A DNA stretch of 36,472 nt, taken from NCBI RefSeq assembly GCF_003205235.1, contig NZ_QJSM01000023.1, forward strand, positions 1 through 36,472. The letters are read 5' to 3'. The translations under genes and the position numbers were made by a program. The notes under the pieces are model-generated. The model worked only from the letters and a program-made list of their open reading frames with translations. It had not been told where the DNA came from and made no database searches. Source of the DNA: Thermoplasma sp. Kam2015 (GTDB lineage Archaea > Thermoplasmatota > Thermoplasmata > Thermoplasmatales > Thermoplasmataceae). Of the stretch, positions 1-36,472 are shown in pieces (positions within the stretch are counted from its first letter, which is position 1; the number at the start of each line of letters is the position of its first letter).

Positions 1-71
1 ATAATATATACAATAGAACTCAAATTTATATATTTTTAAATTACTTTCAGTAATATATGATTAAGAAAAGA

Positions 72-79
72 TTATATAA
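72..79 (+). promoter_or_regulatory. TATA element of the first APC permease
   Basis: An AT-only TATA stretch (ttatataa) lies about 34 nt before the ATG at 110. With the usual archaeal spacing, transcription would begin around 100-106, after the alternative TTG at 80. This favours translation from 110. Confidence 0.5.
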
Positions 80-109
80 TTGATAATCGTTGCCCTGACT
101 GGTATTATC

Positions 110-1513
110 ATGGCAAAGACTCTCAGAAGGAATGTGTTAAACTTCAGAGAAGTTATGTTTCAGGGGGTTGCCGCTTCGGCACCGGCAGGCGCTGCGGTGG
201 CTACCATGACCGGCTCCGCAGCTTTTGCACTGGGATCCCTTCCACTGGCTGCAGTGGTAGCTTTCGTTATCGTGTTCCTGAACGCCGTCATAATCAGGAA
301 GATATCCAACCATGTTGCCGGCCCAGGGGGATACTACGATTACATAAAGAGCGGTTTCGGAGGCGGAGTCGGATCGTTCTCCGGATGGATCTACATACTG
401 TATCAGATAGCCGCCCTCGCATTCATATCCCTATCCATAGCCGTATTCGTTCCAGCACTGCTGAGCTATATATACGGTATAACAGTTCCGTCCTATCTAT
501 GGATACCGCTGCTGATAGCATCCGCCGCATTCGGATATGTCGTCTCATTCCTCGGCATCAAAGGTTCGCTTAGATATGTTTCAGTTATGGGATCGCTGGA
601 AATAGCCGTAGTGGTTTTTATAGGTCTATTCATAATACTGAGCCATCCATCCATCAACACCGCCAGCGTCTTCACATTGAAGTATGATTCATATGGTGTA
701 AGCGGTATAGCTCTCGGCGTTCTGTTCATGTACACCGCCTTCTCAGGTTTCGGTGGAATGACGCCACTAGGTGAAGAGGCAAGGGATGCCAAAAGAATGA
801 TAGGCAACGCAGTTGTATTTTCCTCCATAGTCCTTGGCATATTCTTCGTCTTTGCAGCCTACGCCTTTACGGTTGGTTGGGGCCCTGCAAATATGGAATC
901 CTATGCAAACAATCTGGTACCCGGTATAAAACTTGCTCAGGTGGACATTGGACTTTGGGCGGCCATCCTCATAACCATATTCTACATAAACAGCATACTA
1001 ACGGACAACGTTACCTTTTCCAACAGCGTTGCACGAATAACGCTGTCCATGAGCAGGGATGGCATCCTTCCTTCATCGCTCTCAAAGGTTCATGACAGGA
1101 GAAGGACACCGCATCTTGCCGGCCTTGTCATGGTGGCTGCAGCGGTTCTCATAGGCTTTCTCAGCGTGGAATTCCTTGGACCGTTCGGAGGCTTTCTGTT
1201 CACTGGCGTTCTTTCAACGTTGGCGGCCCTTCTGGTACATATGATAGCAAATCTCTCGCTTCCGGCCATATTGAGGAAGAAAGGGCAGAGAATAGGCCTT
1301 CCGAATATAGCACTTCCCGTTGCTGTTACGGCGATACTGATTTATGTATTCTACGGCACATTCATCTCAATATCGCCGCCGGTCATAGCTGCCTCCTTAT
1401 CCTTCGCGGCATGGGCGCTGTTCTCCGCGGTGTACTCATATGTGAAAGGGAGAAACGCCAAGATCTCAGAAATGGCATTTAATGAAGAGCGTGCCGAGGC
1501 TGTTGAAGATTGA
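110..1513 (+). CDS. APC-superfamily amino acid permease
   Basis: Predicted secondary transporter of amino acids or related organic cations in the cytoplasmic membrane. The 467-residue product is a chain of about twelve hydrophobic segments. Near the N-terminus is the APC-type helix-1 region with an APAGAAVAT stretch, and the glycine-rich GGYYDYIKSGFGG stretch follows helix 2; both are seen in archaeal members. The start at 110 was chosen over a TTG at 80 because a TATA element lies just upstream of position 80 and the conserved region begins soon after 110. It has its own promoter and appears monocistronic. Substrate cannot be told from sequence. A second, divergent paralogue of the same superfamily lies at 34599-36092, with a similar serine/glycine-rich GGYYTFVSRG segment. 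Confidence 0.85.
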   Translation: MAKTLRRNVLNFREVMFQGVAASAPAGAAVATMTGSAAFALGSLPLAAVVAFVIVFLNAVIIRKISNHVAGPGGYYDYIKSGFGGGVGSFSGWIYILYQIAALAFISLSIAVFVPALLSYIYGITVPSYLWIPLLIASAAFGYVVSFLGIKGSLRYVSVMGSLEIAVVVFIGLFIILSHPSINTASVFTLKYDSYGVSGIALGVLFMYTAFSGFGGMTPLGEEARDAKRMIGNAVVFSSIVLGIFFVFAAYAFTVGWGPANMESYANNLVPGIKLAQVDIGLWAAILITIFYINSILTDNVTFSNSVARITLSMSRDGILPSSLSKVHDRRRTPHLAGLVMVAAAVLIGFLSVEFLGPFGGFLFTGVLSTLAALLVHMIANLSLPAILRKKGQRIGLPNIALPVAVTAILIYVFYGTFISISPPVIAASLSFAAWALFSAVYSYVKGRNAKISEMAFNEERAEAVED

Positions 1514-1554
1514 GATCCAAATTCTATCTATTTATGATCTAAATTTATATTTAA

Positions 1555-2475
<921 letters not shown>

Positions 2476-2550
2476 TTTTTCATCCACCAACTGTCAACGT
2501 TTGGTACATGGCCGTTTTTCTCGCAGGTAGGTATCTGCATTTATGATTTT

Positions 2551-2627
2551 TGAACTACCCCACGCTCATGGAAAGAGACTTTCGCCTCATAGCCCCTCTA
2601 TAAACGAGGTACCTTTCGATTTACCTA
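2551..2627 (-). repeat. Possible solo right end of an IS200/IS605-type element
   Basis: The intergenic gap between two convergent genes starts, on the plus strand, with TGAACTACCCCACGCTCATG. Read on the minus strand it ends in GTAGTTCA, the same terminal word as in the repeat copies at 33576 and, with one change, 30003. The minus-strand reading just before that end gives EAKVSFHERGVV, which resembles the low-complexity tails of archaeal tnpB products. The inner sequence differs from the other copies, so this would be a different element of the same superfamily. The inner boundary is unknown. Confidence 0.35.
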
Positions 2628-3500
2628 TCATCTTACAATGAAACTGATCTGACCTGCAACCGATACGTTGATCGGAGTACGCCCGATAACCTCACCGTCT
2701 GCCTCAACCAGATGACCCCGACTTTTCACGGATACGGACCTTCCCCTGAAGCTGTGTGCATAACCTCTATCGATGTAAGAGCCATCTACAAGATACCGTA
2801 GATTCATTACTGTTTTCATCTTTGAAAAAGGCGTCAACAGGTGAATATCGAGCAGGCCGTCATTTATAGCGGATTTGGGAGAAGCCATCATTCCTCCGCC
2901 GAAATACTTTCCATTGGCCAGTATAGCTTCAATGGTGGAGATCGTTTTGTCCTCCCCATCGATGCTTATGGACAGATCAAAGGGATGCATCTTCCAGATG
3001 GTTGAGAAAACTCCGACGCTGAATGATCGCCTCCCAAAATACTTATGCGAATTAACATAATCCATAACCTCTGCACCAAAACCTATCTCCAGGATATTCA
3101 GATAATATCTGCGCCTCATATCAGATAGGTTAATTTCGAATACGTCAACTGGAGAAATGTTTCCAGCTTTCATTGCAGCTATGAAATCTTCGAGGGTCCT
3201 TATTCCTATGCTTTTTCCAAAATCTGAACCCGTCCCAAGGGGTAAAACCGCCACTTTAACGTTTTTATCAACTATGCCATTGACCACCTCGTTCAAGGTA
3301 CCATCCCCACCACATGATACCACCACATCGAATTCGTCCTCTGACAATTTACTAGCGATCTCTGTGGCATGACCGGGACGTTTTGTGATCTCATAGGAGT
3401 GTTCTCCAAGATGATCGAATATGATTTTGCGATTGCTTTCCCAAGCAGTTCCAGCTCTGCCATGCCCGGCTGATGGGTTCACTATGAATAATGCTCTCAT
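2628..3500 (-). CDS. Diacylglycerol-kinase-family lipid kinase
   Basis: Predicted ATP-dependent kinase of a lipid or isoprenoid alcohol, of the DagK/YegS/BmrU family. The N-terminal half carries the nucleotide site NPSAGHGRAG (residues 8-17) and the signature GGDGTLNE (64-71), followed by the LPLGTGSDFG loop (86-95). The C-terminal half is the beta-rich substrate domain with a late EADGE segment. Its 290 residues are normal for the family. A TATA element at 3523-3531 lies 27 nt from the ATG, inside the 35-bp gap to the upstream gene, so it can be transcribed alone. The neighbouring AGPS-like and glycerol-3-phosphate dehydrogenase genes fit a lipid or glycerol theme. In archaea the substrate of these kinases is mostly unproven. 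Confidence 0.85.
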   Translation of the reverse strand: MRALFIVNPSAGHGRAGTAWESNRKIIFDHLGEHSYEITKRPGHATEIASKLSEDEFDVVVSCGGDGTLNEVVNGIVDKNVKVAVLPLGTGSDFGKSIGIRTLEDFIAAMKAGNISPVDVFEINLSDMRRRYYLNILEIGFGAEVMDYVNSHKYFGRRSFSVGVFSTIWKMHPFDLSISIDGEDKTISTIEAILANGKYFGGGMMASPKSAINDGLLDIHLLTPFSKMKTVMNLRYLVDGSYIDRGYAHSFRGRSVSVKSRGHLVEADGEVIGRTPINVSVAGQISFIVR

Positions 3501-3522
3501 TGATCAAGTCATCAAAGATTTG

Positions 3523-3531
3523 CTATAAATA
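3523..3531 (-). promoter_or_regulatory. TATA element of the lipid kinase gene
   Basis: On the minus strand the stretch reads atttatagc and is centred 27 nt before the ATG at 3500. This predicts a leaderless message and supports that start. Confidence 0.55.
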
Positions 3532-3535
3532 ACTT

Positions 3536-5089
3536 TCATTTTATAATTTGAGGATTCAGCATGTTGTCTGGATCAAGGAAATGTTTTAGCTGGCTCATCA
3601 GCTCGAATGCAGACCCCTTATACGCTGGAAGCAGATCGCTTAGATATTGGCCGATTCCATGATGATGCGATATGGATCCGCCAGATGCCAGTATAGCATT
3701 CAGAATTGCACCCCTTAACGATCTCAACACATCAGCCTTGTTCTTTCTGGAGTAGAAAAGGAAGGTGAAGTACAGCGCAGTTCCAGATATATACTCATGC
3801 GAGGCATGGCACATTATGATGGAAGGTATCTTCAGCCTATCAGATTCATTTCTGAATGCGGATACAACTGCAGAATAAAGATCTTGTGCCTTTGACCAGA
3901 GAACGGATGTCTCTATAGTATCAGCTATTATGCCATGCCTGATCAGTTCATTGTAAAGATACGGTCTATCGAACCTAGTCCTAGACCACATTTTGGCAGG
4001 AGCAGGTCCAAGTCCTACTCCTCCCTTGATATCTATCTTACTATCGTCCATAACTACGAGTATAGATCCGCTGTCATGAACGCCTCTGTATCTCAGATAT
4101 GATCGGAAGAGTCTGTATGCGGCGGAATCGCCCGCCGCAAGGAGAGACAGCGACGTTTCCTGATCGTCCGATAGCCTGGCCACCATTCTGGATCTTCCAG
4201 ATGTAAATTCATTTCTCAGCACCTCGAGACCTTCAGAAAAATTCCTGAACATATACGCTTTATAATAATAACGATCCGGCACCCTTCTGACCTTCAGCCA
4301 GGCCCTTGTTATGATTCCGAACGTACCTTCGCTGCCGATTCCTATATCCGCAACCCTGAAAAACGCAGATTCGGCTGGTACGACATGATCCGTGAACGTA
4401 CCTCGTGGCGATATCATTTTTATGCCCAGAACCATGTCTCTTACCTTGCCGTATCTATTTGACTCCTGCCCCGCCGCATTGGTTGCGATCCATCCTCCAA
4501 GCGTGGAGAACTGGAATGATTCTGGAAAATTTCCTAGCGTAAGTCCACGCTCGTTGAGCCTCCTTTCAATATCTGGTCCCAGAAGGCCGGATCCTGCTTC
4601 AAGAACCATTGATCTTTCATCCAGATTGAAGACGTTCAAATTTCTGGTGTCCAGGCTTACAGCATAGCCGTGCTGACTGTTCGGCCTCAGGCCACCGGTG
4701 ACCGATGTTCCGCCACCATAAGATATTATGATTCCCTTTCCTCTGAGCTTATTCATTATGCATTCAATCTCGTCTTCCTCAGGATATATTACTGCGTCGA
4801 CTATTGGAACATCAACGCCATCCATTATTGATGCATATTCCATTGCACTTTTTCCCATGGAATGCAGTATCCTATCCTCTGACCTGAATGAAATTCTGTC
4901 CGGAGGTAGACATTGTGAGATCAATGATAGAAGCTCCGAATTCTCCCCCAAATTTTTCCTTCTGTAGATCCCGTCCCATTCTATTACGTCACTGACTCCG
5001 AATCTATTCTTTATATAATCTAGTATGATCTTATCCGATGCAGATTCACGATCTTCCCTGCCCCAGATCATCCGTGCTCCATTATCCAT
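3536..5089 (-). CDS. FAD-linked oxidase, alkyl-DHAP-synthase-like
   Basis: Flavoprotein of the vanillyl-alcohol-oxidase / GlcD superfamily, and within it closest by motif to alkyldihydroxyacetonephosphate synthase. Visible are the FAD diphosphate loop GGGTSVTGG (125-133), the second FAD motif GSEGTFGIIT (252-261), a late CHASHEYISGTALYFTF block and the C-terminal HHHGIG (475-480). The His cluster and the CHxSHxYxxGxxLYFTF-type block are typical of AGPS and differ from plain lactate or glycolate oxidases. The length of 517 residues is normal. The start is supported by GGAGGTCATC nine bases upstream of the ATG. Known archaeal ether lipids are built on glycerol-1-phosphate without AGPS, so a related but different reaction, such as 2-hydroxyacid oxidation, is possible. 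Confidence 0.8.
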   Translation of the reverse strand: MDNGARMIWGREDRESASDKIILDYIKNRFGVSDVIEWDGIYRRKNLGENSELLSLISQCLPPDRISFRSEDRILHSMGKSAMEYASIMDGVDVPIVDAVIYPEEDEIECIMNKLRGKGIIISYGGGTSVTGGLRPNSQHGYAVSLDTRNLNVFNLDERSMVLEAGSGLLGPDIERRLNERGLTLGNFPESFQFSTLGGWIATNAAGQESNRYGKVRDMVLGIKMISPRGTFTDHVVPAESAFFRVADIGIGSEGTFGIITRAWLKVRRVPDRYYYKAYMFRNFSEGLEVLRNEFTSGRSRMVARLSDDQETSLSLLAAGDSAAYRLFRSYLRYRGVHDSGSILVVMDDSKIDIKGGVGLGPAPAKMWSRTRFDRPYLYNELIRHGIIADTIETSVLWSKAQDLYSAVVSAFRNESDRLKIPSIIMCHASHEYISGTALYFTFLFYSRKNKADVLRSLRGAILNAILASGGSISHHHGIGQYLSDLLPAYKGSAFELMSQLKHFLDPDNMLNPQIIK

Positions 5090-5565
5090 TTTGAGATGAC
5101 CTCCACATCCACAATATGAAACATCTCTATCCGTTATATGTCGCTTGGACCCTGTTTGGAAACCCGCTGACTGGAATATTGCCCGTGTGTTCTCTCCAGC
5201 GGATGATTGATTCTATCTTCGTCCACGGTCTCTTCATTCTTTGCAGCCACAGTGTATTCTGCGGATTATCTTCACTTCGGCCTGAGCGTTCCGTCTGCAG
5301 AGCGCTTTCATATTTTATCCTCAGGATCTTACCAAAAATATAGGACATGATCGGATAAACTTATCGCAAAGGGCCTGTACCCAGAACAGAAAGAAAAACC
5401 CATAAGACCAGTCAAATAGACGCATAATGCATCGTTCCAGCCTGATCTGATTTGCTCTTGTTCAAGATACGATCTAAACGCACTGCGAGAACTTTAAAGA
5501 TCTTTTCCACATAATGTCAAGCGCTAACTTTAAATTGATAGGTATGCTGAGTCTCCAGAAGGCCG
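5090..5565. other. Divergent intergenic region with no firm gene
   Basis: This 476-bp gap separates the minus-strand AGPS-like gene from the plus-strand GlpA-like gene. A minus-strand reading frame of 73 codons (5127-5348) is present, but its residue composition is unremarkable and no promoter is well placed. A +2 frame over its last third also stays open and ends in a plausible tail (residues QGPSDI). This could be a decayed gene with frameshifts. TATA-like stretches near 5493-5499 (ctttaaa) and 5528-5537 probably belong to the GlpA-like gene. Confidence 0.35.
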
Positions 5566-7041
5566 ATGAACAAGCAGATTCTGGAATACAGGGCTAAAGC
5601 GGTATCCATGATGAAGCAGGGCGTGGATGTGCTTATAATCGGGGGAGGGATCACCGGATCAGGTATATTCAACGCCCTCTCAAATTCAGGATTGAAAGTT
5701 GCACTTGTGGAAGCCAGAGACTTCGCTTCTGGTACAAGCAGCAGATCTTCGAAACTGATACATGGTGGCCTGAGATACATCGCAAACGGTCAGTTCTCCG
5801 TTGTGATGGATTCAGTCAGGGAAAGAGATTTTCTCATCGGACATACGGATCTCGTTGGAAGGAAAAATTTCCTGATACCAATCGATGCAAATTCCTGGTC
5901 CAGAAATACTCTGAGATTCGGATTGTGGCTTTACTCATTCTTCTCAAAGGAGATCAAGGCAAAATGGTATTCAAGAGAGGAACTCTCCGCAGAATATCCT
6001 TTCCTTGTCCATACTCCTCAGATGGGCGGCTATGTGTATGCAGAGGGTGTGGTCAACGATGCCAGACTGGTTGTGGATAACATTCTCTCTTCCATAGGAG
6101 AAAGATCATGGGCGATCAATTATGCAGAGATCCGGAGTATAAATTTCGATTGCGAACGCGCCTCATCCGCGATAGTTGTGGATAAGCTTACTGGCGACCG
6201 TTTTGAAGTACCCTTCAGGTTCCTTGTAAACTCAGCTGGACCTTGGGTTGGCGATATTTTCAGGATGATGTCGGATCACTATCCTGAACTTGAAGAGGCC
6301 GCAAAATTGATCAAGCTTAGCAAAGGCGATCACATAATAATAAAGAAAGATCTTTTCCCGGTCGATATAGCCATCGCACTCAGATCACCCATTGACGGCA
6401 GACAAGTGTTCATCATCCCAAGAGGCGATGTATCCATCATAGGTACCACGGAGAAAGAATATGACGGCGATCCAGCCATGGTTTCGCCAGAAGAGGAAGA
6501 TGTAAAGTACCTCATAGACTCTGTCAAGGGATATGTGCCAGGACTGAAAAGATCAGACGTTATCAATGCCTATTCTGGTCTTCGGCCACTGTTCGGCAAG
6601 GGAGATCCGGGAAAGATAAGCAGGGAGTATCGCATAATCAAGGCTGGAAACACAGTAAATGTTGTCGGAGGAAAGCTCACGACCTACAGAACAATAGCGA
6701 TCAAAATATCAAGGGAAATACTGAGAGAATTCGATGTTAAGGCGGAACCAGCCATCTCGCTAAAATACAGAAGACGGATAGATGATGTAAAGGACGAAAT
6801 AATAAGGCAATATGGCCAGATGGACGATGATGAGATCAGCTACGCCTATGACATTCTATACGAGGGCGCCATTCATGCCGATGACATATTGTGGAGGAGG
6901 GAGGGCCATTTCATCTTTTCAGAAGATTCCGGAAGATCAAAGATTGAGCGGTGCATAGATGTCATGAAGAGGATCAACGGAATCTCAGAAGATGAAGCAG
7001 AACGCGAAAAGATCAATTATCTCAACTTGATATACAGATAG
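5566..7041 (+). CDS. glpA: FAD-dependent glycerol-3-phosphate dehydrogenase (GlpA/GlpD family)
   Basis: Predicted to oxidise sn-glycerol-3-phosphate to dihydroxyacetone phosphate at the membrane, passing electrons to the quinone pool. The N-terminal dinucleotide fold has DVLIIGGGITGSG (21-33) with FAD glycines 26-28 and 31, then the family signature ASGTSSRSSKLIHGGLRY (54-71). A second conserved block, GGKLTTYRTI, comes late and introduces the C-terminal helical domain. The 491 residues are close to normal GlpD size. No GlpB, GlpC, glycerol kinase or facilitator gene is in the window. It is divergent from the AGPS-like gene, which would use DHAP-derived substrate if it were a true AGPS. A TATA-like ctttaaatt lies near 5528, giving a very short leader. 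Confidence 0.88.
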   Translation: MNKQILEYRAKAVSMMKQGVDVLIIGGGITGSGIFNALSNSGLKVALVEARDFASGTSSRSSKLIHGGLRYIANGQFSVVMDSVRERDFLIGHTDLVGRKNFLIPIDANSWSRNTLRFGLWLYSFFSKEIKAKWYSREELSAEYPFLVHTPQMGGYVYAEGVVNDARLVVDNILSSIGERSWAINYAEIRSINFDCERASSAIVVDKLTGDRFEVPFRFLVNSAGPWVGDIFRMMSDHYPELEEAAKLIKLSKGDHIIIKKDLFPVDIAIALRSPIDGRQVFIIPRGDVSIIGTTEKEYDGDPAMVSPEEEDVKYLIDSVKGYVPGLKRSDVINAYSGLRPLFGKGDPGKISREYRIIKAGNTVNVVGGKLTTYRTIAIKISREILREFDVKAEPAISLKYRRRIDDVKDEIIRQYGQMDDDEISYAYDILYEGAIHADDILWRREGHFIFSEDSGRSKIERCIDVMKRINGISEDEAEREKINYLNLIYR

Positions 7042-7069
7042 CGATCGATCTTCAAATCGTTTAGAAAAA

Positions 7070-7078
7070 TCTATATAG
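7070..7078 (+). promoter_or_regulatory. TATA element of the SCP2/ADH/AOR cassette
   Basis: The stretch tctatatag is centred 26 nt before the ATG at 7100, giving a leaderless first cistron. No other obvious promoter precedes the next two genes, so it may drive the whole cassette. Confidence 0.6.
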
Positions 7079-7099
7079 CAATGTACTTATATATATCGT

Positions 7100-7522
7100 A
7101 TGGCAGAAGAGATATTGTTTCCATCACAGACATGGGTGGATGAATACTGCAGAAGGCTATCGGAATCGCCTGATTATAACAAGGCAGGCAAGGGCTGGAA
7201 AGATCCCATAATGTTCACGATTTCTGATACCGGTTCATTATCAGAAAAACCAGAATTCGGATCCTTCACCCTTTATCTGAGGGATGGAAAATGCGAGAAG
7301 TGCGAAGTCATAAAGGAAGGAGAAGGATCGGCACCATTCGTGCTCACTGCAACCTATGCAAACTGGAGGAAGATCATAGATGGAAAGATAAATCCGACAC
7401 AGGCCATGCTTACCGGCCAGCTTAAGGTTAAGGGAAACATGGCTCTCATCCTGAGGTACGCATCTGCAGCCATAGCCATGGTCAAGGTGGCACAGAGCAT
7501 ACCCACCAAATACCTGGCGTGA
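7100..7522 (+). CDS. SCP2-like sterol/lipid-carrier domain protein
   Basis: Stand-alone SCP-2 domain of 140 residues, a small alpha/beta fold with a hydrophobic tunnel that binds lipids or acyl chains. Seen directly are the amphipathic N-terminal helix, a middle FTLYLRDGKCEKCEVIKEG strand pair and the late NWRKIIDGKINPTQAMLTGQLKVKGNMALILRY block. That block is the family hallmark, a strand-turn followed by the GxLKxKGNxxxAL-type helix. It is the first gene of a three-gene run. The next ATG follows its stop by four bases and the third gene overlaps the second. A lipid carrier in front of an alcohol dehydrogenase and an aldehyde oxidoreductase suggests a hydrophobic alcohol or aldehyde substrate; that link is inference. 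A cytosolic location is likely, since there is no signal peptide. Confidence 0.82.
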   Translation: MAEEILFPSQTWVDEYCRRLSESPDYNKAGKGWKDPIMFTISDTGSLSEKPEFGSFTLYLRDGKCEKCEVIKEGEGSAPFVLTATYANWRKIIDGKINPTQAMLTGQLKVKGNMALILRYASAAIAMVKVAQSIPTKYLA

Positions 7523-7526
7523 TATC

Positions 7527-8633
7527 ATGGGTATCATAACTCTGCCAAGAAAGATATATCAGCAGAGGGACATCATAGAATCTATCAGGGATAGCCTGCA
7601 GCTTAGGGAACCCGTGCTTGTTGTCACCGACAAGAACATCATGAAAATTTTCGGGGATAGAATAAGAAGATCCATGGACGGAACGAATTATCGCGTGATT
7701 GATGACGTCAGGCCGGAGCCGGAGATCACCGCGATTGAGTCAGCCTATTCAAGCCTCTCAGGATTTCAACCACGAACGATAATTGCCATTGGCGGCGGAA
7801 GCGTGATAGACTTCGCCAAGTCGCTGGATGTTAAGATATCGTACTCAGATAGAAGCATCGCGGAGATCAATCCTTTCGAGATCCTTGATCTCAAAGCTGA
7901 ACTCATAGCCGTTCCTACAACGTCTGGAACCGGGAGTGACGTCTCCTTTGGGATAGTGGTCAACGATCAGGGCAGAAAACTCGCCCTTGGAAACTTCGAT
8001 CTTGTGCCCTACATATCCATACTCGATGCTTCGCTTACACCCTCGGATCCAAACATCATAAGACCTACCGGCGTTGATGCTCTCGTTCACTCCTTTGAGG
8101 CGCTCACCGCCAATACATCAACAATATTCACCGATGCTCTAGCTGAGAAGGCCATAGAGACCATATTTGATAATATAGAAGGTTCCATGAATGGAGATGA
8201 AAGCGCACGCGATAATATGCATCTGGCCGCAACCATGGCTGGCATCGCCTTCACCAACAGCGGGACCGCTCTGGCCCATGCGTTGGGCCACAGCTTTGGA
8301 TCCACGCATCATGTTGTTCACGGTACATGCGTTGGCCTGTTCCTGCCCTACGTGATAGAATTCAATTCTACAGACGATCCGTCCAGACGCAAATATGAGA
8401 GGATTGCCAAACGCCTGGGCTACAGTGATGCTGTGTCTGCATTAAAGGATCTGTATGCGAGGATAGGACAGCCCGTCAGTGTGAGGGATCTGGGAATAGA
8501 CAGGAGGCGCTACCTGGCAAGCATCGATGAGATGGTAGAAAAGGCCCTGGCAGACAGCGAACTTGCTTTCAATCCAGTGATCGCCGGCGAGGATGACATC
8601 AGATCCATATATCTTAAGGCCTACGGTGATTGA
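7527..8633 (+). CDS. Iron-containing (group III) alcohol dehydrogenase
   Basis: NAD(P)-dependent alcohol dehydrogenase interconverting an alcohol and its aldehyde. The nucleotide loop GGGSVIDFAK (89-98) and TTSGTGSDV (131-139) are present. By the family spacing the four metal ligands fall at Asp184, His188, His251 and His265, all intact, so an active Fe2+ or Zn2+ enzyme is expected. The length of 368 residues is typical. A GTGAT ribosome-site core sits three bases before the ATG, overlapping the end of the SCP2-like gene. The position between a lipid-binding protein and an aldehyde oxidoreductase suggests the aldehyde product is handed on. It is not the glycerol-1-phosphate dehydrogenase EgsA by its motifs. 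Confidence 0.9.
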   Translation: MGIITLPRKIYQQRDIIESIRDSLQLREPVLVVTDKNIMKIFGDRIRRSMDGTNYRVIDDVRPEPEITAIESAYSSLSGFQPRTIIAIGGGSVIDFAKSLDVKISYSDRSIAEINPFEILDLKAELIAVPTTSGTGSDVSFGIVVNDQGRKLALGNFDLVPYISILDASLTPSDPNIIRPTGVDALVHSFEALTANTSTIFTDALAEKAIETIFDNIEGSMNGDESARDNMHLAATMAGIAFTNSGTALAHALGHSFGSTHHVVHGTCVGLFLPYVIEFNSTDDPSRRKYERIAKRLGYSDAVSALKDLYARIGQPVSVRDLGIDRRRYLASIDEMVEKALADSELAFNPVIAGEDDIRSIYLKAYGD

Positions 8634-8634
8634 T

Positions 8635-10398
8635 TTGCCAGGTTTCTGGAACAGGATTCTCTTCATCGATCTGACACGCGGTGATGCATGGACGGATGGA
8701 ATCCCAGAGGAAGTCTGGGAAAGATACGTAGGCGGAGTCGGTGTAGGATCATATCTCTTCACCAGATACGGCGGTAACTTCGATCCCTTTTCGGAAAAAA
8801 ATCCTCTGATAATAACGACAGGACCTCTGGTCGGGACTGCCTTTCCAAATTCCGGAAGGCATGAAGTTGTGAGCAGAAGCCCCCTGACGACGTTTCTGGG
8901 GGAATCCAATTCAGGTGGAAGATTCGGATTTGAACTCAAGAGATCCGGCTTTGATGGTATGGTGATCTCGGGAAAATCCGACGTCCCCGTTTCCATATTC
9001 ATCAATGACGGAGAATTCAGAATAGTCAGAACACCGGAACTGTGGGGACTAGATATATACGAGACCCAGAAAAAGCTGAAGAAGGATAAGAACTACTCGG
9101 TAATGTGCATAGGACCGGCAGGTGAAAACCTTGTTCTGTTCTCATCAATAATGAATGATGAGGGCCGCGCAGCGGGAAGAACAGGACTCGGCGCCGTCAT
9201 GGGTTCGAAGAAACTAAAGGCGATAGCTGTCTATGGAAGGAGGATCGTAGAGGTAAGCGACAGATTGGAATACAACCGTGTCGTAAAGGAGGCATCAAAA
9301 TCCATTATCGAATCGCCAGTAGTATCCGGCTTCAGAAGCTATGGCAGCATGATCTGGATGGATGGAGGGATCGGTTTCAACGATATTCCAGCAAATTACT
9401 TCATGGATCGAAGATTCCAGTTCGACGATCTGAGCAGTATAAAGTTTCATGAGGATTACAATGTATCCAGCTATAACTGCGCGACCTGCGTGATAGGCTG
9501 CGGAAGGACTGTGAAATACGGCGGCATCAATATAGATGGGCCGGAATATGAAACTGTTGCTGCGTTAGGCCCATTGCTGGGAAACACGAGCTTCCAGAAA
9601 ATACTAGACTGGAACCATGCCATAAACAGACTGGGCATGGACACCATCAGCACTGGCGTTATCATTTCAGCCCTGAGATATTTTGTAAAGTCAGGAGTCG
9701 TAAAGGATGAGCAGATAGAATCCTATTATTCGGACAACTTTGACAACATAGGCAGGATGATACTTGACATAGCCATGAGGAAGGGCCCTGGAAACAGGAT
9801 AGCCGATGGCCTTTACAGGTACTCCACCTCTATGGGCATAGACAGGGATCTCATAGCGACAGTGAAAGGCCTGGAGATACCACTGCACGATCCCAGAGCC
9901 TTTAAACTGCAGGGCATAGTCTACGCAACATCCAGCAGGGGCGCGGATCACATGCAGGGCGACATGTATCAGATAGACATAGGCGGAGACCATCCAGATA
10001 TAGGCATAGTCTCTGGTGACAGATTCAATGTGGACAGCGACGATCGCGTTAGAACAGTCATAAAGACCCAGGATTTCAGGCAGATATACAATTCCCTCAT
10101 AGTCTGCTATTATGCACAGCCGGATCCGTCCCTTCTTGCATCGGCCTACAGTCTTTCCACCGGGATTTCAGCCTCAATAAACGATCTCATGGATCGTGGA
10201 TCGGAGATAGTGAATTTGAAGAGGAAGATAAACGAGGATCTGGGTCTAAAACCCGAGGATGACTGGCTCCCTGCCATTGTGAGAAGACCTGTGGATGGCG
10301 AACCCCCAGAGTCAGGTATGAGCAACGAAGAGCTGATCTCAATTTTGCAGAAATATTACGCCCTTCGCGGTTGGGGCAAGTACAGGCCGCCATCATGA
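8635..10398 (+). CDS. Tungsten-dependent aldehyde:ferredoxin oxidoreductase (AOR family)
   Basis: Predicted to oxidise an aldehyde to the acid using a tungstopterin and one 4Fe-4S cluster, with ferredoxin as acceptor. With the start used here the product has 587 residues and cluster ligands Cys282, Cys285, Cys289 and Cys491, spaced as in Pyrococcus AOR. The N-terminal WNRILFIDLTRG and the NSGGRFGFELKRSGFDG block are family hallmarks. A TTG start at 8635 is preferred because GGTGAT lies four bases upstream and the product then begins right at the conserved domain; GTG at 8626 is an alternative. The ribosome site overlaps the stop of the alcohol dehydrogenase gene, so translation is coupled. 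The two pterin-binding motifs are degenerate: NRLGMD, and YNSLIVC in place of DxxGLC. Confidence 0.88.
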   Translation: MPGFWNRILFIDLTRGDAWTDGIPEEVWERYVGGVGVGSYLFTRYGGNFDPFSEKNPLIITTGPLVGTAFPNSGRHEVVSRSPLTTFLGESNSGGRFGFELKRSGFDGMVISGKSDVPVSIFINDGEFRIVRTPELWGLDIYETQKKLKKDKNYSVMCIGPAGENLVLFSSIMNDEGRAAGRTGLGAVMGSKKLKAIAVYGRRIVEVSDRLEYNRVVKEASKSIIESPVVSGFRSYGSMIWMDGGIGFNDIPANYFMDRRFQFDDLSSIKFHEDYNVSSYNCATCVIGCGRTVKYGGINIDGPEYETVAALGPLLGNTSFQKILDWNHAINRLGMDTISTGVIISALRYFVKSGVVKDEQIESYYSDNFDNIGRMILDIAMRKGPGNRIADGLYRYSTSMGIDRDLIATVKGLEIPLHDPRAFKLQGIVYATSSRGADHMQGDMYQIDIGGDHPDIGIVSGDRFNVDSDDRVRTVIKTQDFRQIYNSLIVCYYAQPDPSLLASAYSLSTGISASINDLMDRGSEIVNLKRKINEDLGLKPEDDWLPAIVRRPVDGEPPESGMSNEELISILQKYYALRGWGKYRPPS

Positions 10399-10549
10399 TC
10401 GGCCCTGTACGCGATGTCCTATACATCCAATATTTACGTGAAAACGGTGATCCCTGAAGAACGCAAATATCATGCGCTTCAGCTGAAGGGCATATAATGG
10501 GCATCGCCATGAGTCTCAACCTTTTTATATCTATCAGTTATGGTGCAGC
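10399..10549. other. Short gap with a possible 27-codon ORF and the Hel308 promoter
   Basis: An ATG at 10414 opens 27 codons to a TAA at 10497, ending in residues HALQLKGI. No strong ribosome site or TATA element fits it, so it may be chance. The last 30 bases hold the TATA stretch of the next gene. Confidence 0.2.
10522..10530 (+). promoter_or_regulatory. TATA element of hel308
   Basis: The stretch tttttatat is centred 24 nt before the GTG at 10550, predicting a leaderless transcript starting at or next to the GTG. This supports a GTG start with no longer N-terminus. Confidence 0.55.
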
Positions 10550-12574
10550 GTGAAGATCAGCGAACTGGGTTATGATCGGGCTTTCCTCCAGCTGTTCGAT
10601 GGAAATGATTTTCAGCTTTACGATCATCAGCTGATGGCGATAGAGCAGCTTAGGAAGGGAAAGAACGTCATTGTCAGTGTGCCGACGGCAGCTGGCAAGA
10701 CTCTCATTGCCTATTCGGCAATATATGAAACTTTCCAGAGAAATCTCAAATCCATATACATTGTACCGCTAAGGTCGCTGGCAATGGAAAAATATTCTGA
10801 ACTTTCCCGACTCAGAGATCTTGGCCTGAAGGTAAAGATGTCCATAGGTGATTATGACGATACACCAGACTTTATCAGAAGATACGATGCAGTCATCTTG
10901 ACATCCGAAAAGGCCGATTCGCTCATGCACCATGATCCTTCCATGCTGAACGATGTAGGCCTCATGGTGATCGATGAGATACACACCATCGGGGATGAAA
11001 GCCGCGGACCCACCCTGGAAACGGTCGCATCGGTTGCAAGATATGTCAACCCCGACATGAGGATGCTTGCACTTTCTGCAACTGTTTCCAATGCAGCTGA
11101 GATGGCAAAATGGCTCAACGCATCCCTCATAAGGAGCGACTTCAGACCCGTACCACTGAAGACGGGGATCATCTACAGGGATCAGCTCTACCTTGATGGT
11201 AAGAGAAGGTCCGGAGTCAGCGTTAACCAGATCATAAAGGAGACTGTGGAAGATCAGGGACAGGTTCTGATGTTTGTCAGCTCCAGGAAGAAGGCTGAAG
11301 ATAATGCGAGGGATCTGGCGCAGATATTCGATCCAAGCCTGAATATAAAGATAGCCTCCGACGATTCCAGCGTCTATGACGATATGCTCAATGAAATTCT
11401 ACCAAGGGGCGTGGCATTTCATCATGCAGGACTCAGCAACGACCAGCGTACCTTCATAGAGAAGGAATTCAGATCCAGACGCATAAAGGTGATAGTGGCC
11501 ACTCCTACGCTGGCCGCAGGCGTTAACCTTCCGGCACGCCTCGTCATAGTCAGGGACATAACCAGATGGGGATACGACGGCATCTCGTATCTCACGAATA
11601 TGGAGATAAAGCAGATGATTGGAAGGGCCGGAAGGCCTGGATACGACAGCTTCGGCGTTGGCCTCATATATGTCTCCTCGCCGTCCAGCTATGAGGCCGC
11701 AAAGGAATACCTCTCAACCGATCCTGAACCCGTGATCTCGTACCTTGGAAATGACGCGAAGGTAAGATTCAATGCCCTGGCGACCATATCGATGGGTCTC
11801 GCAAGATCACCCGAAGACATAATGAAATTCTATGAGACCACCTTCTATTTTTCACAGAACGGCAAAAACATGCTCGAAGAGAAGATCAATGCCTCACTGA
11901 AATTTCTCGAGAGCAACGGCTTCATAAAGCGAACACCTGAGCTGAAGACCACCCAGCTGGGAAAGATCACGAGCGATCTTTACATAGATCCAGAAAGCGC
12001 ACTGAGACTTGTCGATTTCTTCAGCGGTCCCTCGGACATAGAACATGCGCTGTATCACATCTCGATCTGCAGAGAGATGATACCGTTCAACATCAAAGAC
12101 GATTTTTCCGCTATGGAGTTTCTGGATGATATAGGTATGATCGACGGCGATATAGATGCAGCCAAGACTGCCATAGTGTTGAGGGACTGGATCAATGAGG
12201 CGTCCTACAGGCTCCTCTATGATCGTTATGGAATAGCTCCTGGAGACGTGCAGGCAAGGATTTCAATGGCTGACTGGCTCTCCTATTCACTTGCAAAACT
12301 ATCCTCCATATACAAGCCAGAGGTTCGCAGAATGCTGGAGATACTCAATCTGCGTTTAAAGGAGGGCATCAGGGAGGATATTCTGGATCTGGTGCTCATA
12401 CCAGGTGTTGGACGCGTGAGGGCCAGGAGACTGTACGATGCCGGTCTGAGAAGCATAGCAGACGTTGCAAGCGCTACGCCGGAGAGGATAAGATCCATCT
12501 ACGGATTCTCAGATACGCTGGCAAATTCCGTGATAAGGAGGGCGAGATCCATTGCCTCCAAAGAAGTTCGTTAA
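10550..12574 (+). CDS. hel308: Hel308 (Ski2-like) ATP-dependent DNA helicase
   Basis: Superfamily 2 3'-5' helicase thought to act on stalled replication forks and in recombination. Domains in order are RecA1 with Walker A PTAAGKT (45-51) and DEIH (142-145), RecA2 with HHAGL and the QMIGRAGRPG motif VI, a winged-helix and ratchet region, and a C-terminal helix-hairpin-helix (LIPGVGRVRARRLYDAG) ending in a basic RRAR tail. The length of 674 residues is slightly short of the usual 700-720. The GTG start lies 24 nt from a TATA element and is probably leaderless. Its 3' end overlaps the trm5 start by 23 bases, with the trm5 ribosome site inside hel308, so the two are translationally linked. Confidence 0.93.
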   Translation: MKISELGYDRAFLQLFDGNDFQLYDHQLMAIEQLRKGKNVIVSVPTAAGKTLIAYSAIYETFQRNLKSIYIVPLRSLAMEKYSELSRLRDLGLKVKMSIGDYDDTPDFIRRYDAVILTSEKADSLMHHDPSMLNDVGLMVIDEIHTIGDESRGPTLETVASVARYVNPDMRMLALSATVSNAAEMAKWLNASLIRSDFRPVPLKTGIIYRDQLYLDGKRRSGVSVNQIIKETVEDQGQVLMFVSSRKKAEDNARDLAQIFDPSLNIKIASDDSSVYDDMLNEILPRGVAFHHAGLSNDQRTFIEKEFRSRRIKVIVATPTLAAGVNLPARLVIVRDITRWGYDGISYLTNMEIKQMIGRAGRPGYDSFGVGLIYVSSPSSYEAAKEYLSTDPEPVISYLGNDAKVRFNALATISMGLARSPEDIMKFYETTFYFSQNGKNMLEEKINASLKFLESNGFIKRTPELKTTQLGKITSDLYIDPESALRLVDFFSGPSDIEHALYHISICREMIPFNIKDDFSAMEFLDDIGMIDGDIDAAKTAIVLRDWINEASYRLLYDRYGIAPGDVQARISMADWLSYSLAKLSSIYKPEVRRMLEILNLRLKEGIREDILDLVLIPGVGRVRARRLYDAGLRSIADVASATPERIRSIYGFSDTLANSVIRRARSIASKEVR

Positions 12575-13532
12575 GGCCCCCAAGAGTATGGCTGAAAAGA
12601 TAATAACAGATCTCAGGGCGAAGGGCATTTTTGATCGGAATTTTTCCGTGATCAGGAATGGAGAATTCATCTACATCCCAGTGAGGGACGATTATTCTGG
12701 GGAACACATCGTCATCGATGCTGAGCCAAGGATCACGGTACCTTCGGCATCTGGTTCCTTCGATACGATCGGGAACATCGTCATAATGAAGCGATATGAC
12801 GAAGCGCTGGCGCATGATATTCTGAAGACGCATAGAAATATTAGGAGCGTGTTCTACGATGATGGAGTCGCCGGATCCGAGAGGAAGAGGAAGCTTCGGC
12901 TCATAGCAGGCGATGGAAACACGGTGACCGAATACAGAGAAAATGGATGCAGCTTCATCATCGATATATCAAAAGCCTATTTCTCACCGAGACTAGCCAC
13001 TGAAAGGCGCAGGCTCATAGATCAGGTTTCCGATGGCGAATTCATATTTGATATGTTCGCGGGCGTTGGGCCAATAAGCATAGAGATTGCCAGATACCAC
13101 AGAGTCAGGATAATAGCCTCCGATATAAACTGCGAGGCCATAAATATGCTGCAGCAGAACATGACCAGAAATGCGCTTCGCGGAGTTATAGAACCTGTAT
13201 GTGCCGATGCAAGATCGGTGGCCAGTGAAATATCTGAGGCCGATCGAGTCATCATGAACAATCCCACAGCATCATTCTCATTTCTGCCTGATGCATTGAA
13301 AACTGTAAGAGTAGGTGGTACAGTTAATTATTACGAATTCCTGGATCGATCAGGGCTTGAGTCGCGCCTTGTTGACCTTAAGTCGGTTGGTCTCGAACCA
13401 GTGGATATTCACCGTGTGCACTCATATTCAAAGACCATATCGCTTTACTCCATGACGTTGAAGAAAGGCATGCGAGGAACAGATCATCTTGATACTGTAT
13501 CTAAATCCGATGAAAGACATTCCGATATATAG
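12552..13532 (+). CDS. trm5: tRNA (guanine37-N1)-methyltransferase, Trm5 family
   Basis: SAM-dependent methylation of G37 in tRNA, which prevents +1 frameshifting. The archaeal Trm5 plan is clear: N-terminal recognition part, YFSPRLATERRR (143-154), SAM motif DMFAGVGP (167-174), acidic motif ASDIN (189-193) and the NxP-type catalytic loop NNPTASFSFLP (236-246). The last differs a little from the usual NLPxxAxEFL form. The TTG start at 12552 is chosen because GGAGGG (12537-12542) lies nine bases upstream, inside hel308; an ATG at 12588 would remove a lysine-rich N-terminus. The product has 326 residues. The final stretch after the SLYSMTLKK strand looks like a short unstructured tail. Confidence 0.88.
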   Translation: MPPKKFVKAPKSMAEKIITDLRAKGIFDRNFSVIRNGEFIYIPVRDDYSGEHIVIDAEPRITVPSASGSFDTIGNIVIMKRYDEALAHDILKTHRNIRSVFYDDGVAGSERKRKLRLIAGDGNTVTEYRENGCSFIIDISKAYFSPRLATERRRLIDQVSDGEFIFDMFAGVGPISIEIARYHRVRIIASDINCEAINMLQQNMTRNALRGVIEPVCADARSVASEISEADRVIMNNPTASFSFLPDALKTVRVGGTVNYYEFLDRSGLESRLVDLKSVGLEPVDIHRVHSYSKTISLYSMTLKKGMRGTDHLDTVSKSDERHSDI

Positions 13533-13777
13533 GCCGTTGATCACTAAATTCCTGATGAAATCATACTAGTTTAAGTTCGTTGAATATTAGTATTGGAGTT
13601 TTTCACAGAAAGATTTGAAAATCCTCAAAATCATGTAATTCAAGGATGTGAAATTTTATTATACATCCAGACTAAAATTCCATATGCATCCAAATATATC
13701 TGAGATGCAAGCCGCATGATCGATTGTCCGGTCAGTGTGCAGAAAACATATTTATAGGGGATATCACTCTCTTGTCC
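13533..13777. other. Intergenic, AT-rich, no recognised gene
   Basis: This stretch follows trm5. It holds one simple inverted repeat (GGATGT at 13644-13649 and ACATCC at 13663-13668) with a 13-base AT loop, which may be the trm5 terminator. Its 3' part contains a TATA-like tttata near 13751 for the small acidic ORF. Confidence 0.4.
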
Positions 13778-13784
13778 GGAGGTG
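13778..13784 (+). promoter_or_regulatory. Full-strength ribosome binding site GGAGGTG
   Basis: Seven bases fully complementary to the 16S 3' end, six bases before a TTG. This is the strongest such site noticed in the window. It decides the start of the 24-codon acidic ORF. Confidence 0.6.
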
Positions 13785-13790
13785 GAATGT

Positions 13791-13865
13791 TTGGTCTTCA
13801 AGAAGATGGATTACGATGATGATTTCGATGACGAAGATGAAGATGAAGACGACGATGATTTTTAA
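13791..13865 (+). CDS. Tiny acidic protein (24 aa)
   Basis: Not a family I recognise. The frame starts at TTG six bases after GGAGGTG and encodes a short basic-hydrophobic head (MVFKKMDY) followed by a run made almost only of Asp and Glu with two Phe, ending in Phe. The stop at 13863-13865 is directly followed by a perfect hairpin. A TATA-like tttata lies near 13751. The ribosome site, spacing, terminator-like hairpin and skewed composition together argue for translation. Possible roles such as nucleic-acid mimic or cation buffer are guesses. Against it are the small size and the low-complexity GAT/GAA repeat, which can arise by slippage. Confidence 0.5.
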   Translation: MVFKKMDYDDDFDDEDEDEDDDDF

Positions 13866-13882
13866 GTTGATACGATCAACTT
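13864..13882 (+). terminator. Perfect hairpin at the stop of the acidic ORF
   Basis: AAGTTGAT (13864-13871), a three-base loop and ATCAACTT (13875-13882) form an uninterrupted 8-bp stem starting inside the stop codon. Few T residues follow, so it may act as an RNA end-stabiliser rather than a classical terminator. Confidence 0.45.
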
Positions 13883-13883
13883 T

Positions 13884-13929
13884 GGGGAGCCTCAATTTAA
13901 AGATGTTATTAGAATTTTGCATGCTCCCC
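13884..13929 (+). other. GGGGAGC / GCTCCCC stem with a 32-base AT-rich loop
   Basis: A 7-bp GC-rich stem (13884-13890 with 13923-13929) closes an AT-rich loop and directly follows the smaller hairpin. It could be part of the same 3' UTR or a small structured RNA. It is not a tRNA or a recognised C/D box RNA. Confidence 0.3.
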
Positions 13930-14064
13930 TTTAATCAGCTCTATCATTCCATGTCGCACCGCTCATGATGCAAAGATTTGTCGTTCTATAGAGACAGTAT
14001 ATTCTAATCAAATAATGACAGAAAAATACTCGAAATATCAGAACTTTCTGCGGAATTCAACAAA

Positions 14065-14073
14065 TCTATATAT
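14065..14073 (+). promoter_or_regulatory. TATA element of the CoADR-like / lhr operon
   Basis: The stretch tctatatat is centred 26 nt before the ATG at 14095, so the first cistron is probably leaderless. Confidence 0.6.
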
Positions 14074-14094
14074 CCCATATTTCAATGTTCCCGT

Positions 14095-15402
14095 ATGGAT
14101 ATAGTTGTCATCGGTGGCGGTGCGGCAGGTATGGCAGCCGCATCAAAGGCGAAGAGAGTTAACAGAGACGCAAACGTTACCGTAATTGAATCTGGTTCAT
14201 TTGTCTCCTATGCAGAATGCGGAATACCTTATTTCCTTCAGGGTATAGTGAAGAGCCCAAATGATCTTCTCCACTATCCACCTGAGGAGTTCACCCAGAA
14301 GAGGGGAATAAAAGTGATAACGGGCAGAGTTGTAACGAAGATCGATACAGCATCATTATCGGTTCTGCTTGATAACGGTACTGCAGTGAAATTTGATAGG
14401 CTCATAATTGCCACAGGTGCAAGGCCAAGGATACCACAAGGAATTGCGACAGGCGTCCTCGGTATACGCAGCCTTGAGAGTGCCATACGTCTTAAGGAGA
14501 TCATCGACAGATCGAAAACTATAACAATAATAGGAGCAGGTGTGCTCGGCGTGGAGCTTGCCTCCACATTGACGGAAGCCGGAAAGAAGGTCAAGATCAT
14601 ATCGAAGTACGACAGGGTGATGCCTCAGCTCGATCCGGATATAGGAAAGATTCTCAACGATTATTTTGCATCGAGGGTTAGCGTTGAATTTTCATCCTCT
14701 CCTGTTGAGATAAGGCAAGATGAGGATCAGTATGCGATCAAGACGACCGTGGACGACCACCGATCAGACCTCGTCATAGCCGCAGTGGGCATAGTACCAA
14801 ATTCAAACATTGCACAGGACGCAGGCATCAAGACTGATCCGCGCGGTGCAATAATAACTGATGAACACATGGAGACTTCTACGCCTGGAATATATGCCGC
14901 TGGAGACGTGGCAACCGTTAAGAACATCATCACGGGAGAAGAGGAGATGATGCCGCTAGCACAGATAGCTAACAAGGCTGGCAGGGTCGCTGGATCCAAT
15001 GCCGCTGGTTCTGAGATGAACTTTCCCGGTGCAGTGGGTTCAACGCTGGTAAAGGTCTTCGACATGGAGGTTGGTTTCACAGGCCTTAACGAGAGGAGAG
15101 CTACTGCATCTGGCATTGAATTCGGTAAAACGTTGATAAAGGCGAAGAGCCGGGCAAATTACTATCCTGGAAAGGAGGATATCTACGTGAAGATACTCTA
15201 CAGGAATTCGGATAAGAGGATCATAGGAGGGCAGGTTCTTGGAAAGGATGGGGCAGCATGGAGGCTCAATACATTGGCCACGGCGATATTTGCCGGATTC
15301 ACTGTTGAAGATCTCTTCTATGATGATCTTGGCTATACTCCCCCCTTCGGGCCAGTATGGGATCCGCTCATCATAGCTGGAAGCGTATCGATGAGAGAAT
15401 AG
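14095..15402 (+). CDS. FAD-dependent CoA-disulfide reductase / NADH oxidase family
   Basis: Pyridine-nucleotide disulfide oxidoreductase with the single-cysteine active site of CoA-disulfide reductase and NADH oxidase. The FAD loop is IGGGAAG (6-12). The redox cysteine is Cys42 in YAECGIPYF, the NAD(P) loop is IGAGVLGVE and the second FAD site is GIYAAGDVA. The last third is the dimerisation domain with the YYPGKEDIYVKILY and GGQVLGKDGAAWR blocks. The 435 residues match the family. The likely role is thiol-redox balance or removal of oxygen species with NAD(P)H; which one cannot be told. The lhr ATG comes one base after its stop, a strongly coupled pair without obvious functional link. Confidence 0.88.
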   Translation: MDIVVIGGGAAGMAAASKAKRVNRDANVTVIESGSFVSYAECGIPYFLQGIVKSPNDLLHYPPEEFTQKRGIKVITGRVVTKIDTASLSVLLDNGTAVKFDRLIIATGARPRIPQGIATGVLGIRSLESAIRLKEIIDRSKTITIIGAGVLGVELASTLTEAGKKVKIISKYDRVMPQLDPDIGKILNDYFASRVSVEFSSSPVEIRQDEDQYAIKTTVDDHRSDLVIAAVGIVPNSNIAQDAGIKTDPRGAIITDEHMETSTPGIYAAGDVATVKNIITGEEEMMPLAQIANKAGRVAGSNAAGSEMNFPGAVGSTLVKVFDMEVGFTGLNERRATASGIEFGKTLIKAKSRANYYPGKEDIYVKILYRNSDKRIIGGQVLGKDGAAWRLNTLATAIFAGFTVEDLFYDDLGYTPPFGPVWDPLIIAGSVSMRE

Positions 15403-15403
15403 A

Positions 15404-18088
15404 ATGTCGAATGCCTTTTCAATGATAGATCCGAGGATCATCGAGATCCTCCGCAATCATGGAATCACGGAACCAACAGAAGCGCAGGATCAGATGATCC
15501 CTTCTGTACTTGAAGGAAAGAATGCGATCCTGCTTTCGCCGACAGGCAGCGGGAAGACAGAGGCAGCCATACTTCCGGTATTCCACAGAATATTAAATGA
15601 AAGACCGCAGAAGGTATTCGCGATCTACATAACGCCTCTCAGAGCCCTGAACCGTGATATCCTCTCACGTCTTGTCGATTATGGTCGCGAGCTGGGCATA
15701 GATGTTCAGGTCAGGCACAGCGATATGACGGATGCCGACAGGAGGAGGATGGCAGAGACGCCTCCGGATATAATGGTGACGACACCAGAATCTCTCCAGA
15801 TACTTCTGAACGGCAAGAATTTGAGGAGGTTCGTATCAAATGTACGGGTTGTCATAGTAGACGAGCTTCACGACGCCGCTGAAAATGAACGCGGATCACA
15901 GCTCTCCATCGCGCTTGAAAGGCTCAGGGATCTGGCTGGTAATTTTCAGCGTATCGGACTCTCGGCCACCGTTGGCAATCCTCAGGAACTGGCAAAATTT
16001 CTTGTGCCCGATGGAGAATGCAAGATCATATACACCACTCTGAAGAAGAACATGGAGATTGAGGTCATGGTCCCGGATGAATCCAGCGAATCTGACGCCG
16101 AGATCATGGGGTGCGACAGGCAGTATGCAGGTGCGATCCTGAAGGTATGGGAACTGATCAACAGATACTCTGGATCTCTTGTCTTCGTAAACAGGCGTTT
16201 TGTCGCTGAGGATCTTGCCTTCAGGCTGAAGCTGAAATTCGGAGAAATACCTGTTCTCGTGCATCATGGATCACTGTCAAGGGAAACCAGAGAATTTGCA
16301 GAAAAAGCCTTCAAAAATGGTGAGGTGAAGGCTCTGATCTGCACATCTTCGCTGGAACTGGGCATAGACGTTGGAACGGCCAATGCGGTCATACAGTTCA
16401 ATTCACCGAGACAGATAAACAAGATGATACAGCGCATAGGCCGCAGCGAACACTGGATAGGAAAGACCTCCAGAGGTTACGTGGTCTGCACCGACGTGAT
16501 AGAGATGGAGGAGGCTATTGCAATCGTCGACAGCATCTCCGAAGGAAAGATAGAGAACGTTCAGATAATGAAGAACTCACTCTCGACCTTGGCAAATCAG
16601 ATTCTCTCTGAGGTGAATTCTCAGAGAAAGGTTGACATCAGAAAATTCTTTGAGGTAGTGAAGCGATCCTATGCTTATTCCGATCTCACCTGGGAGGAAT
16701 ATTACTCAGTAATAACATTTTTGTCGAACACCAGGAAACTCTGGCTTGAAAACGAGTTCATAGGTAAGCGACGGAATACGCTAAAGTACTACATAGAGAA
16801 TATATCGATGATCCCCAGCGAGAAGAACTATAAGGTCATAGATGTCTCAGGCAAATTCATAGGCACTCTGGATGAAAGATATGTGGCCTCAGAGATCGAT
16901 GCAGGAAGCTACTTCGTCATGCGAGGTAACACCTGGCGGGTGGTCAGGATCGATCATGACCGGATCATAGTTGAGTCGTTCTTCACTCCTGCCGTCGCAC
17001 CGAGATGGACTGGCGAGGACATACCTGTGCTGTACGATGTGGTTCAGCGCGTATCGATGAACAGAATCTCAAGATCACTGCCTGATTATATCGATGCCAG
17101 TTCAAAGAAGAAATTATCGGAATGGTATGAGAACGATATCGCCACCACACATAGGGTCATAATAGAGAGCTTCAACGACGAGATAATAGTGCAGATACTT
17201 CTCGGAACAAGGGGGAATTTTGCCCTGGCCGAGATACTATCCAACGTCCTCACATCCGTGACCGGGGAGAGCGTTGAGATGGATTATTCGCCATATCATA
17301 TATACATGCGCACGTCAAGAAAGATATATGCAGAGGATGTTATGCGCATCATAAAGGGAATAAATCTGGATAATCTGATGTCCTACATAAGATCTTCAGC
17401 CTCAAGATCCCGCTTTTTCAAGTCCGTCTTCCTCTATGAGGCCAGAAAATTTGGAATAATAAGCGAGGACGCGGATCTAGAGAGGATCAGAATAGACAAG
17501 ATAATGGACGCCTATTCCAACTCAGTGGTCTACGAAGATTCCATAAGAAAGCTGATAAATGACTACATGGACACATCCGCACTTTCGGATTTCATAGAGA
17601 GCAGAGATATTATAGAATTCGTGCTTAAGGATCGCATATCCAAGGCTTCTGATATCTTCATCTCGCACTACTCAGAACGCGTCGCCCCCCTCAGACCAAC
17701 AAAGGTGATACTGGAATCGGTAAGGAACAGAATAATGAATGAACGCGTTACGCTTTACTGCGTCAACTGTGGAAATGTGAGAACGTACAGGGTGAAGGAC
17801 ATAAAGGTGCCAAAATGTGATGCATGTGGATCGAGGCTAGTTGCTGCGCTCTCTGACTTTGAGAGATCAAAGATCGACGATCCAGCATACAGGAAACGCA
17901 TATTGAAGAATGCACATCTCGTCAAGGAGAAGGGAATACAGGCAGTCATGGTTCTGTCCGCCAGAGGAGTGGGACCAGAGACAGCGTCCAGAATTCTTGA
18001 AGTTACCTATGCATATGAGAACGATCTTATAAGAGCGATACTCACCGCAGAGATGGACTATGCCAGGAACAGGAGATTTTGGGATTGA
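15404..18088 (+). CDS. lhr: Lhr-family large DEAH-type helicase
   Basis: Superfamily 2 DNA/RNA helicase of the archaeal Lhr class. RecA1 has PTGSGKT (46-52), TPLRALNRD and DELH (153-156), followed by the Lhr-like HDAAENERGSQLSIALERL. RecA2 has CTSSLELGIDVG and QRIGRSEH. A winged-helix and beta-rich Lhr core follow. Near the C-terminus is a four-cysteine zinc ribbon (about Cys786, Cys789, Cys805, Cys808) and a helix-hairpin-like GVGPETASRILE segment, as in some archaeal Lhr proteins. At 894 residues the size is as expected. The start follows the previous stop by one base. Its end is seven bases from the end of the convergent membrane protein gene. Confidence 0.87.
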   Translation: MSNAFSMIDPRIIEILRNHGITEPTEAQDQMIPSVLEGKNAILLSPTGSGKTEAAILPVFHRILNERPQKVFAIYITPLRALNRDILSRLVDYGRELGIDVQVRHSDMTDADRRRMAETPPDIMVTTPESLQILLNGKNLRRFVSNVRVVIVDELHDAAENERGSQLSIALERLRDLAGNFQRIGLSATVGNPQELAKFLVPDGECKIIYTTLKKNMEIEVMVPDESSESDAEIMGCDRQYAGAILKVWELINRYSGSLVFVNRRFVAEDLAFRLKLKFGEIPVLVHHGSLSRETREFAEKAFKNGEVKALICTSSLELGIDVGTANAVIQFNSPRQINKMIQRIGRSEHWIGKTSRGYVVCTDVIEMEEAIAIVDSISEGKIENVQIMKNSLSTLANQILSEVNSQRKVDIRKFFEVVKRSYAYSDLTWEEYYSVITFLSNTRKLWLENEFIGKRRNTLKYYIENISMIPSEKNYKVIDVSGKFIGTLDERYVASEIDAGSYFVMRGNTWRVVRIDHDRIIVESFFTPAVAPRWTGEDIPVLYDVVQRVSMNRISRSLPDYIDASSKKKLSEWYENDIATTHRVIIESFNDEIIVQILLGTRGNFALAEILSNVLTSVTGESVEMDYSPYHIYMRTSRKIYAEDVMRIIKGINLDNLMSYIRSSASRSRFFKSVFLYEARKFGIISEDADLERIRIDKIMDAYSNSVVYEDSIRKLINDYMDTSALSDFIESRDIIEFVLKDRISKASDIFISHYSERVAPLRPTKVILESVRNRIMNERVTLYCVNCGNVRTYRVKDIKVPKCDACGSRLVAALSDFERSKIDDPAYRKRILKNAHLVKEKGIQAVMVLSARGVGPETASRILEVTYAYENDLIRAILTAEMDYARNRRFWD

Positions 18089-18094
18089 TGTGCG

Positions 18095-19810
18095 TCATCT
18101 GTGTACCATACTGGTCGTATTAACGAAATTGATAACCGCAACATCGCCCTGATACTGCTGATCATAGACGATCACGTAGACGGTCTGTGGTATGGTCGAA
18201 TTCACCAGGATGAGGAACGATGCCCCGCCATCGAGCATAAATGGAAAATTCTCGCCCTCTGCGATCACAGCATTCTGCACTACCACATGGTAATCCATGC
18301 CTGATGATCCGAAGGCATAGACATTCAGCATGAGCGTTGAACTTGTATCGCTGGTCAATGGTATCCTCTTGGTATCGTTCACCGTTGCGTTCTCTACCAG
18401 CGGATTATTGCTCTTCATGGTAAAATTTTCTGTTAGCTCTATGAAATATATGTGTATATTAACGAGCTCTGAAGCAGTTGATGTGAATACTGAGAGCACA
18501 TAGCTGTAAAATCCCGGAGACGATTTTGTGAAATATATTGTAACGTTGAACATCTGCGATGCGGAAGGAGAGACCGATCGTGATGAAGACTTAACGCTTA
18601 TGGGGATCGCTGGCGATATGGAAAATCCAGGGGTAATCGGTGACGTTCCATGATTGGAGACGTTCAGAAAGCATGAAACGTTTGTTGAAATATTTGCAGA
18701 TACGGAATACACCACGAACTGGGTCTGACCGTAGCTGACAGAAAACTGTGGGGGTAGCGTGTGAAATGGGATCGGTACAAGCCCTATGAGTATTATAATG
18801 CCGATGGACAGTGCCAGGATCTTCACATATCCTGACGCCCTGCCGACATTGTTGAGCGGTTCTGGGCCCCTTATACCGATTATGAGGACAAAAACTAACA
18901 GGATCAGCCATGATGGATAGAGTATGGAAAGTCCTATTATTGCGACTATGGCAACGTACGCAACATACTGCGAATACTTTCCCAGCATGGCTGATGATAT
19001 GAGACCTCCATCGAGGAATCCAATGGGCATGGCGTTGAAGGCTGACACTATTATACCCACCCATCCCGCATACGCCGTAGGAAAGAGAACACCATCAGAT
19101 GGGACAAAGCTGCGCATGGCCGCCTGAAATATAAGTGGACTTCCAATCTGAAGTATGGGCGATCTGACGCCAGAGACAGGAATTCGCAGCATGAGCGATA
19201 GGTATCCACCGATTATAACAAAGATCAGAGATGCCAGAAAACCAAATACAACTGATAATAGAGATGATTCAACCATGGCCCTCTTACTTGGATAGGCCAC
19301 ATTCGGGGCATTTATTGATCCCATCGTACCCATTCCGATCGGATCTGGAACAAATATTGGGAATGAATACTGCATGCTGTTCCTTTTCATTCCAAGATAC
19401 CGCCCGAATTCTCTTGATCCAAGTATAATGAAAACTGGGATCACGAAGTAGATCAGGGTTTCAAGAACCGACATCAGAGGCGAAGATGAAAAATACGATG
19501 AAACATAAGAATAACCAACATAGAAGAGTGTGATCACGGTGGCTATGGCCATCAGGATCTTCAGCAGTGATCTTCTTGATCTCTCTGGTTCCTCTATGAT
19601 TATAATCTCATTTTTCGTCCTTGTGAAAGCAACATATCCCATCTTCCTGAGATCCGAAACTAGCATCGAAAAGTAATCCTCAGGATAGAAATCTATATCC
19701 TCAACCTCTACTTCAAATTCTCCTTCCTCTTCCCTTATTCTCTTAACGCCGTAGTATCGTCCAACAATCTGCTGAATCCGTTCCGGTGTCACAGCCATTT
19801 TTAACTTCAT
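18095..19810 (-). CDS. Site-2-protease (M50) homologue lacking the zinc histidines
   Basis: Polytopic membrane protein of 571 residues. The N-terminal 80 residues are cytosolic and charged. A membrane core with the EGY/S2P plan follows: the helix that should hold HExxH, then PIFVPDPIGMGTMGSINAP, and the second metal motif NAMPIGFLDGG (259-269). The C-terminal 200 residues form an extracytoplasmic beta-rich domain with many N-x-S/T sites. The active-site helix reads GSREFGRYLG, so both histidines of HEFGH are arginine (133 and 137) while the glutamate remains. A normal metalloprotease mechanism is therefore unlikely and it may be a pseudoprotease regulator. A TATA-like stretch (19838-19847) precedes the ATG. 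It stands alone and converges on lhr. Confidence 0.82.
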   Translation of the reverse strand: MKLKMAVTPERIQQIVGRYYGVKRIREEEGEFEVEVEDIDFYPEDYFSMLVSDLRKMGYVAFTRTKNEIIIIEEPERSRRSLLKILMAIATVITLFYVGYSYVSSYFSSSPLMSVLETLIYFVIPVFIILGSREFGRYLGMKRNSMQYSFPIFVPDPIGMGTMGSINAPNVAYPSKRAMVESSLLSVVFGFLASLIFVIIGGYLSLMLRIPVSGVRSPILQIGSPLIFQAAMRSFVPSDGVLFPTAYAGWVGIIVSAFNAMPIGFLDGGLISSAMLGKYSQYVAYVAIVAIIGLSILYPSWLILLVFVLIIGIRGPEPLNNVGRASGYVKILALSIGIIILIGLVPIPFHTLPPQFSVSYGQTQFVVYSVSANISTNVSCFLNVSNHGTSPITPGFSISPAIPISVKSSSRSVSPSASQMFNVTIYFTKSSPGFYSYVLSVFTSTASELVNIHIYFIELTENFTMKSNNPLVENATVNDTKRIPLTSDTSSTLMLNVYAFGSSGMDYHVVVQNAVIAEGENFPFMLDGGASFLILVNSTIPQTVYVIVYDQQYQGDVAVINFVNTTSMVHR

Positions 19811-20195
19811 CTGAATGATTCATTATTAAAGTTTCCCATATTATATTTCGTCAATTTAGTGATCGACAGACTTGTCAGACATCATATTGTGTATAACTTT
19901 ATATTGCTTAATGTCACTGATCATGCTCATTTGTATCATGTCTGACATCACAAATCAGGATGCAGGATGCCCAAATCGGTGGGATCAGATCTTCGCGAAC
20001 TGAATGATTCAGGCATCCATCTTGCACTAGCGGACCTGAATTGAGACTACGATCATCTTTAGTCCATTCCTAGTTCTCCTTTTAGTCATCAGCATCGGCA
20101 TGAATGCGCAGAAACGCATTCGGAAATTGAAAAAAGGTTCACTATGATGGTTTGAAAGTCCTTTCATCGAATTCCATGATCCAGCTATAATGGAG
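19811..20195. other. Intergenic region with two TGTCNGACA palindromes around a TATA
   Basis: The 385-bp gap contains TGTCAGACA (19873-19881) and TGTCTGACA (19939-19947), with a TATA-like aactttata (19895-19903) between them. Downstream are two overlapping tiny frames: 21 codons before the stop from ATG 19938, and 25 codons before the stop from ATG 19967. Either could be a small regulated gene, or neither. The low-coordinate end holds the promoter of the minus-strand membrane protein gene. Nothing like a tRNA was seen. Confidence 0.35.
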
Positions 20196-22811
20196 TCATT
20201 CACTGTGTTCGTTGATAAATGATGCGACTGAATCGTTTCCCTCAGGTTCAGCATTGAATAGCACTCTGATCATCTCTCTGGCTTTCCTGCTTGGCGATAT
20301 TGCTGTGTACTTGAATGTGCCTGAGCTTCTTGTCTCCACGACGATGTCTACCTTCTTCGAATGAGCTATTCTGGATATCTCTCCGATGTCTGACTCATCA
20401 GCTTCGATTATACGGTATTCCTTTCCAGGCTGACCTATCAATCTTGCATTCAGTATCTTATTCTCTATTTCGCGGCGTTTCATATCCAGCAGAGATCTTT
20501 TCAGCTCACCGTATTCTTTAGATATCTCGGATACGGACTGGGCTATCTCGCTGATTGGCTTCTTGACCATAGTTGATATTCTGTATGCTGATTCATAAGA
20601 ATCCTGGAATAGATGAAGTGCCGGCACGCCAGCCGAAAATGTTATCCTGTATATGTTCTCCTGAATAGCTTCTACCTTTCTTATCTTCAGAACCCCTATG
20701 GATGAGATATTCTTCAGATGGGTACCACCGCATCCCTCAGCATCCACGCCCTGTATTTCAACAACCCTTATCTTCGATGTCAGTGGAACTCCGCCTTCAA
20801 ATAGCCTGAAACCATATTTGTCGATGGCACTGTACCAGTCAAGATTTCGTACGCTGACATCCCTTCCTTCCCTTATAAGTTCGAAGGTGCGATCCTCTAT
20901 CCTCCTTATAGTCTCGTCATCTATCCTGCGATAGTGCGTTATGTCAAGCCTTGATTCCTCCACATCCTTCTGGACACCATTCTGCCAGACATGGGGACCG
21001 AGTATCTCTCTGAGCACACCGAGCAGCAGATGGGTGGCGGTGTGATGCACCATGAGTCTGGATCTTCTATCCCAGTCGATCACACCATGGACGCGTACAT
21101 TCTCCGGTATCTCACCATCAAGCGTGTGCACGATGGCCTTTCCATATTTTTTGACTGCCGTTACATTTATCCTTTTGCCCTTGTATTCAAAATATCCAAG
21201 ATCCCATGGCTGACCGCCACCCTCTGGATAGAAGGCTGTCTTGTCAAGTATGATCTCATTGCCTCTTGAGTAAAGGACGAGCCCGGTAAATTCCCTCATG
21301 AAAGGATCATCATAATATAAGGTCCTTGTCTCTATATCTGGATAATCGCTGTATTTTTTCTTCATCACCTCTCCCTTATCATGTCTTTGAATTACAAGCG
21401 AATGAAAATTCTCCGGTATCTCAATCTTCATGCCTTTTGATTCCAGATATCCCTTAACAGTTTCAGGGCTTATTCCATGCGAATCGTATAGAAGTATCAG
21501 ATCTTCGATATCTATCCTTCCCTTGTTAGACAGGAGCTTTTCTATGATCTGTGTTCCATGCTTTTCAACCTCTCTGTATTTTTCCTCCTCGATTGAAAGT
21601 ACGTCTGAAGCGAAGCGGTCAGGGAATTCACCTACTATTTCTTTCAGGTCCTCATAGTTCATGTGTATGAGATCAAGCAGCGTACCCCTGTATCCAGTAT
21701 TGTTCAGGGCTCTGTAAGCTCTTCTTATGAGCATTCTTGCAAGATAGCCAACCTTGACGTTGGATGGGATTACGTAAGCTGCAAACATGTGCATCAGGGA
21801 TCTGGCATGATCGATCATCAGGAATACGTCTCTGGCCTTCTTTATCCTTTCATATCGATCCCTGGCGTCCGGATATTTCTTCTCTAGCTGCGATATGACG
21901 AAGGACTCCTCATAAGGCTCCTTCATCACGGAAGCCCTCACAACTTCTGATAGAAATTCGTCATCAATCTTAGATACCGATGAATTATTCAGCACATGGG
22001 CGATTATATCTGGATATATGGCCTGATAAACTGTGGGCGTGCCCTGCGAAAGCCATGTCAATCTTTCTAATCCATAGCCCGTGTCCACAATTTTCATGTC
22101 CATCTTGGAATACCTGATTCCATCTATTTCGTATGGTCCATTCGGATCCTCTTTCATATCCATGAATACCAGCGTAGCTACTTCAAGCCCTCTCACAAAT
22201 ACTTCAAGAGCGTTTCCAGCGTTTCCACCTCCTGACCATGGCTTTTCCTTGAAACTTATGAGCTTTCCGTCGATACCTAGGCCCTCTGTCAGGAAATCGT
22301 AACAGTAATGCACCGTCTCCTCTTTCCAGTAAACCGTTTCATCTTTGGAATTGAAATAATCATGGCACAGCATCTCGAAGCTTGTCAGATGCCGCCCAGT
22401 TATACCGACAAGATCCACATCATTCATCCTGATACTCGGCTGCGACATTACGATTGGATTTCCTGGCGGCTTGACTATGCCGGAAGTCACGTGTGGCTGA
22501 AAATCGTATATTGAGGCATTTACAAGGAGTACATCCTCCCTCCACCTTGGAACAACAGGATATGGTTTCAGGAATTTATGACCACGATCCTCAAAGAATT
22601 TTATAAATGCAGCCCTCATCTCGTCCAGCGTATACGATCTCGGTACTGGACTGTTGCCGATGAACGTGTATTCATCACAGGGGGTGTCTCCGCATGTGAT
22701 CCTCTCCCTGTCTTGCGTCCAAAAGTATGATCCGCATTTAACGCATCTTTTCTTTTCAAAGCCACTGTTGAGAAAGAACTCCAGATCAAGTTCCCCCGTC
22801 TGTTTTTCCAT
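20196..22811 (-). CDS. alaS: Alanyl-tRNA synthetase, archaeal type
   Basis: Charges tRNA-Ala and edits mis-charged Ser and Gly. The archaeal N-terminal cysteine cluster ([11 protein letters not shown]... CGDTPCDEY) comes first. It is followed by the class II catalytic core with [22 protein letters not shown] and [18 protein letters not shown], the tRNA-recognition part, the editing domain with HHTATH and CGGTH zinc-binding motifs, and a C-terminal domain. The length of 871 residues is a little shorter than most archaeal forms. The only strong TATA-like stretch (22821-22830) lies only about 15 nt before the ATG, so the real promoter may be further up. The TnpB stop is 66 bp upstream in the same orientation. 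The mobile element may have altered the promoter region. Confidence 0.95.
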
Positions 22812-22858
22812 CAGGATATGATTTTAAAAGACTATTTCTAATTTTGCGATACCAGGTT

Positions 22859-22876
22859 ATGGTTTCTGTTAACCAT
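22859..22876 (-). repeat. Hairpin just after tnpB, candidate right-end structure
   Basis: ATGGTT (22859-22864) and AACCAT (22871-22876) form a 6-bp stem with a 6-base loop, starting two bases after the tnpB stop. Subterminal hairpins are the hallmark of IS200/IS605 ends, and the omega RNA of TnpB normally covers this region. Exact element ends were not found. Confidence 0.4.
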
Positions 22877-22877
22877 G

Positions 22878-24122
22878 TTAACATCCACCTCTGGAAGTTA
22901 TCATCTCCTTGATGCTTAAACTTCGTGGGTATAACCCAATACCCTCTATCCCGTCAAATGCTTCAGGGACTGCCTTTCTTATTGTGTTGTAGGATGCATT
23001 TAGATCCGCATGTATTAATGTTCCATTTGCAGACTGAAATACACCCCTCTTTATTCTCTTTCCCATGTACGTGTTGTGGTGTTCTATGATTTCGTTATCA
23101 AGAAACGAACATATGCTTGTATAGCTCTCCTCCTGTATCATGACATTGATCCCTTTCTCTTCTGCTTTGTATTTAATCTGCTGTATGAGCATATTAAAGG
23201 GTATCTGCACAAAGTTCTGGTTGTTTGTTCTCCCAATATCGGTATCCTGCTTCCATCCATCGTTGTGACCTATAACGATCGTATCGATCTTTCTTGACAA
23301 TGCGTATTCGACTATGGATCTGCTAAGCTTGTGCATGATGTCCTTTACTTTCCTGTTTCTCTCCATGAAGAGCTTATCTATCCTTTTTGTATTCTCTCTG
23401 TTTTTCCTCTGCCTGTCACTGATCGATCTCAATCTTGATAACTCTTTATTGAAATACTGGTTTATTGATTTCAGAACACCGCCCTTGACAGCAATACCCT
23501 TTTCGGATATGTTGTTTCCAATGGTTACGATGTTCATTACACCAATATCGATGCCCAGTATTCTCTTAGGACTTAACTCCGATACGTCTGATATCTCTTT
23601 AGAATATACTATCTCCACATTATACCTAACACCAAATGGTATAATTCTTACCTCCCTTAAATCTGTATTATCATCTAATCTTGTCTTCACCTCCAGATCC
23701 ATGATTTTTGGGAATTTTAATATTCCATTATCAATAGAACACTGCTGGTTTGTGAATATTAATATAAATTCTCCATCTTTATTCTTGTATTTTGGTGGTT
23801 TCGGAATTCCATTAAATAATTCTGGATGTTTTTTGTATGTTTTTAATGCCTTAAAGAACGAATTCCATGATTCCTTGACCTTTCTTATTGTCCACTGTGC
23901 CGTCTGTGCTGGCAGTTTCTGGAAGTTGTTGTTTTCCTCTATATCTGATGGTTTTGAAAACTGTTTCGCAAGATCCTTGTATGATGATAATTTTTCCCTA
24001 TTGAAAAACTGGTTTCTTATGATATAATTTACCTGATTATATAGGTTCTTTGATAAATGGCACATTCTGGATATTACGCCATTGTCACGGATGAAGATCT
24101 GTTCAGTTCTCATCGTTTTCAT
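22878..24122 (-). CDS. tnpB: TnpB (IS200/IS605-type RNA-guided nuclease), standalone
   Basis: RuvC-fold protein of 414 residues with the helix-turn-helix and beta-barrel N-terminal half. The three RuvC acids are Asp192 (GIDIG), Glu331 (IQEESYTS) and Asp373 (HADLNASYN), all present. The usual CxxC...CxxC zinc finger between the last two is missing, replaced by ICSFLDNEIIEHHNTYMGKRIKRG. This is a variant I know from other TnpB proteins, so it can still be a working nuclease. No tnpA transposase gene is nearby. The gene is clearly richer in A+T than its neighbours, a sign of foreign origin. The start MKTM has a weak GGAG site 7-10 bases upstream on the minus strand. It lies directly upstream of alaS. 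Confidence 0.88.
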   Translation of the reverse strand: MKTMRTEQIFIRDNGVISRMCHLSKNLYNQVNYIIRNQFFNREKLSSYKDLAKQFSKPSDIEENNNFQKLPAQTAQWTIRKVKESWNSFFKALKTYKKHPELFNGIPKPPKYKNKDGEFILIFTNQQCSIDNGILKFPKIMDLEVKTRLDDNTDLREVRIIPFGVRYNVEIVYSKEISDVSELSPKRILGIDIGVMNIVTIGNNISEKGIAVKGGVLKSINQYFNKELSRLRSISDRQRKNRENTKRIDKLFMERNRKVKDIMHKLSRSIVEYALSRKIDTIVIGHNDGWKQDTDIGRTNNQNFVQIPFNMLIQQIKYKAEEKGINVMIQEESYTSICSFLDNEIIEHHNTYMGKRIKRGVFQSANGTLIHADLNASYNTIRKAVPEAFDGIEGIGLYPRSLSIKEMITSRGGC

Positions 24123-24324
24123 AGCCTATCTCCAATGAACTTTCCTTCCCCGTTGAGGCGTATACATAAAGCGTCTTTCATGATATTCGTAGCAGATTTA
24201 ATACCTCATTTGCCTTCATAGTTAATAATATAATACAGTATTTGTATAAATAGTTATTAGAATTACGGATTATAATCATTGAGCGATCTATACCAATGTG
24301 CATCTATGTCATACTTACCTGTTC
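24123..24324. other. AT-rich flank of tnpB, left-end candidate
   Basis: This 200-bp AT-rich stretch upstream of tnpB should contain the left end of the element, but no convincing terminal hairpin could be fixed. It joins a decayed repeat copy. Confidence 0.3.
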
Positions 24325-24530
24325 TAAGAATCAGCGATATGCCTCTCAGCTTAAGATTCGGATATCCAAACTTCAAAGACGGACGGATGGTATCGTCATG
24401 CTTATCGTATCGCGCTATTGGCGTCTCCACAATGTGTATTCGTAGCACACGCCCCATTCTCATCGGTTTTACAAGTTCTTCATGAAATTTTATTATTGGA
24501 GGAAGTCCGTTTATCTTCAGCCCGAATAAA
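24325..24530 (-). repeat. Decayed copy (4) of the tnpB-tail repeat
   Basis: Words shared in the same order with the copies at 26303 and 33576 include CTCAGCTTAAGATTCGGATA, TGTATTCG, and GGAAGTCCGTTTATCTTC. On the minus strand it reads INGLPPIIKFHEELVKPMRM followed by RVLRIH, which aligns with the shorter IHGLPTIELYLSRI...RIH of copy 1. This copy therefore keeps more tnpB coding sequence than the others. Stops break the frame at both ends. Confidence 0.5.
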
Positions 24531-24573
24531 GCGTTTTACAGCTTCCTCCAGGATCACAAGTCCTTCCAATAAG

Positions 24574-24999
24574 CTACTCCATATAGAATTGATATACTAT
24601 GGGTGCAATAAGATCTGCTATCTGTGAGAGAAATTTCTCATCTTCATCGCCGAAAGCAGCCTTCTGATCAGAATCTATATCAATTTCACCGATTGCCTTC
24701 CCGTTGAATCTTATGGGTACAACTATCTCAGACTGAGTGGACGGGAAGCAGGCGAGATATTTTGGGTTGCTCTTCACATCGTACTCATTGACTATATCGT
24801 TCTTGATGACTGCCAAACTGCATAACCCGTCACCGAGATTGATTTCAACGTGCTCCGTTTTTTCTCCAACAAAGGCCTCAAGCTTCAGTTTACCGTGTTC
24901 AAGAACGTAAATGCCGACCCAGTCATATTTTGGATTCTGATTCTTAAGGTATTCACAGGCGTTTTGCATCTGACTCTTGGCGAAATTCTTTACATTCAT
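24574..24999 (-). CDS. GAF-domain protein, free-Met-sulfoxide-reductase-like
   Basis: Single GAF domain of 141 residues. The order YDWVGIYVLE, GEKTEHVEINLGDGLCSLAV, KYLACFPSTQSEIVVPI and GEIDIDSD matches YebR-type free methionine-R-sulfoxide reductases. Two of the three catalytic cysteines of that family are at the expected places (GDGLC and YLAC). The third, normally about ten residues after the first, is absent, so the activity is uncertain and it may be a ligand sensor. The ATG at 24999 is chosen over one at 25062 because a TATA-like tttaaata lies 26 nt upstream of it. The gene is AT-rich like the neighbouring tnpB, and it follows the DUF77-like gene in the same direction. Confidence 0.75.
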   Translation of the reverse strand: MNVKNFAKSQMQNACEYLKNQNPKYDWVGIYVLEHGKLKLEAFVGEKTEHVEINLGDGLCSLAVIKNDIVNEYDVKSNPKYLACFPSTQSEIVVPIRFNGKAIGEIDIDSDQKAAFGDEDEKFLSQIADLIAPIVYQFYME

Positions 25000-25063
25000 A
25001 ATGGCTAAATTTTTTTTGATATTTAAAATATTCATTTCAATGAAAACTATATCGAAATTCAAT

Positions 25064-25354
25064 TCAATATTTGATAGCTTTTAACTTTCTCTCCGCACTG
25101 TTCTCCACATCTATTCTGTCATCGATTTTTATATATGTTTCGACCCTTTTTATTCCCATTGAAAGTATCGCCTTTTCCCCTCTCTTGACAACATCAAATA
25201 TTTCATCAATTGTCTTCACCTCTAACACGGTTCCCATGCTATTCGGATAAAAATTAATACCCGATTTCTTGAATTCCTCCAGTGCGGCGTTTATGTATTT
25301 GGAAGCAGACGTACCCGAGCCAATTGGAATATAGGTCACTTCAGCGAGGATCAT
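25064..25354 (-). CDS. MTH1187/YkoF-like (DUF77) thiamine-binding family protein
   Basis: Small ferredoxin-like fold protein of 96 residues. The pattern MILAEVTYIPIGSGTSASKYINAALEEFKKSG, then YPNSMGTVLEVKTIDEIFDVVKRGEKAI and GIKRVETYIKIDDR, is the standard MTH1187 signature. Family members bind thiamine or related small molecules in the cytosol, often as tetramers. It has its own TATA (minus strand, 25374-25387) centred 26 nt from the ATG. An imperfect palindrome (25393-25410) lies just upstream and may be an operator. A divergent secreted-protein gene starts on the other side. Confidence 0.82.
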   Translation of the reverse strand: MILAEVTYIPIGSGTSASKYINAALEEFKKSGINFYPNSMGTVLEVKTIDEIFDVVKRGEKAILSMGIKRVETYIKIDDRIDVENSAERKLKAIKY

Positions 25355-25392
25355 AATTCATTATTGCGCGTTTCGATAAAAAATTAATGATA

Positions 25393-25410
25393 CGGTCAGA
25401 TTTCTGTCCG
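25393..25410. promoter_or_regulatory. Palindrome CGGTCAG-N4-CTGTCCG between divergent genes
   Basis: A two-fold symmetric site with one T/T mismatch per arm. It abuts the TATA element of the minus-strand DUF77-like gene and lies about 50 bp upstream of the TATA of the plus-strand gene. It is a candidate operator shared by both. Confidence 0.35.
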
Positions 25411-25486
25411 ACATAATAATAAAAAATAAGAAAAATTCGGTTCCAATTACAATAAAATTTAAATATTTATTTCACCTATTTTCAGT

Positions 25487-26140
25487 ATGCGTCAGACGTT
25501 CTCGATCCTCCTGCTGATTTTCTCCGTGTTTGTCTCGGTTATGCTTGTCTCAACTGGCATAGCAGTGCAAGAACAGCAGATGACGTCTGTCGCCATATCC
25601 GATTCGTTCAATATAAACAGCCTCGAAAAACTTGGTCAGGATTATTATCTCAAGGTTGAAGCCATCTTCGAAAACAGGGCATACACCGGTGCTGTAATAA
25701 CAATTTATAATTCAGAGGTCATAGTTCCGGCACTGTCAGAGGCAACTGCGGATCTGCTCATACCCGTAAACACCTCTGCACTGATGTCATCTGGCTGGAT
25801 GCTTAAACCGGTGAATTTGACAATTAGATTCAGCGAGAGGATACTCTTTGCGGTATTTGAGAAGAAGGTATCGCTGACCGTTCCAAGTCTATTTGAAAAC
25901 GTAAATGAAACACAGCAAGGAAACTTCATAGAAATATCATTTACGCCCACAGAATTTACAGCTGGCAATATGATGAACATAGAAATAAATGGTTTGATCA
26001 AGAGCATATCGCTCACGTATGGAACGCCAACGACGATCAGGATACCTATAACTAATCCGAACGCCTCAATTGGAGATTCTGAAAACTATTTGGAGATATC
26101 CAACTTTACCTATTATTTCTCTCAGATAAGTGATCTCTAA
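25487..26140 (+). CDS. Secreted or membrane-anchored beta-rich protein, family unknown
   Basis: I do not recognise this 217-residue protein. It begins with a short arginine-containing head and one hydrophobic segment (about residues 5-27), which looks like a signal anchor or signal peptide. The rest is predicted beta-rich, has several N-x-S/T sites and no cysteine, as for an extracellular domain in an acidophile. A strong TATA stretch (25455-25470) is centred 26 nt before the ATG, so the transcript is probably leaderless. It is divergent from the DUF77-like gene and followed by the intergenic repeat copy 1. Confidence 0.7.
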   Translation: MRQTFSILLLIFSVFVSVMLVSTGIAVQEQQMTSVAISDSFNINSLEKLGQDYYLKVEAIFENRAYTGAVITIYNSEVIVPALSEATADLLIPVNTSALMSSGWMLKPVNLTIRFSERILFAVFEKKVSLTVPSLFENVNETQQGNFIEISFTPTEFTAGNMMNIEINGLIKSISLTYGTPTTIRIPITNPNASIGDSENYLEISNFTYYFSQISDL

Positions 26141-26302
26141 TCATATTCGTAGAAGGTACTTTGGACATTGAGCTAGAAAAACCCGATCTTCTTAAAGAAA
26201 GCAATAGAGGTCAAACCTTCTTCGGACGATGTTGATCCTCGGAGATCGATTATGGAAAGCGATTTAAGGCATTTATAGCCGAAATCCCAATTAAATGGAT
26301 CT

Positions 26303-26521
26303 GTGAGCTGCTCCTAAGTTGAAGCTTCGGATCTTCCTTTCATCGAAGAGACCTCTGCTCTTCCGGACATACGTACAAGCCATATATCGCTATAACCACA
26401 GGCGTGTATTCGGATCTCATCGATCCTACTTAAGTATAATTCTATTGTGGGAAGTCCGTGTATCTCTTCCCTGAAGGTTGAAGTCTTACTGCTCCCCTCA
26501 AGTCCCTAACTTTTTTTATAA
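26303..26521 (-). repeat. tnpB-tail / IS200-605 right-end miniature element, copy 1
   Basis: A 219-bp element nearly the same as the copy at 33576. Read on the minus strand it starts with an AT-rich end and GTTAGGG, runs through a fragment coding IHGLPTIELYLSRI...RAEVSSMKGRSEAST and ends in GCTCAC at 26303. A hairpin GAAGAG/CTCTTC (26345-26350 and 26358-26363) lies 40 bp inside. The ordered ends and even length suggest a mobile unit derived from the 3' end of a tnpB gene, the part that also encodes omega RNA. It fills the gap between the secreted protein gene and the HAD gene. Confidence 0.65.
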
Positions 26522-26550
26522 TCTTCTACGATTCCGGCGAAGAAAGGGAT

Positions 26551-27171
26551 TCAGCGATTTTCATTGACTTCCAATTTTTTTATCAAATCAAGTATATCTC
26601 CTATATTTTCTATTTCATAATCCGCAAAGGCTGAACTTATATTTCGACCATGCTTGACAAGCACGGATATACATTTTAGCCTCCTGGCCGGGATCAGATC
26701 ATTCTCTATGTCCCCCACCACGATGCATTCCTCAGGTCTGATGCCCATCATATTGATGGCCTTCAAATAAGGCTCCGTATCTGGCTTCCCTTTGGAAACA
26801 TCATCTATAGTCACTATATGATCGACGGGTATACTGAATCTCTGTATCACGATCCTTCTGGTAGAGGTCACTACCGCAGTTTTTATGCCCATCTCCTTCA
26901 ACTTATTTAGCGTTGGTATGACATCCTGAAAGAACCTGGCAGATTCGATATTCTTCAGGAAGTAATCTTCCTGAAGCATCTCCACATCCAACGGGTTTCT
27001 CACAAATTTCTTGGCTAGGTCAACCCCCGGAAAACCTATCATCGGTCGAATTAGATCCTCAGGAACATCAACGCCATAGGCTTTGAACGCATTCTTCCAT
27101 GAATCGATCCTCAGCTCCACCGAATCCAGCAGTGTCCCATCGAAATCAAAGATCAAGCCCCTTATCTTCAT
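26551..27171 (-). CDS. HAD-superfamily phosphatase (phosphoglycolate phosphatase / beta-PGM-like)
   Basis: Hydrolase of a small phosphorylated metabolite, substrate unknown. All four HAD motifs are visible: nucleophile and acid in [12 protein letters not shown] (residues 6-17), VVTSTRR with motif II Thr/Ser, Lys in [10 protein letters not shown], and the acidic pair in GDIENDL. The four-helix cap after motif I is of the C1 type. The length is 206 residues. Its ATG begins at the base right after the stop of the ThiF-like gene, so the two are translationally coupled and probably act in one pathway or are simply co-regulated. Confidence 0.85.
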
Positions 27172-27957
27172 CTATGGCATAAAGTCCAAGCCTATATTTT
27201 TATATTTGTCTGAAAGGAATTCGTAATTATGCAGACCGCAGCTGGGACAATCCTTCCTTCTATCCACGCGGATGCTATCCAGCTCCATGTTCCATATGTC
27301 CAGATTGTATATCGAACCGTCCACTTCCTTACCTGTGAGGATCTTGATGCCCAGCGTGAATGCCAAGGACGATATCGCGGTCACAAGCGAGCTGAGTACA
27401 CCCACCTCTGCACATGTCGGTTGTGGAAAAGGATCGCCGGTAAAATAGCATCTGTAGCAAGATGTTCTTCCGGGAATTATAGCCTTAACCTGACCATATG
27501 TTTCTATGGCCGATGCCATCACCCATGGTTTGCTGGTCTTGACACAGGCATCGTTTATTATGAGCCTGCTTGTAAGGTTATCTGTTCCATCCATTACTAT
27601 ATCCACAGATGATATGAGCTTCTCAGCGTTTTGCGCATCAAACGTTTCATTTATTGCAAGAACCTCAACTTCAGGGTTGACTTTTTCAAGTCTGCGCTTA
27701 GCAGCAACAACCTTCGAATCGCCTATATCTTCATCGGAATACAGCGTCTGCCTATAAAGGTTGGATGATGATACATAATCCCTGTCTATCAGCATTATGC
27801 TCTTAACACCGCTGCGAACAAACAGATCGGCGATGAGGCTGCCAACGCCACCTATACCCACCACGAGAATCCGGGAAGATCTGATCTTGGCGATATCATC
27901 GTTATTGAACTGCCTTAAAACCATCTGCCTTGCATATCTATAATCATCGGATCTCAT
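27172..27957 (-). CDS. E1-like adenylyltransferase (ThiF/MoeB/HesA family)
   Basis: Activates the C-terminus of a ubiquitin-like or sulfur-carrier protein by adenylation, for molybdo- or tungstopterin, thiamine, or archaeal SAMP-type modification. The ATP fold GIGGVGS (34-40), LIDRDYVSSSNLYRQTLY (57-74) and MDGTDN (122-127) are intact. Zinc cysteines are at 167 and 170 and at 237 and 240. Cys182 in QPTCAEVG is the likely thioester residue. At 261 residues it has no rhodanese extension. A tungsten enzyme (the AOR family member) in the same window makes a MoeB-like role attractive, but a partner carrier gene was not seen here. It is followed without gap by the HAD gene. Confidence 0.87.
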   Translation of the reverse strand: MRSDDYRYARQMVLRQFNNDDIAKIRSSRILVVGIGGVGSLIADLFVRSGVKSIMLIDRDYVSSSNLYRQTLYSDEDIGDSKVVAAKRRLEKVNPEVEVLAINETFDAQNAEKLISSVDIVMDGTDNLTSRLIINDACVKTSKPWVMASAIETYGQVKAIIPGRTSCYRCYFTGDPFPQPTCAEVGVLSSLVTAISSLAFTLGIKILTGKEVDGSIYNLDIWNMELDSIRVDRRKDCPSCGLHNYEFLSDKYKNIGLDFMP

Positions 27958-28045
27958 GCATCTTTATCAATCCAAAATTTAAAAACAGTTGCCACATTCT
28001 ATGTTCATCTGAACGATATTTCAGAATGATGAAAAAACGATAAAT

Positions 28046-28070
28046 AGAGACAATTTGATTGATAGTCTCT
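28046..28070 (-). terminator. Hairpin followed by T-rich run, end of the 53-aa gene
   Basis: AGAGAC (28046-28051) and GTCTCT (28065-28070) pair across a 13-base loop. On the minus strand the stem is followed by a T-rich stretch with a run of six T, as expected for termination after the small ORF at 28109. Confidence 0.45.
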
Positions 28071-28108
28071 AAGTTCTCCTTTTCCCAGGAACATTAGTGG
28101 TTTCAATC

Positions 28109-28270
28109 TTAGGAAAATTCCTCTTCGAGTTCCAGTATAACCTGATTCAATACATCCTCAAACGTTCTTCCAGTGTATTCTCTGAGCCCGCCCATTTCAG
28201 TCCTCAGCTTGGCGGTATATTCCGTGTCAGATTCTTTGGCAAATTCTATATTGCATATCAGCTCTTCCAT
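28109..28270 (-). CDS. Small uncharacterised protein (53 aa)
   Basis: No family recognised. The frame begins with MEELICNIEFAKESDTEY, continues through a GGLREYTGRTFEDVLNQVI segment and ends in an acidic helix ELEEEF. The pattern is that of a real small soluble protein: balanced composition, a predicted amphipathic helix and no low-complexity run. TATA-like stretches (plus-strand ccataaagg or cttaaag reversed) lie 25-33 nt before the ATG, and a terminator hairpin lies 40 bp after the stop. It would be transcribed on its own, divergently from the DtxR-family gene. Codon use resembles the neighbours. Confidence 0.65.
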   Translation of the reverse strand: MEELICNIEFAKESDTEYTAKLRTEMGGLREYTGRTFEDVLNQVILELEEEFS

Positions 28271-28430
28271 ACAGATCGATACCCCTAAAACCTTTATGGC
28301 TTAAAGTTTTTCATAAAATATATGGAAGTGTAGTATCTTTTGATGCACATTTATGAAATATCTAAAGTTTTTTTCAAGAATCACCTATAGTGGATGGACT
28401 TACAGCGGATTCTGTCACATATTAGAAAGT

Positions 28431-28438
28431 TTTAAATA
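28431..28438 (+). promoter_or_regulatory. TATA element of the DtxR-family gene
   Basis: The stretch tttaaata is centred 27 nt before the ATG at 28462, giving a leaderless transcript. Confidence 0.55.
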
Positions 28439-28440
28439 AG

Positions 28441-28455
28441 TTAGATTGATACTAA
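28441..28455. promoter_or_regulatory. TTAG-N7-CTAA site, possible DtxR-type operator
   Basis: The half sites match the outer bases of the DtxR consensus (TTAGG...CCTAA). The site sits between the TATA and the ATG of a DtxR-family gene, as in autorepression. Its four-base arms are short, so chance is possible. Confidence 0.3.
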
Positions 28456-28461
28456 TATAAT

Positions 28462-28863
28462 ATGGAAAACATAACGAAGAAGGAAAGAGACTGCCTTATA
28501 ACCATCAAGGAGTCTTCCAATGGGCCGTTTCCCGTAAGACTCAAAGATCTATCGGCTTCCATGAATATAAAGCCCCCATCCGTGTTGGAGATACTTACAA
28601 GACTTCAGGAGAAGGGATTGATAAAGAAGGATCGTGGTATGGTGGCGCTCACCGATAAAGGAGAAGAAACATACAGGAGAATAGTTATGGTTCACAGGAC
28701 TCTCGAGGTGTTGTACAGCAGAAGTGGCATCGATGCCAATGATGCTTGCAAGAAGATAGGTAATTTTGACTTTCTGGTGGACTACGATGACGCCAAAAAG
28801 ATATCTGCCTCGATTGGAAATCCAAAAACTTGCCCCCATGGCAAAAAGATAGACGGATCATGA
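28462..28863 (+). CDS. DtxR/MntR-family regulator, short, altered metal site
   Basis: Winged-helix transcription regulator of 133 residues. The DNA-binding part covers residues 1-70, with recognition helix KPPSVLEILTRLQEKGLI. A dimer/metal part follows with HRTLE (His78, Glu82), Cys96 and the conserved CPHG loop (124-127). In normal members Cys96 is followed by xxGluHis, both metal ligands; here the residues are Ile and Gly. The ancillary site is present but the primary site is incomplete, so metal sensing may differ or be lost. There is no SH3-like third domain. The gene has its own TATA and a possible operator at the start site. Confidence 0.8.
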   Translation: MENITKKERDCLITIKESSNGPFPVRLKDLSASMNIKPPSVLEILTRLQEKGLIKKDRGMVALTDKGEETYRRIVMVHRTLEVLYSRSGIDANDACKKIGNFDFLVDYDDAKKISASIGNPKTCPHGKKIDGS

Positions 28864-28938
28864 GACAAACTTTTAGTGTGAGTCAAAGTATTAATATAAA
28901 TTTTGAATAAACACATGGTCATCAGATCGCAAATGGTC

Positions 28939-29949
28939 TTATCTGAATTTTATAAGAACGCGGCCCTCAGTTTGCCTGTTCTTCATCATGTCTATCGCAT
29001 CGTTGATCCTGTTCAGATCCATCTCCATGCCTATCACCGGTTTTATCTTCCCATCCGCGACAAGACTCAGGGCATCTGACACATCCTTCCTTGTTGAACT
29101 GATGCTCCCTCGTATGGTATTGCCTTTAAGTATGATGAGACCTAGAGGTAAATTCACTGGATCAGGCTTGACGTTTCCGATCACGATCATTTTTCCTCCA
29201 TTGTTAAGGCTTCTCAATGCCCTCTCGAAAGTATATATGCCGACACATTCCAGTACCACATCCGCTCCGCCAATTTTCTTCACTTCCTCGTTGAATTTTC
29301 CGTTACCATCAACCACATAGTCCGCGCCGATCTTTTGAAGCATCTCCTTCTTTTGATCAGAGGTCGTTTCGGCTATGACCGTTGCACCAAAAGCCTTAGC
29401 CATCTGCACAGCATTGGAGCCGACTCCACCACCGGCCCCTGTGATCAGTACCTTCTGCCCTTCCCTGATCTTTGCAAGCCTGAATAGCGCATGATATATC
29501 ATGCCCGTGACACACGATGCTATTGGCAGATATCTGCTGTCTACGTTTCCCGGCGCCTTAACAACGGCAATCTCCGGAATATTTACGTATTCCCTGAACC
29601 CTCCCTGGATCTCCTCTCCTATAGATTTTTTATATGGACATAGATTTTCATTGCCTGATCTGCAGTATTCGCATTTTCCACAGGGAACGTATATCAGGCT
29701 GGCCACATGATCGCCGACTCTGAAATTCTTAACCTTGTCTCCGATCTTGACAATTGTCCCACCGATCTCATGCCCAGGAATTATGGGTAGCTGGATCCTA
29801 GGAAAAAATCCTGTTGCACTAAGAATGTCTCTGTAACATAAACCAGCGTAGTCCTGTCTTATTATTACCTCATCATCAGCCGGTTCTGGAATGTCTTTAT
29901 CCACTATCGACAGCGGATGGTTTATTTCTTCAAGGACAGCAGCCTTCAT
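28939..29949 (-). CDS. Zinc-dependent medium-chain alcohol dehydrogenase
   Basis: NAD(P)-linked oxidoreductase of the MDR superfamily, 336 residues. Catalytic zinc ligands are Cys38 (GLCYRD) and His60 with Glu61 (PGHEIGG). The structural zinc loop has four cysteines (90, 93, 96, 104). The Rossmann loop is GAGGGVGSNAVQ. Acryloyl-CoA reductases share this fold, so the substrate may be an alcohol or an enoyl compound. The ATG at 29949 is preferred over a GTG two codons earlier because a TATA box lies 26 nt upstream of it. The promoter is covered by a perfect palindrome (29965-29989), so expression is probably repressed or induced by a dedicated regulator; none is adjacent except the DtxR-like gene downstream. 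Confidence 0.88.
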   Translation of the reverse strand: MKAAVLEEINHPLSIVDKDIPEPADDEVIIRQDYAGLCYRDILSATGFFPRIQLPIIPGHEIGGTIVKIGDKVKNFRVGDHVASLIYVPCGKCEYCRSGNENLCPYKKSIGEEIQGGFREYVNIPEIAVVKAPGNVDSRYLPIASCVTGMIYHALFRLAKIREGQKVLITGAGGGVGSNAVQMAKAFGATVIAETTSDQKKEMLQKIGADYVVDGNGKFNEEVKKIGGADVVLECVGIYTFERALRSLNNGGKMIVIGNVKPDPVNLPLGLIILKGNTIRGSISSTRKDVSDALSLVADGKIKPVIGMEMDLNRINDAIDMMKNRQTEGRVLIKFR

Positions 29950-29964
29950 ATCCACATGATTAGC

Positions 29965-29989
29965 TCACGCTATAAAAGCAATAGCGTGA
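29965..29989 (-). promoter_or_regulatory. Operator: TCACGCTAT-N7-ATAGCGTGA over the TATA box of the ADH gene
   Basis: A perfect 9-bp inverted repeat whose lower-coordinate arm overlaps the minus-strand TATA box (29971-29978). Occupation by a dimeric protein would block TBP, a standard archaeal repression layout. The outer arm ends 13 bp from the terminus of repeat copy 2. Confidence 0.65.
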
Positions 29990-30002
29990 ACTAACGATGA
30001 TA

Positions 30003-30272
30003 GTGAGCTACTCCTCAGCTGAAGCTTCGGATCTTCCTACTTCCGCGACACCTATCTAATACTTCACAGGCCGGGTATCCCGACAGGTTATCTCCAAAGG
30101 CGCATATTCGGATCGCACCGATCCAACCCAAGTATCATCCACTTGTTTATCGTGGATGATTCAAAATATGGAAAGACAGTTCATAAATCATTCTATTAAG
30201 GGAAGCCCATTCATTCCCTGCACGAAAGGGAGATTTACAACTTCTCTCAAATCACTAACTTCTCTCTAAATA
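30003..30272 (-). repeat. tnpB-tail miniature element, copy 2, with hairpin insertion
   Basis: It has the same ends as copies 1 and 3 (terminal GCTCAC at 30003, the shared CTTCGGATCTTCC, and a CTAACTTCTCT end). It is about 50 bp longer because of an internal insertion carrying a perfect hairpin, ATCATCCAC (30134-30142) and GTGGATGAT (30152-30160). The internal part is more diverged, with the GAAGAG/CTCTTC stem lost. It lies between the divergent ADH and VAT promoters. Confidence 0.6.
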
Positions 30273-30332
30273 ATTCCATTTCAGATATACCGGTCTGTAT
30301 TCCATCCCATGTCATTTCCATAAGCTGACAAA

Positions 30333-30341
30333 CTTAAAATA
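30333..30341 (+). promoter_or_regulatory. TATA element of the VAT gene
   Basis: The stretch cttaaaata is centred 26 nt before the ATG at 30363, so the message is probably leaderless. Confidence 0.6.
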
Positions 30342-30362
30342 TTCGGGAAGCAATATGGCCTT

Positions 30363-32600
30363 ATGGAATCCAATAACGGGATCATACTCAGGGTTGCAGA
30401 GGCAAACTCAACCGATCCTGGCATGTCAAGAGTCAGACTGGATGAATCATCAAGGAGGTTGCTTGATGCCGAGATCGGTGATGTTGTTGAAATCGAAAAG
30501 GTCAGAAAAACAGTGGGCAGGGTCTACAGAGCAAGGCCTGAAGATGAGAACAAGGGCATTGTCAGAATAGACAGTGTCATGAGAAACAACTGTGGAGCAT
30601 CCATAGGTGATAAGGTCAAGGTCAGAAAGGTCAGGACTGAGATCGCTAAGAAGGTCACCCTGGCACCTATCATACGGAAAGATCAAAGACTCAAATTCGG
30701 TGAAGGAATAGAGGAATATGTACAGCGTGCATTGATAAGAAGACCCATGCTCGAACAAGACAATATAAGTGTTCCTGGCCTGACTCTTGCAGGCCAAACT
30801 GGACTTCTTTTCAAGGTTGTCAAAACTCTACCGAGCAAGGTTCCCGTAGAGATCGGCGAGGAGACCAAGATAGAGATAAGGGAGGAGCCGGCCTCTGAGG
30901 TTCTAGAAGAGGTTTCAAGGATAAGTTATGAGGATATTGGAGGCCTGTCTGAGCAGCTCGGAAAGATAAGGGAAATGATAGAACTTCCACTGAAGCACCC
31001 CGAACTTTTCGAGCGACTGGGGATAACACCGCCCAAAGGGGTCATATTATATGGGCCACCTGGGACGGGTAAAACGCTCATAGCCAGAGCCGTTGCAAAT
31101 GAATCTGGCGCCAACTTCCTCTCCATAAATGGACCTGAGATAATGAGTAAATACTACGGTCAGAGTGAACAGAAGCTGAGGGAGATATTCTCAAAGGCCG
31201 AAGAAACCGCTCCATCTATCATATTCATAGATGAGATAGATTCCATTGCACCCAAGAGAGAGGAGGTTCAGGGCGAGGTTGAACGCAGAGTTGTTGCACA
31301 GCTTCTGACATTGATGGATGGGATGAAGGAGAGGGGGCATGTCATAGTTATAGGCGCAACAAACCGCATAGATGCAATAGATCCCGCCCTCAGAAGGCCT
31401 GGTAGATTTGATAGAGAGATAGAGATCGGTGTTCCTGATAGAAACGGAAGAAAGGAGATACTGATGATACACACCAGAAACATGCCCCTGGGAATGAGCG
31501 AGGAGGAGAAGAACAAATTCCTTGAGGAAATGGCAGATTACACCTATGGTTTTGTCGGAGCGGATCTCGCGGCTCTGGTCAGGGAGAGCGCGATGAACGC
31601 ACTCAGGAGATACCTGCCAGAGATCGATCTTGACAAGCCGATCCCCACGGAGATACTTGAAAAGATGGTGGTGACCGAGGAAGACTTCAAGAATGCGCTT
31701 AAATCGATAGAACCTAGCAGCCTGAGAGAGGTCATGGTTGAGGTTCCAAATGTCCACTGGGATGATATCGGCGGTCTTGAGGATGTAAAGAGAGAGATAA
31801 AGGAGACTGTTGAATTGCCTCTCCTGAAGCCGGATGTATTCAAGAGACTTGGCATAAGGCCATCCAAAGGATTCCTGTTATACGGCCCGCCCGGTGTCGG
31901 TAAGACCCTTCTGGCAAAAGCCGTGGCAACGGAGAGCAACGCAAACTTCATATCAATAAAGGGCCCAGAAGTCCTCAGCAAATGGGTTGGAGAGAGCGAG
32001 AAGGCCATAAGGGAGATATTCAAGAAGGCAAAGCAGGTAGCACCTGCCATTGTATTCCTGGATGAGATAGACTCGATAGCACCCAGGAGAGGGACAACAA
32101 GCGACTCAGGCGTTACTGAAAGGATAGTTAACCAGTTGCTGACATCGCTGGACGGCATCGAGGTGATGAACGGTGTTGTGGTGATAGGAGCAACAAACAG
32201 GCCGGACATAATGGATCCCGCACTTCTCAGGGCTGGCAGATTCGACAAGTTGATATATATACCCCCACCAGACAAGGAGGCGAGACTCAGCATACTCAAG
32301 GTGCATACAAGGAACATGCCACTTGCGCCAGATGTGGATCTGAATGACATCGCTCAGAGGACTGAAGGTTATGTTGGAGCAGATCTGGAGAATCTGTGCA
32401 GGGAGGCCGGTATGAACGCCTACAGGGAGAATCCAGACGCAACCTCCGTTTCTCAGAAAAACTTCCTCGATGCTCTGAAGACCATAAGGCCTTCTGTGGA
32501 CGAAGAGGTCATAAAGTTCTACAGGACACTCTCAGAAACCATGAGCAAGTCCGTATCTGAGAGGAGGAAACAGCTTCAGGATCAGGGTCTATATCTCTGA
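30363..32600 (+). CDS. vat: VAT, archaeal Cdc48/p97-type AAA+ unfoldase
   Basis: Hexameric ATP-driven protein unfoldase that feeds the 20S proteasome. The order is the N-domain (about 1-180, double-psi barrel plus beta-clam), D1 with Walker A GPPGTGKT (231-238), Walker B FIDEID and pore KYYG (263-266), then D2 with Walker A GPPGVGKT (508-515), Walker B FLDEID and pore KWVG (540-543). The C-terminal tail ends QDQGLYL, close to the HbYX-type docking ends of proteasome activators. At 745 residues it equals T. acidophilum VAT. Its own TATA gives a leaderless start. The upstream gap is occupied by repeat copy 2, whose outer end is about 60 bp from the TATA. Confidence 0.97.
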
Positions 32601-32718
32601 TCCTCCCTTATTGAATATTTTATCCCCAACTAAAATGACGGTAGGTGGAAAATCCAGATCTTCTGAAGAATGGCCAAAATGCAATAAATAAAAATAAATA
32701 CCAATTCATATTGTATTT

Positions 32719-33003
32719 ATGATGGATTTCTATTCGCGCGTGAATCAGAAGCCGGTTATGTCAAGCTCTGGTGAGATAATAGGATACGTTAAGAACTTCC
32801 TTGCGGACGAAAAATGGAACCTCATAACGATGGTAACTAAACCATCTGGAGGCAGGGGCAGGCTGAATATACCAATGGATGAAGATGGCAACTATCTAAT
32901 CCCGATGTCAAACGTGAATGTTGGGAACGATGCCATAGTGGTTATGAACCTGGAGAACATCAGGAAGTTGCCGAAGCAAGACCAACACTCTGGCTTGCTA
33001 TAG
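32719..33003 (+). CDS. PRC-barrel domain protein
   Basis: Small beta-barrel protein of 94 residues, the fold of RimM C-terminal and photosynthetic-reaction-centre H domains. The NQKPVMSSSGEIIGYVKNFLADE block and the later IPMDEDGNYLIPMSNV block are the usual PRC repeats. Archaeal stand-alone members are of unknown function, possibly RNA or protein docking. A TATA-like aaataaatac (about 32690-32700) precedes the start, and a second ATG follows the first immediately. The last 44 bases overlap the convergent pilin-like gene tail to tail. Confidence 0.8.
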   Translation: MMDFYSRVNQKPVMSSSGEIIGYVKNFLADEKWNLITMVTKPSGGRGRLNIPMDEDGNYLIPMSNVNVGNDAIVVMNLENIRKLPKQDQHSGLL

Positions 33004-33448
33004 TGCCATCCGTAACGGTATCAACCAGCTTAACGAATTTTATGAATGGATTTCCATTGTTCGGTAAACTGCTTATAGTTATCACTGTAAGTGCCGATAG
33101 ATAATCCGGCCCATTCACCGTTACCTTCCAGTATTGAGTTTCTATGGTACCCTGCGTCAGCGGTATCTCTGTCACATTCCCATTGGAAGATTGAAACTCC
33201 AGCGTTACTTTTGATAACGATATGTTTTGATTGACGCCGCTTATGTATATGGTGTATACACCATCATTTGAATTCTGCTGGGTCTGATTCGTTATGGTCA
33301 TGGATGCCTGTGGCGTCGGTGCGGATATTAGTGAAACATAACCACCAAGCAGGGAATAGAGCGTTGCCGCAAGAACTATCGTTATCGCTATGAGCAGTAT
33401 AGTGGCGATTATAGGTGATACAGCCTTATCCTGCCTGTCAAATCTCAT
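32960..33448 (-). CDS. Type IV pilin-like / archaeal secreted protein with class III signal
   Basis: The N-terminus MRFDRQDKAVSPIIATILLI followed by a hydrophobic helix is the archaeal type IV pilin (DUF1628-like) signal, processed by a PibD/EppA-type peptidase just before the VSP or AVSP segment. The mature part of about 150 residues is beta-rich, with several N-x-S/T sites and no cysteine, as for an adhesive pilus subunit or surface protein. The ATG at 33448 is chosen because the signal starts there and a TATA (33472-33481) is centred 28 nt upstream; the longer reading to 33574 has no support. No assembly ATPase gene is nearby. It overlaps the PRC-barrel gene by 44 bases at the 3' end. Confidence 0.8.
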   Translation of the reverse strand: MRFDRQDKAVSPIIATILLIAITIVLAATLYSLLGGYVSLISAPTPQASMTITNQTQQNSNDGVYTIYISGVNQNISLSKVTLEFQSSNGNVTEIPLTQGTIETQYWKVTVNGPDYLSALTVITISSLPNNGNPFIKFVKLVDTVTDGTIASQSVGLASATS

Positions 33449-33471
33449 GATACATTCATACATACATAGGG

Positions 33472-33481
33472 ATATTAAAAT
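33472..33481 (-). promoter_or_regulatory. TATA element of the pilin-like gene
   Basis: On the minus strand the stretch reads ttttaatatc and is centred 28 nt before the ATG at 33448. This fixes the short form of the protein. Confidence 0.5.
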
Positions 33482-33575
33482 TGATGCGTTAGAAATGCTA
33501 TTTCGCATAGGCATTTTCCGATAAAGGTCAATAGCAAATATGGAATATCTGAAATCATGCCCAATATCAGACATA

Positions 33576-33793
33576 GTGAACTACTCCTAAGCTGAATCTT
33601 CGGATCTTCCTTTCATCGAAGAGACCTCTGCTCTTCCGGACATAAGTACAAGCCATATATCGCTATGACCACGGGCGTGTATTCGGACTGCACCGATCCT
33701 ACTTAAGTATAATTCTATTGTGGGAAGTCCGTGTATCTCTTGTCCAAAGAAGGAGAATTAAAACTTCCCCCAAACCCCTAACCTCTCTTTAAA
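33576..33793 (-). repeat. tnpB-tail miniature element, copy 3
   Basis: This 218-bp copy is nearly the same as copy 1 along its whole length, including the GAAGAG/CTCTTC hairpin and the terminal GTTCAC at 33576. Its other end (TTTAAAGAGAGG on the minus strand) merges with the stop codon of the trmI gene, so insertion or excision may have trimmed that gene's end. Confidence 0.65.
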
Positions 33794-34538
33794 TGCGGTA
33801 TTCAATGCCTGATCTCCTTATTGCAAATGTGATGAAAGCTGTATGCGTAAGATCATCGCTTGCTGGTCTTGTAGCGCCCTCCCTTACGAGTATTCTGCGT
33901 TTCATAAGCTCAACGGTCTCAAGATGTTTCAATCCAGATGCCGCCATCGATACGACAGTCTTTTCGCTCTGATCGAAATTTGGCAGATAGAAACTGACAA
34001 TTCCGCCAGGTTTCAGCATTGAAGAGATCTTTTCAGCATAATCCCACGGATCTGGAATATCAGCTATTATTGCATCATATGATCTATCACTTCCAAAATC
34101 CTTCAGCTCACACAGGTTCACTCTGATATTGGCGGTATCATAGAACTCGTTGATGTTATCAAGCGCCTTCCTGAGATTCTCTTCATCCCTCTCCACGATG
34201 GTTAAGGATCCGCTGCCGTTCAACGCCCAGAGTATGTATGAGGACATATTGCCGGATCCAACACCGATCTCTAGAACGTCTCTATCGGGCCTTATGCCTG
34301 TTCTGGCAATTATATATGAGGCATCGATCTCTGAGATGATCTGCGTGTTCCGTTTTATAAGTTTACCGAAATAGATCGGCTGAAATTCAGATGCGATGAA
34401 ACGCTTCCCCTGAACTATTATCTCATCTCCTGGATCTATCACGATTGATGGATCGAGATGATATTTCCGATTTCTGACCAGTATGCTTTTCGAATTTTCA
34501 TCAAATTTACCAAATTCATCCTCAGATACAAGTATCAC
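33789..34538 (-). CDS. trmI: tRNA (adenine-N1)-methyltransferase, archaeal TrmI
   Basis: Methylates A58 (and A57 in some archaea) of tRNA with SAM. A small N-terminal beta domain covers residues 1-65, with DPGDEIIVQGKRF. The Rossmann methyltransferase follows with LEIGVGSGNMSSYIL, the acidic VERDEEN, IIADIPDPW as motif IV and GGIVSFYLPNFDQ. The late REGATRPASDDLTHTAFITFA segment is the family C-terminal signature. The length of 249 residues is normal. The GTG start is about 24 nt from a TATA-like aatatt on the minus strand, so it is probably leaderless. The stop is shared with the outer end of repeat copy 3. Confidence 0.9.
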   Translation of the reverse strand: MILVSEDEFGKFDENSKSILVRNRKYHLDPSIVIDPGDEIIVQGKRFIASEFQPIYFGKLIKRNTQIISEIDASYIIARTGIRPDRDVLEIGVGSGNMSSYILWALNGSGSLTIVERDEENLRKALDNINEFYDTANIRVNLCELKDFGSDRSYDAIIADIPDPWDYAEKISSMLKPGGIVSFYLPNFDQSEKTVVSMAASGLKHLETVELMKRRILVREGATRPASDDLTHTAFITFAIRRSGIEYRI

Positions 34539-34598
34539 TCCGGAAGATCATCACACACAATATTACGCTTTCGCAGGATCAGATCTTAATAAAAGAAA

Positions 34599-36092
34599 TT
34601 AGAGACTGAAATCTCCAAGGTATTCCAGTCTTTCTTTGAATTTGAATCTCATAATCACGGTTGATACGATTATCACAGCTATCAGGGCGAAGGAAGCGTA
34701 AACTGCATCGACATAAAAGAGATTGAAGTAGATGCTTGCCACTATGGCCACGACCAGCGTTGCTGTTGAGGCGGAGGGTATGAGAAGGTACCTGATGGTG
34801 TTCATGAAGTTCATTCTTGTGTGTTTTTTCATATATCTATAGAGTGATGTGTTGGTGAGTATATGTACGATATATGTGATAGGGCTTTCAAGTATAAGGA
34901 GAAAGATAGATGACGAGAGAAGCGCATTCAATGGCGACATCTTTGCTATGAATTCAAATCCAGCACCCACACCTATGACTATGGCCATTGATATCAGTGC
35001 TAGCGTTATCATGGACATGGTAGGTGTTCCATTATTCCTGTTGATCTCAGAAAGGAATGAAGGCAGCGCACCCTCCCTAGACATGGAGAAGAGGACCCTG
35101 GTCGCGTTGGTTCCCAGAGAAACTGTGGCCGTGAAGAATGAATTGAGCACGATGACTATCAGAATCCAGAACACTATACTGCTGGCAAAACCAAAATCTG
35201 TTCTGTAGATGGTCAGGAGTGGATACGCGTTGCTACCTATGCCAAAAGTGGATATGTTTTGTGCCCCCCATGTTATAACCTGAGCGTATGAGGCTAGTAT
35301 TATGGTGACACCAAGTATAGCTATGGTAGCTACTATGGCCAGTGGAACGTTCCTCTTCGGCTTCTTTGTCTCCTCCGCAATCGGTATAGATCCTCCTATC
35401 CCGACAAATGCGCCTATAGCGTAGATCATCATGGCAAATATCGCATAGGGATCGTTACCCATTGGTGAAGGGGTGAAGGGAGCAAGGTTTGCCCTTGCAG
35501 GGTGCATGATGATGAGAGCGATGGAGGTAGTTATGAGAAAGCTCACCTCAATAAACATGGTGTATGTGACGAATCTCAATGATGGCTTTATGCCAAGATA
35601 TATCAGAAGACTGACGAGACCGATGAATACAACGGCAATCGGCATCCAGATTATATCAGGATCCGGAATGGATATTCCAATGGACGGAAGAATAGCATAA
35701 CCAAAACCCAAAAATCCAAGAATACCAAATCCAGTAAAACTCAGTACTTCATATGTTATATATGACAGCGCAGTTACAAAGCCCGCTGACGTTCCCAGAC
35801 CCCGCGATACAAATGTGTAATATCCACCTGCACTGGAGAGTCTTCTTGAAAAGGCATACATAGAATAACTCATCAGCGCATATATCACAAGCGAAAGCAG
35901 AAGGATCAGCGGTATGGCATAGGCACCTTCCTGATGAGTAACAAAAGTATCAGTTATTAGGGCAGCAGTTCCAGCGATATAAAGAACGATAGTACCGGCA
36001 GGGGCATTCAATGCTACGGCCTGAGATATCGCGTGTCTCAAGCCCAGCTGGTTGACTACCAAATGCTTAAACTTACTCGAACCTGTTTCCAC
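34599..36092 (-). CDS. APC-superfamily amino acid permease
   Basis: Membrane transporter of about twelve helices, 497 residues, predicted for amino acid or polyamine uptake with proton or other co-ion. The first helix region has QAVALNAPAGTIVLY, and SSAGGYYTFVSRGLGTSAGF follows helix 2. PIAEETKKPKRNVPLAI after helix 6 is the APC signature with conserved acidic residues. Start: GTG at 36092, with a TATA (36111-36122) centred 25 nt upstream, so it is likely leaderless. It is monocistronic. Substrate is undetermined. It is a distant paralogue of the permease at 110-1513. Confidence 0.85.
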   Translation of the reverse strand: METGSSKFKHLVVNQLGLRHAISQAVALNAPAGTIVLYIAGTAALITDTFVTHQEGAYAIPLILLLSLVIYALMSYSMYAFSRRLSSAGGYYTFVSRGLGTSAGFVTALSYITYEVLSFTGFGILGFLGFGYAILPSIGISIPDPDIIWMPIAVVFIGLVSLLIYLGIKPSLRFVTYTMFIEVSFLITTSIALIIMHPARANLAPFTPSPMGNDPYAIFAMMIYAIGAFVGIGGSIPIAEETKKPKRNVPLAIVATIAILGVTIILASYAQVITWGAQNISTFGIGSNAYPLLTIYRTDFGFASSIVFWILIVIVLNSFFTATVSLGTNATRVLFSMSREGALPSFLSEINRNNGTPTMSMITLALISMAIVIGVGAGFEFIAKMSPLNALLSSSIFLLILESPITYIVHILTNTSLYRYMKKHTRMNFMNTIRYLLIPSASTATLVVAIVASIYFNLFYVDAVYASFALIAVIIVSTVIMRFKFKERLEYLGDFSL

Positions 36093-36280
36093 TTTTGATG
36101 TTATTACTCTGTAATATTTAATTTTCTCTCTCAGAAAACCGTCAGATCGGCTGTTCCGGTATGACTAAGTCAGACGAGGAGAATAAAGAGGTTCATGTAA
36201 AACAATACAATTTCCAGAAAAGGGGTTTTAACTGTTTATGGGAATATTTATATATAGTTATATATTGTTATGCAATATAT
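36093..36280. other. Region between the permease and the IS607-type gene
   Basis: It holds the divergent promoters and, near 36247-36254, the TATA stretch of the recombinase gene. The left end of the IS607-like element should lie here, but no boundary could be defined. Confidence 0.35.
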
Positions 36281-36472
36281 ATGGGTAAAATATACACAGT
36301 AAGGGAAGCATGCGATATACTGCAAATGGATGCAACCACATTGAGGAGATGGGATCGTGAAGGAAAAATACACTGCATAAGATTATCAAATAATTTCAGG
36401 AGAGTACCAAAGAAGGAAATAGACAGAATATTGGGAATAAAAAACAATAGAGTAGATGCAGTATATGCAAGG
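36281..36472 (+). CDS. tnpA: IS607-type serine recombinase (TnpA), N-terminus only
   Basis: Sixty-four codons are present before the window ends, all open. The product begins with a MerR-like helix-turn-helix (MGKIYTVREACDILQMDA, then TLRRWDREGKIHCIRLSNNF and RRVPKKEIDRILG), which is the DNA-binding N-terminus of IS607 transposases. The serine catalytic domain would follow outside the window, usually with a tnpB gene after it. The ATG is preceded by a strong TATA stretch about 30 nt upstream. The gene is AT-rich relative to the neighbouring permease. Confidence 0.8.
   Translation, partial: MGKIYTVREACDILQMDATTLRRWDREGKIHCIRLSNNFRRVPKKEIDRILGIKNNRVDAVYAR

Follow-up and report, generated by a model that had tools for sequence, protein, structure and literature searches.

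Gene Content of the Locus

Three genes lie head-to-tail on the plus strand of the window, the whole stretch of 36,472 nucleotides from Thermoplasma sp. Kam2015 that was analysed. They encode an SCP2-like lipid carrier (7100-7522), an iron-type alcohol dehydrogenase (ADH; 7527-8633), and an aldehyde:ferredoxin oxidoreductase of the AOR family (8626-10398), the latter two predicted to convert alcohol to aldehyde and aldehyde to acid, respectively. The stop of SCP2 and the start of ADH are 4 bp apart, a TATA-like stretch is found upstream of SCP2, and the three genes form one operon of which SCP2 is the first gene. The earliest in-frame ATG of AOR (8593) lies within ADH. As homology begins at a GTG at 8626, and the equivalent GTG is the earliest start possible for AOR in another Thermoplasma genome (G098), AOR probably starts at 8626, with an overlap of probably 8 bp. 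The open reading frames of the coupled cassette claimed in a preliminary description are real, and its 4-bp gap and overlap are confirmed.

Directly upstream are a gene for a homologue of the FAD glycerol-3-phosphate dehydrogenase GlpD (5566-7041, plus strand; PF01266; best PDB matches 3da1/2rgh), predicted to oxidise the C2 hydroxyl of alkylglycerol phosphate to give alkyl-DHAP, and two genes on the minus strand. These encode a flavoenzyme of the alkyl-DHAP synthase (AGPS) family (3536-5089), which is predicted to run towards ether cleavage, and a YegS/diacylglycerol-kinase-type lipid kinase (2628-3500; PF00781, E = 5e-28; TIGR00147 above cut-off), whose predicted substrate is (alkyl)glycerol. 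Genes for the phospholipase, the TPP enzyme, and HADH, which accompany the cluster in relatives, are absent from the window, and a scan of the whole window with Rfam gave no match.

The SCP2 protein is recognised by its family profile (PF02036, E = 6e-13, above cut-off) and by PDB matches 1wfr/2cx7 (E~1e-18). Its fold is confirmed by an AF2 model (pLDDT 89), whose top Foldseek match is 2cx7 (TM 0.80, E = 1e-12); SdsA1 with 1-dodecanol is also among the fold matches. It is predicted to carry a hydrophobic ligand. The ADH (PF00465/PF25137) keeps the GGGS nucleotide motif and the Asp/His/His/His metal-ligand positions, which are conserved among 34 relatives; the ADH gene of T. acidophilum has an apparent frameshift. 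In AOR, AFOR_N and AFOR_C are both present (PF02730/PF01314, E~1e-80), together with CxxCxxxC and the fourth Cys, taken as the cluster cysteines, and with the Glu, His, and Asp that align with the cofactor site of Pyrococcus furiosus AOR; for both enzymes we assume the residue roles usual in the family. Judged by its family, AOR probably contains tungsten and depends on ferredoxin.

Conservation of the Cassette in Relatives

SCP2, ADH, and AOR are contiguous in eight genomes of two families, including Thermoplasma G098, G099, and G100 and G001, G002, G003, and G005 of the second family, f2, whose proteins are 57-76% identical to those of the window. This contiguity exceeds chance. The deeper conserved unit is the SCP2-ADH pair, adjacent and codirectional in 51 of the 57 Thermoplasmatales genomes with both genes, a count that, like the other co-occurrence counts, ignores shared ancestry; some of our scripted counts used cut-offs of our own, at least 60 bits for SCP2 and at least 140 bits for AGPS. 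Among members of the class outside the order, SCP2 adjoins ADH and/or an aldehyde dehydrogenase (ALDH) in 10 of 12 loci. AOR is no constant member of the cassette put forward at first: Thermoplasma and a single further family keep it beside ADH, and elsewhere it is relocated or missing.

At the position held by AOR in the window, most relatives have an NAD(P)-type ALDH after ADH, as in 16 of the 20 loci of family f1, where it follows immediately. In one genome (G026) ALDH adjoins the TPP gene at the place held by AOR in four AOR-bearing relatives. Because ALDH occupies the AOR position in these relatives, the two look interchangeable, and the presence of an NAD(P)-type enzyme there implies that ADH and then ALDH or AOR run in the oxidising direction, from alcohol through aldehyde to acid. 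The class-wide SCP2-ADH pairing and the exchange of AOR for ALDH support the earlier suggestion of a lipid carrier that presents a hydrophobic alcohol to ADH and an aldehyde oxidiser.

GlpD, AGPS, and the lipid kinase recur beside SCP2-ADH across Thermoplasmatales. The unit to consider is the whole block 2628-10398 and not 7100-10398, as first delimited. In 29 genomes GlpD and AGPS are adjacent and codirectional, and the kinase neighbours AGPS in most loci of the order. In another order of the class the kinase comes after AGPS-GlpD, and the three genes are contiguous in 5 of 7 loci of family f7, which lies in the class but outside the order. Order-wide linked genes also include a TPP decarboxylase, a 2-hydroxyacid dehydrogenase, and a phospholipase-C-like protein. 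One locus is near-complete (L115: AOR, TPP, HADH, AGPS, the kinase, ADH, SCP2, and GlpD), and near-complete single loci are found also at L085, L086, and L099. A P450 was considered as a general 2-hydroxylase partner; it occurs in 37 of 117 genomes and was rejected as a necessary part, since it is missing from Thermoplasma.

The AGPS Homologue

AGPS is known as an enzyme of human ether-lipid synthesis. The top PDB matches of the Thermoplasma homologue are 2uuu (E = 2.6e-68) and 4bby (E = 1.9e-54), the next families following at 2.7e-18; by sequence comparison the protein clearly belongs with AGPS rather than with the remaining FAD-oxidase_C enzymes. In the Dictyostelium numbering, it keeps Arg352, Tyr508, and the HHH motif, and among Thermoplasmatales homologues Arg352 is found in 50/50, Tyr508 in 48/50, and the third His of HHH in 48/50. 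Arg447 is replaced by Tyr in the window. This residue, one of three catalytically important in AGPS (PMC3509576), is lost in all Thermoplasmatales homologues (0/50), whereas the actinobacterial ones keep it (49/49). It is not a clean marker of a catabolic AGPS, as f7 relatives with the GlpD-kinase context keep Arg.

An acyltransferase of the PlsC/GNPAT type (PF01553) was found in 0 of 117 Thermoplasmatales genomes. There is therefore no obvious source of acyl-DHAP, and ether-lipid synthesis by AGPS is improbable in this order. In 46 of 49 actinobacterial loci AGPS has neighbouring genes for a fatty-acyl reductase, an acyltransferase, or an SDR; no neighbours of this kind occur at Thermoplasmatales loci. 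A biosynthetic reading, in which AOR would reduce acids to aldehydes and ADH aldehydes to alcohols from which AGPS would build alkyl ethers, as in peroxisomes and actinobacteria, could appeal to the reversibility in principle of AOR, to the synthesis after which AGPS is named, and to these actinobacterial neighbours, but it is very improbable and was rejected, chiefly because PF01553 is missing and ALDH replaces AOR; that GlpD is a dehydrogenase and the Arg447 contrast also count against it.

A Proposed Route for Ether-Lipid Breakdown

Belief and doubt are about evenly balanced for the reading in which the cluster as a whole breaks down glycerol ether (alkyl) lipids and SCP2-ADH-AOR supplies its final, alcohol-oxidising part. 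A link to ether-lipid breakdown had been raised at the outset as a possibility, and support for it comes from the AGPS-family enzyme, GlpD, and the lipid kinase encoded next door. From the observed gene content, contiguity, co-occurrence, family assignments, and most active-site residues, the following substrates and order of steps may be inferred. The head group would be removed by the surface phospholipase-C-like enzyme encoded in the clusters of some relatives, and the alkylglycerol would be phosphorylated by the YegS-type kinase. Its free C2 hydroxyl would then be oxidised by the GlpD homologue to give alkyl-DHAP, a step that would also do away with the differing stereochemistry of archaeal G1P and bacterial G3P. 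The AGPS homologue would exchange its flavin adduct with water in place of an alcohol, yielding DHAP together with an alcohol that is either long-chain or isoprenoid; we know of no report of AGPS running as such a reverse hydrolysis. The released alcohol would be held by SCP2 for oxidation to the aldehyde by ADH, from which the acid would be produced by AOR here and by ALDH in most of the relatives.

The acid may be shortened by acyl-CoA dehydrogenases, which are present in the cluster-bearing families f1, f2, and f5 and absent from f3, f4, and f6. For beta-methyl chains, shortening could proceed via the linked pair of 2-hydroxyacid dehydrogenase and TPP decarboxylase. AGPS chemistry has no access to an sn-2 ether; a true archaeal diether therefore needs another enzyme. 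A bolder version, which we hold only tentatively and think rather doubtful, is that Thermoplasmata possess a dedicated degradation of archaeal isoprenoid ether lipids, with the AGPS-family enzyme as an oxygen-independent ether hydrolase and a phytanyl-type alcohol passing via SCP2 to ADH and AOR or ALDH and on to alpha-oxidation.

The oxidative genes could instead serve a general oxidation of long-chain or isoprenoid alcohols (free fatty alcohols, phytol, geranylgeraniol, wax esters), next to a separate glycerol-phosphate block. SCP2 is found in 64 genomes, 13 of which (including G098 and G101) have no AGPS, so ether cleavage is not required for the oxidation module to work, and in class-level relatives the SCP2-ADH and AGPS-GlpD-kinase loci occupy separate sites. 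However, of the 51 genomes that have AGPS as well as SCP2, 34 carry the two no more than 10 kb apart, and they do so in several arrangements, which makes unrelated functions unlikely; we regard this alternative as possible, with the weight of belief against it. More improbable still is a short-chain metabolism, in which ADH and AOR or ALDH would act on aldehydes derived from 2-oxoacids (Ehrlich-type, through the TPP decarboxylase) or on glyceraldehyde, SCP2 being structural or unrelated. The TPP decarboxylase has benzoylformate decarboxylase as its top match and adjoins AOR or ALDH in family f5, and the closest solved structures of the ADH are general archaeal ADHs, but this leaves unexplained both SCP2 in its 64 genomes and the AGPS, kinase, and phospholipase-like genes at the same loci.

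Comparison with Known Systems

The ether-lipid catabolic reading shares with peroxisomal ether-lipid synthesis (AGPS/ADPS and acyl/alkyl-DHAP reductase) the AGPS fold family, with Arg352, Tyr508, and HHH, and a partner that converts alkyl-DHAP and alkylglycerol phosphate into each other. In the Thermoplasma cluster, however, this partner is an FAD dehydrogenase, the acyltransferase is absent, Arg447 is lost, and alcohol-oxidising enzymes stand in place of alcohol-making ones, so the predicted direction is the reverse. The AGMO pathway likewise breaks the alkylglycerol ether, and its product aldehyde is oxidised to the acid by an aldehyde dehydrogenase; AGMO, described as the sole enzyme known to cleave alkylglycerol ethers (PMC7911779), is by contrast an oxygenase. 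Peroxisomal alpha-oxidation of phytanate (PhyH, HACL1, ALDH, SCP2) likewise combines SCP2, an aldehyde-yielding TPP enzyme, and ALDH, whereas the TPP enzyme here resembles benzoylformate decarboxylase and not an oxalyl-CoA decarboxylase-like enzyme, and no hydroxylase was identified.

AOR is homologous over its full length to that of P. furiosus (PDB 1aor, E = 7e-99), with cofactor and cluster residues in common, but in Thermoplasma it stands in an operon with SCP2 and the iron-type ADH, and ALDH replaces it in relatives. An AGPS-family gene is also shared with actinobacterial AGPS operons and with Rv2249c-Rv2252 of Mycobacterium tuberculosis, where Rv2251 is presumably AGPS-like. The M. tuberculosis neighbours are Rv2249c (glpD1), Rv2251 (a flavoprotein), and Rv2252 (diacylglycerol kinase) (PMC4564863). 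A GlpD/kinase context shared with actinobacterial homologues was not borne out (1 of 49 loci, with a weak GlpD match), the neighbours there being mostly those described above.

The open-access literature searched yielded no account of enzymes for the catabolism of archaeal ether lipids, nor of an SCP2-ADH-AOR/AGPS cluster. Archaeal lipids owe their great persistence to ether bonds and serve as geological biomarkers. To our knowledge, no enzymatic route by which archaea dismantle them has been described, and the pattern across relatives suggests that ether lipids are taken apart by a pathway not yet described. With this gene set, including a possible oxygen-free alkyl ether cleaver, in cultivable Thermoplasmatales, the question becomes directly testable. 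If the proposal is true, the AGPS family would gain a catabolic branch.

The Three Genes in the Window

The preliminary description placed SCP2, Fe-alcohol dehydrogenase (ADH), and AOR genes side by side, and this contiguity is confirmed at 7100-10398 of the window, where the genes occupy 7100-7522, 7527-8633, and 8626-10398 on the forward strand. AOR most likely starts at GTG 8626: the homology sets in at this codon, and another Thermoplasma genome, G098, offers no earlier start. In ADH and AOR, sequence comparison finds every catalytic and cluster residue kept. The source genome, a Thermoplasma, measures 1.79 Mb; a Thermoplasma sp. KMA_Bin19 record shares 93% identity with one protein of the window. 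Genes for Hel308, a Trm5-like protein, a CoA-disulfide-reductase-like protein, and Lhr helicase follow 3′ of the cassette (10550-18088), in an order shared with G098 and, within reach of its locus, with the related genome G099. The cassette therefore lies in a conserved chromosomal frame.

Conservation of the SCP2-ADH Unit

The conservation survey searched 117 genomes of the order. The contiguous trio occurs in 4 Thermoplasma genomes and 4 of family f2. SCP2 and ADH lie within 300 bp on the same strand in 51 of the 57 genomes holding both, by our own cut-offs. Co-occurrence p-values throughout the survey take no account of phylogeny. Family f5 keeps the pair (SCP2 64-70% and ADH 52-60% identical), and its AOR orthologue adjoins a TPP-decarboxylase gene in 4 genomes, lies elsewhere in 1, and was otherwise not found. 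Divergent SCP2 (~35%) and ADH (~36%) are paired once more in f1, the home family, and beyond the order, within the class, SCP2 adjoins ADH and/or aldehyde dehydrogenase (ALDH) in 10 of 12 loci examined. Since this pairing spans order and class while AOR is relocated or missing outside Thermoplasma and f2, it is SCP2-ADH rather than the trio that forms the old unit; of the single coupled three-gene cassette proposed earlier, the first two genes stand and AOR as a fixed member does not.

The SCP2 protein has a predicted structure (pLDDT 89) whose best match is Thermus SCP2 2cx7 (TM 0.80). Weaker matches are to further SCP2 proteins and to the alkylsulfatase SdsA1, for which one entry, 2cfz, includes 1-dodecanol. 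SCP2 would plausibly carry a water-insoluble alcohol or aldehyde between the enzymes. A second SCP2 paralogue, ~50% identical, lies near a phospholipase-C-like gene in one f5 locus (L115:1995-2417), and similar paralogues are present in further f5 genomes.

Predicted Oxidation of the Aldehyde

The gene right after ADH encodes a ~498-residue ALDH in 16 of 20 f1 loci (PF00171, E=4e-156 in the Thermoplasma genome G101). In G026, an f5 genome without an AOR orthologue, ALDH adjoins the TPP gene, in the position of AOR in G028, G031, G032, and G038. Two unrelated aldehyde oxidisers therefore fill one slot, which supports aldehyde-to-acid conversion as its putative step. Non-acylating NAD(P)-dependent ALDHs work in the oxidising direction, and their presence in the same slot argues against AOR acting here as an acid reductase.

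The Larger Cluster

A FAD glycerol-3-phosphate dehydrogenase homologue (GlpD, 5566-7041) immediately precedes SCP2. Divergent from GlpD, on its far side, are a FAD_binding_4/FAD-oxidase_C protein (3536-5089) and a YegS-type lipid kinase (2628-3500). The FAD protein is assigned by sequence to the alkyl-DHAP synthase (AGPS) family, because its matches to the Dictyostelium and guinea pig enzymes (E=2.6e-68 and 1.9e-54) far exceed the next best, D-lactate-dehydrogenase-like oxidoreductases (~1e-18). It retains Arg352, Tyr508, and the HHH motif, with Tyr at Arg447.

AGPS is found in 57 of the 117 genomes. Of the 51 that also have SCP2, 34 place the two genes no more than 10 kb apart, and AGPS has GlpD as its immediate same-strand neighbour in 29 genomes. 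One stretch of G032 (L115) unites AOR, TPP enzyme, 2-hydroxyacid dehydrogenase, AGPS, lipid kinase, ADH, SCP2, and GlpD, with a PF04185 phospholipase-C-like protein close by; two further loci (L086 and L099) carry, in a row, phospholipase-like gene, kinase, SCP2, ADH, ALDH, AGPS, and GlpD. A PF04185 relative at L087 shows, by eye, hydrophobic sequence at the N-terminus and in a C-terminal segment, which suggests surface anchoring. In another order of the class (family f7), AGPS, GlpD, and kinase are contiguous in 5 of 7 loci.

At 11 other Thermoplasmatota loci (L253-L263), an AGPS-like gene lies ~1.5 kb from a GlpA-like dehydrogenase. The sole annotated one (L253:7696-15173) encodes a CCG iron-sulphur protein, a BFD/BON-domain GlpA-like dehydrogenase, DUF1667, and glycerol kinase; such loci are possibly a variant operon nearer to glycerol-phosphate oxidation.

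Direction of the AGPS Reaction

AGPS catalysis proceeds by way of a flavin-DHAP adduct, on which one C1 oxygen substituent is swapped for another (PMC3509576). With water in place of alcohol, a homologue would convert alkyl-DHAP to DHAP and an alcohol, which the neighbouring ADH and then ALDH/AOR would take on.

In a scan of genome contigs, 46 of 49 actinobacterial AGPS loci have a fatty-acyl reductase, PlsC-type acyltransferase, or SDR neighbour, whereas none was found at the archaeal AGPS loci examined; judged by these neighbours, the actinobacterial setting is biosynthetic. Actinobacterial loci in L194-L245, L197 and L211 among them, place AGPS-family genes beside a fatty-acyl reductase (NAD_binding_4, Sterile, and HAD domains), and many have a PlsC-like acyltransferase or SDR alongside; they are candidate operons for ether-lipid synthesis in bacteria. 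All 117 Thermoplasmatales genomes lack PF01553 acyltransferases (control positive in 10 of 14 genomes), so AGPS there would have no evident acyl-DHAP to work on. Families with the cluster possess acyl-CoA dehydrogenases, and those without it have none.

The catalytically important Arg447 (Dictyostelium numbering) is kept in 49/49 actinobacterial proteins and lost in 50/50 from Thermoplasmatales, which have Tyr, Gly, Ala, or Ser. All f7 homologues, from class-level relatives outside the order, retain Arg although they stand in a GlpD-kinase context, so its loss is only a hint of changed chemistry.

Substrate and Loss within Thermoplasma

To our knowledge, the sn-2 ether of a true archaeal diether lies beyond the reach of AGPS chemistry, so the substrate would be monoalkyl lipids, or a further enzyme is missing from the picture. 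Archaeal isoprenoid ethers are an unlikely main substrate. Alpha-oxidation of a beta-methyl acid would be a fitting role for the TPP enzyme and 2-hydroxyacid dehydrogenase; a hydroxylase for it was not found, and P450s are not general among the 117 genomes.

In G098 the kinase-AGPS-GlpD block is missing between an iminopeptidase gene and SCP2. The ADH of this genome (L104:8427-9545) is broken in two by the net loss of 1 base, possibly a pseudogene accompanying pathway decay. AGPS is also missing from G099 and G101. These losses mean either that some members of the genus are losing the pathway or that SCP2-ADH-AOR/ALDH serves a second purpose. Breakdown of ether lipids, with all substrates those we infer, has about an even chance of being the function of the cluster; whatever the setting, the trio probably oxidises a hydrophobic alcohol.
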